The notes beneath the pieces were generated by a model that worked only from the letters and a program-made list of their open reading frames with translations, was not told the origin of the DNA and made no database searches. Below, in pieces: positions 1 through 64,000 of a DNA stretch of 64,000 bases; position 1 is the first letter of the stretch, and every line of letters starts with the position of its first letter. Source of the DNA: Enchytraeus crypticus (lineage: Eukaryota; Annelida; Clitellata; Enchytraeida; Enchytraeidae); the NCBI GenBank assembly GCA_905160935.1, contig CAJHZI010000535.1, positions 482,001 through 546,000 of the forward strand. The letters are read 5' to 3'. The position numbers were made by a program, and so were the translations under genes.

Positions 1-52
1 AATATAGCAAGAGAGATAGAGTAGAGAGAGAGAGAGATAGAGAGAGAGAAGA
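1..52. repeat. (GA)n-rich microsatellite
   Basis: Low-complexity GAGA/GATA tract at the window edge. No gene is visible. Confidence 0.8.
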
Positions 53-94
53 ACCTATTTAAAATTTAAATACGTTTAAACATAAATTTTTTGC

Positions 95-430
95 AATGCA
101 TGTGTATTACAGTTTTTTTGTTCGTGTAGTTGCACACATGACATACCGTATGTGCTACATAGTTTCCTTTCTTGGTTTCTGTTTTTGTAGTTTTCGTTAT
201 TTCCTTCATTCCTCTCCATGGTTATTAGTAATCGTTGCCGTTTGTTGGCGCATCGATTGCAGCCGGCGCGGATCTAAGAATAACCTTCCAACACCCTCGG
301 GATTTTTCCTTTCAAAGCTGTCAACACTCGGTCTTCCAAGGTGGTCGCCCACAAAGTACTAACCGGCGCGATGGAGCTTAACTTTGTTCAACTGAGGCGC
401 AGCTTAACCGAGTGGGCTAATCTCGCCCCG
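95..430 (+). repeat. Dispersed repeat family D, copy 1
   Basis: This stretch recurs at 7395-7575 (same strand) and 15808-16150 (opposite strand). The shared core reads WRIDCSRRG in one frame and contains the GC-rich block around GCATCGATTGCAGCC and AACCTTCCAACACC. The conserved reading frame in two copies (an 88-codon ORF here, 116 codons at 15814-16164) suggests an unidentified transposon remnant rather than a host gene. No known domain is recognised. Confidence 0.6.
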
Positions 431-1384
431 GTTACAGGACATTACAGTACAGTAGTAATTAATAAATTATAGACTCCAAAATTGAGGTATAAATATGCTC
501 GTTTACGTGACTAATCGATGATATTATAGATCTTTAGACGCAGACTTTAGATGTTTAGGTGTTTATGTTTATTTGGACGTCTCATGTGTTTTTATGGAAC
601 ATCTTTAACGGTTTCTATTTCTGATCGAAGTTATGTCTTTCAGGAGGCTCATTTACCGTATATACTATGATGAGCTTTTAGGCTTTTCCATAGTGGTTTT
701 ATTAGAAAGCGGAAAATGATATAGTTTATCAAGTTTTTTTTGGAAGAGCAATTTTATCTGTGACCGTATACAAGGTTGTATATTTAAAACATTACTAAAC
801 TTTGCTTAGAAGCTGTTGGCGAATTTTGGAATTTGAAATGGAAGAACTGCTCCATTTTTCTGAACCAAACTTCCGTTATCACCCAAAATAAACAAATACT
901 CTAAATGTTTAAGGATTTCCAACTAAATCGCCTGAGATTTCTTCCTGACACATTCCTAAACTTCCAGTAAAGCCTGATAATATTTTATACTCATATGTGA
1001 CCGTTTCTAGCAAGCCACCAATGATTCAGATTTATGACTGAAAATCCTCGAAATTTTACTGCTCTAAATTCTCCCTGATGAGGATATCAAATCATTCGAT
1101 CAATCAAACACTGCTGGAGCAAGATCCACCGATTTCCCTCATACATCCAGTCATTTATGGATGTTCGACCAGCAGGACATGATGGAAAACTTGACTTACT
1201 TAGCGTGGAGTATTAATGTACGGGTCGTCAGACATTTTCCGATATTTGAAGCTAAAAAAAGTTTTAAAAAAGTAAACATGCATTATAATGAATAATCAAC
1301 TATGTTGATATCTATCACTTTTAAAATCACATGTTTAATCCGTTAGGCAATTTAGACCATTTTCCGTATAACCAGTCCAGTGAA
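431..1384. other. Non-coding, nothing recognised
   Basis: AT-rich sequence without a supported ORF or clear repeat structure. Confidence 0.5.
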
Positions 1385-1440
1385 TGTCCAAGACTTTACT
1401 CTCAGATCAGCGCGGCCGGGATTCGAACCCACGAAGCTAA
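1385..1440 (-). repeat. tRNA-derived SINE fragment
   Basis: The reverse strand has a Pol III B-box-like GGGTTCGAATCCCGGCC followed by GCGCTGATCTGAG. No complete cloverleaf can be folded by eye, so this is called a SINE head rather than a tRNA gene. Confidence 0.4.
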
Positions 1441-1530
1441 TGAATATATCTAACAGTCAGCAACCAGATAAATCGTGTCTTAAAGTTTATTGTCTTACTT
1501 TATTTTCTTTCTAAATCAATAGTTATTTGT

Positions 1531-1645
1531 CAATGGAGTGATGTGGTCCATGATATGGTGTGGGGCAGAGAGGATTGGTGAAGGTCTATTAGTACTCTGA
1601 CCCTAGTTAAACTGGGATTCAAGAGAAGATGGTGATGATGATGAA
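1531..1645 (-). repeat. Dispersed repeat family A, copy 1 (with ATC/GAT tail)
   Basis: The reverse complement shares TTGAATCCCAGTTTAACTAG, then GGGTCGGGATACGAATAGACC, CTCTGTCCCA and CATATCATC with copies at 8297, 18712, 22850, 31557, 55688, 58194 and 61225. Each copy abuts an (ATC)n/(GAT)n microsatellite, as expected of a short element that mobilises with a simple-repeat tail. The autonomous partner is not visible. Confidence 0.65.
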
Positions 1646-4027
1646 TAATTATTAAAAAAGCAACACCTGATTTCAGGATTTAAAAACATTCCAAAGTATG
1701 AATATCTATAGCTTTACACATTTATTTGTTAAAATTTAGATATTGTAATGGCTATTTATTTGTAGCCGAATAAGTCGTGCTTTGGAAATTTATTATTCAA
1801 TCAGTTAATGGTGAATTCATAATTCATAAAATCGGGACTTGCCAATGCGTATGTAGATAGGATCACGTGACGTGCAGCACCGAGAGATTGTAGCTGTTAG
1901 ACGAGACACTGAGGACAAGTTAACTGATACTTATTTTATATGAGTTTACGGTATAAAATACATTTGGCATAGTTGAAAACTTTCTTTACTCCTTTGCTTG
2001 ATTATAAATGAACTAAATTATTTTAGCTGGACTGAAACAACATGACGTTCATGTTTAATTATCCGAAAATAAAGTAACATATTCTGTTGTAATAAAGCAA
2101 GGCAATTAAGTTGAATTAATTAATGATCATCAATGAGCAAGAGCTCATATACTTTTCTTTGAAATAAGTGAAAGTGCTTAGTTCATAATTAGTATAATTA
2201 TATAATTAATCAGATTAATGACTGATCTATGAAGAGTTGATGCGCCAAAGCGATAACTCCGATAACCCGCTCGCATCTACCATTCTACATCTACATATAT
2301 TCTCTACATCAGCAGTGACACATCTCCGGTCGGTATAATATCCTTCTCTTTTAAATATCTATAGCGACAAATATCAATACATACGGAAGCAAGTCAGCAA
2401 GGATTCATTTAAAGCAAACCAATGTGTCATGACAGAAGTAAACAAGGTCTATAGTCATCAGAACCAAATTTATCGAGCAAGTCACAATGAGAATTAGTTC
2501 AACGAAATTAAATAAAACTATAAAAAACTACTTGTAATTTTACCAGTAATATGTATTAATTTCTCTGTTATTAGGGGTGTTTTATGCAGCACTGGATTCA
2601 TAAGTTCGTGTTGGGATTAATCACATGACTATCATATGACTAGAATAATAACTGGCTCACAAAAAGTAAGATATTAAATGACAGTTAAATAGTCAGTTTA
2701 GAAGATGAAGGTTTCTAAAATGTTAACATTTTAATATCTTGTCAATAAAATTTATGGTTTCAGCTCAGATCTCATCTGACAAATAGTTAACTTATCAATT
2801 AATCTATCAATAAGTATTATATATTTATAATGCGCAGCTCTATGCTAAATGCCTCAGTAGCGCTGAATGGATACTGAACCGTAAAGGTCAAGTAGTCTGG
2901 TGGTATAAAGCCACAATCAGTGTATAAATTATGTCTGGTGATATAAAGCCACGTGACTAGAATTCTGAAAAATTTGGAGTATGAGCGATCAATTGGTCTA
3001 AATCACATAAATCATCACCATGTGGCTACAAGTCTCTTCACTGTGATATTAACGATGTACATGTTTATTAAATACTTTGTAAGTTTGGCATTGCTGTAGG
3101 AGAATATAGTCTGACTCTTGGAGCGCATTGTTGATAGTATTTAGTTATTTCCATGTCAGAGCCCAAGGATAACTTGTGATTGGATCAGTGATCGCGAAAT
3201 GAAAAAGCGAAAATATCGGAAAAAGGCGATTTTTTGATCGTCAAACTAATAAAAGACATTCACAAAGCAATACTAGTTCAGTGAATATGTGCTGTAGAAT
3301 TTGCATAATACCCTCTATACATAACAATAGTGTAATTTATATTACATGCATATGTACAGAGTGATCAGAATTCCAGGTTTATGTAACACTTAAATGGAAT
3401 TAAATATTTAAGTTGTTTGTTATTATTATTATTTTTTTAATTTTTGCAGAAAGCTTGGTATAGTAAAATCGTATGTTGTAACGGTAGATGTTAAGTTTTA
3501 AGTTATTATTCTCTACTGACGTTTTAAAAAGGGAACTTACATAATTAAAATTTACAAGCATAATATTCAAAAAGAAATTTTTTAAAATGAAATGTCACTG
3601 TCGAGATCAATAAACGATCAAAATTAAAATAAGCAAAGTCTTGACTTATTTGTCCTTGTGCTTAGAGTGTTTATTTAAGTGTGTTTGCCTAATTGTTTCA
3701 GTAATTAGCTAGCTAAAACATGTTGCATTATCCTTTTATTCGATGCGCGATAATTTAAGATTTATGGACTTAGGGATTGGTTATATTAAAAATTGATTTA
3801 CGTGACAAAGTTTCATATACACGGGTTTCTAGAAAATTGGAATATTTAGCATTTATTGACATCTATAAAGTAATGGTACACTTTTATACTATTCTTGATG
3901 TAGGCCTATGCATTAATTTACTTTCAGTTGGGCCTATCAGTACTTTCTCGTTAAACAGAGAATCATATGTTTTATACTAAGAATGCTTTTCACGATTCTC
4001 AGTAAAACATAGGTATACATGTAAGTT

Positions 4028-4028
<1 letters not shown>
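1646..4028. other. Non-coding, nothing recognised
   Basis: AT-rich. Short ORFs (for example 3777-3980) have no recognisable domain and are consistent with chance. Confidence 0.5.

Positions 4029-4030
<2 letters not shown>

Positions 4031-4083
<53 letters not shown>
4031..4083. repeat. (TA)n microsatellite
   Basis: Uninterrupted TA dinucleotides. Confidence 0.95.
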
Positions 4084-4088
<5 letters not shown>

Positions 4089-5119
4089 AGTTCTATTATA
4101 GTATATAGATGCAACGAGTTCAATCTACCACATAAAGTCGTTTTACTTCAAAGCTTTTGATAGTATTAGTGCAATATATAAATTGGTTAAAGAGGACGAG
4201 GGAAGTCCTGAGTACTGATCGAGGCGGGAGTGTACAGAGGTCAAAACTGATACAGAGCAGAGACAGAATAGTCTGATCTGTAATGTCACGTGACCGAAGC
4301 GAGGGGGAAATTGTACGACACCCTTGACAAATAAAACATCGAATAAACCACCATAAGTTTGTCTCTCTGTATAATGTGTTTGTAATCGTTTGTGGACGTC
4401 CCTGACATCATCTCTGGACGCGGAAACGGACGTTATACCTTTATTAATATTATTATTATTATTATTAATATGTAATTTGTTTGTAATGAGTTTCTTTGTT
4501 TGTAAATTGTAACGTGTTTCGTCTTTGCAATGATGTTTGCAGTGAGTACCTTGTGCATAGTTTATATGCGTAGTTTGTAACTATTCTCTTTGTAATGATC
4601 CTCTTAATTCAATTCTATTTAATAAGAACATCAAAGATGATCATTCAACCCTGTTTAGTTAACACACACAACATACAAACAAGCAAATGCAACAGGAATA
4701 AACACAAACTAAATGAGAACTATGGGGTACTTAGAGAAAAATATGATAAATATTGATAGTAGGTGAACTTGTGCATAAAAAATAGGCAGGGTTAAATTTT
4801 TAAATTGAAATTAAAAAATAATATAATAAAAATAAAAGAAGAAGAAGAATGATTCTCTTAATAAGTTGTGATTTAGAGATTGTGTAATGCTTATGTAGAA
4901 GGTCCTTTTCTCCTAAATTCTTCGGCTTAGAAATTTAACCCGGCTTCTCCTCCTAACTTGATACATTTTCGTTTTTAATACAATTCCCGAATGTTTTTCG
5001 TTTTTCATTTAAATTATTTTGGTTCAATATATTTTAGAAATGATATTACTAGTTGAATGGAGATGGATTCGCTACGGATTATATAATAATATCCTCCAGT
5101 GATATCAGTCTGTTCTGTG
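4084..5119. other. Non-coding; short ATT microsatellite at 4440-4470
   Basis: AT-rich sequence with a short (ATT)n run. No supported gene. Confidence 0.5.
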
Positions 5120-5121
5120 GA

Positions 5122-5212
5122 GGGATATGGCGTAATGGGTAAAATGTTCGCCTCGCATGCAAGTGGCTTGGGTTCCAAGCCCAGGTCAGTCTACGCGCTA
5201 AGCCAATATATA
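5122..5212 (+). repeat. tRNA-derived SINE-like segment
   Basis: An A-box-like TGGCGTAATGGGTAAAA and a B-box-like GGGTTCCAAGCCC lie about 35 bases apart. The acceptor and anticodon stems do not pair convincingly, so this is a tRNA-derived repeat head rather than a functional tRNA. Confidence 0.45.
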
Positions 5213-7394
5213 TTATTTCACAAACTTGGATATTGTCCGCAGAGTAGAACCTATTAGTCGACCGAATTTCACATTGAATTTACAGAATCTCGGTCATACT
5301 CGTTTCAACAGCAACCCGTAACACAGGCAACAGTCAACTGATACTTAAACAATGGCGGAACGAGTTTAAAATACGCTATGAAGAAATCTGCTTTAGATGT
5401 TACTGACAGTGCAAGCAGACAATGTGGAAAACTGCAAATTATTGGGTAGTTAAGTTGACATGGAATTCGACGTTCAACCAGCCTAGTTATTACTGATGAT
5501 GCTTTACTTCTTTGCAGAAATTAAGGTGTTCAATTGGCAGAGAATGTCTCAAATGTAGGCCTCTAAATTAGCGTCAAGTAGTAAAGTAATTGCTCTTATA
5601 GCTGTCGATTTAAGTTTCCGAATCCCAACTCTAGAATCTTGCCATATATCTTATTTTGTATGTTCATATTTTGATTAGCTTAGATGCACCAATCTGATAC
5701 GATGCACTGCCTTTGCCTTTCGGTTCTCTTGATGTGTATGATCTTTACTTCATCGGTCATTTACTAGAAATAGTGAAATAAAGTGCAAAATAATTGAATA
5801 ATAGTAATAATAAACGTTTTTATCAAAACTCGGATTCTTTGCACTCGGGGGGTAATGGAAAAACAAATAATAGTAATAATAATACATATATTAATATATG
5901 TCTTACATATCATGTACGATGCAGAATATACAAAACTTAGAGGCTGATTAATAAGTATATATATGCTTAATGTTACACATTTTTAAGGGCCTTGGCAATA
6001 TGCAAGTTTTTAGAAATAAATAAAAGAGCTGCGGAGTAAAATTATTGCCTCAACTAATAACGTTTATACGTGTACTTTAACATTAAGTCACGTCGAATTG
6101 TCAAGACTTTTGAATGAAAAAACGCATAAATTATTTACGTTATTTCTATGGAAATGCTGTCTAGAGCTGCATCAAACAGCGATTGATGACACTGTCCTTC
6201 ACCTTTATCAACTCCATGTGAAAGGTGACGTCATGATTTGTCACCAGTTCTCTTTGAAGTTCTCGTAATGGAGACAAATGATTAATTTAGAAGGTCTGAT
6301 ATTTTTCGAGGAGAATAAATTTGATAAGATGCAGGAAAAACCACTACAACTTTTTTGTCTTTCTTCTTAGCTTTCAACTGTGACATGAATCTGCATGTTT
6401 AATGTTCTCAATTGGTTGAAATATTCTGCCATTGATAAACGCGATATGATTTAAAGTTTACTCTGAAATCGAGACTAGTAGACAAAGTTTGTTACCAAAA
6501 ATCAACGAACTGAATTTTATTCAATTAAGAGAGCATTAATGTGCTGTAATTTTGTACAAAGACAATAACAACAACATTTACTGCTTAGTAGGGTTAGGGC
6601 AAACCAGGGAAGTTAATATTTTGTTAAATTAAATTCTTTTTAGAAATTACGCTGTTTAATCAACCCAATTGCATCATTACTATGCAAGCTACTATACAAC
6701 ATTATTGCTATTACTATTGTGCGACGCAAATGAGTTAAAGAAGCAGCTAATTTTCATTGCTAAGCTTAAGTAATACTTACTTAAATATGTCGATATATTA
6801 AGTTTATAATAAAAATTATAATAAAATTGGACACAAATCAGATGCGTAAACTTAATGAAAATGTGTGTATCAAGTGTAGCAAATGTAAATGAATTATGAT
6901 AAAATAGAAACATTAACGGGCATTGGATTGTAGGTTAATGCACTCTGAAAATCTACATGGGCTGAACACGCTCGAATAGAGAGATATACACAAGAAATAA
7001 AGCACTTAAACTAAAATAATTGACGAGATGGAGAAAGCTGGATGCGCCAGCGGTGTCGATCTAGAAATAAAGACAATCGTCGAAAAGAATTCGAATGGGT
7101 TAAGACGCAGAAGTCGAGGCTATAATTCAAGACTCAAATAAGGGTTGCCTTCTCGAGGGAGTGATTATTTTAACTCCTGGTTGAGGTTATAAACGTGCGT
7201 GGGCCTCGAAATCTTCTTTTACTGTTTACTCTTTATTCTCTCAATCACTCAGCCCACATAATACACCAGTTGCTCCATTGATCCTCCTTCAAATATCAAC
7301 AGTCAACTCCAACGCCACGTATAGGAGTTAAATGGAAGTAGATTATACGGTCAGGAAATGGTTAGCTTAAATCTATGATCAAAAAGTCTACAAT
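5213..7394. other. Non-coding, nothing recognised
   Basis: No supported ORF. The minus-strand ORF at 6692-6913 is a chance AT-rich frame. Confidence 0.5.
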
Positions 7395-7575
7395 TTCGCC
7401 TTTTTGTTTTTGTTCGTATATTTTCACAGTTGACAATCGTATGCGTTGCACAGTCTCCTTGCTTATTTCTGTATTTGTAGTTTTTCTATATTTTCTCCTG
7501 CCTAACCATTGTTATTATTAAAAGCTGCCTTCGATAGTGCACTGAATGTAGTCTGCTCGGATTTATGAATAACCT
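7395..7575 (+). repeat. Dispersed repeat family D, copy 2 (degenerate)
   Basis: Shares TTTCTGTATTTGTAG, the CCATTGTTATTATTA block and TTTATGAATAACCTC with the copies at 95-430 and 15808-16150. It is more diverged and has lost the open frame. Confidence 0.5.
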
Positions 7576-8295
7576 CTAGCTAAAATAATTAAGTAATACA
7601 ATAAAAATAAATAAAAATAATATTTACAAAAATTAAATAATATAATATAAGTCATATTTCCAAAAGTCTAATTGACTTATATTATCCAGCTCAGTTTATG
7701 GCGCGTGAGTTAAGATGTCTCAATATTATCAACTCATAGTAAGCCTTGTGTCATAGACTGATGATGAATTCCTGATACATTGATACATTGATACATTAGA
7801 TACATTGATTCCTGATGTTATTCATAGTGAAACCCGACGGTAATTAGATTAAGCAGCTTTCATTATTGTTATAAATTTTATCCCAGCTTCGGATGGACTA
7901 ATGAAGTATCAGTGCATTTTTATTATTAGTTTGCTATGTAAAAGATGAACATGGCTGTATTTACACGATAGCTGTTTTGTGTAGAGATTTTGTTGAAAAC
8001 AATTGCGTGCATTACAAGTATTAAAAAGGAAGATGATCCCATTCTGTTCGGAAGATTCCCTGCAGTTCGCCATAACCCTCAAATAAACGTCTCAGTTTAG
8101 ATTGATTAATTGAGTGGTCGTGTGAGAATTAACTTTTAAATGTAAAACCTCTTCATCAATTCGTCGTAACTGAAAACTTATGCATGTGTGATTTATTCAA
8201 AGTAATATCAGTGTATAGGTAAACTTTGTGCATACACTTCTAAAAGTCGACTTTAAAAGTTAGGCCTTATATTATACAGCAATTATTTATTTAAG

Positions 8296-8296
<1 letters not shown>
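7576..8296. other. Non-coding; short GATACATT tandem at 7773-7808
   Basis: Four near-copies of a GATACATT-type unit. Otherwise nothing recognised. Confidence 0.5.
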
Positions 8297-8332
<36 letters not shown>

Positions 8333-8615
8333 AATCATCATCATCATCATCATCATCATAATCATAATCATCTTCAATCCCCGTTTAATTAGGGTCGGGA
8401 TACGAATGGACCTTCTACACTCCTCATTGTCCCATTTCGTATCAAAAGCTCTTCCATTCGTTTTAGAAAATTTTGTAGCAATTTCTGGAGCCTAGGCATT
8501 CACCAACCGAATGCCCTTTCTGTCCTTGGTTTGGATCTTAGTGATTTAGTCGCCTTCTACGACACCTGAAGTCACCGGTTGGTCCTTTCTTCAAACAACC
8601 CGGACACAACACAGG
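8297..8615 (+). repeat. Dispersed repeat family A, copy 2 (long)
   Basis: An (ATC)n microsatellite is followed by the family A body (GGGTCGGGATACGAATGGACC) and a longer 3' part with CACCAACCGAATGCCC, TTTGGATCTTAG and CCGGACACAACACAGGG. That 3' part recurs at 22850-23095 and 61225-61480. The coincident minus-strand ORF (8538-8762) is a by-product of the repeat. Confidence 0.65.
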
Positions 8616-9044
8616 GAATAAATTATTTAAATATGCTGAAATTGTTGCTTCTAGTAAAATTTCAGAAGATGGAAAAATGTATACTTTTGTTACAATTTCG
8701 CTTTTCTTGCATAAAAAATTGAAAAATAAAAAATAAATGTTTATGCATTTTAGACTATGCACTTAATTAAGTTTGGAATTGTTAATATCACTTGGAAATG
8801 ACATAAAATTAATTAGTCCTAAGGAGAAGAAGTTATTTGCTAATTCTTTTGTGAGTAATTAATTATCTCTCAGGAACTACAACTTGGCGTGGTAATTAGT
8901 TGATAGCTTTATTTTCATAGTTTGATTTTTCTGCCATCCCTACTGTTGCATCCAATCTATTTTCTTGCGAAATACTTTAAATATTTTTATTTGTTTATTA
9001 AAAAGATTCATGTGCTTCCGTATAAGAAAGAATATAAGGTAAAA
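8616..9044. other. Non-coding, nothing recognised
   Basis: No supported ORF or repeat. Confidence 0.5.
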
Positions 9045-9195
9045 GAGTTAGATGAAGACCAAGACATGGGCTGTTGGATGATCTGATAACAAATTCATAT
9101 ATAAAGATGAAAAGGAAGACTGAGGATAGAATTTGTTGGAATAGCTATATTCCATGGACCTGCCGTTAGGCAGTGCACATGAAGAAGACTGTATA
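9045..9195 (+). mobile_element. LINE-like retrotransposon 3' remnant (family E)
   Basis: Three-frame reading gives a degraded R-P-R-x-x-M-L-D-D-L-I ... K-E-D-R ... W-x-S-Y pattern. This is the arrangement seen at the C-terminus of many non-LTR retrotransposon reverse transcriptases (GRPRxxWxDDI...WR). Related copies lie at 62335-62475 (+) and 18413-18545, 20013-20235 and 26296-26520 (all -). Stops and frameshifts show it is dead. Confidence 0.5.
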
Positions 9196-9289
9196 GTTCA
9201 TCCGTACTTCGGGTCGAATATATCATTTTTTGTAATACACCTATTCCTTATCGAAATTAACTTAAATTTGCTTTGAATGGCATAGCATA

Positions 9290-9490
9290 ACTACCGCGCC
9301 AAAGCTTGCGCATCTTTTTCTAATAAAACGCGCCGCGGACAGTTTTCCCGCTCTCAACGCTCTAGGGGCGATTGTGTGGTTTCCGCTGATAGATATGATA
9401 GGATCACCACGGTTCATTTATCCGCTCTCCCGGCAAATCTCGGCGCCACTGGTAGTACTATTCGCTATTGTTGCGCAGCGGGATATTGAG
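9290..9490. other. CpG-rich patch
   Basis: About 200 bases with many CpG dinucleotides (ACGCGCCGCGG, CGGCAAATCTCGGCGCC) in an otherwise CpG-poor, AT-rich region. The 125-codon ORF over it (9374-9751) has no recognisable domain. It could be a promoter/CpG remnant or a young insertion. Confidence 0.35.
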
Positions 9491-10009
9491 CGTAAAACGA
9501 CTGCCATCCATTTTGATGTCACCTTCGCAAACGATTTTATTAGCGCTTTTACAAATATTGAACAAACTTTCGACTGTCTTTGTTCAACGCACGTTTATCG
9601 TCAAGTAATCATATTTATTAAACTAATTTTTAGACATGATAAGGAGAACGATGCGATATTTGTCAAGTTGCTCAACATGACTAATGCAGAGAATAGGGAA
9701 TGTCATAAAGAATATCATATCATGAAGGAATATCAAGAAGGAATATCATGAAAGAATATCAAGAATAACATGATCCATTCAGCTATTGTAAGACTATATG
9801 ACGTTAAAATTTCAATATTGGCATTTTTTGCACCAATTATTAAGTTATGATTCAATGGCTTTATACATACATGTAAAATGGCTTTATATATGAAATATAC
9901 ATATTAACACAAGCCATAGTCATATCATTTGAAAAATATATGTAACTATCATTTTACACAAGCACTTAGATGTAGAGACATTTACTAATTTTAAAAATGT
10001 CAATATATC

Positions 10010-10215
10010 AATATGGTATGTATTGCTTATTGTATTGTATGTCATTATGTATTATATTTTGTATTTAAGTTCTAATTGTATTTTGTATTGCATTGTGTAT
10101 TGTACTTTTTGTACTGCATTTTTAATGTCTTTTATATGGTATTGTTTATTAAATTTTGTATTATGTTTTACTATGTATTGTGCTGTGAATTGTATTACGA
10201 ATTGTATTCATAAAC
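10010..10215. repeat. Degenerate TGTATT-type simple repeat
   Basis: Dense repetition of TGTATT/TTGTATTGTA units over about 200 bases. It creates a spurious 79-codon ORF. Confidence 0.7.
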
Positions 10216-10969
10216 GGCTATTTGCATACGGTTATAATCTGACAATGAATAAGGATTACTAGTACTATTTTTTTGCGAATGAATTAACTTGTTGATTGAT
10301 AGAGTGCCCTTTAATGAGTGTTATAGCAGACTGAGGGTAGGCATATAATGTTATGTAGATTGGGACTACCATTTGGCAGAGCAGTCGAGACAGAGATTGA
10401 GAGAGAGAGAGAGAGAGAGGGAGATAGACTTAAACTATTGAACCTGTATTAAAATGGCTCAAAAATATTATGGTCACTGTTTATGAAACTCTCGCAAATG
10501 TTATAGCAGATGGTGCAAAATTGTACTTCGGATATATTTTGTATTACCGCTTAGCTTTCGTTATGTTCCAATGAAGACTATCATTGGCGTAACCACCGGG
10601 GGAACAGGGGGACACGTCCCTCAGAATTTAAGCTGGGTGACATGTATGCAAATCCCCCCAGAATTTAGGCTCAAATATACATACTTTGTGTAAGAAATTG
10701 TGCGTAGTTTCAATATCGCTCAATAACTGCATGTGTAATATTACTAGCATTTATAGAGCCGTGCTGTAGATTGAGTGGTAAACTGATACGCTTCCATGAT
10801 ATTAATTATTGACATCTGTAGTTGTACTGTGTAAGCTCGGCCATACTCCTGTATATTGTCACATACTTTAGTAGTATATGGAAGACTATAGGTCTGAGCG
10901 GCCGATGTTAAGTGAGTGTGACGAAACATGGGAGAGTGCCAACTTGCCGAGCTAAGCGGGGTGAAACTG
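10216..10969. other. Non-coding; (GA)n at 10398-10420
   Basis: A short GA microsatellite and a G-tract-rich stretch near 10575-10670. No supported gene. Confidence 0.5.
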
Positions 10970-11914
10970 CAGGGTGAGTAAAAAAGGGATAACACCTACA
11001 AAAAGTTTGAATATCTCAGGCTATTGCTAATATTTTCAAATCAAACTTTTACCAATTACTAAGGGACTAATTTGTGATGGGGTGGCAAATTTTCATACAT
11101 TTTAATCTATAGATTGGCCAGTTATACAAGTTTCAGCAGAGCAATCCCTCATTTTTACTTAAAATGGCGTTTGCTACAAACGGTAAAGCCAAATTGCACT
11201 TCATTGGCGAGAAGGAAAATGTGAACGTTCACTATTACGTCAATAATTTATTTCCCAAGCTGTTTGAAGATTGCAATGCTCTTCTACAAAATGGTTTCAT
11301 CTTTCAGCAGGATGGTGCTGCGGCGCATGCATCTCGCCATGCACAGGAATGAATCAGAGAGAGAAATCCGCATTTCATCAAGAAGAGTGAATGGTCTCCA
11401 AACCCTCCAGATCAAAATCCTCTGGATTACCACGTCTGGAGAACCATGCTGCATCTCTATCAGAAACACCAGTCGAAGCCTAAAAACAAGACAGAACTGC
11501 AGGAAGTGCTACCTACCATCAATTTGAGAGAGACTGCCCCAAACTGGAATCAACAAGGCTATCCTAGCGTTCCGAAATCTGCTGTAGTTCTGAAAAGCAT
11601 CTGGAGGAAAGCATATCGAATGGGCAGCAATTCTAGCAGATACGACTGGTTCTTTCTGAATCATAACAACGACCCTTTTCAGGATCAAAAAATAAAGTTA
11701 AATATTATTTTATTTACATTACATCCAAAAAAGGTAGGTTGCTCTGCTGAAACTTTCATAACTGGCCAATCTAGGCATCAATGGATAAGAATTGGCTACC
11801 TTATCACAAATTAGTCCTTTAGTAATTGGTACAAGTTTGTTTCGACAAATACTAACAATAGCCTGAGATATTCAAACTTTTTAAAGGTGTTATCACTTTT
11901 TTTTACTCACCCTA
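10970..11914 (+). mobile_element. Mariner-like element with long TIRs, non-autonomous, copy 1
   Basis: Both ends start AGGGTGAGTAAAAAA and continue as an inverted repeat of roughly 190 bp containing TTTGAATATCTCAGGCTATT and ACCAATTACTAA. Between them is only the C-terminal part of a transposase. The same structure occurs at 32533-33280. The large TIRs and missing transposase N-terminus show a deletion derivative that could only have been moved by a full-length relative elsewhere. Confidence 0.8.
11164..11510 (+). pseudogene. Mariner/Tc1-type transposase C-terminal fragment
   Basis: The fragment carries the second catalytic Asp in FQQDGAAAH and the third in DQNPLDYHVW, with 37 residues between them as in DD37D mariner relatives. 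Compared with the copy at 32759-33094, a TGG codon has become TGA at 11350-11352, breaking the frame; it continues after the stop to about 11510. The DNA-binding N-terminus and first Asp are absent. It is inactive. Confidence 0.8.
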
Positions 11915-12307
11915 TATATTAGACTACCTAGAAATTGCGGTTGCATAGGCCTATTATATCTTGAGAGGTCAACTTAACAACCATCAGTAGATGCTCTGAA
12001 AAATGTGCATAAATGTTTAGTTTATAGAGTTTGTTACAGTATAAATTCATAGACAGTAAACCAAGTTCTGCATAATTGCATCATGGATAACTTTCTGCTA
12101 AAGACCAAGAAGCCACGTCTGGTAAGAATTAATATATTACTAATTTCGATTTGGAATTCTGAAAGTTGTAAATGCAATTTCATAGTATCATTCAGAGTTT
12201 TGTTAGAAAATCTAAAATCTCGAGGAATTTTGCGCACGACGCAGCTTCTACCGTTGCAGGGCAAGGCCACTGCCAGTGATCGATTTTTGAAAGGTAAAAG
12301 CTGATAA
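11915..12307. other. Non-coding, nothing recognised
   Basis: Overlapping short ORFs at 12034-12304 lie on both strands and have no recognisable domain. Confidence 0.5.
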
Positions 12308-12434
12308 AGGTAATGTTAACGTCAGTTTCCTCCATCTAAAGCGATGTCAGTGACGGGCTAGCCCAGGATTTGAACCCCTCACACACTGATCCGCGGTCGA
12401 GTACCTTATCGACATCGCCACTGGCTCCAGCCAG
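12308..12434 (-). repeat. tRNA-derived SINE family B, copy
   Basis: The reverse complement reads GCTGGAGCCAGTGGCGATGT, then an A-box-like TGGCGATGTCGATAAGG, a B box GGGGTTCAAATCCTGG, and a tail with TGACGTTAACATTA. At least seven copies occur in the window. The internal Pol III promoter boxes identify a SINE. Confidence 0.75.
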
Positions 12435-13271
12435 TAGTTGTACTGTGTATGCTAGTGAAACTAATTTCCCTTCCCCCCTTAGCCACTGCTCTTACATACA
12501 TGTACATATTTACACTTAGAAATTGTCAAAAAACAATGAGAATATAGTTTACATTTTTTATCGGCGGGCCTAAGAGGGCAGACTCCCGCCCCCCCTCGTG
12601 GATACGCCAATATATACAGTATATGACGTATGATCCTCATACATTTATATAACTATCTTAGTACGCATAAATCTAAGATGGTTTTAATTTTTAATAAGGG
12701 TATATCTCAAAGGTATTGAGCAGTAGCATGTTCGTGTGTGAATAATGTATACGATGTGACATACTCATCAAGCGATGATTTAATTTATTAATGCTAAAGC
12801 CGCAAATGTTGAATTTTAACAACTCTATAAATTACTTAAATTTAGTCTACACTCTAGCCACATGAGACAACAACAACTGAACTTTAGTTGTTTAATGTGC
12901 TAAATGTGTTTAATTACGACCCAATGCCCAAAGCGAACACTATGCAGATATAAGTTCAATATTCACAGCCTAACTGGACTAACATTGATGTTATACTGTA
13001 CCTATTCGAGCGACGATGGATGGAAAATTTGTGTGAAATTCATTGATGCAGTAATAAGTTTGCCAATTTCGTCATTTCTCTTCAAAGATATAATGCAACT
13101 CCTAAGGGTAATAGCTAAGTTGACAGTGGTCTCCTCGTCGGGATTATTAAATTGCTGGTCCATTTCTCTTATATCTAATTATTAAATGTGTATTCAAAAT
13201 TCTCAAAAAGAAGTGTTCGCTGATTTGCTTTCCTTTTTATCCTAACAATTGAAAATTCCAAATCCAAAGCC
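12435..13271. other. Non-coding, nothing recognised
   Basis: G/C-tract sequence at 12555-12612. The 12904-13185 ORF has no recognisable domain. Confidence 0.5.
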
Positions 13272-13390
13272 AAATTAGCGTCAGCTTCCTGGTCGATAGC
13301 CTGTTAGTGACGGGAGAGCATAGGATTAGAACTCTGTACCTACTGATCAGCTGTCGAGCAGCTTTACGACCACCGGCCACCGGCTCAGCC
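13272..13390 (-). repeat. tRNA-derived SINE family B, diverged copy
   Basis: Retains the order TAGCGTCAGCTTCCT, GTGACGGGAGAGC, the B-box complement AGGATTAGAAC, ACTGATCAGC and CCGGCTCAGCC, with many substitutions. Confidence 0.55.
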
Positions 13391-14179
13391 CGCGCATGAA
13401 AGTAACAATTAATTTGCACACATTTTACGAGATACTCAGTTAAAAGTCAGTGATTTCGCAGACGAAATTAACATTTAGCATTCTTATATTTATTAATATA
13501 ATAAAATTGAAATTAAAAAAAATCCAATTTAACGTCCGTTCCGTCACTCAAAGATGATGGCAGTGTTTTTCTTCACAGAAACTCTAACGGATTTACATAA
13601 ATCAATTTACCAAGAATATGTCGACGACATAATTTTCCAAAAACTTCAACAAAAATTCAGATAATTGAGCTGTTACAACACCCAGCAAGCGGCTTGCTCT
13701 TCCATGCAAAGGCGTGCGATACGAGACACCCCAAGTCAACCGCCATCATCTAATCGAGGATCGCGCTAAATAATCATAATTGCGAAATTAGCTGAGAGTG
13801 TAACAAGGTGATGCTCATAATCGGCAACTCTAAATCGGAGCCATTTCATGCGTATAAACGTATCACTACGTTTTGCACCAGTCCAATCTTCAACATTCCT
13901 TCATCGTTCACTCAGACCCGAGTGATAGGATCGATGACAGTGAGATAGGACGAAGCATGCTTGGAATGAGAAATCAAAATGTGTTGCAGTGTTTTGTTTG
14001 ACGATGCAGTCGAATTCAACAGAATCTAATGTAGACCCGAAGTCAACTATCGAGATTCAAGAATTTTCTACATGGATGCTTAAACGTTTTTTCAATGATA
14101 TGCAGTACATAAATACATAAATAAATAAATAAATAAATGTATATAGCATCTTGAAACAGCATCTGAGCATCTGAACAAT

Positions 14180-14222
<43 letters not shown>

Positions 14223-14436
14223 TAGAGAGTGATAGCACTACATATGTAAAGCAATGACGGATTATAAATAAAAATAGACGTTGATTTTCATTGCTTTCCT
14301 CTCAGCACTATCACCCTATTACACTTCTTGGTACTTCGTTCTCTGTCCTTTTGAGGCATCCAAGCGGAAGATAAATCATCTGTTGTAGTATAATTTATTA
14401 ACAGAGGAGTGATTTTATGACAATAAAGCTTTAAAA
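13391..14436. other. Non-coding; (GA)n at 14181-14222
   Basis: An AAAT tandem near 14115-14138 and a GA microsatellite. No gene supported. Confidence 0.5.
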
Positions 14437-14560
14437 AGCTAATGTTAACGTCAGTTTCCTCACTCGTAAGCGATGTCAGTGACGGGCGAGCCCAGAATTT
14501 GAACCCCACATATACTGATCCGCGGTCGAATATCTTACCGACGTCGCCACTGGCTCCAGA
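14437..14560 (-). repeat. tRNA-derived SINE family B, copy
   Basis: Nearly the same as the copy at 12308-12434, including GCTAATGTTAACGTCAG, ACTGATCCGCGGTCGAAT and CGCCACTGGCTCCAG. Confidence 0.75.
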
Positions 14561-15807
14561 CTATGCTCTAGTGAAGTGAAACTCGCTATCATATATTAAA
14601 ATATCGACGATAATTTAATCATCCTCCCTGTAGATGGACATGTCAATCGTGCTAGTCACGTAAAATTTCTGCAAAGTCTCAAAATGGTTTTTGATAAGTT
14701 TCGATTTTATATTTTATTCCATTAGGTTCATAATCATATATGTAATATTAGAAAGCAAAGAACATAACTCAACGCTACTACCTCCTAATGACAGCAAATT
14801 AAAAAGAGAAAATTTTAAAGATATCACTTTGTAAATTTATGCGGCATTATCTAAAATTATAATTAATTAAGATTAATTAATATTTGTTCGTTAAATTGCT
14901 GTCTCCATTTCCGTTTTCTGCAAATCATACTAAAAGTGAACCGGAGTTTCTGTTTTCTTCTTAATTTCTGTAATATTTTAATTTATGCACTTTTTATAGG
15001 GATAAATTCACATAGATTTACAATTATTCAGCTACAATCCATTGTATCTGTTTAGTTTATAATTTTTGAATACGATCGGTTGCGCAGAAAATATTTTTGG
15101 TGCAGTTGCGCCAAAACTATTTCTGTACAACTGGCCGAATAATTTTATATAAATGTGAGACTGCTCGAGATTTTTCCCTCACTTTTCATTGTAATTCAAA
15201 TATTTCCAAGTCTATAAATATAAGTGCAGATGGAATATTTGCACCAATTTAATTGCACATAAATATAGCACTCTCCAGCTAAATACCGGAGGTTTCTAGG
15301 TGTTTCTAGATCTACATTTAGTCAGATCTATAGAGACAACATTCTATGTGTCATCAGCTGATTAATGTCATGGAAAGCTGATGATTGACGAGAGAGACAT
15401 CTTTTCTTCCGCAGGTGCTTTCGATCATTTTCAAATAATAAACTTCAGTGGATTTGAAAATGGATTATTTCGAATATATTGAGTGCAGCTATTCAGAAAA
15501 TAAATGTAACCATCTTTAAAACACTATTTCTTCAGTCCTGTTTGACTATCTTTTTTCTGTAGCATTGCTATCATGCTTCGTAATTGCTTTAGGGAAGACA
15601 GTGTGACTTCCTTATCATCATAGTCAAAATAAAACAGGTCTAAGTTCTTTAGTTTCTTTTCGCTGGCGGATGAATCATTAAGCCATGAGCTTTTAAATTA
15701 ATTCTATGATCGTGTGAAGGACAAATTCATTTCGGGTTTTTGTTGAGTGAAAGTTTTTCTGCCATACTTTACTTTATTTTTGGCTGTTTACTTGAACAGA
15801 TTTGACA
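14561..15807. other. Non-coding, nothing recognised
   Basis: AT-rich, no supported ORF. Confidence 0.5.
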
Positions 15808-16150
15808 GGGGATTTAGCGCACTCGCATAAGCTGCGCGTCAATTGAATGAAGTAAAGCCACGTTGCGCGCGGTTAGTACTTTGTAGGCGAACACTTTTGA
15901 AGAGCGATTGTTGACTGCTTTGAACGAAAAACAATCTCGAGGTGTTGGAAGGTTATTCATAAATCCGCGTCGGCTGCAATCGATACGCCAACAAAATACA
16001 ATAATTACTACTAACCATGTCGGAGAAAAGGAGGAAATATCGAGAACTACAAAAACAGCAACAAAAAAGGAAACTTTGCAAAGACACGCGTTTGTTATGT
16101 GTGTACCTATGCGGAATAAAAAAATTGTAGCGCTGTAATACACCAAGGAA
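15808..16150 (-). repeat. Dispersed repeat family D, copy 3 (inverted)
   Basis: Reverse complement of the 95-430 family with the best-preserved frame (116 codons, containing WRIDCSRRG). It is an unidentified mobile-element remnant; the protein has no recognised domain. Confidence 0.6.
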
Positions 16151-18358
16151 TAAATTGAACTCAATCTCGATTTTATTGCATAAATTTGTCAGACGTTTGA
16201 AGAGGATTTAAAAGAGAACCATACACAATACACAGATAACGCGTTTAAATGATTCAGGTAGCGCCTATAAATCATTGTAAGAAAATATATTCACAAAACA
16301 TCATTCAACATTTTCTTAGTTGCCAGTATATTTCACTGCTTAATTTTTTAATTTGTTCTTCAGCTATTAATTTTCTCTGAATGCTTGATATTCTATATGA
16401 AATTCAATAATCAATCTCTCGTTAAGTTGCCCTCATACCAGATTACAGTTTTTCTGCAACTCTTGAAAATTTTTAGTAAAATAATACTCTCTGGGTCAAG
16501 CTAATATTTAACTCAATATCAGGAGTTGTCGAACCAAAGTTCAATTCTGCAAGAAAAGAATGACACTGATTTTGGATACTTCATTCTCTTCAAGCAATAT
16601 AAATGTCATTATGTTGGCTCAGTCCTGGTTCAGTGTATTGCAAAATTTCAGACCCAAGATACATTTACATTTAAAGTGCATTTGTTGCATTGTATGAAAG
16701 GAATATTTAACATACTCCAATGATGGCTTTATCGACCAATAGAAACGTTAATGAAATCATATTAAATCCGATTCAGATAAATTTGAGTGTAATCGAATCA
16801 GATCAAACTAGCATCAGAGAAATCTGATCATGAGTGGCCACCTTCAACAACAATTTTTTTATAATGGCATCATGACTACATAATCTTAATATAACCTTTA
16901 ACGTTGGAAAAGATTAGTTTTTGGTGAGTTTTCTCAATAAAATTCCTTAGTTTCTTCTTTTAATCACCGCTTACGCCAATTCCAGTAAGGCTAACCGTTT
17001 GGTTCGTTTGCAACGAATCAAACAAAACTTTGGTTAGAAGTGCTGCGATGGCATGAAAATACCTCTAGCCGTAGGCCTATTCTAAGACTCTCATCGCCTT
17101 CTTGCGATGACGACCAGAACGTTAAATCTTCATCGATCGATTGATGCATCTTCGCATTTCGTTATTCAGTGCTAGTACCGGCGCAATGGATCTATTTCGG
17201 TTGTCACTAATCACGGTCTTGTGTCCTTACAAAGCATTGGAATTGCGGGAAAGAGAGTCGATAAATAAATACGGTCGATGCATAAATCTACATCTTACAT
17301 GGCAGTCGGCGTAATTGTCTACTCCAGATTCTATTTTGAGATTTAGAGGACCCGAGGCAGTCTGCTCCTCTTATATTTTACCTATTTGGACATGTCTTTA
17401 GGAATAGCAAAATCCAGCTAGATTTGAACATTATAATTATATGTATATTTTTTAATAAATAGCGCTTTGGGCATTGTATAGTACATTATGGAAATAATTC
17501 TTACGAAAATTATTAATTGCACCAATTTTGAAGGAATATGTTAAATAAAATGAAAAATATGAAATATACGAATTATATGAAACTAAACTACTGCGCTTGA
17601 GACAACACAGAGGAATTAGATTAAGTTCTTTTCTTATAAATATCATATTATATTTTAATCTTAAATTAGAATTTATAGAAATTTATATAAATAGAGCAAA
17701 TAGATGAATATGATTTTAAATTTATGTCTCTCATATTCTCTCTGGAAGGAGAAATAAATTTAATTAACAATGAGTTATTTATAAATACCTCTTTATTTGT
17801 AAAACTTTTCCTACCCCCAAAATTATGCAAGACATTGATTAGATCTCATTCGGCTGCTTAGTGCTAATAGATAGCACAGAGGAACTTCCCGCCTCTTTTG
17901 ATGAATCCCTTTCTTGAAGTCGATTCAGAGACACAATGAAGCACTCAGCTGATGAAATCCATGAAAGTTAAAACAAAGATTTACAAGAGTTACACTAGAG
18001 TTACACTAGTTAGAGTTTTACTCGTGTAAGATTTCGACTAATGAACATTTTCTATTAACTTTCTACTCTTCGAGCAATGAGCACAAGTAGCAACGAGGAT
18101 CTTTGTTTTAAAAAGTAAACATATTTTGTAATTCGTTAATTAATGCACATGATAAGTGATATTGATAAAAGCCTAGATCAGAGTGAGAGACTACTGGAAA
18201 TGTATTTCAAATTGACTACTAGACACTTATGCAACAAAACTGACTTAGCTCTGCCCCATCAAGAAATGTCAAAGCTTCTCTATAATACGTAGATATAGCT
18301 TTTTTAGGATTGCAAAGTGGCCTTATCATAGTTATTTGGCCTCCGGTTACGTTGCCTT
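16151..18358. other. Non-coding, nothing recognised
   Basis: AT-rich, only chance ORFs. Confidence 0.5.
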
Positions 18359-18368
18359 TCTCTTTCTC

Positions 18369-18371
18369 TCT

Positions 18372-18412
<41 letters not shown>
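18369..18412. repeat. (CT)n microsatellite
   Basis: CT dinucleotide run. It accounts for the two low-complexity ORFs on either strand here. Confidence 0.95.
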
Positions 18413-18414
<2 letters not shown>

Positions 18415-18545
18415 GTGCACTGCATAACGGTACGTCCGTGACATATAATTATTTCAATCACTTTTATACTCAGCCTTCCTTTCATCACTTTATACGAATT
18501 TTATTATCAAAACATCCAACATCTCATGTCTCGATCTGTCTCTAA
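18413..18545 (-). mobile_element. LINE-like 3' remnant (family E), inverted
   Basis: Reverse complement of the 62335-62475 and 9045-9195 remnants (TGCACTGCATAACGGTACGT and ACATCCAACATCTCATGTC match the opposite strand there). Dead. Confidence 0.45.
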
Positions 18546-18639
18546 CTATTTTCTCCTGCATTCTTCCTTGTATTATATTTTTAGCAGCCCATCACACTCA
18601 TTATATATTCCATCCAACTTATTTGTATTTTTAATGCTG

Positions 18640-18676
18640 GTAAAGCTAATGTAACGTCAGTTTACTCACTCTAATA
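18640..18676 (-). repeat. tRNA-derived SINE family B, 3' tail fragment
   Basis: Only the AAGCTAATGTAACGTCAG tail section is present. Confidence 0.45.
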
Positions 18677-18711
18677 GCTAAACTCCCAATGCCACAAAAA
18701 CTTAAATGAAT

Positions 18712-18831
18712 GGCTCAAAATAGGGGATTGACTGATAATATGGTGTGGGACAGGGAGGACTGGAGAAAGTCTATTCGTATTCCGACCCTGGTTAAACTGG
18801 GATTTAAGGGAAGATTATGACGATGATGATA
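18712..18831 (-). repeat. Dispersed repeat family A, copy
   Basis: ATAGGGGATTGACTGATAAT, GTGTGGGACAGGGAGGA, CCGACCCTGGTTAAACTGGG, then a GAT-rich tail. Closest to the copies at 1531 and 55688. Confidence 0.65.
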
Positions 18832-19195
18832 TAGTACACTGAACTATAATGTACTACATAGTACACTGCACTATAATGTACTATATAATACACTACAGTA
18901 TAGTGTACTATAGTTCACTACACTATAATGTACTATATAGCACAGTATAGTGTAGTGTACTGTAAGAGTACACTATAGTATAGTGTAGTATGTAGTACAC
19001 TGTAGTATAGTGTACTATGTGCTACACTATACTTTAGTGTTCTATCAGAGTACACTGCACTGTAGTGCACAATGTGGTATAATACACCATAGTGTACTAT
19101 ATACTACGCTATGCTATAGTGCACTTTATTGTACAATACACTATATAGTATACTATATAGAATAGAGTACACTACACTGTAGTGTACTACATGTG
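18832..19195. repeat. Palindromic repeat tract TAGTACACTA/TATAGTGTACTA
   Basis: About 360 bases made almost entirely of diverged 10-14-base units built on TATAGTGTACTA and its complement. Each unit is close to self-complementary, so the whole tract can form many alternative hairpins. No ORF. See findings. Confidence 0.8.
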
Positions 19196-19550
19196 ACTCT
19201 ATGTTTTACATACACCAAATGAGAAGCTATCTTAGATATTCAAATGTGAATTCCATTCTTTTGTACCTGACAACATATAAAATAGACTTTGCTTTCTTAA
19301 CAGATATATTGGCTCGAGTTTTTCGAATGCTTTGATAATGTTGTGTCATGTATGATGAAGCTCGTAGCGCTGCAAAGTGTGTACATCAAGATTTTTGCGC
19401 AGATTCTTCCCATTCCGAGGAATTTATCAATTAGAACGGAGCGTATATATCAGTCCCGGAATGCTATCTGGATGCGGACAAGTCATTAATTTTTCTACAA
19501 CTGAGAAGCAGAAGAAGCAGAAGTGGTTGCCGGGCTGATCAAGCCAATGA
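19196..19550. other. Non-coding, nothing recognised
   Basis: No supported ORF or repeat. Confidence 0.5.
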
Positions 19551-19670
19551 CCAGTTTAACGTCAGTTTCCTGTTTCAATCTTATGTGAGTGTGGAGACGA
19601 GCATTGGATTTGAACCATGCACCTACTGATCCGCTGCCAGACATCTAACCGACCATGCTACTTGCTACAC
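19551..19670 (-). repeat. tRNA-derived SINE family B, diverged copy
   Basis: Retains TTTAACGTCAGTTTCCTG, the B-box complement GGATTTGAACC and CACCTACTGATCCGC. Confidence 0.6.
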
Positions 19671-20012
19671 AAGGTGATAAGTAACTACTCCTTCGGCCCT
19701 ACGACTAATTGGAAAATCTATATAGTTACCACATTTAATGCAAAATATTATTTTTATCTTTTTTCCTGCGCATATTTTTGATACTGAATAGGATCGTATA
19801 TTATAATAATAATTCTAATAAATAGTTACGATAATAATCTAGTATCATTTTAAGAACAGGATCATAAGATCATTCCTGTTTTCATAATACAATTACTGTG
19901 AAATCTTTAACAAAATCTATGTTTGCTAAATTCTGAAATTTACTAGACATAATAACATTTTGTCTATCATCTGTCAATATCGACAGAATCTAGAATATAT
20001 CTCTCTACCTAA

Positions 20013-20235
20013 GTACACTGCCGACTGGCAGGTCCATGGCTTATAACGCCTCAAGTTTTCTCTGTCTTCCGCTTCCTCTTCATGTCTACGTATAAGTGAA
20101 ACTTTTAATCATTTAGCAACACTCATTCTTGTTGTTATATGCAATTTTCTTGGGGATTCTGATTATAAAGAGGTAGGCCCTGTATGCCTTCCTCAACTTC
20201 GATTAACATTTACTGGGCTGGGGCGTCATTCCCTA
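20013..20235 (-). mobile_element. LINE-like 3' remnant (family E), inverted
   Basis: Shares GGCAGGTCCATGG and a second block, GCCTTCCTCAACTTCGATTA plus ACATTTACTGGGCTGGGGCG, with 26296-26520. These two copies extend further 3' than those at 9045 and 62335. Frames are broken. Confidence 0.5.
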
Positions 20236-21959
20236 CATTCATCAATTGCGCAAAATATAGTATAATAAGAGTGAAAATAAACTTTAAAACGTTATATATT
20301 CTTAATTGCATGATATAATTGAGTATTCTATTTCAAATAAGCTTTTTACTATAAAAATGCCATCTTACCCTATAAACTGTTAATAAGAAATTTTCATATA
20401 AAAATGTTACGACATAGAATCTTACTTGTCAGGTCAAATTGGATCTATACAACCATAGATATAAGAATATCAAGTAACAGGAATCAGAATATTTTGTATA
20501 CAACTATGAAAAATTTATTTATAAACAATCCCAAAAAGAAACCTTAATGCACTAAACTGTTCCTAGCAGAAGCGAATTTTCAGTAAATTAAGAAAGGGCA
20601 TAGTGCTCTAAAGTGGCTTTGATCAAATAGTTTAAATTCTTGACAGTTCTCGACCAAATTTTTCTTTCAAATCTTTTCTTCTTGTAGCATCATTAGAGGT
20701 CGACTCTTGTGATCAGTCTTTACATCCAAGGCTTCCTATAAAAATAATGTCATATTACTTAGACGGATAAAACTTCTTTCTCCAGCTAAAGCAAATACAA
20801 CACTTGCAGTATGTGCCCGTTTCATAAGCTAGGTTTTATTATTTTAGAATAGCAGCAAAGTAAGCAAATGACAGTGTCTGGCAAGTTTAAACCGAACCTA
20901 TATTTGCGATTTGTGCGTTCTTAGATTTCAAATAAACAAATTAAATAAATTCAATAAAATGCAGTTTTAGTCCAATTACTAAATACAGAGTTCAAACCTG
21001 CTTCATTCAGAGAAAGATAAAAAAGCATAGTGTATTAAATAATTTCTAATTCATTTGAATTTGATTTAATTTGACCCATTTGAATAAAATAAAAGGAGAA
21101 ATGGTTTGCAACTACTTTGGATAAAGACAAAGTGACCGAGTATCTGATGCACAGCAGAACATATTCCACTCGATTCTCTAATTCTTATCGATTTCCACAT
21201 CTTCTAAGTAGTAGGGGGTTGGGGTTATGACCCTAGGGGCTTCTAAAACCTTCTGATATATTTATCATCTTTACCACTATGATTTCCTCCTTCACTTCAG
21301 CGCACTTTCCAATGCAAATCAGTTTCACAACTTTTGTTGAGATTACATTTTTATGAAAACAAGAAAGAGCGATATTCTAACATTAAGATAATGCAGGTCC
21401 TGGAACTGCATTGATAACGCTAAGCAATCCAGTAAAACCTCTGTATACAATAATATTTTAAATATTTCAATGCATTTATCATTTTCATAAGTATTTTTTA
21501 CCAATGATATCTCCGGTTGCTGAAGAGTAGATCAACCGTTGACTGCACGCATCGCAAAAGGTGACAATGCACTAAAGTTCAAACCAGAATCAGAAAAGGT
21601 TTTGAATTGGTAATCGCCTAGGCTCCAGAAATTAATACAAAATTTTCTAATCTCGACCCTACTGAAGCTAGGACTCATGTAAAGATGATGATTATTTAGT
21701 ATTTTAATTAGGCTAATCTACTTTAGTCAATTATGGATCGCTGTCACTGTAAAATAAATATTAAACTAATTTTCATACATGAGTAACTCTAGTACCAGTT
21801 ACTTCTTACCCGCACGTTAGTTAGTCACAATTTGATATATGATTTACACTTTCAAAAACTTCACAAATAAAAGTAATAAAAAGTTAATATAATTACATAA
21901 ACAAAAGAAAAAATAAATTAAAGAACGTTCGTATTCATTATGGCAAGCATAGAAATTGA
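20236..21959. other. Non-coding; degenerate family A trace at 21590-21690
   Basis: Weak similarity to the family A body (ATCTCGACCCTACTGAAGCT). Otherwise nothing recognised. Confidence 0.4.
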
Positions 21960-22180
21960 GCATCCCGTCAGGGAGAAAACCGACTTAAGGCCAAGTTGCA
22001 GATTCAAGGTTCATATTCCTACTCACAGTAAATTTTCACATTCCATTGAGAGCACTCTATAGACTTACCAGTCAATCCCTTCTCAATGCAGTTTGGGAAT
22101 ATTACGGCTTCTAAGGTGGTTTCCCTTTGCTCTCTTCAGATTTTGCTCAGTCACCTCTTTTCTCGTTGAATTTTTATATT
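21960..22180 (+). repeat. Dispersed repeat family F, copy 1
   Basis: Shares TTCATATTCCTACTCA, GGGAATATTACGGCTTCTAA, GGTGGTTTCCCTTTGCT and TTTTGCTCAGTCACCTCTT with copies at 36298-36575 and 60838-61110. Mobility class unknown. Confidence 0.55.
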
Positions 22181-22849
22181 TCCTCTGATGCCGTGGAAAA
22201 CATAATGAACTTAACTTAAGATTAGTTTTATTTCTTTTTATTTCTCAAGTTAATTAAATTTAATGTTGACTTTGATTAACTTTTTAGCTTCAACATTCGA
22301 TTGCACGAAAATCAAATAACCAAGATTCTTTATTATAAGCATTTTCACTATTTAAAATGAATTTTTGCAATAATTACTACCTATTGTGATTACCTGTTTT
22401 GTGCATTTCTCATTTAGACCTACTCGTAGTTATATAATGTTAATGCTTCCAGGCGACTGTAACTCTTCAATTTTAGCATATTTTTATTTTGTCAGCAAAT
22501 ATTAAAAAGAAAATTTATGCAAATACTTCTGCAGTTTTCTCTCTTTATTACTTTGTCTTATATTAATTTCATTGTAAAGTTGCCAATTTAAGTAATTAGT
22601 AGTAAAGTTGTTTTTCCATTTAATTTAATAATTTGCCTAATTTCTCACCGCAGATTGAGCCAGTACAATTATTAAGCAACCCTAGAACGACCAAATTGAG
22701 GTCCTTAGTGTCCACAATTGCGTTTATTTAAATTATTTCTGAACGGAAAGTCCCAGATAATTCCTTTTAGCCGATAAAAAACTCCGATATGTGTAGTTTA
22801 TAATGTGTAGTTCGAAGAATTATGCGATAATGCATCTGGTCTTGAATTC
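22181..22849. other. Non-coding, nothing recognised
   Basis: AT-rich, no supported ORF. Confidence 0.5.
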
Positions 22850-23095
22850 TTATCATCATCATCATCATCATCACCATCATCATCATCTACCCTTGAATCC
22901 CAGTGTAACTAGGGTCGGGATACGAATAGACCGTCTCAAATCCTCTTTGTCTTACATCATATCATCAGTCCACATCATACCCTATTCATTCAGTTACATC
23001 ATACCCTATTTGAGACTTTTCCATTCGTTTAAATTTTTGTAGCAATTTCTGAAGCGTAGGCGCTCACTAACCGAATGCCCTTTCTGACGTTGAAA
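22850..23095 (+). repeat. Dispersed repeat family A, copy with (ATC)n
   Basis: (ATC)n followed by TTGAATCCCAGTGTAACTAG and the CACTAACCGAATGCCC 3' part. The His-run ORF across it (22803-23042) is the translated microsatellite. Confidence 0.65.
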
Positions 23096-23279
23096 TCTTA
23101 TGCATGTGAAAAATCTTGCTTCTGTACATTAATAATTGTTACGCGATTTGTTTTCCTTAATGATGCTCTTAACTATATAAAAAGTAATTACGGTAAATAT
23201 TTTTTTAAATGCTGAAATTTTTTAGGAGTCTTTAACACCGCTTGGCATGCGAAGCTTCTACAAAACACTTTAAGTTTCC

Positions 23280-23365
23280 AGGGCTAACTACTGGTGATCA
23301 GTAGGTACATGGTTCAATTCTATGGCTTGTTCTGTCACTGAGATGCTTTCGAGTCAGAACACTGT
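23280..23365 (+). repeat. tRNA-derived SINE family B, diverged copy
   Basis: GATCAGTAGGTACATGGTTC with a B-box-like GGTTCAATTCT, then TCACTGAGATGCTTTCGAGT. Confidence 0.5.
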
Positions 23366-24780
23366 CGCTAAACTCGAATGTTGATAAATACAGTAGCTAA
23401 TAAAAGACTACTTAATAACAATCAATATTTTACAGAGATTTCCATTGATTTTATTGTGCCTTGCAAATGCAAACCAATCGCTTCCAATACAAATATAACT
23501 CAACCACTGGACCTTCTCACCTCCTTCCAGTTTGTCCCACGTGGTCACAGGCTATCTCTCTCGAATGGAAAAAATCTAACATTGTTTATGGTAGCCTTGC
23601 TGAGTCACCGAAGCATTTTATTCCCAAAACAAAAACAACAGCTGAGATTTAAAACTGTCTGGCGTCAAAACACTCGACTCCACGTGTGTACTGGGATATT
23701 TTCATTAGGTTTTTCTGGATAACACTTGTCTAAAAACAGTGTATGTAATAGATTTAGTTTCTGAGAACAGTACGACCGGATTGCCTTTTAGTTTTAACGA
23801 AAACAAATAAGGCACTCAGCCTCAGGGGTGAGACTAAGGGTGGAAGGCTAAATGCCCTAACTTCGATGCTTAACCTCTTCACTTTGACCCCTGGTCCATA
23901 TAGGCTATATATTGGATAGATCAAGCCACACCCATATACGCCCCCCCATTTCATGGTCACATTCTCGTTCCTGGAAAACACTACTGATAGGGAATAGCGA
24001 CGTTGGAATATATCGAAATATTGAAGCAGCGACATCTCCTTTGAACAAATAATAAGTAGTACGTAACTAGTATGACAATGGACATGAACTTCAGTCGAAA
24101 TTTCGCCAAATTCGTTGCACTTACTCTACTCTACGTATGTCTATATCGCTTGTTTCTTTTACTTAATCTCTACAAACATTGATTATATTAGTATTATATT
24201 ATTTTAATATTAAATTATTTGATTATATTAATATTATATGATTATAGGCAGAACTCTATGAATTGGGACTGGTCTAAAGAATATAATATTATCAGAAAGA
24301 GTATTTATATCTCCGTGAAGCTGGATGTTCAATATTTGTACAAGAGTTTACAATATCCGTATCAGACGTGTTATAAAATGTTTGTTGGACTCCAGATCAC
24401 TTTCAAAAGAATGCGATTTTAGATGAAAGCCAGTTAAACTATGATTCTGAATGTTTTACAACATCTATGCGCTGGGGTAATTTAAATAAATTTAATAAAG
24501 TTTGTTATCTTCCAGGCTATCGTCTAGCAGAAACAGCGAAGTTAGCGCATACGTTCCACCTCTTACAGTATCATCTTGATAAGTAGAAGTAGAGGAATTT
24601 TAAAAAGCAATCGATCATTTAAAATCAATCAATGTTTTATAATCAGTCATTCTCGATCAGTCATTAATCATAATAATCATCATCTGCAATTATATGTTGA
24701 CTAGCTATGATGACTAGCGTAAATTATTTTTGGACAATTTATAACGGCTATTACACGAATATCAAAAATGTTACTGTAAC
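23366..24780. other. Non-coding, nothing recognised
   Basis: ORFs at 23378-23722 and 23754-24035 have no recognisable domain and no splice or promoter support. Confidence 0.4.
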
Positions 24781-24781
24781 G

Positions 24782-24850
24782 GTTGTAAAGCTGAGTGCTC
24801 ATCATGCTTGCCTGAAAACAGGAGGTCATCGGTTCGTATTTCAGCCTGGC
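24782..24850 (+). repeat. tRNA-derived SINE-like segment
   Basis: An A-box-like GCTGAGTGCTCATCATGC, then GGAGGTCATCGGTTCGTATT (B-box-like). The stems of a true tRNA are not formed. Confidence 0.4.
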
Positions 24851-26278
24851 CGTCTCTAAAGGTTTCTTTGTGGTAAGGAAATAGACGTTAATTAAACTGG
24901 GTCTTTACAGCTTTCCAGATTGAAAGCAACTATTCGTGAGGTGAGGCAACATATATAATATCATATTAAATATGATGGAATCTGTAGGATCATGACAGCA
25001 CGCAGCCTCTATGATCACCTCTCTTATTAGTCTGAATCTACAAGAATTCACTCGGACCTTGAGATTGATGGACATAAAACGGAAGAAGAAATTTGCTTAA
25101 TGGTTTAGTTCCCGGTCACACCCACACTTCGATCACGAGCCCTTGATAATCTCTACTCTCAAGCAATCTCTCTCCCTTCCTCTTACGCTTCTCTCTCAAA
25201 ATTGGCAGTTCTTAGTTCTTTCAGAAAATTAGAGTAATATAAATTCTTCGTTGTGACCAGATCACTGCGGAATAACCGATCGAATGCTGTCAATGTTCTA
25301 TGCAGCAACTTGGCATGATTGGATAAAGGATATCATGTAAGCCTTTATAAAAAAACATTTCCCCAGAAAATTTGTATATATAGATAAATTGTATATATAG
25401 AGTTAGTAATGGAAACCACCTGATACAAATGAGATGGAACCAATTAAGAGCCTTTCAGTGAACATGGAAGCTGATTACAAGTATAGATATACCTTGTACC
25501 TACCACTTGGTAGAACCCTTGGATAGATTACGAGCTAAGTCTTAATTAGTGATATATTGACCATTTGATAACACTGTTTCTCTATTGCCTATTTGGGTTA
25601 TTTCGTACATTCAAACTTAGTGACATTTTTCAATATTTTACAAGTTTTAGAAGAGACGAGTCGACATTTAAAGACTTCTTTGCTCTGTGTTTCTTTTTAG
25701 ATCAACTAGTCGTAAAATCAATTAATGTCCCATGTCTCAGTCTTCCTCTAGCTAACCTTCTTTCCTTCAATTCTCACTTATATTACCTCTTTGGTAAACC
25801 ATTCCCTCTTAGAAAATGACCATTATTCTTAACATATGGCATACAATTCTGAACTGAGTCTAAATATAATTTAACATAATTGAGTGTTTTCAATAATTAG
25901 AAAGTTACTTTTAATGTACGCTTCCATCATCTAAATCGGCACTGGAAGTGACGGTATACCTAGCTTTTCACCCTTTAAAATATTTGCATTTCTTGAGAAT
26001 ACTCTTCGGCAATAACAATAATGGCTCAATATTTTAGAGTTCTATCAATTCAAATACTCTATAGCCACTCTCTGGTCCTGAGAGTAAGCACGATATTATA
26101 GTCTGGATATTATAGCCGGATTGACCTCTAGGGAAGGAAATTATGGGGTGAATGAACAATAGTAGAAATTGACTATCTGTCGTTGTTGATACAAATATAA
26201 TTGGGTTTAGTGATCGTTTCTTGGAAAATATCGAAACATATTTAATTTATTTAGAATGTTCGAGCGATTTAGCTGGTA
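24851..26278. other. Non-coding, nothing recognised
   Basis: The 84-codon ORF at 25565-25819 has no recognised domain. Confidence 0.45.
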
Positions 26279-26295
26279 TATCGCTCTCTCTCTCT

Positions 26296-26520
26296 CTCTT
26301 AGTACACGGCCTACTGGCGGGTCCATGGTATATAACGCCTCTACTCATCTTTATCTTCCGTCTTTCTTTTCATGTCCACATACGTGTGGATCTTTAAATT
26401 ATTAATAACATTCCTTTTGATGTACCATTATTCTTGGGGGATTCTGCGCATGATGAGGTGGTCCCCCTATGCCTTCCTCAGCTTCGACTAACATTTACTG
26501 GACAGGGGCGTCATTCCCTT
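26296..26520 (-). mobile_element. LINE-like 3' remnant (family E), inverted
   Basis: Parallel to 20013-20235: GGCGGGTCCATGG, then CTATGCCTTCCTCAGCTTCG and CATTTACTGGACAGGGGCG. Broken frames. Confidence 0.5.
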
Positions 26521-27680
26521 AGAAAACAATCATTTTTGCCCATAGCTGGTATATATGCTTTACTAACTTAAAGAGGTAATTTAAGTGGCAAATATAAAAC
26601 AGTTTCTTTACATATCATATTTAATGAAAGATTTCTGTAGCAAATAGGTCTTATTATATAATGTTCTTCTTCTTAGTGAGGATTTAAATAGGGCTAAATT
26701 ATTTGTCGTAGTTACATTAGATAGAGTGATCCAACAAATATCTCGCTTATCCGTCAGATCTTCTAAAGATAGGGCAAAGGTAAAAGGTTTTGAATTTGGG
26801 ATGGGATCAATTTTTACTTTTCGACGAGCATTCGTTTCTGCATCATACGAGGAATTATAATAAAATAATGTGTGCCTTGAGCCTGCCGTTTGACAGGACA
26901 ATCGATAGAGAAGACTGATATGCATGTATGTTAAGACAGTCCATGCAAGGAAGTCATGAAATTGCATAATGAGAAAGTTGTGGACTATCCTTTTAAGTGT
27001 TGATGACTTGCATTCCAAACAATTATCTGAGAAGACAAACACAAATAATAAGAATAGCTATCTTAAAAAAAGAAATATATATTATTAAAAATATTTCTAA
27101 ACAAATAGCATTCTTCAATACACACTAGACTCTGTTTCTTTAAGTGATAAGGATTGATCTTACAAAGTTGTCTTTGATCTCATCGTAGTCATTACGCTAC
27201 ACATTATGATATTCCAACTATTATGCACCAACCTTCTGCACCCAGTTTTCTCACATAAGATTGAGGTAATTGATTTTTTAATTGTGACTTGGCTTTGGTA
27301 GCATTTAACCCAACATAAGGTTTTCTAGAGCTACTGCATTAATTGAAGAATAAAATAAAACATTAAAATCAGTGAAGATAGCATTTCACTAAATTGACAA
27401 CAATAAGGCAATTAAGCTTTAATGGTAGACTAGAGGAGCATCAGTATCGTAAACACTTCAATTGCTATATAAATTCACTTCATGGCTTCAAACGGATAAA
27501 TTTTTGGAATGATGAGAGTAACCTCTGGCTGGTGGAGGTCAGAGTCTATTAAAGACAATCCGTGGCGTCCATACAATCCAAGGCAGTGAATTTAGCACCA
27601 GAGAAACTGTACCCCGCCGTAGAGCATGCACAAGTAGAATGGAGTCATTGGGGCTGCGTGATACCCGAAATAAAGTGTAT
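26521..27680. other. Non-coding; uncertain 144-codon minus-strand ORF 26608-27042
   Basis: The ORF at 26608-27042 (-) is the longest in this stretch, but it has no recognised domain and contains family E-like sequence near 26878. It is not called as a gene. Confidence 0.4.
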
Positions 27681-27681
27681 A

Positions 27682-27768
27682 GTTTAAAATGTACACAGTT
27701 TCTACACTAAGCCGTCTTTTTTAATAATATGCAAAAAGACGGTTTATTGTAGAAATTGTGTACATTTT
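27682..27768. repeat. Foldback hairpin (~37-bp arms)
   Basis: TTAAAATGTACACAGTTTCT continuing to GCCGTCTTTTTT pairs with AAAAAGACGGTTTATTGTAG continuing to GTGTACATTTTA across a loop of about 10 bases, with a few mismatches. The stem resembles a pre-miRNA or a miniature foldback element in size. No expression evidence is available. Confidence 0.7.
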
Positions 27769-27883
27769 AATATAATACACAAATATATGATTATATAGTT
27801 ATCCATAATGATTCACTAATCATATTGTAATCATACACAGTAATATTCATACAGTTATTATGCTGAACATACATCACATATGT

Positions 27884-28087
27884 TTTTATGATGACTATAT
27901 GATTAGTGTATGATTAGTGTTCTATTAGTGCATGATTAGTGAATGATTATTTTATGATGTGTATATAATTAGTATACTGTATAATTCGTGAAATCTTTAT
28001 GTATGATTAATGAATTTTTAGTGTATGATATGTATACACGGTATGATCAGTGTACGATTTATGTTTGATTAGTGCATGATTAGTGGA
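27884..28087. repeat. Degenerate TATGATTAGTG tandem repeat
   Basis: Roughly a dozen diverged copies of an 11-13-base unit (GTATGATTAGTG, GCATGATTAGTG, GAATGATTA). Confidence 0.75.
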
Positions 28088-28189
28088 GCAGAAGTTAGAG
28101 AAATCTAACGGTTTTTATTGGCATACAGTTTTAATATCAGTGTTTTGCTGATACTGTCTTTGGTCATGCAATATCCACACAAGCTGCTT

Positions 28190-28255
28190 ATATCTCGTCA
28201 AGCTCGCTTAGGTTAAGCAGGCTTTGCTGAGTAGCGCCTCTTCCACATCAATAGC
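28190..28255 (+). repeat. Possible 5S-rRNA-derived SINE fragment
   Basis: ATCTCGTCAAGCTCGCTTAG followed by GTTAAGCAGGCTTTG resembles the 5S rRNA internal control region (ATCTCGTC ... AAGCTAAGCAGG). Only about 65 bases match and the flanks do not, so this is at most a 5S-derived SINE fragment. Confidence 0.3.
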
Positions 28256-31200
28256 AATCAATGACTTACTTCAGAAGAAAGCATTCTTATTTAGTAATGT
28301 AGCTTAAACTGAGACTATTTTTCAGTTTTTCGGCTCACATGCCAAATTGCTTTGCAAGTTTGTCTTGCTCCCGTCCTATTTATAGTGCTAGTACTGTAGA
28401 AACATTGCAAATTCGACTATTTCTGCAATATATGTAAAGTTAAATTGGAATTTGATTACCTTTAGTTCAGTGTAGTTATCATTGTCCCTAAATATAGTTC
28501 TTTCTTTGCGAAGTAATCTCTTTTTTCAGAACGAAATTGCCCCTACAAAAATAGTTTTTATCTGAACCTTCGAGATAGCACTAAAGGCATCGCAGTAAAT
28601 TCTGCTAAACCAACCAATAAGCGATTTGTAACGTTTCTCGGATAATATCGTTCGTGGGACTTGGTTTATGGACCAGCGGATGATTTTATGTCAGGCAGGA
28701 TTGTAATACAATAGGAAATGCCATTACCTTCAGTGCACTGTTGAGCTGTGTATTGTGTACACAAGCTGAATTCAATTAGGATTGAAGTTTAAATCTCCGT
28801 CTTTAGAATTATCTTAACAATTACTTGTCTTTTTATTATATTTTAGCAATGGCAAAATTCACTATTTCTTACATATACTGGTGAGTGGCTGGTGGTCGTT
28901 CTGATGAAGTCAATGATAAACTATCAAAGAGCACAATTTGTATCTTCCGCCTTCATACGCCGAACTAACTCATCATCGGTGATCTTCATCTAAGTTAAAC
29001 ATGGTCTATTGGTATAATGAAGATAATGTATATTGCTGCATATTATTATCGGCATATTTTTGCTCATATTAATGTAGCATAGGCCAAAAATGTGCGATAA
29101 ATAATGTGCATTGAATTTTTGGTTTGCTTTAATATTATTTGCCTTCGTTGACTAACATGAATTGAGTAAGCACAAACACTGCTTTTTTTATAAGAATTAG
29201 AAATAATGGCTCCCAATGCGTTCTCTAGTAACTTCATGGCAGAAAGATCATTTGTGACATGAACATTGTAATCCCTATCAAACTGATAGTTAGGACTTTT
29301 AGCGAAGTTCTTTCTACGTACAAATACAATCTATTTCCTTATGTAAAATAATTTCTTGGTTTCTCTGGTGTTTTTAACTGTGCTGCTATACCAACATCAA
29401 TCAGTCCTGGTGTTTGAAGCTTTGCATTCGTATGTGATAATCTTAAATGAGTCAAGTAAGCATGATGGTAAAACTTAAATTACAGCGTCCGCCATGTCGT
29501 CAGTCAATAACAAAAACGAACGGTTAAATATGTCCTCTCATTTTATACCACGCTTTAAATCTATTTATACTGAACATAACTATTTGAAAAATGTATGATT
29601 CTTATAATGTGTGAAACATGATATAAAGCGGACTCAAACTGGTTATTAACTTTCAAAAGGCCAGTATTTTAGTGCCAAGATTGTATAGGCTTTCTCGCGG
29701 TTTTAGAATTGTAAACATGGTCAGTTTCATACTGCTGGAGAAGTGCTAGTGTAGCGGCTCATCTAAAGAGTCGTTTATATATTGATAGAAAATCAATTTT
29801 GAAATAACTCCAGTGATCCTTAGTAGTTAATTTACTAAATCAAGCAATCAGTCCATCAATGCTCTATTAATAAATATGGCATTAGCATAAATAGACTTCG
29901 AACAATTGACCTATTAAAGCTTTTCTGGATAGTATGATAATGATTGATGAGGATTCAAATCAATCAGGCTTTTCGAAAGAGGTCTTAATTGTAATAATAT
30001 TTACACATTTTACAGTAGTATCTGCCATAGCTGTCTAAAAGTTGATTAAACTTCCGATAACACTATACAAGCCTGTTTATCTGCAGGAGTGAACCAAACA
30101 GATATGACAACAACATTGTATAATTATTGTTGATGGCGATTCAGATATTAGCAGGTCTGAAAACATTAGTAGGTTGTCTTGCCACGGCTTAATTAAGTTG
30201 AGCATTAGATCACTCAGAGAGTCTCGTTATTTATGATTTAGAGCAGCTTCGAGTGTCGCTGAATTACTGCCGTTAAATGCAATTTTAGATTATCCGTATG
30301 TAGACCAATCAATCAGTAGATCGATTAAGGAGCTCAACAATCAAACACTCAATCATTATATACATGTATACCGTATAAATCAATCAATCCCAGCCAGATG
30401 GCTAATCAACTATAAGTCTACACAATGTATATAAATAGAATTGCAAGTAATACGAAATATTCGTATTGAATTTGAAAAATGTTGTTATTGAATATTACTA
30501 ATGTATATTAATATTGCTTAATTAATGCAATCATTCGATAGGCTACATTTAAGTGTAGATAAGGCATAACCTATTATGCAGAGATTAATCGATAGGGTGC
30601 TCTTTATGGAATGTGAACGAAGATTCTGAGTAGGAATTTTTGCATCATGGGCTTGCCACTTAACATACTGTCTTAAAGTTCTTTCTAGGACGCTATAAGT
30701 TTACACCATAGGCTCAATTCAATGTTTTAGACAGCAGTTTGTTTTTAGGGAGGATGTCTCATGATTTCAGTAAGAATGTTCTATAAATGAATATTGGTTC
30801 GATAGCAGAAACTAAAGCCAAATATCAAATTGCAGATAATTTTTGTGACTGTGGCGTAATAAATAGTATAAAAGCTTTTACCGTAAAATTTCGGCTCCTA
30901 ATGAAAAAAGATTCTGTGAAAACAAATTTCTTCCATTATAGAAATATGTTAAGCGAAACAACTATTTATAATAAAATCTTAGAACCTATCTATCAGATTA
31001 CTAGTTTGCAACTGTTTAGCAACAGCAACCGATTACGAGATTTATTTGACTAGCGTAAATATTCAGTAAGTGAATTGGATTGATATGGGTCATCGGATGG
31101 TATTCTCTGCAACAAGCAGTAAGATCCTCTTCTCAGAAAAATCATCATTAGATAAAAGTTATCTCTTTAGAGAAAATAATGGCGTCTTTCGGAAGTGTTA

Positions 31201-31385
31201 CGTCGAATTCAATGTCTGCTACTTACAAGCAGTTTGTAACTGTGACGGAGCATTACAAAAATGTGCCAGTAATCCAAGCTTCGATTCGGTTAATTAAATT
31301 GGACAGATCGATAAAGATCACGTGATCTCTTCTAGTAATCAGCATACATCGAAGCATCGATGAAGCGGTGAACTATATCTTGTTA
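28256..31385. other. Non-coding, nothing recognised
   Basis: AT-rich; ORFs at 30787-31053 and 31070-31297 have no recognisable domain or gene signals. Confidence 0.45.
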
Positions 31386-31500
31386 AACGACACTACGCCA
31401 CAACGACACTACGACAATGACGCTAAACGACACTACGACACAATGACGCTAAACGACACAACGACACAACGACAACGACGCTAAACGACAAAACGACTCA
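31386..31500. repeat. ACGACACTACG/ACGCTAAACGAC tandem repeat
   Basis: Interleaved units CGACACTACGACACAATGA and CGCTAAACGACA, about 115 bases. CpG-containing satellite-like repeat. Confidence 0.8.
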
Positions 31501-31556
31501 CTGATCGCCTTTTAGTTGCTTGCAAGGTTTCTATAATTAGGCCTATGTATAATAAT

Positions 31557-31650
31557 TCATCATCATCTTTCCTTAAATCCCAGTTTAACCAGTGTCGGGA
31601 AACTAATAGACTTTCTCAAATCCTCTCTGTCCCACGCCATATTAAGTATA
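31557..31650 (+). repeat. Dispersed repeat family A, short copy
   Basis: TTAAATCCCAGTTTAACCAG, then CTCAAATCCTCTCTGTCCCA. Confidence 0.6.
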
Positions 31651-32532
<882 letters not shown>

Positions 32533-33280
32533 CAGGATGAGTAAAAAAAAAGATAGCACCTGCAAAAAATTTGAATATCTCAGGCTATTGGTAATATTTT
32601 TCAATAAAACTTTTACCAATTACTATAGGACTAATTTCTGATGGGGTGACCAATTTTCATCCATTTTAAGTCATAGATGGGCTAGTTATACAAGTTTCAG
32701 CAGAGCAACCCCCCATTTTTTTACCTAAAATGGCGTTTGCCGCAACAGTAAGGGCAGATTGCACTTCATTGACGAGAAAGTAAAGGTGAACTCTCAGTAT
32801 TACGTCAATACTTTGCTTCCGGAGCTGTTTGATGATTGCTATGCTCTTCTACCAAATGGTTTCATCATTCAGCAGAATGGTGCTCCGGCTCATGCATTTC
32901 GTCATGCACAGGAATGGATCAGCGAGAGAAACCGGGATTTCATTAAGAAGAATAAATGGCCTCCAAACTCTTCTGATCTAAATCCTTTGGATTACTATGT
33001 CTGTGGAACAATGCTGCATCTCTATCAGAAACACCAGCCGAAGCCTAAAATTAAGACAGAACTGCAGGAAGTGCTTTACGCCATTTTTAGGTAAAAATGG
33101 GGGGTTGCTCTGCTGAAACTTGCATAACTAGCCAATCTGTGTACCAAAATGGATGAAAATTGGCCACCCCATCAGAAATTGGTCCTTTAGTAATTGATAA
33201 AAGTTTTATTTGAAAATATTAAAAATAGCCTGAGATATTCAAATTTTTTGCAGGTGTTATCGTTTTTTTTACTCATCCTG
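32533..33280 (+). mobile_element. Mariner-like element with long TIRs, copy 2, at a TA target
   Basis: The ends read CAGGATGAGTAAAAAA and its complement TTTTTTACTCATCCTG, each flanked by TA inside a (TA)n microsatellite, as expected of a Tc1/mariner insertion. The arms of about 190 bp match those of 10970-11914. The interior is only a transposase C-terminus. Confidence 0.85.
32759..33094 (+). pseudogene. Mariner-type transposase C-terminal fragment, catalytic Asp lost
   Basis: Uninterrupted frame of about 110 codons with QQNGAPAH, where the family has QQDG; the second catalytic Asp has become Asn. SDLNPLDYYV keeps the third Asp 37 residues later. It ends where the right TIR begins. The N-terminus and first catalytic Asp are missing, so it cannot be an active transposase. 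Confidence 0.8.
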
Positions 33281-33429
33281 TATATATATATATATATATA
33301 AATATATGAATATATGAATATAAATAAAAAATATAAACATAATATAAAGAAATAATATATATATATATATGTATTTTATATATATACATGTATATATGTA
33401 TATACCTATACATATATATATATAAATAA

Positions 33430-33480
<51 letters not shown>

Positions 33481-33535
33481 TATATATACCTATATATCTA
33501 TATTTACATGTATATATATATGTATATATATATAC
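33281..33535. repeat. (TA)n-rich microsatellite block
   Basis: TATATA repeats with ATGTATATA and ACATGTATATA variants, probably the same locus that was split by the mariner insertion. Confidence 0.9.
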
Positions 33536-33751
33536 CGTTCTTGCTGCTATTGAAATTAATTTATAAATTTTAATAAATATAGGTTTATAGATATGATTCA
33601 ATTCAAGCATATGATTTATGTTTGTTTACTGTCGGAGCTCTGTTCCGTTGTATGATGACATAGTTTTTGTGATTGTCAGACTTTGAACGTTGAATAAAAA
33701 TTTCATTTGAAGCGAGCGACATGACATCATCGACGATATACATGTAGCTGC

Positions 33752-33955
33752 ACTATTGATGCCCTGATGCCCTGCACTGTTAATGCTCTGCTCTATTGAT
33801 TGATGCCCTGATGCTCTGAACTATTGATATCCTGCAATATTGATGCTCTGATGCCCTGCACTGTTGATGCCCTGAACTATTGATGCCCTGCACTATTGAT
33901 GTCCTGATGTCCTACACTATTGATGCCCTGATGCCCTACACTTTAGACGCTCTGT
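33752..33955. repeat. CTATTGATGCCCTGATGCCCTGCA tandem repeat
   Basis: Around ten variants of ACTATTGATGCCCTG with an alternating GATGCCCTG half-unit over about 200 bases. A minisatellite. Confidence 0.85.
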
Positions 33956-34142
33956 TTGATTAACTTCAAGGGACACTGAGAATAGACATATCTTTAGAAA
34001 TACATAGCAGCAGTAAAATAATGTAAAACATATATTTGAAATGTGTCAAATGGGCCGTCAAGTTGAGTTCAATTGAGTCAAACGCTTGTCATATAAACAA
34101 GTGTTTAAATGATGATTATTATTTACAAAGATATGATAACTG

Positions 34143-34262
34143 GGGCTGCACTGGTGGCCTGTTGTCAAGTTGTTCTACAGCTTATCAGTAGGCGCTGGGT
34201 TCAAATCCAGTGCTCTCTCAGTCACTGATATGCTATTTGAGCAGGAAACTGACGTTAAACTT
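34143..34262 (+). repeat. tRNA-derived SINE family B, copy
   Basis: GCTGCACTGGTGGCCTGTTG, CTTATCAGTAGGCGCTGGGT, B box GGGTTCAAATCCAG, TCACTGATATGC and a GAAACTGACGTTAAAC tail. Confidence 0.7.
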
Positions 34263-34624
34263 GGCCTTATCATTAAACTTTAGTTCCGCTTTTCTCCATT
34301 TTTGCATAGCAAAATCACTCGTAACTTTATGAATATTTGCAGTAGAAATGGTTTAAATAGTGTCAGTGTAGTATGGGTACTATTTGTATAGTATACATTT
34401 AATGCAAACTCTTGAGTTGTATGCATTGACATGAACGAAGCTGTTTGCAAAGATATTGATTTCTGAGTTCCTCTCTTAACCGAAGAGCTGCGAAGCTTTA
34501 TATCACGTTGGACTGTTATGGCAGAACAAGGCTCTATACCCTCTGATCACGCAACACCTCACGTCAGTTTTGATAGTATTCGCTAACCTGATACAAGTAG
34601 GCAGAGGGTGTAAAAAGGGTGCTG

Positions 34625-34808
34625 AGAGAGAGAGAGAAAGATATATAAATATACATACTGTATATATAAATATATACGTATATACATGTATATATAAATA
34701 TATATGTATATACATGTATATAAATAAATATATATATATATATATACCTGTATATATATATATATATATATATATACTGTACATGTATACACACACACAT
34801 ATATATAT

Positions 34809-34884
<76 letters not shown>
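34625..34884. repeat. (TA)n/(GA)n compound microsatellite
   Basis: TATA and GAGA repeats with ACATGTATATA variants. They produce several meaningless Tyr/Ile- and Arg/Glu-rich ORFs on both strands. Confidence 0.95.
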
Positions 34885-34887
<3 letters not shown>

Positions 34888-35006
34888 CTAATGTTAACGA
34901 CAATTTCCTCACTCAAAAGTGGTCAGTGACGGGCGAGCCCAGTACTTGAACCCAGCACATACTGATCCGCGGTCGAATATCTTACCCACATCGCCACTTG
35001 CTCCAG

Positions 35007-35010
<4 letters not shown>
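34885..35010 (-). repeat. tRNA-derived SINE family B, copy
   Basis: GCTAATGTTAACGACAATTT, GTGACGGGCGAGCCCAG, ACTGATCCGCGGTCGAATAT and GCTCCAGCCAG. It is bracketed by GA repeats on both sides. Confidence 0.75.
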
Positions 35011-35057
<47 letters not shown>

Positions 35058-35085
35058 CAGATAGAGAGAGAAAGAGAGAGGGAGG
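35011..35085. repeat. (GA)n microsatellite
   Basis: GA/GATA repeat directly abutting the preceding SINE. Confidence 0.95.
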
Positions 35086-35392
35086 GGATGGTTTGCACTC
35101 AATATGGACGGACATGAAATATATTAAACATCAATGTTAAAAACTAAACGGAAGTATGTCACTCTAAATTTTACTTGGATCAATAATACAGATTTTCATT
35201 TTCAATTTATATATTCTTTAATTCACCATTATATGGCAGATACAAAATATACAAACAAACAAAACGAAACTAAAAAATAAAAGAATTTATTTCTATTGAA
35301 GTTGTTCATACGAAAGCGGGCAAGTATTTTTATAGCGATTCTTTTCATGTTGTAGTAGAGAAAAACAATTCTCTATATGACCATGGTGTTGA

Positions 35393-35465
35393 TGACTGAG
35401 TGACCTCAGCGGGGTTTGAGCCCCAGACCTCCTACTTCACATGCAGATGCGCTGATAACTTGTGA
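35393..35465 (-). repeat. tRNA-derived SINE-like fragment
   Basis: The reverse strand carries a B-box-like GGGGCTCAAACCCCGC downstream of ATCAGCGCATCTGCATGTGA. No full tRNA fold. Confidence 0.4.
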
Positions 35466-35849
35466 TAGAGAATAACGTTGCGTTGTCAGTCCAATGTGGC
35501 GTGAGATGACAGTGCTTAGGTCAGCGTCGCTATTAACCTTGACATTTGATGAGATGTGACAATGACTTGTGATATAATACAAGATCTACAATTCGCTTTC
35601 AGTATCTATAACATGTCAATGTCAGTAGTGAATGACTGTCCCCATAACAAGGATTATTCTATTGGACATTTGAATATAGCCAATAAAAAGTGTTTTATGT
35701 CATTTTATTTTTAGCTGTCTTACGCAGTCATAGAGAAAACCAACTGGAAACAACCTTAAATCCCTAAATTTTTCTGAACAAAAGATAACATAATAATGAG
35801 AAATCTTTTCATAATCATTCCTTTACTCATTTTCCATCTGACACTCAAT

Positions 35850-35965
35850 ATCCTTCTATCTCTCTTCCTCTCACATACTCCTTTCCTCTCTTTCTCTCCC
35901 TCTCTCTCTCCCTCTCTTTCTCCTCTCTTTCTCTCTCCCTCTCCTTCCCTCTCTTTCTCTCTATT
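35850..35965. repeat. (CT)n-rich tract upstream of an exon
   Basis: CTCTCTTTCTCT/CTCCCT repeats that end in TTGTTTTCAG and so double as the polypyrimidine tract of a splice acceptor. Confidence 0.85.
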
Positions 35966-35973
35966 GTTTTCAG

Positions 35974-36064
35974 AACTCCTCTCTCACGGGTCATCCTATC
36001 TACTTCCGCTGATCCCGGCAGGATACACTGACGGAATTCAGATCCGCTTTGATGACGACGACAT
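35974..36064 (+). CDS. Candidate internal exon of an unidentified host gene
   Basis: A 91-bp segment is bounded by a strong acceptor (CTATTGTTTTCAG) and a consensus donor (ACAT|GTGAGT). Only one of three frames is open; it encodes about 30 residues ending GYTDGIQIRFDDDD. Base composition is clearly less AT-rich than the surroundings, as expected of coding DNA. It enters and leaves with two bases of a split codon, so it cannot join directly in frame to the exon at 55496. The parent gene is not identified; it may be an upstream part of the NIT-domain gene or a separate one. Confidence 0.5.
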
Positions 36065-36297
36065 GTGAGTCCCGCACGTGTTGCCGTATTGATCCGGTAA
36101 GGATGTTACGCTTCCGCGGTTCATCCCGCAGGATTAGGACAGGGATATTCCAAGGCTACTCGAGAGTTCGTAGGGATAATGGAACACTAAGTTTTCCTAT
36201 GCTCACCAGTTAGGTGTCATTCTGATCATGAACTCGACGAATTCAATTTACACATTTAGACAGTAGGATAGTTCAGCTAGCCGCCTACCTATATAGT

Positions 36298-36575
36298 GTT
36301 GCTCTCTCCAGTGTTCTGTAAAGAGGCAGGTCCAAGGCACATATTCCTACTCATATGCTGCTTTTCACGTGCCATAATGCGTACTCCATCGATCAACGAA
36401 TTAATTCCTTTACAAGGCTATTCACAACTTAACATAGCCTATAATATATACAGTAAATAGCTTTGAAATGAGGTGGTTTCCTGTTGCTTATCTCAGTTCT
36501 TGCACAGTCGCCTCATACGACTCATGCAGTTTACGGTTGGTCGATACTTCAGCTTTCCGGACACAACGCGGTAAA
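36298..36575 (+). repeat. Dispersed repeat family F, copy 2
   Basis: GGTCCAAGGCACATATTCCT, ATGAGGTGGTTTCCTGTTGC, GCACAGTCGCCTCATACGAC and CCGGACACAACGCGG match the copies at 21960 and 60838. The last block also ends the long family A copies, so A and F may share a 3' end. Confidence 0.55.
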
Positions 36576-36693
36576 TATATCGTGTCGTTAGTTAATTCTG
36601 AACAAATATTACCCACACGCTTGACCGGCAGTATATCAAGGATAAGAAAAATTAAGAATTGCATCAACCGTGGCACTCTTCATCAAACAATAA

Positions 36694-36694
<1 letters not shown>

Positions 36695-36753
<59 letters not shown>

Positions 36754-36801
36754 ATATATACACATATATACATGTATATACATGTATATATATACATGTA
36801 T

Positions 36802-36845
<44 letters not shown>
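36695..36845. repeat. (TA)n microsatellite with ACATGTATATA units
   Basis: Long TA repeat; overlapping ORFs on both strands are artefacts of it. Confidence 0.95.
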
Positions 36846-36846
<1 letters not shown>

Positions 36847-37109
36847 AATTCGTTTATTGCATGAAATCTGACATACCGCAGAGCATATATACAGCATATA
36901 TACCATGCTTATGCATCCAATCATTTTGGTTGCATTATTATAAATTCATATATATTCTCTGATTGAAAATTTAATTTAAAAAAACAATGAAAAATTCATT
37001 TCAGGTCTGCATAATGATAAGAAAAAGGGAATAGTTGAAACAAGAGAAGAGTTGCCTGATAGAGCCAGCTTTTGCAAAATGTCGTGAATTTTACTGAACT
37101 TAAAATAAT

Positions 37110-37153
37110 GAGAGAGAGAGAGAGAGAGAGAGAGGGAAAGAGAGAGAGAAAGT

Positions 37154-37185
<32 letters not shown>

Positions 37186-37195
37186 AAAAAAAAGA
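37110..37195. repeat. (GA)n microsatellite
   Basis: GA repeat; Ser/Leu ORFs on the minus strand are artefacts. Confidence 0.95.
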
Positions 37196-37199
37196 AAAT

Positions 37200-38380
37200 G
37201 TAACAGAAAAGAGTGAGAGGATACAGCAATTTTCATAACTCTCGAAGTTGAATTGAATTAATTTTAATATAATAAGTTGACTACTTGCAATTATTATGTT
37301 ATGCAAAATAAAAAGAATAACAACATAATTTGTCTATTTGTGTAAGCCAATGTCTTTCGAGAATGCTTCTTGTTCTTTGGAATTTTTAACTCGATTTGCT
37401 ACTTGGATTTAGATTCTAGGTTGGAAATGGTTTTGACTTTATGTATTACACCGTTTGCTGATGCTTCTTGAGAAATGTATCAAAATTGAGGCAATTTAGG
37501 AAGTTACGATTGGGTTTGAGTAGGTAGACACTCCTGAAGATGCTACTTTGATCCTAGTCTATACAATTTTAAGATTGATCTATCTCTTCATATGAGCGTA
37601 CTTAGTCTTTGATAGGATTATACCCAGATAATGAAATTAACTCCGGGTGTAGTGCTGCGACTATATTTATTCGAACCTCGCAATCGACCGATTATGACGC
37701 ATTTATTGAGACAAGTATCATAAAGTTTGTATTAGATACCGGCGAGATACTCTAGCCACGGTGCTCTAGTGGAGCTACGTTAACTTTTTATTACCGGGTG
37801 CAGATTTAATGACCTCTAAAGGTATTCAGCTGTCGCCATAGTTTCGTGATCGCCAATTCAAATCACAATTGATTTCCATCAGCCGCATTGAATTGTATTA
37901 GCTGCATTCAAACACCGTAATTGCACCGATAAAGAGAATAATACATAAGTTTATTTAGGTGAATGAGAGAACTCCCAGCAAGTTATTATTAAGTAAAAAT
38001 AGCACTAACATTGAGTGTGAAGTAATTCAAAATTTAGAGTGATTTTCTGCAGCACGATGCGCCATAAAAGAATAAAAGCAAAGAATCGAGCGTCTCCGAG
38101 GTTTCATAGACATCTTTTCTACAAAAATCTTTTTTATTCATCAGCTACAAATTATTAATATTTTTAATAGTATAATATAATAAGGGGCCTATATTATATT
38201 TTATATAATACAATTATATATTTAAGTTTTACTCTAATCAGCTTCATAGTGAATTGCTTAGACGACCTCAAGGACAGGAATTTAAAAACTAAAAACTACA
38301 ACTAAAAAATCGTAGCAGATTTACACAATAAAACAACTATTTAATAGTAGAATCTTGACGTAACCGTTTTCCATATTTTT
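37200..38380. other. Non-coding left flank of the Polinton
   Basis: AT-rich, no supported ORF. If the NIT-domain gene to the right extends this far, this is intronic or 5' flanking sequence. Confidence 0.5.
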
Positions 38381-38386
38381 AATATT
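38381..38386. repeat. Target-site duplication AATATT (left)
   Basis: AATATT immediately precedes the AGTAGT terminus and is repeated at 55288-55293. The site is itself palindromic. Confidence 0.9.
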
Positions 38387-38575
38387 AGTAGTATCTAATC
38401 CGGGATTACACTACCACCTGGTACTTCTGGAGCGACACCCCTTTTTATAGCGATTTATTTACTATTTTTGTCTCGCTCTCTCCCCGTTCGCTCGCCAAAA
38501 ATACTAAATAAAACTCTATAAAAAATCGCTCCAGAAAGTACCATGTAGTAGTGTAATCCCGGATTAGATACTACT
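38387..38575. repeat. Palindromic terminal hairpin in the left TIR
   Basis: The outer AGTAGTATCTAATCCGGGAT is mirrored by the inner ATCCCGGATTAGATACTACT. Arms of about 80 bp pair with a handful of mismatches and a short bulge around a central TC-rich loop (38471-38497). The strand ends could therefore fold into a long hairpin, which may matter for replication, integrase recognition or packaging. Confidence 0.9.
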
Positions 38576-38815
38576 AATAATAATATTTATTATTTATATT
38601 GTATCGAAACTATAGCAACATCTATTTATAATATCAACCCTCTAGAATACAATAGGTCTAATATGGATACCATCATCCATTACAACTCCTTTTGTATATA
38701 AAGGAGATAACCCTACTTTATTCTGTTCATATGTTTTCATCTCTTTCTTATCAAACCGAAACCCCTTATTAACACCATTAATAATCTCACTATTAAACAA
38801 GCATTGTATATATTT
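38387..38815 (+). repeat. Left terminal inverted repeat (429 bp)
   Basis: By eye it matches the reverse complement of 54859-55287 without a difference; the first mismatch is at 38816 (opposite 54858). Beyond it, similarity continues with small indels to roughly 38870. The inner part encodes the last ~57 residues of the polymerase, so the element's TIR is partly coding. The outer 189 bp is a palindrome. Confidence 0.93.
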
Positions 38816-39919
38816 TTCTTTATTTATAATACTATTACGCTTCTGTAAACCTTTTGATGATGCTTTGTTTTTGTTCATCTTTGATGAATCAGGATTACAT
38901 CCTGTATCTTTTCCCCATACATAGTATGTTTTACTGCATAAAGCTACCATACCTTCTCCTTCATATTCAATCTTAAACAATCCTGGAGTTCTATTTGAAT
39001 ATTTATCTGTTGAAAACCATTTATGTTTTTCCTTTTCAAACTCATCCCTTAATTCAGGTTTAATTAATTTCTCAAAATCATCAGTCATAGCCATATAAGC
39101 AGAATCTGTATCCATCTCTATATACTGAAAATCTGATCTATCTATATACTTATCTATACAATCATAATAAAACTGTAACATCCTTAACTTTGAATCATCA
39201 TATATACTACATGCAACTTGGATAGGCATATCTTGATAAACCTTTCTAGCTCTTTTAGTTACTTCATACACTCCATTATATTCTTTTGCACCATAATAAA
39301 AGTGATCGTTTTTAGCTCTATTGAACTGTGCTTCAGTACAATATTTAACCTTTTTGAATTTATTCTTATTCAAACCCGTTCTTCCAAAAGCTGAATTACC
39401 AATAAGTTTACACCCTTCAGCAATTATTGCATACTTTGTATCTATATCTCCTTTTCTTCTTTCATCTGATACCCATTCCATAAAACCCTTCAGTACTCTT
39501 CCTCTCTTAGCTTCAATAACTCCATGTAACTTACTAACAATACATCCATGTTCTATTAACCATTTTAGTCTTGTAGATTTAATTAATATCTTTTCCGCCT
39601 TTAATGTAGCCATAAGTTTTTTACTTTTCGTAGGTTTTCTATCCAACTTCTCAAGTAAAGCTTGTGTGTATTCTCCACATATAGTTTCATCATACTCCCT
39701 ATTTTGAAATATCGGACACATCTCACTAAAATAATTCCATTTATCTTCAGGTACTTCTATATCAACTTCCATAAATCCAAAGAAGGAATCCGTCATAAGT
39801 TCTTTTTCATACTTTACCCAATCACTAGTTTCTTGCCAATATAATTTACCACAAGGCATTTCTTCACCTATACAATATAAATACAACGCATTTGCATCAT
39901 AACCAACTATTTTCTTCAC
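38642..39919 (-). CDS. pPolB: Protein-primed DNA polymerase B, polymerase domain (3' part of a frameshifted gene)
   Basis: This 425-codon frame holds the palm and fingers motifs of family B polymerases: motif A YDANALYL (Asp8), motif B around KLIGNSAFGRTG (171-182), motif C MDTDSAYM (Asp270 and Asp272) and the KTYY motif (330-333). It would copy the linear element from its ends using a protein primer, as in adenovirus and phage phi29. The quoted start is a GTG. The frame is open back to about 40000, where it meets the upstream ORF in the -1 register, so this is not an independent gene. The last ~57 codons lie inside the left TIR and are duplicated in the right TIR. Confidence 0.93.
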   Translation of the reverse strand: MKKIVGYDANALYLYCIGEEMPCGKLYWQETSDWVKYEKELMTDSFFGFMEVDIEVPEDKWNYFSEMCPIFQNREYDETICGEYTQALLEKLDRKPTKSKKLMATLKAEKILIKSTRLKWLIEHGCIVSKLHGVIEAKRGRVLKGFMEWVSDERRKGDIDTKYAIIAEGCKLIGNSAFGRTGLNKNKFKKVKYCTEAQFNRAKNDHFYYGAKEYNGVYEVTKRARKVYQDMPIQVACSIYDDSKLRMLQFYYDCIDKYIDRSDFQYIEMDTDSAYMAMTDDFEKLIKPELRDEFEKEKHKWFSTDKYSNRTPGLFKIEYEGEGMVALCSKTYYVWGKDTGCNPDSSKMNKNKASSKGLQKRNSIINKEKYIQCLFNSEIINGVNKGFRFDKKEMKTYEQNKVGLSPLYTKGVVMDDGIHIRPIVF

Positions 39920-39972
39920 TGTTTTCCCTACTTCTTTGTTGTAACCCCATTCCTTTTTACCTATATCATAAT

Positions 39973-42900
39973 TTACTCTACTAATCTTCGTTTTATCTTT
40001 TCATGATACCTATGAAATACAATGGATGCACCACCAGTTATATTTTGTTTTAATTTATAAAAAGCATCCTTATTTTCTTCACTAAATAACCATATCATAG
40101 GATTATAATACTTTTCCCATCTCAATAGCGCTTTATGTCTGTAAAACTCTTTATATGGTTTATCTGATCTAGCTTTATTACATCTCTGACAAGATAAAAC
40201 ACAGTTATTTTTAACGTGAGGTTTCTTACAATCTATCCTATCTAATGACCAAGTATCTCTACACAGAAAACTCCAACAATAATGACAACGCCAATTATCT
40301 CTACTGAATATATTTCTAACATCTTCAACTGTCACATTTCGACTTGAATCTCTTTTCTTATCTTCATCTTGCTTTTTATAATTACTTATTCTCTTCTCTA
40401 ATTCCAAATCATCTAATTGAAATACAGGTCCAGCTTTATGTGGCTTTGCTTTTCGTAAATATTCTTCAAAACCTAATATTTGAAACTGATACAGAACGTT
40501 TTCAGCTAAACCAGGAAGTGAAAATGCATCTTTATACATATCTAGTTTAAACGTATAATATAATTCCTTTTGTTTTAAACATGCTTTTAACATTGGTCCA
40601 ACATCTAAATTATTATACCATCTCAATAAATCTTTAACTAATACTATTTTCTTTTCCTTACATATTTCCATAAGTTTATTAAAATCTTTTTCTTTCATCT
40701 TTTCGTCTTTTAACGATGAATAGAAATCCTCTATTTTTAAATCCTTAACTAGGTAATCCAGCTTATCATAACTATCAAACCATTCATAAGGAAACCAACC
40801 CTTCTGTTCATCAATATCATAGGACTTAATAAACTTACTTAAACTTGTTCCCGGTGCACAGTAATTCATTTGATCCAGAAATAAAAAGCTATTCGTTTTT
40901 ATTCCTTTATATCTGTTCCCTTCTTTAATAACAAAAGGTGTTTTATCTCTAGCTAATATTTCATTTATGAATCCTTCATTAGTTAGTAAGTTAATATCAT
41001 AAAATCCACTATTAAACCCAACAATCGGTATAACAGAACAGTAAGATTCAACTTCAGCTTTATCTTTTTCTTCCAAACGATCTAATAATGGTTTCATTTG
41101 AATAAACATTAGCTCTTTAGCCTTTGCTGCAACTCTATCAAAATATTCAAACATAAGTTTAACTAAATCTCTCGGGTTTTTAGACAATATAAATTCTTCT
41201 TCTTCTTCCAAATTAAACCCTGGTACATTAGTTGCTATTGATACCGAAACTGGTATATGTCTAGTAATATATCTTAATTTACTTTCTTTTTCTTTTGCAA
41301 GTGGAAAAAATACCTTGTTTTGGTCATCATAAGGATATTGTTTAACCAGTCTTCTAAATCTAGCGCTGTCTATTTTAATCATTTTCTTAGTTTCTGGATC
41401 TCTCACTATTACTCTCTCTACTAGTTGCCTCATTTTCTGAAGAAGCGATTCCAAATCAAACACCATCATATAAGGATATTTATAGTCTACATCTACATCA
41501 TAGTAATCAGATAACTCTACAATTATATTTCTTTTCTTTTCCCATAACTTTGGGTACTTATTAAATATATCCTTTTGTTCTAAAGTACAAGTTTCAAGAT
41601 GACTTTGTAAATCCCAATTATCTCTAAATCTCATATCACATCTTGTACATAAATATTTCTTGTTACCAAACTTATGAATATCAGTGATATATGAGAAATG
41701 ATTAAGATAAAGATTTAAATAAATAGGTACTCGAGTTTCATTGAATGGTGATTTACGAACATACGATATAGCTCCATTTTCATAATAACTAACTATATTT
41801 ATAGCATGACGCTTATTAAACTCTTCATAACGATCTAATTCATTAATATAATCAAAACCTGTATAAGTATCAATTCTTCTTCTTCCGTTATAAAACTCAG
41901 TAAATAACTCTCTCACCCTTGCTATATAACGATCTGGTCTACATCCTTCAGCTATTCCTATACATGCCCAAAAACACATATTGTTCTCTGCCTTTTCTAA
42001 AGCTATAATAGTTCTACATTGTTTAATGTATGTTGGCAACTCAATATTAGCTCCTATTAGGAAATCTAATCTAGTGATTTCTACAGCCATAGCGTATATA
42101 CCAAGAATTATTGTCTTAGAATCTTTAAGAGTTTCTATCAAACGGTTCTCTATTGTCTCTTTTGTTACTCTATGTTTTAGTTGTTTAAGATCATTTAGAT
42201 CCTTCACTACAAAAAGTTGCTCAAAAAATAAGTTATTAGTACCAGGTTTGAAAAGACTTATTTCTCCATCCTTATCAGTTACATAACCAAAACTAATATT
42301 TAGTTTTATTGCATTATTTTCTTTATGATATATTTTATCAAAACATTCATAAATCTTATTCAAAGAATCTATATAATTGAAACAATATAGTTTTAAATAT
42401 TTACTTTCATTCTCTTCACCATAGATATTTCTTTCTTTAGCTACCATCTCTCTCACTATTTTATCTGAATCTGATTCATTAAATACCCAATATGATCCAT
42501 CTAATATAGGAATTTCTGCTCCATCACGACGAATCATAATATTTTTTTCTTTATCATGTTCATATACCTCAAGTAAGGCTTTATATGCTTTACCTCCTAT
42601 TTGAATTTGTCTTCTACTTACTGGACTATAAACAGTTTTAGGTTTTTTTGCTTTATTACTGTCAAGAAGAGTAAACTCCTGAGTTTTTTCGTCATAACTA
42701 TATTCCTTAAGTAACTCTTTAAATGCTTTACCACCTACTAAAATCTTTCGTTTACTATCCGGTTTTTTCACAAAAACTTTAGCTTTAGGTTCTTCTTCTT
42801 TCGCAACAGGTTTATTATTATCTATATTTATAAAATTATTGGTTTTTTCATCGTAAGTATATTTTCCCTCTTTAAGTAACTTTTTAAATGCACGACCGCC

Positions 42901-43143
42901 TACGTCAATATTTCTATTACTTTTTGGACTTTTTACACGTACTTTAGTGCTAGTACCTTCCTTAGCTTTTACTGCTTGACTTTTTTTCGTGACGTTTGAA
43001 AATGTCGAAGCATTGTTTACCATACTTTCAATATTTATAAATTCATCATTTGTTATTTTACGACCTAATATCGATTCTACCTTCATTACTGATAGATGAT
43101 TAAATAACTTTAGCCTTTCTAACTCATCATTTGTCAACACCAT
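39973..43143 (-). CDS. pPolB: Protein-primed DNA polymerase B, N-terminal and exonuclease part with HNH domain (5' part of a frameshifted gene)
   Basis: A 1056-codon frame. Three repeats of an R-x-I-x-(V/I)-GG-x-A-(F/Y)-K-x-LL motif (about residues 70-103, 124-157, 170-200) resemble 2-cysteine-adaptor-type viral modules without the cysteines. A Polinton-type N-terminal region with MCFWACIGIA follows (~390), then a C2H2 finger (CTRCDMRF...H, ~500-520). The 3'-5' exonuclease carries FDLES (~561), FNSGFYDIN (~707) and YNNLDV (~842). An HNH/endonuclease-VII-like module (CHYC...SLDRID...H...N...CQRC, ~945-1000) lies just before the polymerase domain. It starts with ATG in TTAATAAATG and is divergent from the zinc-finger gene. 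The frame ends 27 bases after an A4 run at 39998-40001, where one base appears missing. Confidence 0.93.
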   Translation of the reverse strand: MVLTNDELERLKLFNHLSVMKVESILGRKITNDEFINIESMVNNASTFSNVTKKSQAVKAKEGTSTKVRVKSPKSNRNIDVGGRAFKKLLKEGKYTYDEKTNNFINIDNNKPVAKEEEPKAKVFVKKPDSKRKILVGGKAFKELLKEYSYDEKTQEFTLLDSNKAKKPKTVYSPVSRRQIQIGGKAYKALLEVYEHDKEKNIMIRRDGAEIPILDGSYWVFNESDSDKIVREMVAKERNIYGEENESKYLKLYCFNYIDSLNKIYECFDKIYHKENNAIKLNISFGYVTDKDGEISLFKPGTNNLFFEQLFVVKDLNDLKQLKHRVTKETIENRLIETLKDSKTIILGIYAMAVEITRLDFLIGANIELPTYIKQCRTIIALEKAENNMCFWACIGIAEGCRPDRYIARVRELFTEFYNGRRRIDTYTGFDYINELDRYEEFNKRHAINIVSYYENGAISYVRKSPFNETRVPIYLNLYLNHFSYITDIHKFGNKKYLCTRCDMRFRDNWDLQSHLETCTLEQKDIFNKYPKLWEKKRNIIVELSDYYDVDVDYKYPYMMVFDLESLLQKMRQLVERVIVRDPETKKMIKIDSARFRRLVKQYPYDDQNKVFFPLAKEKESKLRYITRHIPVSVSIATNVPGFNLEEEEEFILSKNPRDLVKLMFEYFDRVAAKAKELMFIQMKPLLDRLEEKDKAEVESYCSVIPIVGFNSGFYDINLLTNEGFINEILARDKTPFVIKEGNRYKGIKTNSFLFLDQMNYCAPGTSLSKFIKSYDIDEQKGWFPYEWFDSYDKLDYLVKDLKIEDFYSSLKDEKMKEKDFNKLMEICKEKKIVLVKDLLRWYNNLDVGPMLKACLKQKELYYTFKLDMYKDAFSLPGLAENVLYQFQILGFEEYLRKAKPHKAGPVFQLDDLELEKRISNYKKQDEDKKRDSSRNVTVEDVRNIFSRDNWRCHYCWSFLCRDTWSLDRIDCKKPHVKNNCVLSCQRCNKARSDKPYKEFYRHKALLRWEKYYNPMIWLFSEENKDAFYKLKQNITGGASIVFHRYHEKIKRRLVE

Positions 43144-43202
43144 TTATTAAGTAAAAGATTATATAAAAGAAAAATTCTTTCATTAAATAAATTGCTAAAT
43201 AA
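43144..43202. promoter_or_regulatory. Divergent intergenic promoter between PolB and zinc-finger gene
   Basis: Only 59 bases separate two divergent start codons. Both starts read TAAATG (AATAAATGG on the plus side, TTAATAAATGG on the minus side), the motif found at almost every gene of the element. Confidence 0.6.
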
Positions 43203-43415
43203 ATGGAAGCCATTATTTTATCTGGCGATATAACTAGAAGAGTTAAAAAGTATGATACAGAGGAAGAGAGACAACAATCTAAAATAAGAGCTGTAAAGAA
43301 ATATGCAAGTAAAAAGTATTACTGTGATATTTGTGATAAAACCATGACACTTCATAATTACTCTAGACATATTGAATCCAATAAACATTTCCAAAATTCC
43401 ATCGCTAATAAATGA
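43203..43415 (+). CDS. Small C2H2 zinc-finger protein
   Basis: 70 residues. A basic N-terminal half is followed by one C2H2 finger, YCDICDKTMTLHNYSRHIES with a second His three residues later (C-x2-C-x12-H-x5-H type). A role in nucleic-acid binding or regulation is inferred; similar single-finger proteins occur in many Polintons and large DNA viruses. The ATG lies in CTAAATAAATGG. It is the first gene of the rightward block, transcribed away from polB. Confidence 0.8.
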   Translation: MEAIILSGDITRRVKKYDTEEERQQSKIRAVKKYASKKYYCDICDKTMTLHNYSRHIESNKHFQNSIANK

Positions 43416-43528
43416 ATACTTCTCAAGTTAGTATTAAAAACACACACATAATTACATAAAACATAATATAAAACACAATATTTAAAGTGTTCTATATTTT
43501 TTCTTTTATGTAATTATGTGTACTATAA

Positions 43529-44122
43529 ATGGTGCCGACAATGAATCGACTACAAGATATGGCTTTGAGAAAGGTGCTAGATACAACTTTAGAAAAATTA
43601 AGGAGTATGGAGCATTCCGAAAAATCATCATTTTTAAAATGGCCAGTTTTTAAGCGTTTGGAAGTTACACTCTGCAGAGGAATTAACCATAGTTGCATTA
43701 CTGACGAAACTTACGTATTGCTCGATAAGTTGTGCGTTGAATTATCATTGATGAAAACTAGTAACTTATCAGGTGACGATTTTAAAATGATTGAACATAT
43801 ACAGCTTGATGGAATCGACTTTAATAGACTTTCTAATAATACTTTAATGACCATTTACTATGTGTGGCCATATAATACGGATGCCATACATTCTAAATTA
43901 GAGAATACAAAAAGTTTTTTTTGTGGAGCGTGTGGTGAAGATATAGTCACATGCGAGGACAGGTGTTATCTTGAAAGTGATGGTTGGTATGATGATGATG
44001 ACTGTGTTGGAAGATGCTCTGAGCTATGTAGAGACTGTGATAGTAGATACTGTGAGGGCGACTGTGGTGTTGGTAGATTTTTAAGGGAGAGTATGATGAT
44101 GACTTTTGGTACCTGTAAATGA
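43529..44122 (+). CDS. Cys-rich zinc-binding-like protein, unknown function
   Basis: 197 residues. The first ~125 are predicted helical with no recognised fold. From about residue 130 there is a Cys/Asp-rich module (FCGAC, then clustered CxxC/CxxxC pairs such as LCRDCDSRYCEGDC) that could bind several zinc ions in a RING- or treble-clef-like way; no canonical RING spacing is seen. Its TGA overlaps the next start (ATGA), showing tight coupling. The start context is TATAAATGG. It may be an accessory or host-interaction protein, but function is not assignable from sequence. Confidence 0.75.
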   Translation: MVPTMNRLQDMALRKVLDTTLEKLRSMEHSEKSSFLKWPVFKRLEVTLCRGINHSCITDETYVLLDKLCVELSLMKTSNLSGDDFKMIEHIQLDGIDFNRLSNNTLMTIYYVWPYNTDAIHSKLENTKSFFCGACGEDIVTCEDRCYLESDGWYDDDDCVGRCSELCRDCDSRYCEGDCGVGRFLRESMMMTFGTCK

Positions 44123-44610
44123 ATACTTCTAATATTACAGTTAAATCTTATCTACCCTCTGAAAGTAGAAGGGAAAGATCTAAATTACAACAAGTTAAAG
44201 ATAAACACAGGTCTTTTACTCAGACTAATAAAAAAGATATTCCTAAAGATTTCAATGAATTAAAAGCAATAAAGAGCAGAGATCATGCTATAACCTTCTT
44301 AAATGAATACATGAATATTGATAAGAAGACCAGTAAATCAAAATATTGTAAAACCCATCACATAAGCCATAATACCCTGAATTCCGGTCTAAAACAACTT
44401 GGGTATAGTATCGAGAACTCTCGATTAAATGAGACCAAACGGGACCAATCTAGACCACTTGAGACCAAACAGACCAATCTAGACCAATTGAGAGCAAACG
44501 GAGAAAACATAAACCACGTAGTGAACTTGTTGTTGCAGGTAACCATGCAAACCCAGAGGGTTTGGATCTCAACAAAGTTGAGTATGAAGATGAGGAACTG
44601 GAGGAAATGA
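44119..44610 (+). CDS. Putative helix-turn-helix DNA-binding protein with frameshifted C-terminus
   Basis: 163 codons as it stands. Residues about 74-96 (KYCKTHHISHNTLNSGLKQL) look like a helix-turn-helix, within a Lys-rich protein. A 30-base direct repeat begins at 44431; the second copy (44461-44489) is one base short. In the original register, reading would continue through a basic KRRKHKPR patch and an acidic EYEDEELEE segment to a stop at 44676-44678. That tail looks far more protein-like than the present one, so the gene probably once ended at 44678 and lost a base near 44470. The ATG sits in GTAAATGA, overlapping the previous stop. Confidence 0.7.
   Translation: MNTSNITVKSYLPSESRRERSKLQQVKDKHRSFTQTNKKDIPKDFNELKAIKSRDHAITFLNEYMNIDKKTSKSKYCKTHHISHNTLNSGLKQLGYSIENSRLNETKRDQSRPLETKQTNLDQLRANGENINHVVNLLLQVTMQTQRVWISTKLSMKMRNWRK
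44431..44489 (+). repeat. Imperfect 30-bp tandem repeat with 1-bp deletion
   Basis: GAGACCAAACGGGACCAATC and its following ten bases are repeated as GAGACCAAACAGACCAATCT and its following nine. The first unit is 30 bases (frame-neutral), the second 29, which causes the frameshift in the HTH gene. A third partial unit starts at 44490. Confidence 0.85.
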
Positions 44611-44700
44611 TTAATACTGCCTTAGGCAGAACAACAGACGTTGTTAGTTTAGCTAATTTGCAAGTTAAGGAACAGTGAAATTCATTATTCTTTATAGTAA

Positions 44701-45102
44701 ATGGATCTAATACCTATAGAAGAAAAAAGTAAATGGACTGCTGATTTAAAACCCATACTGAATGAAATGAGTAAATTATCTGATGCAGATAAAATTCAAG
44801 GATTCAAAAATGAGGTTGTAGATAAATATGTAGCTCATAAAGCCTTAAATTACGTTACCCAACAATTAATCTTAGTAGATTGTGATAATGAAATGTTAGA
44901 GAAAGAAAACGAAGAACTAAGATATAAAGTTGATAATTTAGGAAAGTTTGATGAAAATAGGTTAAATGAATTTAGAAATAAGACTGTAATTGTTCCTTCC
45001 ACAGATAATGAAATACGAGATAGAGCTATGAAAATAATTAGAAGAAATCAAGCTAGAATGAAACAAATGAATGCGAATATAAAAAAGCAAATAAATGAAT
45101 AG
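44701..45102 (+). CDS. Coiled-coil protein, unknown function
   Basis: 133 residues, soluble and highly charged. A heptad-like coiled coil spans about 75-100 (LEKENEELRYKVDNL) and a basic C-terminus has IRRNQARMKQMNANIKKQ. The start is TAGTAAATGG. Its end overlaps the next gene (ATGAATAG). A structural or scaffolding role is a guess; no family is recognised. Confidence 0.7.
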   Translation: MDLIPIEEKSKWTADLKPILNEMSKLSDADKIQGFKNEVVDKYVAHKALNYVTQQLILVDCDNEMLEKENEELRYKVDNLGKFDENRLNEFRNKTVIVPSTDNEIRDRAMKIIRRNQARMKQMNANIKKQINE

Positions 45103-45256
45103 TGAAATAACGAAACTTGAGAGAAATGTTAAGTCTTTAATAGATCAAAATGATAGACTACGATTCTGTATTTACACCTCCATTCCCATTATTATTATTT
45201 TAGTAATGTATATAGCAATGAATCATTTAAATAAACAAAACCTAAATCAAGTATGA
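45095..45256 (+). CDS. Small single-pass membrane protein
   Basis: 53 codons. A short helical N-terminus (EITKLERNVKSLIDQNDRL) is followed by one strong hydrophobic segment (about residues 25-43, containing PIIIILVMYIAM) and a short polar tail. The ATG (in ATAAATGAA) overlaps the stop of the coiled-coil gene, implying co-translation. The last ~60 bases overlap the 3' end of the minus-strand fibre-like gene. Small membrane proteins are common in virus late regions, but no homologue is recognised. Confidence 0.6.
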   Translation: MNSEITKLERNVKSLIDQNDRLRFCIYTSIPIIIILVMYIAMNHLNKQNLNQV

Positions 45257-46172
45257 GTAAGTTTTTATAAAGTAAAAGTTGTAGTTCTTCATTAGTGTTA
45301 TCAGGATCAACTTCTTTTACAGTTTTATTTAAAAATCTTCTGTATCTTTTCCTTGTACCTTTTTCAGGAGCTAAAAATAGTTGTTCTTTAAGTAGAGCGG
45401 CCTTTAACTCTTGAAATATATCTTGAGGTAAAAGCTCTATCAACTTTATCATATTAACTTTTAAACCCCCGAATATAGAACTCTCCTCAAGATCTTCCAT
45501 ATTTCCTGCAAAGATATTCTTGTAAATGTTATACATAGATATAGCATAAGTCAAGGAATTAATGAATTGCTTTGAATTGTATTGATCTAGTAAATTATTT
45601 TTCATTAACACTAAAGAAATAACTTCTCCAATTTTACAAAGTTTCTCAGCAAGTATATTATCATACGTGCCATTAAGGAGCACGTATAATTTATTAGTTA
45701 CATCACTAGAATTCATATCCCCTAATTTGGAATTTGTTTCAAAATATTCTTTTGTTATACAATCATGAGCATCAACGGGATTTCCAACATTAGTTATACG
45801 ATTATTATTCATATCAAGGTTACCAGTCATTGAACCCCCATTTTTATTCAGTTTTGAATTTAAAACAGGTTGCACAGTTTCTTCTATATGTAGATTGGCT
45901 AGTTGCACTGCTGCTAGAGTAGTTTCTTTTTTAATATAATCACAATACCCCTTTGTAGCTACATCGTTATCATTAATTGGTAATTTTACATTTGTTATTC
46001 TATTATTATTCAAACTGATATCACTAGTAATATTTCTATCAAGTTTTGTATCTATAGCAGCCTGAAAGGCTACCTGGACTTTGTCCAGCATTCTATACAA
46101 GGTTTTAAAACTAGAATCATTAACCTTTGGTTTATCTGTAGAACCTGATTTTAAAATAGAGTTGTTACTCAT
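45195..46172 (-). CDS. Phage tail-fibre-like repeat protein (candidate virion fibre)
   Basis: 325 residues. Two copies (about 44-78 and 108-144) of the module seen in phage tail fibres: L-(D/N)-x-N ... (I/N)-x-L-(N/M)-NNRITN followed by V-x-x-P-(I/V)-(N/D)-(D/A)-x-D-x-(A/I)-TK-x-Y. In phages this module forms trimeric, beta-rich shafts before a receptor-binding tip. The C-terminal ~180 residues are helical and unfamiliar. A fibre or spike role on the capsid is inferred. It is transcribed against the neighbouring late genes, diverging from the core-protein gene over a 22-bp gap (ACTAAATGAG start), and overlaps the small membrane gene at its 3' end. Confidence 0.75.
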   Translation of the reverse strand: MSNNSILKSGSTDKPKVNDSSFKTLYRMLDKVQVAFQAAIDTKLDRNITSDISLNNNRITNVKLPINDNDVATKGYCDYIKKETTLAAVQLANLHIEETVQPVLNSKLNKNGGSMTGNLDMNNNRITNVGNPVDAHDCITKEYFETNSKLGDMNSSDVTNKLYVLLNGTYDNILAEKLCKIGEVISLVLMKNNLLDQYNSKQFINSLTYAISMYNIYKNIFAGNMEDLEESSIFGGLKVNMIKLIELLPQDIFQELKAALLKEQLFLAPEKGTRKRYRRFLNKTVKEVDPDNTNEELQLLLYKNLLILDLGFVYLNDSLLYTLLK

Positions 46173-46194
46173 TTAGTAAGAGTAAATAAGGACA
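46173..46194. promoter_or_regulatory. 22-bp divergent promoter between fibre-like and core-protein genes
   Basis: Both directions carry the TAAAT signature: ACTAAATGAG leftward and GAGTAAATAAGGACAATG rightward. The very short shared promoter suggests simultaneous late expression. Confidence 0.6.
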
Positions 46195-46866
46195 ATGACA
46201 CAATATATAAATCACGGTGTTACACTTTCATCAGGACAAGCAACTAAAATTAAGCATGCATGTGATAAAGGTACTGAAGTTGTAATTAAACTATCTAAAA
46301 AGAATTTAACAGGAGATATCAATCTTCCTTTAACGAAGACTCAGTTAAATAAAATTAAACAAGCTAATGCTGGTGTGGAACTAACCCTTAGTAAAACTCA
46401 ACTTAAGCATATGGAAAAAACTGGAGGATTCCTAGGGGCTTTCCTTCGCTTACTTCCTGCAGCTTTAAGTCTTTTAGGATTAGCGGGAGGAACAAGTGGT
46501 ACAGGTAATTCGAGCAAACAGGTGGCTCCATCAGAGTCAGACATATCAAATTCTAACCCAATATCATTTTATGGAATACCCTTATCAAATACCTTAAAGT
46601 CATATGGTTTAGAAGGTAATACAGAAGGACTTAGAGGAGCAAAGTGGGGTAAAGGTTTATACTTAGAAAGAGAAGGATCAGGCATAATTAGCGATGCTGT
46701 GGAGCCAATACCCTTGGTTGGAAAGATCTTATCTGACCTCTTAAAGAAGATTGGTTTAGGAGGTAATCCAAAAAGACTTAGAGGTGTAGTGTGGGGTAAC
46801 GGTTTATACTTAGAAAGAGAAGGATCAGGTTCTTTTTTAGGAAAAAAAAAGACGTGCAAGTGTTAA
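46195..46866 (+). CDS. Virion core-type protein with hydrophobic helix and GLYLEREGSG repeats
   Basis: 223 residues. The N-terminal part has the paired LTKTQLNKIKQA / LSKTQLKHMEK motif and a GGFLGAF...LLPAALSLLGLAGG hydrophobic stretch (~77-99). This arrangement recurs in Polinton and adintovirus proteins thought to be minor core or membrane-active virion proteins. Two repeats (about 138-163 and 187-212) share LRG-x-x-WG-x-GLYLEREGSG. The ORF ends in KKK encoded by an A9G run that is a canonical -1 slippery site leading into the protease. Some product is therefore likely to be a core-protease fusion. Confidence 0.75.
   Translation: MTQYINHGVTLSSGQATKIKHACDKGTEVVIKLSKKNLTGDINLPLTKTQLNKIKQANAGVELTLSKTQLKHMEKTGGFLGAFLRLLPAALSLLGLAGGTSGTGNSSKQVAPSESDISNSNPISFYGIPLSNTLKSYGLEGNTEGLRGAKWGKGLYLEREGSGIISDAVEPIPLVGKILSDLLKKIGLGGNPKRLRGVVWGNGLYLEREGSGSFLGKKKTCKC
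46845..46851 (+). promoter_or_regulatory. Putative -1 ribosomal frameshift site (A AAA AAG), core to protease
   Basis: The heptamer is in the right register of the core ORF: A|AAA|AAG. The -1 frame is open from 46800 and runs straight into the protease. The preceding A9 homopolymer adds slipperiness. Only weak AT hairpins follow (for example AAGT-GTTA-ACTT at 46858-46869), so a strong stimulatory structure is not evident. Confidence 0.6.
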
Positions 46867-47309
46867 CTTTCCCTAAATTTCTAAGTAAATTTCCTTTACC
46901 ACTAAAACCTTTAAGTAATTTTGATATTATGGAAAAATGTAAATCAATTAAAAACTTTAAAAGTGTGTTTATGAGAGATGAGTTGAAAGGCAAGGCTAGC
47001 ACTAGCGAAAGTCTAATATTAAATATGGATGATAGTGAGGGTCAAGGAACACATTGGGTTAGTCTTTATGTTAAGGGTAAGAATTGTTATTACTTTGATA
47101 GTTTTGGTTTCGAACCTCCATTAGAGGTTAAGAATTATTGTTCAGAAAAAAACAGATATTTCAGTACATATAAAATACAAGCTAGGGATGAAATCATATG
47201 CGGTCATTACTCTATCTATGTTATTAGGGAATTAAACAAGGGTAAAAGTTTTCACGATGTACTTAATCATTTGTTTCAAATCGTAGCTAGTAAATCAGAA
47301 CAAAGTTGA
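46854..47309 (+). CDS. PRO: Adenain-like maturation cysteine protease
   Basis: 151 codons with the adenovirus-protease/Ulp1 signature: GTHWV (His67), YYFDSFG (Asp82), Gln109 seven residues before Cys116 in ICGHYS, the same Gln-Cys spacing as in adenain. It should cleave core and capsid precursors during virion maturation. The quoted start is a GTG. The first ATG (46929) lies after the conserved PLSNFDI segment and would remove it. There is no TAAAT motif here, and the frame is -1 to the overlapping core ORF with a slippery heptamer at the junction. Expression as a frameshift fusion is the simplest explanation. Confidence 0.9.
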   Translation: MQVLTFPKFLSKFPLPLKPLSNFDIMEKCKSIKNFKSVFMRDELKGKASTSESLILNMDDSEGQGTHWVSLYVKGKNCYYFDSFGFEPPLEVKNYCSEKNRYFSTYKIQARDEIICGHYSIYVIRELNKGKSFHDVLNHLFQIVASKSEQS

Positions 47310-47316
47310 AGAACTA

Positions 47317-48027
47317 ATGTCTCTAAACACAGATTTTTCACAAATACTAATACCCCTATATGGTAATAAAAAACACAAGAAACATGCAGATATTTTTCCT
47401 AAAAATATATTTATGATAATAGCAGGCAGTACGGGATGTGGAAAAACTAATCTGATGCTTAATTTCTTACTAAATAAAGTTTTAAAATATGATGACGTGA
47501 TGATATACACCACAACACCTTTTCAAGATGCTTACAGATATTTACAGGACATTAATACAGAACTGGATTCTGACATTGTTACTTTGTACAATCCTAATGA
47601 GTCGAGTATTGTAGGTCCAGAAGAACTTGATAAAGATAAAACCCATATTGTAGTTTTCGATGATGTTATGAGTGAGGATCAAAAAGTTATGACAGATTAC
47701 TTTTGTAGAGGTAGACATAATAATGTAAATGCATTTTATTTATGTCAAAGCTTACATCATTTAAAGAAACATGGAATACGCCAAAATGCTAATATATTTA
47801 TTTTGTTTCATCAAGATAAAAAGACAGTAAAATATTTCTATGATACACATATTTCAGGTGATATGGGGTTAGAGGAGTTTGAGAAACTTTGCGATAAAGC
47901 TTGGTCTAAGAAGCACGGATATATAGTAATCAATCTTTGGGAACCTCCTGAATGTGGTCGATATCTCTTAAATTATGATACTTTATATGTTCCAAACAAA
48001 TACATAAAAATACATAGAAGTACATAG
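47317..48027 (+). CDS. ATP: FtsK/HerA-family DNA-packaging ATPase (A32-like)
   Basis: 236 residues. Walker A GSTGCGKT (37-44) and Walker B IVVFDD (111-116) are in the arrangement of viral packaging ATPases, followed by a conserved CQSLHHLKKHGIRQNANIF segment. It should power genome packaging into the capsid. It begins 7 bases after the protease stop. Its TAAAT motif (in CTAGTAAATC) is 21 bases before the ATG, inside the protease coding sequence, unlike other genes where it touches the start. Confidence 0.93.
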   Translation: MSLNTDFSQILIPLYGNKKHKKHADIFPKNIFMIIAGSTGCGKTNLMLNFLLNKVLKYDDVMIYTTTPFQDAYRYLQDINTELDSDIVTLYNPNESSIVGPEELDKDKTHIVVFDDVMSEDQKVMTDYFCRGRHNNVNAFYLCQSLHHLKKHGIRQNANIFILFHQDKKTVKYFYDTHISGDMGLEEFEKLCDKAWSKKHGYIVINLWEPPECGRYLLNYDTLYVPNKYIKIHRST

Positions 48028-48051
48028 AAATGTGTTTTATCGTGTATAAAT

Positions 48052-48945
48052 ATGCTGGTAAAATTTGATCCTACAACATATAGTAAGGTTAAAAATGAGG
48101 TTAAGGAAATGTTCAGAGATGAGAAAGTTGGAAAGCAACAAACATATGAGAGTCAATCAGAATTATTCCAACCAATCATAAATAGTACTAAAGAAGTTAT
48201 GAAAACTATCACTGATGAGAAACAAAGCTTAAATAATACAGCCGATAGGCTGCTGAGCAAAGCTCAGATTTTAGCACTTCGAGATAATGCTGGACAAAGT
48301 CCAGGTAACCTTCCAGGTTACGACCAAAGACTCGCATTAAGGCAAGCAATACAAGATATGTCAGGTCTTTCAGACGTATTTTCAGAACCGAAGGAATCTA
48401 CTCCTAAAGCTCCAAGAGTTGACTTAAACAGAGGCTTTAATGAAACAGATATAGAAAATTTACAGGACTTAAGTTTACCACTTCCACATGCAGTATATTC
48501 TATCATTGGTGAAATACCTGAAATTCTAAAAGAGGTTACAACAAAGATAAAAAGTCTTGCACAAGAATTTAGAGAAGATCGATTATCTAAGAAGACAGAT
48601 ATAGAGAAAGGAATATATGAATCACAAAGGGTCACTTTAGATAAATATAAGAAAAGGTTAAAGTATATTCAGGAAAGTAAACAAGTAGTTGGTGAGGGTA
48701 AAAAGAAAAAGAAACTTGTTAAAAAGAAATGTGGAAGAGGGAGGCCTAAAACAAACTACGCTCTAGTATATAATGATGCAAATGATTTACTTCAAAAACT
48801 GGAAGAATATATTGCATCGTATCATGCTGGTAATAATGGAGTTTATAATACCATTATTACTATTTTAGATGAATTATTGAACAATAAAATTATCTGTAAG
48901 GATACCCATGATCAAATCTTGAAGAGTAATAACCTTTACTTATAG
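48052..48945 (+). CDS. AT-hook-containing virion-associated protein, unknown
   Basis: 297 residues, mostly helical. A coiled-coil-like N-terminal half has a SLNNTADRLLSKAQ segment. A Lys block (KKKKK at ~217-221) and an AT-hook core GRGRPK (228-233) suggest binding to the minor groove of AT-rich DNA. The tail is again helical. Its place between the ATPase and penton genes suggests a packaged or minor capsid/core protein, but no family is certain. The ATG follows TATAAATATG. Confidence 0.65.
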   Translation: MLVKFDPTTYSKVKNEVKEMFRDEKVGKQQTYESQSELFQPIINSTKEVMKTITDEKQSLNNTADRLLSKAQILALRDNAGQSPGNLPGYDQRLALRQAIQDMSGLSDVFSEPKESTPKAPRVDLNRGFNETDIENLQDLSLPLPHAVYSIIGEIPEILKEVTTKIKSLAQEFREDRLSKKTDIEKGIYESQRVTLDKYKKRLKYIQESKQVVGEGKKKKKLVKKKCGRGRPKTNYALVYNDANDLLQKLEEYIASYHAGNNGVYNTIITILDELLNNKIICKDTHDQILKSNNLYL

Positions 48946-49020
48946 TGACCTTTGGTCACGTCTTTCCTGATTTTAAATCAGTCTGTCGAAGACAGCTAGC
49001 AACTTCGTAGCTAGTAAATA
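48946..49020 (+). promoter_or_regulatory. Tandem hairpin leader upstream of penton
   Basis: Four small perfect stem-loops in a row: GTGACC-TTT-GGTCAC, CTGATTT-T-AAATCAG, CTGTC-GAA-GACAG and CTAGC...GCTAG, then CTAGTAAATACAAAATG. The second hairpin with its TCTTTCC lead recurs upstream of the PLA2 gene with compensatory changes. Confidence 0.7.
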
Positions 49021-49024
49021 CAAA

Positions 49025-49744
49025 ATGGCAAAACTAACACTGACCAGTCATACAACCGATTTTACCACAATTCTAAATCCTCCAATATATCTTAATACAA
49101 GCAAAAGATATGAAGCAGCCTTTTTATCATTACACACCTATAATTCTGTACCAAATATTACAGAAACTAATAATAAATTTAAATACTCTACAGATAAGGG
49201 GGTTACTTGGAAAATAATCACATTTGATAAGGGTGCTTATGAATTGGCTGTAATTAATGCAAAAATAAAAGTAGCAGATCCGAATTTTGAAATTGATATT
49301 GATTATTATAAACCAACGTTTAAGACATTACTTGTTATACCTAATGAAAACTATATGGTAGATTTTGGAGTGGAAAATTCGATAGGTAGAACTTTAGGAT
49401 TTACAAATGAAAAATTAGGGAGTGGTGTTCATTATTCACCAAACGTAATAGATATAGAAAAAGTAAACTCAATACTGGTACACTGTGACATTATTATTGG
49501 TACTTATGTTAATAGTTCTAGATCAAATGTTATATATAACTTTACACAAAGAGTAAGTCCAGGATATAAAGTAATAGAGAGACCAAGTCCTGAATTAATA
49601 TTTCTTCCAGTTGTAGGAAGACCTGATATACAAAGTATTAGAATCTGGTTAACGGACCAAGATAATAAACCTATTGACCTAATGGGAGAAAAAATTACAA
49701 TTGATATACTGATTAGAGAGGTCAGATCTTTTATATCTGTTTAA
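49025..49744 (+). CDS. mCP: Minor capsid protein, penton-type single jelly roll
   Basis: 239 residues, beta-rich, without membrane segments. The C-terminal strand block SIRIWLTDQDNKPIDLMGEK followed by ITIDILIREV is typical of Polinton penton proteins, where RIWL-x-D-x-x-x-x-P-x-D-L-x-G-E is recognisable across elements. The protein would occupy the fivefold vertices of the capsid. The start follows CTAGTAAATACAAAATG. The stop TAA is part of the next gene's TAAATAAGGATG start region. Confidence 0.88.
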   Translation: MAKLTLTSHTTDFTTILNPPIYLNTSKRYEAAFLSLHTYNSVPNITETNNKFKYSTDKGVTWKIITFDKGAYELAVINAKIKVADPNFEIDIDYYKPTFKTLLVIPNENYMVDFGVENSIGRTLGFTNEKLGSGVHYSPNVIDIEKVNSILVHCDIIIGTYVNSSRSNVIYNFTQRVSPGYKVIERPSPELIFLPVVGRPDIQSIRIWLTDQDNKPIDLMGEKITIDILIREVRSFISV

Positions 49745-49750
49745 ATAAGG

Positions 49751-50038
49751 ATGTTCGTGAGAAAGAAGAATCAAATGTACACATCCAAAAGAAAAATGGT
49801 GTATGGTTCTGGCTTTGTAGATATCCTAAAAAGGATTGCTTCATATATTTTTCAAAATAAGGATTTGATTGCTAAACCAATGTTAAAGGCTGTTGGAGAA
49901 GTAGGGGGTTTGGCCCTTACAGAAGGAAGTAAAGCTTTAATTAATAAACTCTCTACTGATAAGAAGAAGGAGTTAGATCCTAATTCACAACAAATATTGG
50001 ATAGATTAAGATCTGGTAGCGGTATAAAGAGATTTTAA
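49751..50038 (+). CDS. Small basic amphipathic virion protein
   Basis: 95 residues. Very basic start (RKKNQMYTSKRK), then YGSGF and an amphipathic helix (DILKRIASYIFQNKDLIAKP), a small Gly/Ala stretch, and an RSGSGIKRF end. Position (penton, this gene, MCP) and features recall adenovirus-type minor core or membrane-lytic proteins such as pX/pVI, but homology is not proven. GSG near both ends may be protease processing sites. Start context TAAATAAGGATG. Confidence 0.7.
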   Translation: MFVRKKNQMYTSKRKMVYGSGFVDILKRIASYIFQNKDLIAKPMLKAVGEVGGLALTEGSKALINKLSTDKKKELDPNSQQILDRLRSGSGIKRF

Positions 50039-50046
50039 ACTAGTAA

Positions 50047-51414
50047 ATGCAGACTGAAGTAGATAACGATGTACTTATATTACAAACTCAAGTGGAAGTT
50101 GATAACAGTATTGAAAGAAAAGATTATAAGACCTTCATTCCTCAAAGTAAAGCTGATTTTAATAACTTTGGTCATACAATTGAAATTAGAACTCCGGCTA
50201 GCGATGCTTATTATATTCCTTCTCAAAGTTACATTGAGGTAAAGGGTCAGCTAGTTAGAGCAAACGATAATAATGATGTTTATGCAGCTGATGCACAAAT
50301 AGCTTTAATTAATAATGCTGTAATGTATATGTTTTCGAGTATTGAGTACAGGTTAGGTGGGCAAATAATGGAAACTTTAAATTTTCCTGGACAAACTACA
50401 TCAATGTTAGGTTATCTAATTTATCCAGATGATTTTAACAGTAGTTCAGGTCTAAAACAGTGTTGGAGTAAAGATACATCTTCTAGTGCAGATAGTAACG
50501 AAATTAATGCATCTGTGGCTGCCCCTGCAGCAGGTTATAGGCCTACTAGAAATAATAATTTTAATCAGGGTTTTGATGTGCGCAGGAAACTTCTTATGAG
50601 TTCTGATCCAAGAGGAAACTTTTCATTCATTATACCTTTTTCTCACATTTTCGGATTCTCAGAATATGACAAGGTCTTATATAATATGGAGCACATTTTA
50701 AAATTCACAAGAGGTAGTGATGATTTACCAATACACAGGGCAAATGGTGTTCCTGCAGGTAAAATATTAATGAATGATATTAGATGGATTATTCCACAAG
50801 TAATACCGTCTCCAGTTAAACGAACTCAACTGTTAGAATTAGTGAAAAATAAAGCACTTATTCCATTACATTTTTCTGCAAGAAGTGATGAGCATACTAC
50901 TGTAATTCAAAATGTCCGTAGCTTTAACTGGATGTTAAATAGTTCAGCAGGTGTGGAAAAACCAAGATGGATAATACTTTCATTTCAAACTGATAAGACT
51001 CGTACCCAAGAACAAAATCCTGCAATATTCGATCATGTTAATTTAAGCTCAGCTTGTGTTAAGTTGAATGGAGATAGATATCCCTCAGATTATATAGATA
51101 TTGATTACGCAAAGAATGATTACGTTAAACTTTATGAAATGGCTGAAAATTTCAAGAAAGATTATTATGGAATAAATAATTTAATAGGTGGCAATCAAAT
51201 AAATTTACTTAGTTACAAGGAGTTATATCCTATTATAGTATTTGATGTAAGACATCAGAGTGAACAGGTAAGATCAAATGTAATGAGCATTAGTCTAGAA
51301 CTAAAATTTGAGCAACCTATACCTGCAGAAACTCATCTACATGCGATAATAATATCAGATAGATTATTTAGATTAACATCTGATGGGCAAACGCCTAGGA
51401 TGGAAAGTTATTAA
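50047..51414 (+). CDS. MCP: Major capsid protein, double jelly roll
   Basis: 455 residues, full length for a Polinton capsid protein. It has an N-terminal SIERKDYKTFIPQSK region, the conserved FPGQTTSMLGYLIYPDDF and GLKQCW-x-x-DT segments, and a C-terminal SLELKF strand. The double jelly-roll fold would form trimeric capsomers. It starts at CTAGTAAATGC, nine bases after the preceding stop, and appears uninterrupted, so capsid assembly capacity is preserved. Confidence 0.93.
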   Translation: MQTEVDNDVLILQTQVEVDNSIERKDYKTFIPQSKADFNNFGHTIEIRTPASDAYYIPSQSYIEVKGQLVRANDNNDVYAADAQIALINNAVMYMFSSIEYRLGGQIMETLNFPGQTTSMLGYLIYPDDFNSSSGLKQCWSKDTSSSADSNEINASVAAPAAGYRPTRNNNFNQGFDVRRKLLMSSDPRGNFSFIIPFSHIFGFSEYDKVLYNMEHILKFTRGSDDLPIHRANGVPAGKILMNDIRWIIPQVIPSPVKRTQLLELVKNKALIPLHFSARSDEHTTVIQNVRSFNWMLNSSAGVEKPRWIILSFQTDKTRTQEQNPAIFDHVNLSSACVKLNGDRYPSDYIDIDYAKNDYVKLYEMAENFKKDYYGINNLIGGNQINLLSYKELYPIIVFDVRHQSEQVRSNVMSISLELKFEQPIPAETHLHAIIISDRLFRLTSDGQTPRMESY

Positions 51415-51477
51415 AAAATTTTATACTGTAAATACTGACAGTCTGTCAGATCTTTCCCGGTTTTAAAGCCGGTAAAT
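51415..51477 (+). promoter_or_regulatory. Hairpin leader upstream of the PLA2 gene
   Basis: CTGACAG-T-CTGTCAG is a perfect 7-bp hairpin; TCTTTCC then leads into CCGGTTTTAAAGCCGG, a near-perfect palindrome. TCTTTCC plus a TTTTAAA-centred stem is shared with 48961-48976, but the pairs differ compensatorily. It ends in GGTAAATATG. Confidence 0.7.
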
Positions 51478-52032
51478 ATGTACTGCTTAAAATGTAGAGC
51501 CGTGACTGACTCAACAAATATACAAGAAAGAATTTCTAAAAATAACAGAAAAATGTTAATTGCTGTATGTACAGTATGTGGTAAGCAAAAATGTAAATTC
51601 ATCGCAGGTACAAAAAGTGGGCAAGGTGTATTTAATGACGTTCTATCAAAAATCGGCAATACCGTTGGTGAATTACACTTGCCATCAAATCAAGGCGAAT
51701 ATGTAAATAATGGATCCTTTAATAATCAAAATAAGTATTCTTATTGCGGTCCTGGTACAAAGTATGAACAGAGGAATAGAGAAGGGTATAAGGGTATTAA
51801 TGAGTTGGATAGTATGTGTAAGTTACATGATCAATTTTATACAGACAATACAGATACAGCAAGTAGAAATATTAGCGATGAAGCTTTAGCGCATAGAGCC
51901 TATGAAATTTCTAATGATCCTAAATTTGACAGTACTCAAAGAAACATGGCAAAATTGGTTAGTGTTATAATGAAGAATAAAGCAAGATTTGGGTTAGGTA
52001 TAAATTCAAAAAACTTAAAGAAGGGGTCTTAA
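51478..52032 (+). CDS. Zinc-ribbon plus phospholipase A2-like protein
   Basis: 184 residues. Cys3, Cys6, Cys31 and Cys34 (YCLKC ... CTVCG) form a zinc ribbon like the small DUF5679-type modules of DNA viruses. Residues ~85-145 resemble the parvovirus VP1 phospholipase A2: calcium loop YCGPGT (89-94) and catalytic KLHDQFY with His117-Asp118. In parvoviruses this enzyme opens the endosomal membrane; the same role at entry is inferred. The ORF ends NLKKGS just after a canonical slippery heptamer, and the -1 frame leads into the integrase. Confidence 0.85.
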   Translation: MYCLKCRAVTDSTNIQERISKNNRKMLIAVCTVCGKQKCKFIAGTKSGQGVFNDVLSKIGNTVGELHLPSNQGEYVNNGSFNNQNKYSYCGPGTKYEQRNREGYKGINELDSMCKLHDQFYTDNTDTASRNISDEALAHRAYEISNDPKFDSTQRNMAKLVSVIMKNKARFGLGINSKNLKKGS

Positions 52033-52042
52033 CTGACCCCTT
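52008..52042 (+). promoter_or_regulatory. Predicted -1 ribosomal frameshift element (slippery site plus hairpin), PLA2 to integrase
   Basis: Heptamer A AAA AAC at 52008-52014 is in register with the PLA2 frame. Six spacer bases (TTAAAG) follow, then a perfect 8-bp stem AAGGGGTC (52021-52028) / GACCCCTT (52035-52042) with a 6-base loop that contains the PLA2 stop. Geometry and sequence match retroviral and coronaviral signals. The -1 frame after the slip is the integrase frame. Confidence 0.8.
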
Positions 52043-52115
52043 TGAGCAACTGGCTGAAGAATTACATAAACCTGTTAGAAGGAAGTTTGAAAGGAGAAAA
52101 GTAGAAGTTTATGCT

Positions 52116-52970
52116 GTGGATGATATTTGGGGTGCAGATTTAGTCGATATGCAGGAATGGAGTAAGGTGAATAAAGGTTATAAATACATGTTAAATGTTA
52201 TTGACGTATATTCAAAATATGTATGGAGTGTACCTTTGAAAGATAAGAAAGGTGAAACAGTGACTGAAGCATTTAAAACTATAGTGAAGGATTCGGGTAG
52301 GAGACCTAGGCATATATGGGTGGATCAAGGTAAAGAATTTTATAATAAAAATATGGATCAGTGGCTACAGGAAAATAACATTAATAGATATTCTACTTAT
52401 GGAGAGCATAAATCATGTGTAGTTGAACGGTTTAATAGGACGTTAAAGGAAAAGATGTGGAAAAGATTTACAGCTGAAAATACTAGAAACTGGGTTGATA
52501 TGCTAAATAGGTTAATTACTGAGTATAATAATACTGTTCATAGCACTACAGGTATGACTCCAGGTAAATGTAGTAAATTAGTTGATAGCATAGATATGGT
52601 TAGGCCTACACCAGAAAAACTTAAGAAACCTAAGTTTAAAGTTGGAGATAAAGTAAGAATTAGCCGAATAAAGGGCGTCTTCGAGAAAGGATATTTACCT
52701 AATTGGTCTGAAGCTGTATATGCTATACATGAAGTAAAATTAACAAGGCCTGTAACTTATGTTTTAAAAGATACAAGGGATGAGGTATTAGAGGGTAGTT
52801 TTTATGAACAAGAATTACAAAAGACTAAGCAAGAAATATATAGAATTGAGAAAGTGTTACGAAAGAAAATAATAGATGGTGTTGAACATGGTTTAGTTAA
52901 ATGGATGGGCTATAGTGATAAGTTTAATGAGTGGATACCAGTAACAAATATGTATAAGACAAATATATAG
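52116..52970 (+). CDS. INT: Retroviral-type integrase with C-terminal chromodomain
   Basis: 284 codons from a GTG, but the frame is open from 51981 and the upstream codons encode the expected integrase lead (EELHKPVRR). No ATG occurs before the catalytic domain. The catalytic triad is Asp8 (WGADLVDM), Asp70 (WVDQGKEF) and Glu104 (VVERFNRTLK), with 33 residues between the last two as in Polinton integrases. Residues ~241-277 form a chromodomain (RIEKVL...VKWMGY...NEWIP) that could steer insertion to modified histones. It lies in the -1 frame to the PLA2 gene, with a slippery heptamer and hairpin at the overlap, so it is probably made as a PLA2-integrase fusion. It has no TAAAT start motif. Confidence 0.92.
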   Translation: MDDIWGADLVDMQEWSKVNKGYKYMLNVIDVYSKYVWSVPLKDKKGETVTEAFKTIVKDSGRRPRHIWVDQGKEFYNKNMDQWLQENNINRYSTYGEHKSCVVERFNRTLKEKMWKRFTAENTRNWVDMLNRLITEYNNTVHSTTGMTPGKCSKLVDSIDMVRPTPEKLKKPKFKVGDKVRISRIKGVFEKGYLPNWSEAVYAIHEVKLTRPVTYVLKDTRDEVLEGSFYEQELQKTKQEIYRIEKVLRKKIIDGVEHGLVKWMGYSDKFNEWIPVTNMYKTNI

Positions 52971-53252
52971 AGAAAAACTATTAGATTAGTCGCCAAATAA
53001 AAACTTCCTGGTGCAGTTGTACATGTAATGTAAACGCTTATTGATAAATTAGAAACACATGGCCCTATCATATACCGTCACCGGCTAAATTATTTACATC
53101 ACATTCTATTCTATATATATATCAGCCAATGAAGTATTGAAAATTTGACATAGTTTTTCGTTTGTTTTGAAAATTTGACCTATCTTTTCGTTTGTTTAGA
53201 AAACTTGACATAGTTTATCGTAAAAGTTGACACAGTTTGCTGTAATTGGAGA
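52971..53252 (+). promoter_or_regulatory. Promoter-like region with TATA and TTGACATAGTTT tandem repeats
   Basis: A TATATATATA box (53112-53122) and GCCAAT follow the integrase. Four imperfect ~30-base units (GAAAATTTGACATAGTTTTT, GAAAATTTGACCTATCTTTT, GAAAACTTGACATAGTTTAT and a last short one) run from 53136 to the next ATG. This layout differs from the core genes, which lack TATA boxes and use TAAAT. Confidence 0.55.
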
Positions 53253-53585
53253 ATGTCTATGAATAGCAGAAAGAAGCTCGATGGAATATGTGAACGTATA
53301 GGATTAGCAATGCGAAGATTAAGGCATTGTTTGCGAAATAGTAAATACATTAATGAGCCGAATATTACAGCGACTATAAATAATATCAGAAATGTACAAG
53401 TTTTGGATGAAATTTCGCAAGCTCAAAGTGGAATCGATAGCTTAATGTGCTTAATCGAGGTTCTCAAGGAAGAACAAAAACGAAGAGACGCAGCAGCAGC
53501 CGTAGAAAGAGAAGATGAAAAACGAAACAGTAAAGAAGAGGACCGAAGAACCCGATTTGATAGACTTCGTATTAATCCATATTAA
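53253..53585 (+). CDS. Accessory coiled-coil protein A, unknown
   Basis: 110 residues, helical, basic N-terminus (MNSRKKLDG, MRRLRHCLR) and a charged C-terminal coiled coil (KEEQKRRDAAAAVEREDEKR). No known domain is recognised. It is not in the TAAAT-headed gene set and lies between the integrase and the right TIR, where Polintons often carry variable cargo. It shares the KxRDA(A/K) style of helix with the following accessory gene, so the two may be diverged duplicates. Confidence 0.55.
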   Translation: MSMNSRKKLDGICERIGLAMRRLRHCLRNSKYINEPNITATINNIRNVQVLDEISQAQSGIDSLMCLIEVLKEEQKRRDAAAAVEREDEKRNSKEEDRRTRFDRLRINPY

Positions 53586-53734
53586 TTATAGGCTTAGTAT
53601 AATATAGACCTAGCTAAAATTCTGAACATTGTTTTGGTAAAGAATACTTGTCCAGACTTGCCATAAAGATTGTTACGGATGTATCGATTCGCATGACTGA
53701 AGCGTAGAATGTTTACTGTTGTCATAGTTGTTGC

Positions 53735-54014
53735 TATAAACAATACTCGTGATACTTCGCAGTTTCAGCAACGTTCTGCATTTATCATTTGTACTCGATT
53801 GAAATCGGACTTATCATTACGAAAGGTAAGTATATTTTGATATTAAATTTCTTTAAAGTTTTGAGTTAGTAAATTACACATCTGTTCAAGTGACTTTAAT
53901 ATAAGAAAGATTTTACAGGATGTAATCCTGATCCATCAAAGATGTATAAAGATATTTAATAAAAATTGAAATTATATAAAAGAAAATAATTCAGACCGTA
54001 TTTTTTTATTACAG
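53735..54014 (+). promoter_or_regulatory. TATA promoter, 5' exon and 189-bp intron of accessory gene B
   Basis: TATAAA (53735-53740) is followed ~30 bases later by TTTCAGCAAC, a plausible initiator. A consensus donor AAAG|GTAAGT ends the leader at 53825. A T7-rich tract and ATTACAG|G acceptor close the intron at 54014, 14 bases before the ATG. This is ordinary host-type Pol II and spliceosome architecture, predicted but not observed as RNA. Confidence 0.6.
53906..53947 (+). pseudogene. Detached fragment of the polymerase gene
   Basis: ACAGGATGTAATCCTGATCC followed by ATCAAAGATG matches the minus-strand polymerase segment encoding TGCNPDSSKM (reverse of ~38881-38915). In the polymerase this lies directly next to the part duplicated in the right arm (54797 onward). 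Here about 850 bp of accessory DNA separates them, and the fragment sits inside the predicted intron. Confidence 0.7.
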
Positions 54015-54028
54015 GCTGAAACTGAAAT

Positions 54029-54361
54029 ATGGAAGGAGTGCAAGATATTCATACACACAAGTGTACTTATTTTAATGAGAAGGAGGAAAAATTTCCTTGT
54101 GAGAATATCCCGATATGGGAGGCTATTCTGCAAAGAATAAACGAAGAACAACGAGCTCAAGAAGAAGCAAATAAAAAACGAGACGCAAAAATCAGTGAAC
54201 TTTGCTCTTCAAATGATGAACGAGACGCAAAAATCAGTGAACTTGATCGACAAGCTGTGGAAAATAATAATAAGAGAATTCGGTTCTGTTCTCAGATGTA
54301 TATGTATTTAGGTAACATGATGTCCGCAACTGCAAACTTTCGTGACGGAGCACCTGAGTGA
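54029..54361 (+). CDS. Accessory coiled-coil protein B, unknown
   Basis: 110 residues. The N-terminus has several His/Cys (IHTHKCTYF) that might bind metal, followed by a coiled coil with an internal duplication (KRDAKISEL, then ERDAKISEL), also visible at DNA level as repeated CGAGACGCAAAAATCAGTGA. No domain is recognised. It has a predicted 5' intron and TATA promoter, unlike the core genes, suggesting nuclear, possibly early, expression. Confidence 0.55.
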   Translation: MEGVQDIHTHKCTYFNEKEEKFPCENIPIWEAILQRINEEQRAQEEANKKRDAKISELCSSNDERDAKISELDRQAVENNNKRIRFCSQMYMYLGNMMSATANFRDGAPE

Positions 54362-54478
54362 CAATGTAGAGAGGCAGTAATCATAGTTTCATTCTATATT
54401 AAAATCAAAATAATTTTAACACATTTTGAAAGACAGTAAAACACCATTGTAAAAGAGCTATATTTTACTTTATAGGTT

Positions 54479-54607
54479 TTAGTTAAGCATTTTAAAGGTT
54501 TTAGCTATTTTATGACCTTCAATTAGAGGATATTTGTTATTATTTCTTTCATCTACAGTAAGTGTAAATTTATCAGTAGGACTTTCAGCTAATGAATTAG
54601 TACTCAT
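54479..54607 (-). CDS. Possible 42-residue minus-strand ORF
   Basis: ATG in AATATGAGT, a composition typical of real protein (TDKFTLTVDERNNNKYPLIE), and a stop at 54479-54481. The in-frame sequence upstream is open and basic for 15 codons. No family, promoter motif or homologue is recognised; it could be a remnant of a longer gene. Confidence 0.3.
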   Translation of the reverse strand: MSTNSLAESPTDKFTLTVDERNNNKYPLIEGHKIAKTFKMLN

Positions 54608-54681
54608 ATTTCGAATTCTATATCGGAATCTTTTTCTGTAATAAGTAGAATGTCAGTGTCCCTTGACAATATACTTTGACT

Positions 54682-55032
54682 ATGTTGAGTCTTCTGTATG
54701 CCATAAGCGAAATATCACAGTCTGCAGTGTGGCTAAATATAGTGTCTGCAATCATTTTATTGATTAATATGCAAAAGAGAATATCTATAAATATAAAAGC
54801 ATCATCAAAAGATATACAGAAGAATCGTACTTATAATAGTAGTATTATAAATAAAGATAAATATATACAATGCTTGTTTAATAGTGAGATTATTAATGGT
54901 GTTAATAAGGGGTTTCGGTTTGATAAGAAAGAGATGAAAACATATGAACAGAATAAAGTAGGGTTATCTCCTTTATATACAAAAGGAGTTGTAATGGATG
55001 ATGGTATCCATATTAGACCTATTGTATTCTAG
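54682..55032 (+). pseudogene. Truncated polymerase C-terminus fused to an unrelated hydrophobic leader
   Basis: The last ~57 codons are the polymerase end duplicated by the right TIR; upstream, ASSKDIQK still resembles the polymerase's ASSKGLQK with an insertion. Before that, ~37 codons encode a hydrophobic segment (VSAIILLINM) of unrelated origin. None of the catalytic motifs is present, so it cannot act as a polymerase. Confidence 0.75.
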
Positions 55033-55287
55033 AGGGTTGATATTATAAATAGATGTTGCTATAGTTTCGATACAATATAAATAATAAATATTATTATTAG
55101 TAGTATCTAATCCGGGATTACACTACTACATGGTACTTTCTGGAGCGATTTTTTATAGAGTTTTATTTAGTATTTTTGGCGAGCGAACGGGGAGAGAGCG
55201 AGACAAAAATAGTAAATAAATCGCTATAAAAAGGGGTGTCGCTCCAGAAGTACCAGGTGGTAGTGTAATCCCGGATTAGATACTACT
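54859..55287 (-). repeat. Right terminal inverted repeat (429 bp)
   Basis: Reverse complement of 38387-38815, with diverging similarity inward to about 54797. Its outer 189 bp repeats the terminal palindrome. Confidence 0.93.
55099..55287. repeat. Palindromic terminal hairpin in the right TIR
   Basis: Same structure as 38387-38575: AGTAGTATCTAATCCGGGAT at the inner side and its complement at the outer end. Confidence 0.9.
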
Positions 55288-55293
55288 AATATT
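55288..55293. repeat. Target-site duplication AATATT (right)
   Basis: Six bases identical to 38381-38386, directly outside the terminal TACTACT. Confidence 0.9.
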
Positions 55294-55305
55294 ACGTGTT
55301 ATAAT

Positions 55306-55430
55306 GTGGCTGGAACCAGTGGCGATGTCGGTAAGATACTCGACTACGGATCAGTATGTGCGGGGTTCAAATCCTGGGCTCTCCCGTCACTGACATCGCT
55401 TTCAGTGAGGAAATTGACGTTAACATCAGC
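55306..55430 (+). repeat. tRNA-derived SINE family B, copy adjacent to the Polinton
   Basis: GGCTGGAACCAGTGGCGATG, A-box-like TGGCGATGTCGGTAAGA, B box GGGGTTCAAATCCTGG and tail GAGGAAATTGACGTTAACAT, starting 13 bases outside the element. Confidence 0.8.
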
Positions 55431-55495
55431 TTCAAAGCTTCACAATGTTGGAACTTATTATTTTACATAATTGTTTTTCTTTTTTCTTTTTGTAG

Positions 55496-55586
55496 ACCAT
55501 AGAGATGGCGGAAAGACAGTGCCTGCTAGTCAAGCAGGAGATCCTACACATAGGCAGACTGATCGTTAACTTCAATACAGAAAGAG
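55496..55586 (+). CDS. Host gene exon: start of a NIT domain
   Basis: A 91-bp segment after a strong acceptor (TTCTTTTTGTAG) encodes MAERQCLLVKQEILHIGRLI followed by VNFNTER. It matches the opening helix of NIT (nitrate/nitrite-sensing) domains, which typically read IG-x-L-(I/V)-x-x-x-x-x-ERG. The donor would be GAAAGAG|GTTGTT (weak). It leaves one base of a split codon, matching the two bases supplied by the exon at 56398. An ATG inside may be the real start, or upstream exons may exist beyond the Polinton. Confidence 0.55.
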
Positions 55587-55687
55587 GTTGTTTTTCGTTT
55601 AGCAGAAATATTGGCAAACATTCGATCGCTAAAGCGTTAAAGTGAATTAATGATCATTAATTTATTTTTTACTTTTTACTAATTTAA

Positions 55688-55813
55688 TCGAATGGAAAAG
55701 TCCAAATAGGGGATTAACTGATGATATGATGTAGGACAGAGAGGATTTGAGACAGTCTATTCGTATCCCGACCCAGGTTAAACTGGGATTCAATGGAAGA
55801 TGATGATGATGAA
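55688..55813 (-). repeat. Dispersed repeat family A, copy
   Basis: AATAGGGGATTAACTGATGA, ATCCCGACCCAGGTTAAACT, then a GATGATGATG tail, within the intron between the two NIT exons. Confidence 0.65.
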
Positions 55814-56397
55814 TTTATTTCTTACTTTTGCATTTTAAGCACCATATATTTGGAATATCTCAGTAGCGTATTGTCCAGAGGCGCCAGGTATCTTTAAGAA
55901 ATTTTAAATGACAGATCCTGAGGTAAATTGAACTCTCGTCCGTTCGATTCTCGGCCGCACTTCTCTAAGAGTAATATCTCGGGCAATCACTGGACTGGTT
56001 ATATGAAAATTGGAAAAAAAGTCTAACGGTTTCAAAATGTGGTATTAAATGTGATAGACATCAACATAGTTTAGCATTGCACTATAATTTCGAATTATTT
56101 ATTTATTTGTTTGTCCGACAGTTAACCAGTAAATAAACGAGGAATTAACGTATAATTTGTTACCCACAGGCCATATCATTTATATAACATATTTTTGATA
56201 CAATTACGTTTCTAAGATAGAATTTAAATGCACTTAACTTATAATTAACTTACTTAACTTATAATTTAACTTGTACTTTAATAATTTAACTTGTACTTTA
56301 AAATATACGGTAAAATAATTCCACAAACTAAAGTTTAATGTAACTTCAATCGCCTGCGGTCCTTAAAACAGCCGTTAATTTCATCTTATTGTTGTAG
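55814..56397. other. Intron of the NIT-domain gene
   Basis: Contains a B-box-like CGTTCGATTCTCGGCC near 55939 and a small ACTTATAATT tandem at 56236-56300. It ends with the TTATTGTTGTAG acceptor at 56397. Confidence 0.5.
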
Positions 56398-57551
56398 AGC
56401 TGACGGCAATCTTTGTAACGGCTCGTTCAGAGTTCACCCAACACCAATCCAGAGTAGACCTGAGCCGATCCATCAGTGCCTCGGATCAATCCCTATCCTC
56501 TATGTCATCATGGCCCACTAGCAACGATCCTGATGGTGATGACGTCATGTTTCGCTCATCCAGCCTATTTTCAGCCATATTGGAACGTCACCGTTCATCG
56601 GTAACAAAAGGAAGTTACTTCTGGGACGAGATACAATTCTATACTGACGTCATCGACGTTATGATGGGCTGGCTCAACAGGAACATTGGTGCTATTAGAA
56701 TATCTACTTCTTCAGATTTCATATCAGATATCATGGGTTCAACCCAGCTCAAACACACACCCAATCTACTAGGACTGTTGAATTCGTACAGTTATCTGAT
56801 AAGTTCAATCAGTTACCTAGGCGCTGAGCAGGCCCTTTGCTCTGTCTTCCATTCTATTATATGTTTAAGTCACAGGGAAACGTTCTATTACGCCAATTTC
56901 TCTTTCACAGGCGAGGCCATGTATCGAATCTATAGGCAATCATATTCAGGCGCTAGGCTGGATCGAAGAGTTAAGCCAGAGGAAGCGGGTGACGTCAGCT
57001 GGCGCAATGCGGAACACAGAACGTTCTTTCCGGAGTTGCACAGCTGCAGGAAGGAAATTATGGCTGATATGGATTATGTGGGAATGCCATCCGAGCCAGC
57101 AATGTGCAGTCCGACGCAAAAAAATGAAACACGATTCGTAGAAATAGAGTCGCTGACGAAAACTGAATTGAATCTTCTGGAAACGGAAATTATCGATGAG
57201 CTCAATGAAATAGTTGCGGGTCCTCGGCGTGACGTCAGCATAAGTTGTGTAGTGCTGATTACGTTGATAGTTTATGTGGTGACAGTGCATTCTTTTCGCT
57301 GTGCATGGATACACTATGCCGATGCCAGAAGGCAGAGAGATAACAAACTGCGTCAGTCGAAGTATAAACCGGAAGCAGAAAAGCTTGGCTACCATTTAAT
57401 GCTAGAAAATCACACTCTGCCAGAAATTACCAAGAACAATCACGATGATGTTGGTAACCACGTTGTAAACAGTACCTACACACAAAGTCACAATTTTCAG
57501 CAGAATATTCAGTCCTCAGATTACATATCTGTTCAAGTGGCCTCAGTGTGA
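56398..57551 (+). CDS. Host NIT-domain single-pass membrane protein, 3' exon
   Basis: The exon begins at an acceptor (TTGTTGTAG|AG) 104 bases before the first in-frame ATG (56502); the intervening codons are open and continue the NIT fold (LTAIFVTARSEFTQHQSRVD). From the ATG there are 349 codons. The helical NIT core (SYLISSISYLGAEQALCSVF) is extracellular, followed by one transmembrane segment (about residues 248-268, containing CVVLITLIVYVVTV), a basic juxtamembrane stretch and a ~75-residue tail. NIT domains sense small anions or related ligands; in invertebrates they are often linked to receptor guanylate cyclases, but no cyclase is encoded before the stop. Either the protein is a short receptor or a further splice donor lies upstream of the stop. 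Confidence 0.65.
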
Positions 57552-58193
57552 TTATGCTAAATGTTAAAATTGACATAGATTTCATTGTCGAAATTAAATG
57601 ACTTTACTTCTAACTTAATTTTTTGTAAAGTTTAAGTAAATGATAATTTATCTTACAATCTTATCTTACAGTGTTAAAAAGGATGACATGTTTGATACGA
57701 AATTTAATTTGTCATTTTATACATATATAGGCCTATACTGAATACAGATTTAGCTATTAGCACATTCACATAAAAGTGGGTGTTGTTGATTATTTTTAAT
57801 TACTACAACAAACGATCTCATACGATCATAATTTGTAGCTATAAGCCTATTTAAATCCAAGAAAATAGAGACCGTTTTAAATGCATGTAATATTTTTGTA
57901 ACATTAAATGTTATGATAATAATTTGCCTTTCAGCTCTGTGTGTTTCTGATCGAGTTTGAACAGTTCGGATTAGAACTGACTAGAGCAAGCTTTGACACT
58001 GAAAGGAAGGCGTAATATTTAAAACAAAATGGCGGTTATCTAATCATACCAATAAGCCACAGCGTAATGAACTGTATAAATCTGTTAGTCACAATCTGAT
58101 GGATTTTAATCTGACCTGATAGGTTTTTACAGAGCCTGCAAGAGACGTCCCTGACATTGTATTATGGCGATGACGTTAAATTCTTATTTATTC
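57552..58193. other. 3' flank of the NIT-domain gene
   Basis: AT-rich; no canonical AATAAA close to the stop. Nothing else recognised. Confidence 0.45.
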
Positions 58194-58335
58194 ATCATCA
58201 TCATCATCATTATCATCTTCTCTTTAATCCCAGTTTAACTAGGGTTGGGATACAAATAGACCTTCTCCATGCCTCTCTGTCCCATACCGTATCATCAGTC
58301 AATCCATTACGCTCCCTTCTGTTTGTTTAAAAAAT
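58194..58335 (+). repeat. Dispersed repeat family A, copy with (ATC)n
   Basis: (ATC)n, TTTAATCCCAGTTTAACTAG, GGGTTGGGATACAAATAGACC-type body and CATACCGTATCATCAGTC. Confidence 0.65.
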
Positions 58336-59991
58336 TCTAAATCTAAATTTTTAATTTAAATTCTTATTGATTGCTTTTTTTAAAGGATTAGGTTTACATC
58401 TAGTCGACTGATGATATTAGCCGCCCGTCATCATCGGACTTCAAGACTAATACGTGTAATGGAATGAAATCTTTTATTTAAGATTGCTGTCACGACATCG
58501 CTGTATCAGTAACAATTGGGAATTTTTAGTAACTAATTAATGCTGTTCTCGTATAATGGGTTTTTACAGATAAGGCGTAATACTTATTAAATCTTTACAG
58601 GTAAGATATACAAATTGTACATGTAGGCCTAGTGCTTTTTAATTCTATAGAGGTAAGACGTACGCCTACTGCTTGCTGAATCTGTACATGCAACATCCTT
58701 ACAGGTAAGACATAATTAATTTTTTTATTTTCCTGTAATAGATTAGAAACAATGCACTGCCTAGGTCCCAACTACTGCAGTTAGACTGCATGATTGATCG
58801 AGCCTAACAGGTGTTCAAATTGCCTTAAAAGCCGTGCAGTTCAAGTTATGCTATGAAATTCTAATATAGACTAAATATAATTCTAATATAGAGTGAGGAA
58901 ACCGACGTTAACATTAGCCTTACCTTACCTTACTAAGGTTTACCAGAATCTAGAATTAGTTGACTATAAATATCGCTATAAAAGTATAAATTGCGAATTA
59001 AGAAGAAACCCTTACACTAAGCAGCACCCAGTAAACTAGCCTCGATATAAGTAGTGCCCAGTTTCGCTAGGATATGCAAGAAAACTACCGTATCAAGATT
59101 TAACTGCACTTTTGTAAGAATTATTAGTATACAGACGGACTGTCGAAACCCGCAATTGAATGGGCGCCAGAGGATTGAAATCGTCAAGTGCAGCTGTCGG
59201 CTTTAAAAATGAAGTAAAATCTAGAGAGGCTGAGGTCAGTTTAGAACCACGTCCCTCTTGCACCGCCCTAGACTCGTCAAGTATCAAGACGGTCATCTGT
59301 TATACGGGTCTATAAAACTACAGACATACACTTGAGGTGCTCGGACAAGGAACCTTTTTAACCATTTTGTAGCCATTTCTCTTCTTCGTAAGAGATTTTA
59401 ATTGAAAACGTTTCTGTTTCTATCGTATTTTAGTTAATGCTTTACGGTATAGGCCTACTTAGTTATTTTAAAATTATGGAAGTGCTAATTATATACGATA
59501 ATGACAAATAGCAGTCTGGAAGCAATGGGAACACGTACTTAGACATCTTGGCAATCTAATAAATCAGAACGCAAAAACTAGGATTCAAACGTGAGGATAA
59601 CCGATTGAAAATTTTAAATATTAAAAGAACCGTCATGTCGAACAATACACTACAACGATAGACATAAGAGAAAAGAATCTTAAGAGTATTTCAGTTAACT
59701 TGTTTAATTTAAATTTATGTTTAATTTAAATTCAAAACTACGTATAATTATACAATATTTAACCACCGATGCAAGTTTCACGCACGTTCGTTTCTAATTT
59801 TGTGAATTAAACAGACACTGAGCGCGGCAAAACAGTTATTTAGTTATTAAGGTAAAATTTATTTATTTTTAAATCAATTTCAGAGCAGAAATTTGAGATC
59901 AGAGGTGAGTCCAAGTACTCGAGAACGGAGATAGAATATATGCTAACATATATGATGCACATTCAACAAGTAAAATAAATTGAAAAAACTG
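58336..59991. other. Non-coding; SINE family B tail at 58891-58922
   Basis: A GAGTGAGGAAACCGACGTTA tail fragment only. Four GGTAAGAYRTA-like phrases near 58600-58710 read like repeated splice-donor sequences but bound no ORF. Confidence 0.45.
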
Positions 59992-60120
59992 GTAAAACTA
60001 ATGTTAACGTCAGGTTCCTCACCCGAAAGCGCTGTCAGTGACGGCAGAGCCCAGGATTTGAACCCGCACATACTGATCCGCGGTCGAATATCTTACTGAC
60101 ATCGCCACTGGCTCCAGCCA
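59992..60120 (-). repeat. tRNA-derived SINE family B, copy
   Basis: ACTAATGTTAACGTCAGGTT, GCCCAGGATTTGAACCCGCA, CTGATCCGCGGTCGAATATC and CGCCACTGGCTCCAGCC. Confidence 0.8.
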
Positions 60121-60836
60121 AATAACAATAGAATATAATAATATCGAAAAATCTAAACGAAAGCACATTGCGAGCTACAGGAATGAATTTGACCAAAGGA
60201 AGAGGTTGTATATTTGTTATTTACGTCTAAATTTGTTAATTACGGTTGGTATTTGTTAATTACCAGCCCAGTTTGGAATTATCATTGAGTGTACGAGGAC
60301 TAGAAAAATAAACACTGAATCTAAAGCTTTATAGAACGACACAGTGAAAATGTTTTATGTAATTCGGCTAAATCAAATGTTTGTAAACTTTATTTCAAAA
60401 AATACATTTAGAAGAAATCTACTCAATATAACTTAATTCAGAGTAGCTGTTTGTGTAAAATTGTTCTGTTTAACTAGAATATCACATAGATGAACGTTTA
60501 ATTTCTAATTAATTTCACTGACCAGTAGTCAGACATTGCAGCGTCTATCACGTGTGTCACAATAATAAAACAGATCCAAAGCATACATTTTATGCACATG
60601 AATATCTAACACGATATTTGCGAACAATACTTAGCTGAGATAGTGGTAAGATCGGTTAGGCGTCCTACTGAAGATCACGTGATGCCGCTTCAAATCCTAG
60701 ACTCGCTGTTTCGGACATAAATATATATATAATTATATATAGGTCTATTATAATTATACTTTCGAGAGAAACAAACATGAAACTCATCTATTGCTTTTAG
60801 CTTAGCACTTTATAAAATTTGCAAAATTATCGAATA
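60121..60836. other. Non-coding; tRNA-like fragment at 60637-60720
   Basis: GATAGTGGTAAGATCGGTTA and a B-box-like GCTTCAAATCCTA form another tRNA-derived repeat head. Otherwise nothing recognised. Confidence 0.4.
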
Positions 60837-60837
60837 C

Positions 60838-61110
60838 ACCAATCTCTCTCTTTCTAGCGTTCTGTGAAGTGACAGGTCTAAAATACATATTCCTACGTAT
60901 ATGGGGCATTCAAGCATCTTAAATGCATTTCACCGATTAACAAGTTAATCCTCTCACATACGGTTATGTTTATTCCACAACTTATTGTAGTTAGTCAATA
61001 ATATGGGAATACTGTGGCTTCCGAGGTTGTTTCCTATTGCTTTCCTCAGTTTTTGCTCAGTCGCCTCTTATGACATGTGTAAGTTACTGTTGGTCTATTC
61101 TTATATATAA
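60838..61110 (+). repeat. Dispersed repeat family F, copy 3
   Basis: AGCGTTCTGTGAAGTGACAG, TACATATTCCTACGTATATG, GGGAATACTGTGGCTTCCGA and GCTCAGTCGCCTCTTATGAC, matching 21960 and 36298. Confidence 0.6.
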
Positions 61111-61224
61111 GATAACATAATGGCTGAGCCAGAGACACATTAGTAAAGGGTTCGACTGACGCAAACTCTCATAGTATCGACAGAAACTCTTTTATTTTAC
61201 CTGAAGTCCAATATTTAATATTTT

Positions 61225-61480
61225 CATCATCACATTTTCATCACCATTATCATCATTATCTTCACTTGAATCCCAAATTAACTAAGGTCGAGATACGAAC
61301 AGTCCTTCTTTTTCATTCGTTTTACAAAATTTTATTGCAATTTCTGTAGCTTATGCGCTCACCAACCGAATGCCCTTTCTGAATGCCCTTTTTGGTTTGG
61401 ATCTTAGCGCTTTGTCGCCTATTAACACATGCAGTCCACTGTTTGTATATTTTTCAGTAGCCTAGACACAACACGGGCAG
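61225..61480 (+). repeat. Dispersed repeat family A, long copy
   Basis: CATC-rich start, TTGAATCCCAAATTAACTAA, CACCAACCGAATGCCCTTTC, TTTGGATCTTAGCGCTTTGT and an ACACAACACGGG end, parallel to 8297-8615. Confidence 0.6.
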
Positions 61481-61727
61481 TTACAATATTTTAATGTTAT
61501 TAGAATATTTAATTTACAACATCTCTGCTGCCGATGTTATAGCGCAACATCTGCACGTTCACTGTGTTGCTAGTAATTAATATTTTATTTAAAAATTTAA
61601 GAAATACAACTGTATAAAAGAAGAAATACAACAAAAAGACTCGCACAGGTGAGCAAAGATGTAAACATCTAAACTAGCGTAAAAACTGTCATGCACAGAC
61701 GTCTAAACGCTTACGAAGTTATACTGG

Positions 61728-61728
<1 letters not shown>

Positions 61729-61775
<47 letters not shown>
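61729..61775. repeat. (AAT)n microsatellite
   Basis: Uninterrupted ATA/AAT trinucleotide repeat. Confidence 0.95.
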
Positions 61776-61924
61776 CTTCAACAATTTCTATAGCGGTGTT
61801 ATGGCCGGTGCCCGGTCTTCGAGACCGCTATACAGGTTACTATTAATCCTTTCCATAGTTAATCATATCTTGCTAAATTGATAACGCCAATCGGCTGAAA
61901 GCTCCGATACAAGATTAACTGAAA

Positions 61925-61968
61925 AATTAAATAAAAGATTAAAGATTACTATAATCTTTTATTTAATT
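61925..61968. repeat. Short perfect inverted repeat
   Basis: AATTAAATAAAAGATTA (61925-61941) and its complement (61952-61968) around a 10-base loop. Confidence 0.8.
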
Positions 61969-62334
61969 GTATTAATTAAATACAAGATTAAATAAAACTG
62001 AAATGTACCGACAAGTTCATGCATGTTGTACACTCACACAGGATCACGTGCTACAAGAGTGTACATAATGAGATGTGTGTGCACACATACAGCAGTATAC
62101 AATACGACACAAGCAGACTACAACTGGTGCACAGAGTTTTATGTGTATAAAATACATTTTCATCGAATATCTAACACTTCGGCAGAGGTGATTAGTCCCA
62201 CAAGCACTTCATGCTCTACTTTAAGTAGGCCTAGATTTTCGGATTAACTTAGGTTTCCTTTTCCTTTTTCGATACACAAGGATTTTTAATGAATGACAAT
62301 CATTTTCATCGACTTACATTACATGTACACAAGA

Positions 62335-62475
62335 GTTACAGGAAGACCAAGACCTGGGATGTTGGATGATCTGATAAGAGATTCTTGTATACAGTTGTAA
62401 AGGAAGGCTGAGGATAGAATTGGTTGGAAGAGTTATATGCCATAGACCTGCCGTTAGGCAATGCACTACAAGAAG
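62335..62475 (+). mobile_element. LINE-like retrotransposon 3' remnant (family E)
   Basis: The best-preserved copy reads GRPRPGMLDDLIRDSC, a stop, then RKAEDRIGWKSY and another stop, the C-terminal signature of non-LTR reverse transcriptases. Multiple stops show decay. The minus-strand ORF here is a shadow. Confidence 0.55.
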
Positions 62476-63234
62476 AAGAAGAAAAAGAAGACATTACATT
62501 TAGCTCTCTGAAAATCTCCAATCAAACACCGCACATATCCACAGGCTGAATGATCTCTTGTCAGAATTTAGAGAAATTATATTTATTTAAAATTAAATAA
62601 ATTAGTTTATTATATCTACTTACCCTGATTACAAACGAACAAATTTACGTTTCTTTATAAAATGTAACCTAAAATACGAAACTGACTTGAACGAGACCCA
62701 ATATCAGCACGAAAACAGAATCCATAAACTAATATTCAGCAATAAGTGCGTTTGCCGCAACGAATTTGTATTGCGGTGGTTACAAGATAGAAAGGAAAGA
62801 TTTGAACATAACTGTTCTTTTTATTGTTAAGTTAGAGTTCGATACTGAATCTGTGACAGTCGAATTTCAGTCTTATTAATTATTATTACGTAGTAGCACA
62901 GCCAGCAGTATTATTCCTACTTTCAGAAAGTACGCCTAGTAGCCTGTACATACAAACCACAATACCTTTGGAATAATCTCTAAAGATAGCCGAATTCGAT
63001 TTAAACTATATGTAGATCTTATATGCTAAATAGATTTCTATAATAAATCGTCGTAAATATGAATATTGACAGACAAAAAAGAGGGGAGAAAACAGAAGAA
63101 ACAGAAGAGAAAATAGAGAAGAAAGCAGAAATGTAGCCATAAATCTATCAACAAAAATTTAATACAGACAAATCTACTACCAACAATTACAATAAATAGC
63201 ATAATAGTATAGTAGCCTAGTCCTCTTTCAGCCT
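62476..63234. other. Non-coding, nothing recognised
   Basis: AT-rich; no supported ORF. Confidence 0.5.
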
Positions 63235-63330
63235 ACGATGTAGGCCTGTGTAGTAAGCCTTGGAGGTAGGCTTGAGAGTTAGGCCTGTGAGTTAGACCAG
63301 TGAGTTACGCCTGTGAGTTAGGCCTCTTAT
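63235..63330. repeat. GTGAGTTAGGCCT tandem repeat
   Basis: Six or seven diverged copies of GTTAGGCCTGTGA-type units of ~15 bases. Confidence 0.75.
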
Positions 63331-64000
63331 TACAACTTATCGAATGTTCTAGAATACGTTCTCTTATTCTGGTGCAACTTCTTCATACCTGAAAAATCAA
63401 GCACATTTACTGGTTTAAATATTAACGAAGTGAGACCTATGAGTCACTTTCGCTGCCGATGAAATATTAGCAACATCAAAGTCTAAGCAAAACAAAAATC
63501 TAATCAGTAACTGGGTTGTACCAGAAAGAAACAACGTGTAATATGTGTACATAGATTTCGATAAGAAGAAAAATAGAAAATACAAGTAAACGAGTAAAAC
63601 TAAGTTTAACTCAAATTTCCGTATCACAAGACATGATGTCAGCTGAGATTTGAATCCATGGCATGGACTCCTGCCTCATGTTATGGTTTCCTGCCGCCTG
63701 TTTATGTAGCTTCATACAATATACATGTAAGTAACATACAACTAAAAGCAGAATACATATAGATAATAACAAAATTTTCTCTTCTCTTCATTTAATACAC
63801 TGTAATAGATTTCTTTCAAGTCATCAAAAGCCTTATAAAATATTTTAATTTGACTCATTAGAAATGCGCACAGAGCAGCAGCAATGATGTATAGAGTGAC
63901 CAAGCAGTCATCAAGATGCTCTGAATTTGTCAATTGTCAATAGACTAGAGTGATACAAATCTTCACGACTTCCTGAGCCAGTATAATTAGGGTAAGTTAA
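63331..64000. other. Non-coding, nothing recognised
   Basis: ORFs at 63415-63627 and 63742-63933 (-) have no recognisable domain. Confidence 0.45.

Follow-up and report, generated by a model that had tools for sequence, protein, structure and literature searches.

Retroviruses carry -1 ribosomal frameshift signals at the gag-pro junction, as in MMTV, where the slippery heptamer is A AAA AAC, or at gag-pol in others, and bacterial transposases of the IS1/IS3 type are made by -1 frameshifting as well. The phospholipase A2 (PLA2) type considered here is that of the VP1 domain which parvoviruses use during entry. In the available text of two papers, PLA2 of this type is assigned to parvovirus VP1 (PMC5803895, PMC3671162), and likeness to VP1 is stated for the CAP protein of Sf-Maverick (PMC5803895). 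Sf-Maverick 1 and 2 resemble the Polinton described here in having an integrase with a chromodomain and a protein with a parvovirus-VP1-like PLA2 domain, but the accessible part of that paper describes CAP and INT as separate ORFs, and its two mentions of frameshifting concern errantiviruses (PMC5803895). In adintoviruses, a related virus group, -1 slippery sites have likewise been predicted, in Penton and Hexon-Adenain; these, however, are capsid-protein and protease genes, the suggestions are based on KnotInFrame, and PLA2-integrase goes unmentioned in the portion of the source available (PMC11071296). A PLA2-integrase frameshift signal in Polintons was not found described in the accessible portions of the open-licence literature (including PMC8097293, PMC3671162, PMC12721341, PMC11071308 and PMC12567637). 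Here we describe an element that appears to make its integrase only upon ribosomal -1 slippage, joined to PLA2, through a signal kept in many of its relatives.

The element and its PLA2-integrase junction

The window, that is, the whole stretch of 64,000 nucleotides analysed, contains an element bounded by the terminal inverted repeats (TIRs) and 6-bp target-site duplication that mark Polintons/Mavericks:

38387-55287, no strand assigned: Polinton/Maverick element of 16.9 kb
38380-38837 and 54837-55294: inverted pair of 458 nt, 100% identical, comprising the mutually identical TIRs of ~450 nt and the palindromic duplication
38381-38386 and 55288-55293: 6-bp target-site duplication AATATT, given by the end sequences

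Pfam recognised within it a double jelly-roll capsid protein (PF21738, E 2.6e-45, 50047-51414) and an A32-type ATPase (PF04665, E 3.9e-9, 47317-48027); the match to an adenovirus-type cysteine protease (PF00770, 46854-47309) scored 17.6 bits, below the cut-off of 21.3. Two minus-strand ORFs (43143-38642), which we take from their motifs to be a protein-primed PolB, gave no Pfam match at E 0.001. A frame change near position 40,000 splits this gene in two in the window copy; all six sister copies examined differ there, by one gapped position. Since the change is absent from these six, we regard the window copy as partly broken despite its identical TIRs. PolB extends with its 3' end into the TIR (38642-38837, 54837-55032), so that the element carries a second copy of the PolB C-terminus at its opposite end. 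Within the TIR, the outer ~50 bases recur in inverted orientation, forming a nested terminal repeat (38379-38593, 55091-55305). Elsewhere in the element, the ORF at 46195-46866 contains two 125-nt repeats (46558-46682 and 46705-46829; 78% alike) that encode a repeated GLYLEREGSG motif.

At the junction of interest, two plus-strand frames overlap around a candidate frameshift signal:

51478-52032, plus strand: PLA2 ORF, zero frame, 184 aa, with Pfam DUF5679 and Phospholip_A2_4
51981-52970, plus strand: integrase (INT) ORF, -1 frame, rve integrase with C-terminal chromodomain; upstream stop at 51978
52008-52014, plus strand: slippery heptamer A AAA AAC, reading TCA AAA AAC in the PLA2 frame
52015-52020, plus strand: spacer TTAAAG, 6 nt
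52021-52028, plus strand: 5' arm of the stem, AAGGGGTC
52029-52034, plus strand: loop TTAACT, enclosing the PLA2 stop TAA (52030-52032)
52035-52042, plus strand: 3' arm of the stem, GACCCCTT

The integrase carries the rve domain typical of Polintons/Mavericks (PF00665, E 5.7e-14), and a search of the PDB matched it to the PFV (foamy-virus) integrase. Its chromodomain scored 23.4 bits against Pfam Chromo, under the cut-off of 25.1, and matched HP1/Polycomb chromodomains in the PDB search. The original prediction held that this frame overlaps the PLA2 ORF in the -1 register and has no ATG before its catalytic core, and both points proved correct: the frame is open from 51981, ahead of the PLA2 stop, and its first ATG (52149) lies 3' of the Asp codon at 52137-52139, which we take to encode the first catalytic residue of the D,D-35-E pattern. 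Upstream of that codon, CTG 52050 and GTG 52116 are the only candidate non-AUG starts in the frame.

The in-phase heptamer, the 6-base spacer, the 8-bp hairpin and the PLA2 stop within its loop were likewise all as predicted, position by position. The layout is that of a canonical -1 signal, with an X XXY YYZ heptamer in zero-frame phase inside the overlap of two ORFs and a structure within the usual ~5-9 nt downstream. The 8-bp stem could be extended by a ninth pair, G.U, and the segment 52007-52070 has a folding energy of -17.4 kcal/mol (z -3.92), a value that 0 of 200 shuffles matched. Scanning both strands of the window for 24 types of XXXYYYZ heptamer returned 303 on the plus and 328 on the minus strand (631 in total). 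Of these, 52008-52014 alone has, beginning 4-10 nt after it, a perfect stem that is 8 bp or longer, contains no fewer than 4 G or C in its arm and closes a loop of 3-25 nt. One hundred order-2 Markov sequences of element length, scanned on one strand, contained a mean of 0.0 heptamers with such a stem. Rfam gave no match at gathering score in the window, and at the junction only matches far below gathering scores.

Conservation of the signal among copies in the host genome

All relatives read at the DNA level come from one host genome (524 Mb, 802 contigs), those from other sources being available as proteins; the copies are related, and counts among them are thus of non-independent events. 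Polintons are very numerous in this genome, with 989 integrase and 552 PLA2 candidates at first look. A 401-base junction query returned 238 candidates, of which 40 were scored: 29 were 99-100% identical to the window, one 95%, and ten ~92-94% (lowest 91.8%). The in-phase heptamer and the stem core GGGG(T/C)C-G(A/G)CCCC were kept in all 40, and in their alignment (41 rows, two of them representing one place) L030 has C-G and nine other copies have T.G at a stem pair for which the window has T-A. End pieces were fetched for 19 copies; the eight in which a terminus was found have different flanks and are therefore separate insertions. The 29 nearly identical junctions of one family point to a recent burst.

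More diverged loci were collected with the public protein P0044 (989 candidates, 119 scored, 30 cut out) and supplemented with 40 places chosen from the list, yielding 70 loci, 67 of them readable. The integrase frame was offset by -1 in 61, by +1 in three (L080, L101, L115) and by nothing in three (L085, with a stop remaining between PLA2 and integrase; L105; and the single-frame fusion L111). Among the 61 loci at -1, 56 have A AAA AAC, two have A AAA AAA (L107, L122) and three have no heptamer (L091, where it was lost to AAG, L114 and L124). The best stems of the 58 heptamer-bearing loci comprise 8-14 pairs, counting G.U, begin after a spacer of 4-10 nt and close loops of 8-31 nt; some copies (L072, L098, L100, L146) have a shortened or interrupted stem. 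Most copies with a lost signal, an altered offset or a damaged stem look like products of decay, yet they count as exceptions to the pattern. At the DNA level the window family is 68-75% identical to the others; the loci form 7 clusters at 85% and 13 at 90% identity, those that lost the signal included in both counts. Integrases of the diverged loci are mostly 65-77% identical to that of the window over the parts compared, L104 and L120 reaching 93%; these two, read with lower-scoring matches, show S-K-N-stop and the -1 offset. L111 retains a DUF5679-like start upstream of its integrase, but this part has 29% identity to the window PLA2 protein and is possibly another or a degenerate domain.

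In a further test, six PLA2 copies of differing identity or length were picked from 150 scored places with their junctions unseen beforehand. In all six, A AAA AAC stands in phase with PLA2 and the integrase lies at -1; four had stems of 10 to 13 pairs, L146 one of 7 and L148 one of 5. L145 has a stop inside its integrase frame. Over 45 distinct junctions, the 70 nt downstream of the heptamer fold with a median z of -3.08, z being below -2 in 39. Thirty-seven of these 45 junctions were readable (8 unreadable) for an INT-frame ATG before the first catalytic Asp, and none was present in 34. The original prediction had treated separate ATG-started integrases in homologues as evidence against it; their absence held for these 34, and the remaining three (L034, L093, L117) do possess such an ATG.

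The bases of the heptamer did not drift freely, as they might have done were the prediction wrong: the string xxA AAA AAC was kept in 84 of the 87 loci, out of 110, that our script could read. The residue preceding the heptamer Lys changes from Ser to Ala, Thr or Glu, its codon still ending in A. Asn in the PLA2 body is encoded 1149 times by AAT and 183 times by AAC. When 15 conserved Asn columns were compared, AAC was fixed in the heptamer column only (25 of 25 rows, a 26th row having AAA at this position), the other 14 being AAT or mixed. This column control used 26 of 29 rows given (3 were too short), namely the 32 cluster heads minus L006 (a near-copy) and minus L101, L111 and L114, which head clusters without signal or in a single frame, plus L036. 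The corresponding Lys control was weak, three of eight conserved Lys columns, the heptamer column among them, being fixed as AAA. Because the heptamer Asn is fixed as AAC, which is the strong part of the argument, we conclude that the bases themselves, beyond the residues, are under selection.

Pairing within the stem was conserved in the same manner. Across 41 distinct junctions, 469 of 507 cells (93%) held standard pairs in register, as against 29-61% when partners were displaced by one to three bases. At position +12, 31 rows have T-A and 8 have G-C; at +13, 32 have C-G, 5 T.G and 2 T-A; at +16, 27 have G.T, 4 A-T and one G-C. The analysis anchored 104 of 110 loci (L091, L101, L110, L111, L114 and L124 were excluded), and since the anchor demanded A6[C/A] and CC(C)TTTGA, pairs +6 to +10 were favoured by row selection, +12 to +18 lying outside the anchor. 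The row of L034 is one base out of register because it has seven A. Within this one host genome, the junction thus shows the nucleotide conservation with compensatory pairing changes expected of a canonical -1 signal, and the check proposed with the original prediction, conservation of heptamer, spacing and hairpin across homologues with compensatory changes, came out in its favour, with +12 and +13 covarying.

Public PLA2 and integrase proteins

Public databases yielded 549 PLA2 homologues, of which 120 separate ones were listed and 118 reached the anchor. Among these listed matches, 108 of the 118 readable proteins have K-N in their short tail and 97 have S-K-N; the residue before K-N is S (97), P, T, L, A or Q, each of which has an xxA codon. 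Seventeen of the 108 tails end right after K-N, and most others go on with [KR][KR]G[PSL], which the 5' arm encodes. We considered that S-K-N-x-K-K-G-P might be a basic nuclear-localisation tail and rejected this, given the 17 tails that end after K-N and the selection on synonymous bases. The 10 of 118 listed tails lacking K-N consist of three truncated ones, three with S-K-Q-K, two with S-L-N and two others. The S-L-N tails, those of P0225 and P0226, read as proteins, are what U UUA AAC would encode, and this suggests a putative swap of one slippery heptamer for another. A search of the host genome with P0226 found its best places in the window family, and the six junctions read from that list all had K-N. 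Four PLA2/integrase pairs (P0174/P0102, P0231/P0098, P0237/P0103 and P0183/P0088), each presumably from one shared contig, to judge by equal lengths, have S-K-N in all four PLA2 proteins.

Integrase matches numbered 5344, of which 120 were listed. Of those listed, 43 are at least 390 aa long, and single-frame PLA2-integrase fusions are common in the family, which suggests that the fused PLA2-integrase protein is viable. Linkers of the long integrases had K-N in 0 of 30 readable by script and in 3 of 13 examined by eye (P0020, S-K-N; P0076, Q-K-N; P0089, in a long linker). Among the 77 shorter integrases the predicted start varies in position, and 22 begin with V or L; P0008 and P0047 are among several that start with M near GPFE. 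A quick tree of 121 integrases had a starred branch parting 54 rows, the window included, from 67 rows holding all 42 proteins labelled fused; P0020, a single-frame protein labelled separate, is the only one of its kind among the 54. The label was assigned by a length of at least 390 aa, with P0020 set by hand and P0031, P0075 and P0086, which have in-frame PLA2-side sequence, counted as separate. In a careful tree of the same number of integrases, the fused label changed 9 times, against a mean of 34.8 upon shuffling; the large 54/67 branch did not appear among the starred sets that surround the window, which reached 14 rows at most. Scans of viral contigs and of genome contigs and a protein search of phage records found no relative, and a region search with P0044 returned P0044 itself only.

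Interpretation and comparison with known systems

The best reading of the junction, and in our view very probably the correct one on the sequence evidence, is programmed -1 ribosomal frameshifting that yields a fusion of PLA2 with integrase. Ribosomes translating PLA2 would reach A AAA AAC and pause at the stem-loop a few nucleotides downstream; a fraction would slip back by one base, from TCA AAA AAC TTA to ..AAA AAA CTT, continue in the integrase frame beyond the stop of PLA2 and produce a DUF5679-PLA2-integrase-chromodomain protein, the remaining ribosomes terminating in the loop to give PLA2 alone. Frameshifting would set the integrase ratio, and fusion would tether the integrase to the PLA2 protein. 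Conservation, covariation and the missing ATG in 34 of 37 junctions uphold the central claim of the original prediction, that a -1 frameshift signal joins the PLA2 gene to the integrase.

A similar junction would arise by accident if a one-base indel in the A run, through gene decay or sequencing error, had split a former single-frame PLA2-integrase gene. The heptamer is indeed an A homopolymer, many members of the family encode the fusion in a single frame (43 of the 120 listed integrases reach 390 aa or more), and PolB of the window copy has undergone a frame change. That change, however, is private to the window copy, whereas the offset is common to 29 copies at 99-100% identity and to 11 more; in addition, the stem covaries, AAC is fixed and the -1 offset is conserved across families, and the window side of the quick tree (54 rows, on a branch unstarred in the careful tree) has one single-frame protein, P0020. 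With the offset present in every one of the 40 close copies scored and a covarying stem, against a private change in PolB, we reject decay or assembly error as next to impossible.

Routes other than ribosomal slippage fit the conserved bases poorly. Some viruses show transcriptional slippage at runs of A, and an RNA polymerase stuttering on the six A present here would give edited mRNAs encoding the fusion, but this would leave unexplained why the heptamer is in phase, why its position 7 is fixed as C and why a covarying stem stands at ribosomal spacing, and two public S-L-N tails, read as proteins, would fit U UUA AAC and not an A run; we consider this route very improbable. Splicing could join the frames on paper through 132 GT/GC-AG pairs, as a raw count, or the integrase could be translated separately via a non-AUG codon (CTG 52050, GTG 52116) or reinitiation, in keeping with the ATG of 3 of 37 relatives and the M near GPFE at the start of P0008 and P0047. 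Neither splicing nor a separate start needs the heptamer and the stem, which are the conserved elements, and the scattered starts of the 77 shorter public integrases, 22 of them V or L, together with the direct fusion of PLA2 and integrase domains in other relatives, leave such routes with a very slim chance.

Under programmed frameshifting, slippage at the heptamer and its efficiency are predictions. The PLA2 protein would be a capsid-associated protein whose fusion brings the integrase into the particle, and it is plausible that the fusion carries integrase into virions. We propose more tentatively, as an idea falling somewhat short of probable, that an animal Polinton lineage packages integrase through a minor product of frameshifting, the fusion to a PLA2 carried by the virion, a Gag-Pol-like strategy evolved independently in a dsDNA virus lineage, and that related lineages fixed the fusion in one frame. 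Frameshifting at this junction would provide a testable rule for the amount of integrase per Polinton and would tie integrase physically to a parvovirus-like PLA2; it bears on whether Polintons form particles that deliver integrase with their DNA, and would add a eukaryotic DNA element to the users of -1 frameshifting for a recombinase. It also carries a warning, in that annotation will label such integrases start-less or broken.

The retroviral signals share with the present one the heptamer, its spacing, the stem-loop, a first-ORF stop beside or inside the structure and an integrase in the shifted frame. Unlike in retroviruses, the signal here resides in a DNA virus-like element, the upstream protein is DUF5679-PLA2 instead of Gag, and the fusion is devoid of protease and reverse transcriptase. 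With IS1/IS3-type transposases the element would have in common a DDE/rve recombinase produced only as a frameshift fusion, but its host is eukaryotic, and its upstream part is PLA2-like where the transposases have a DNA-binding regulator.
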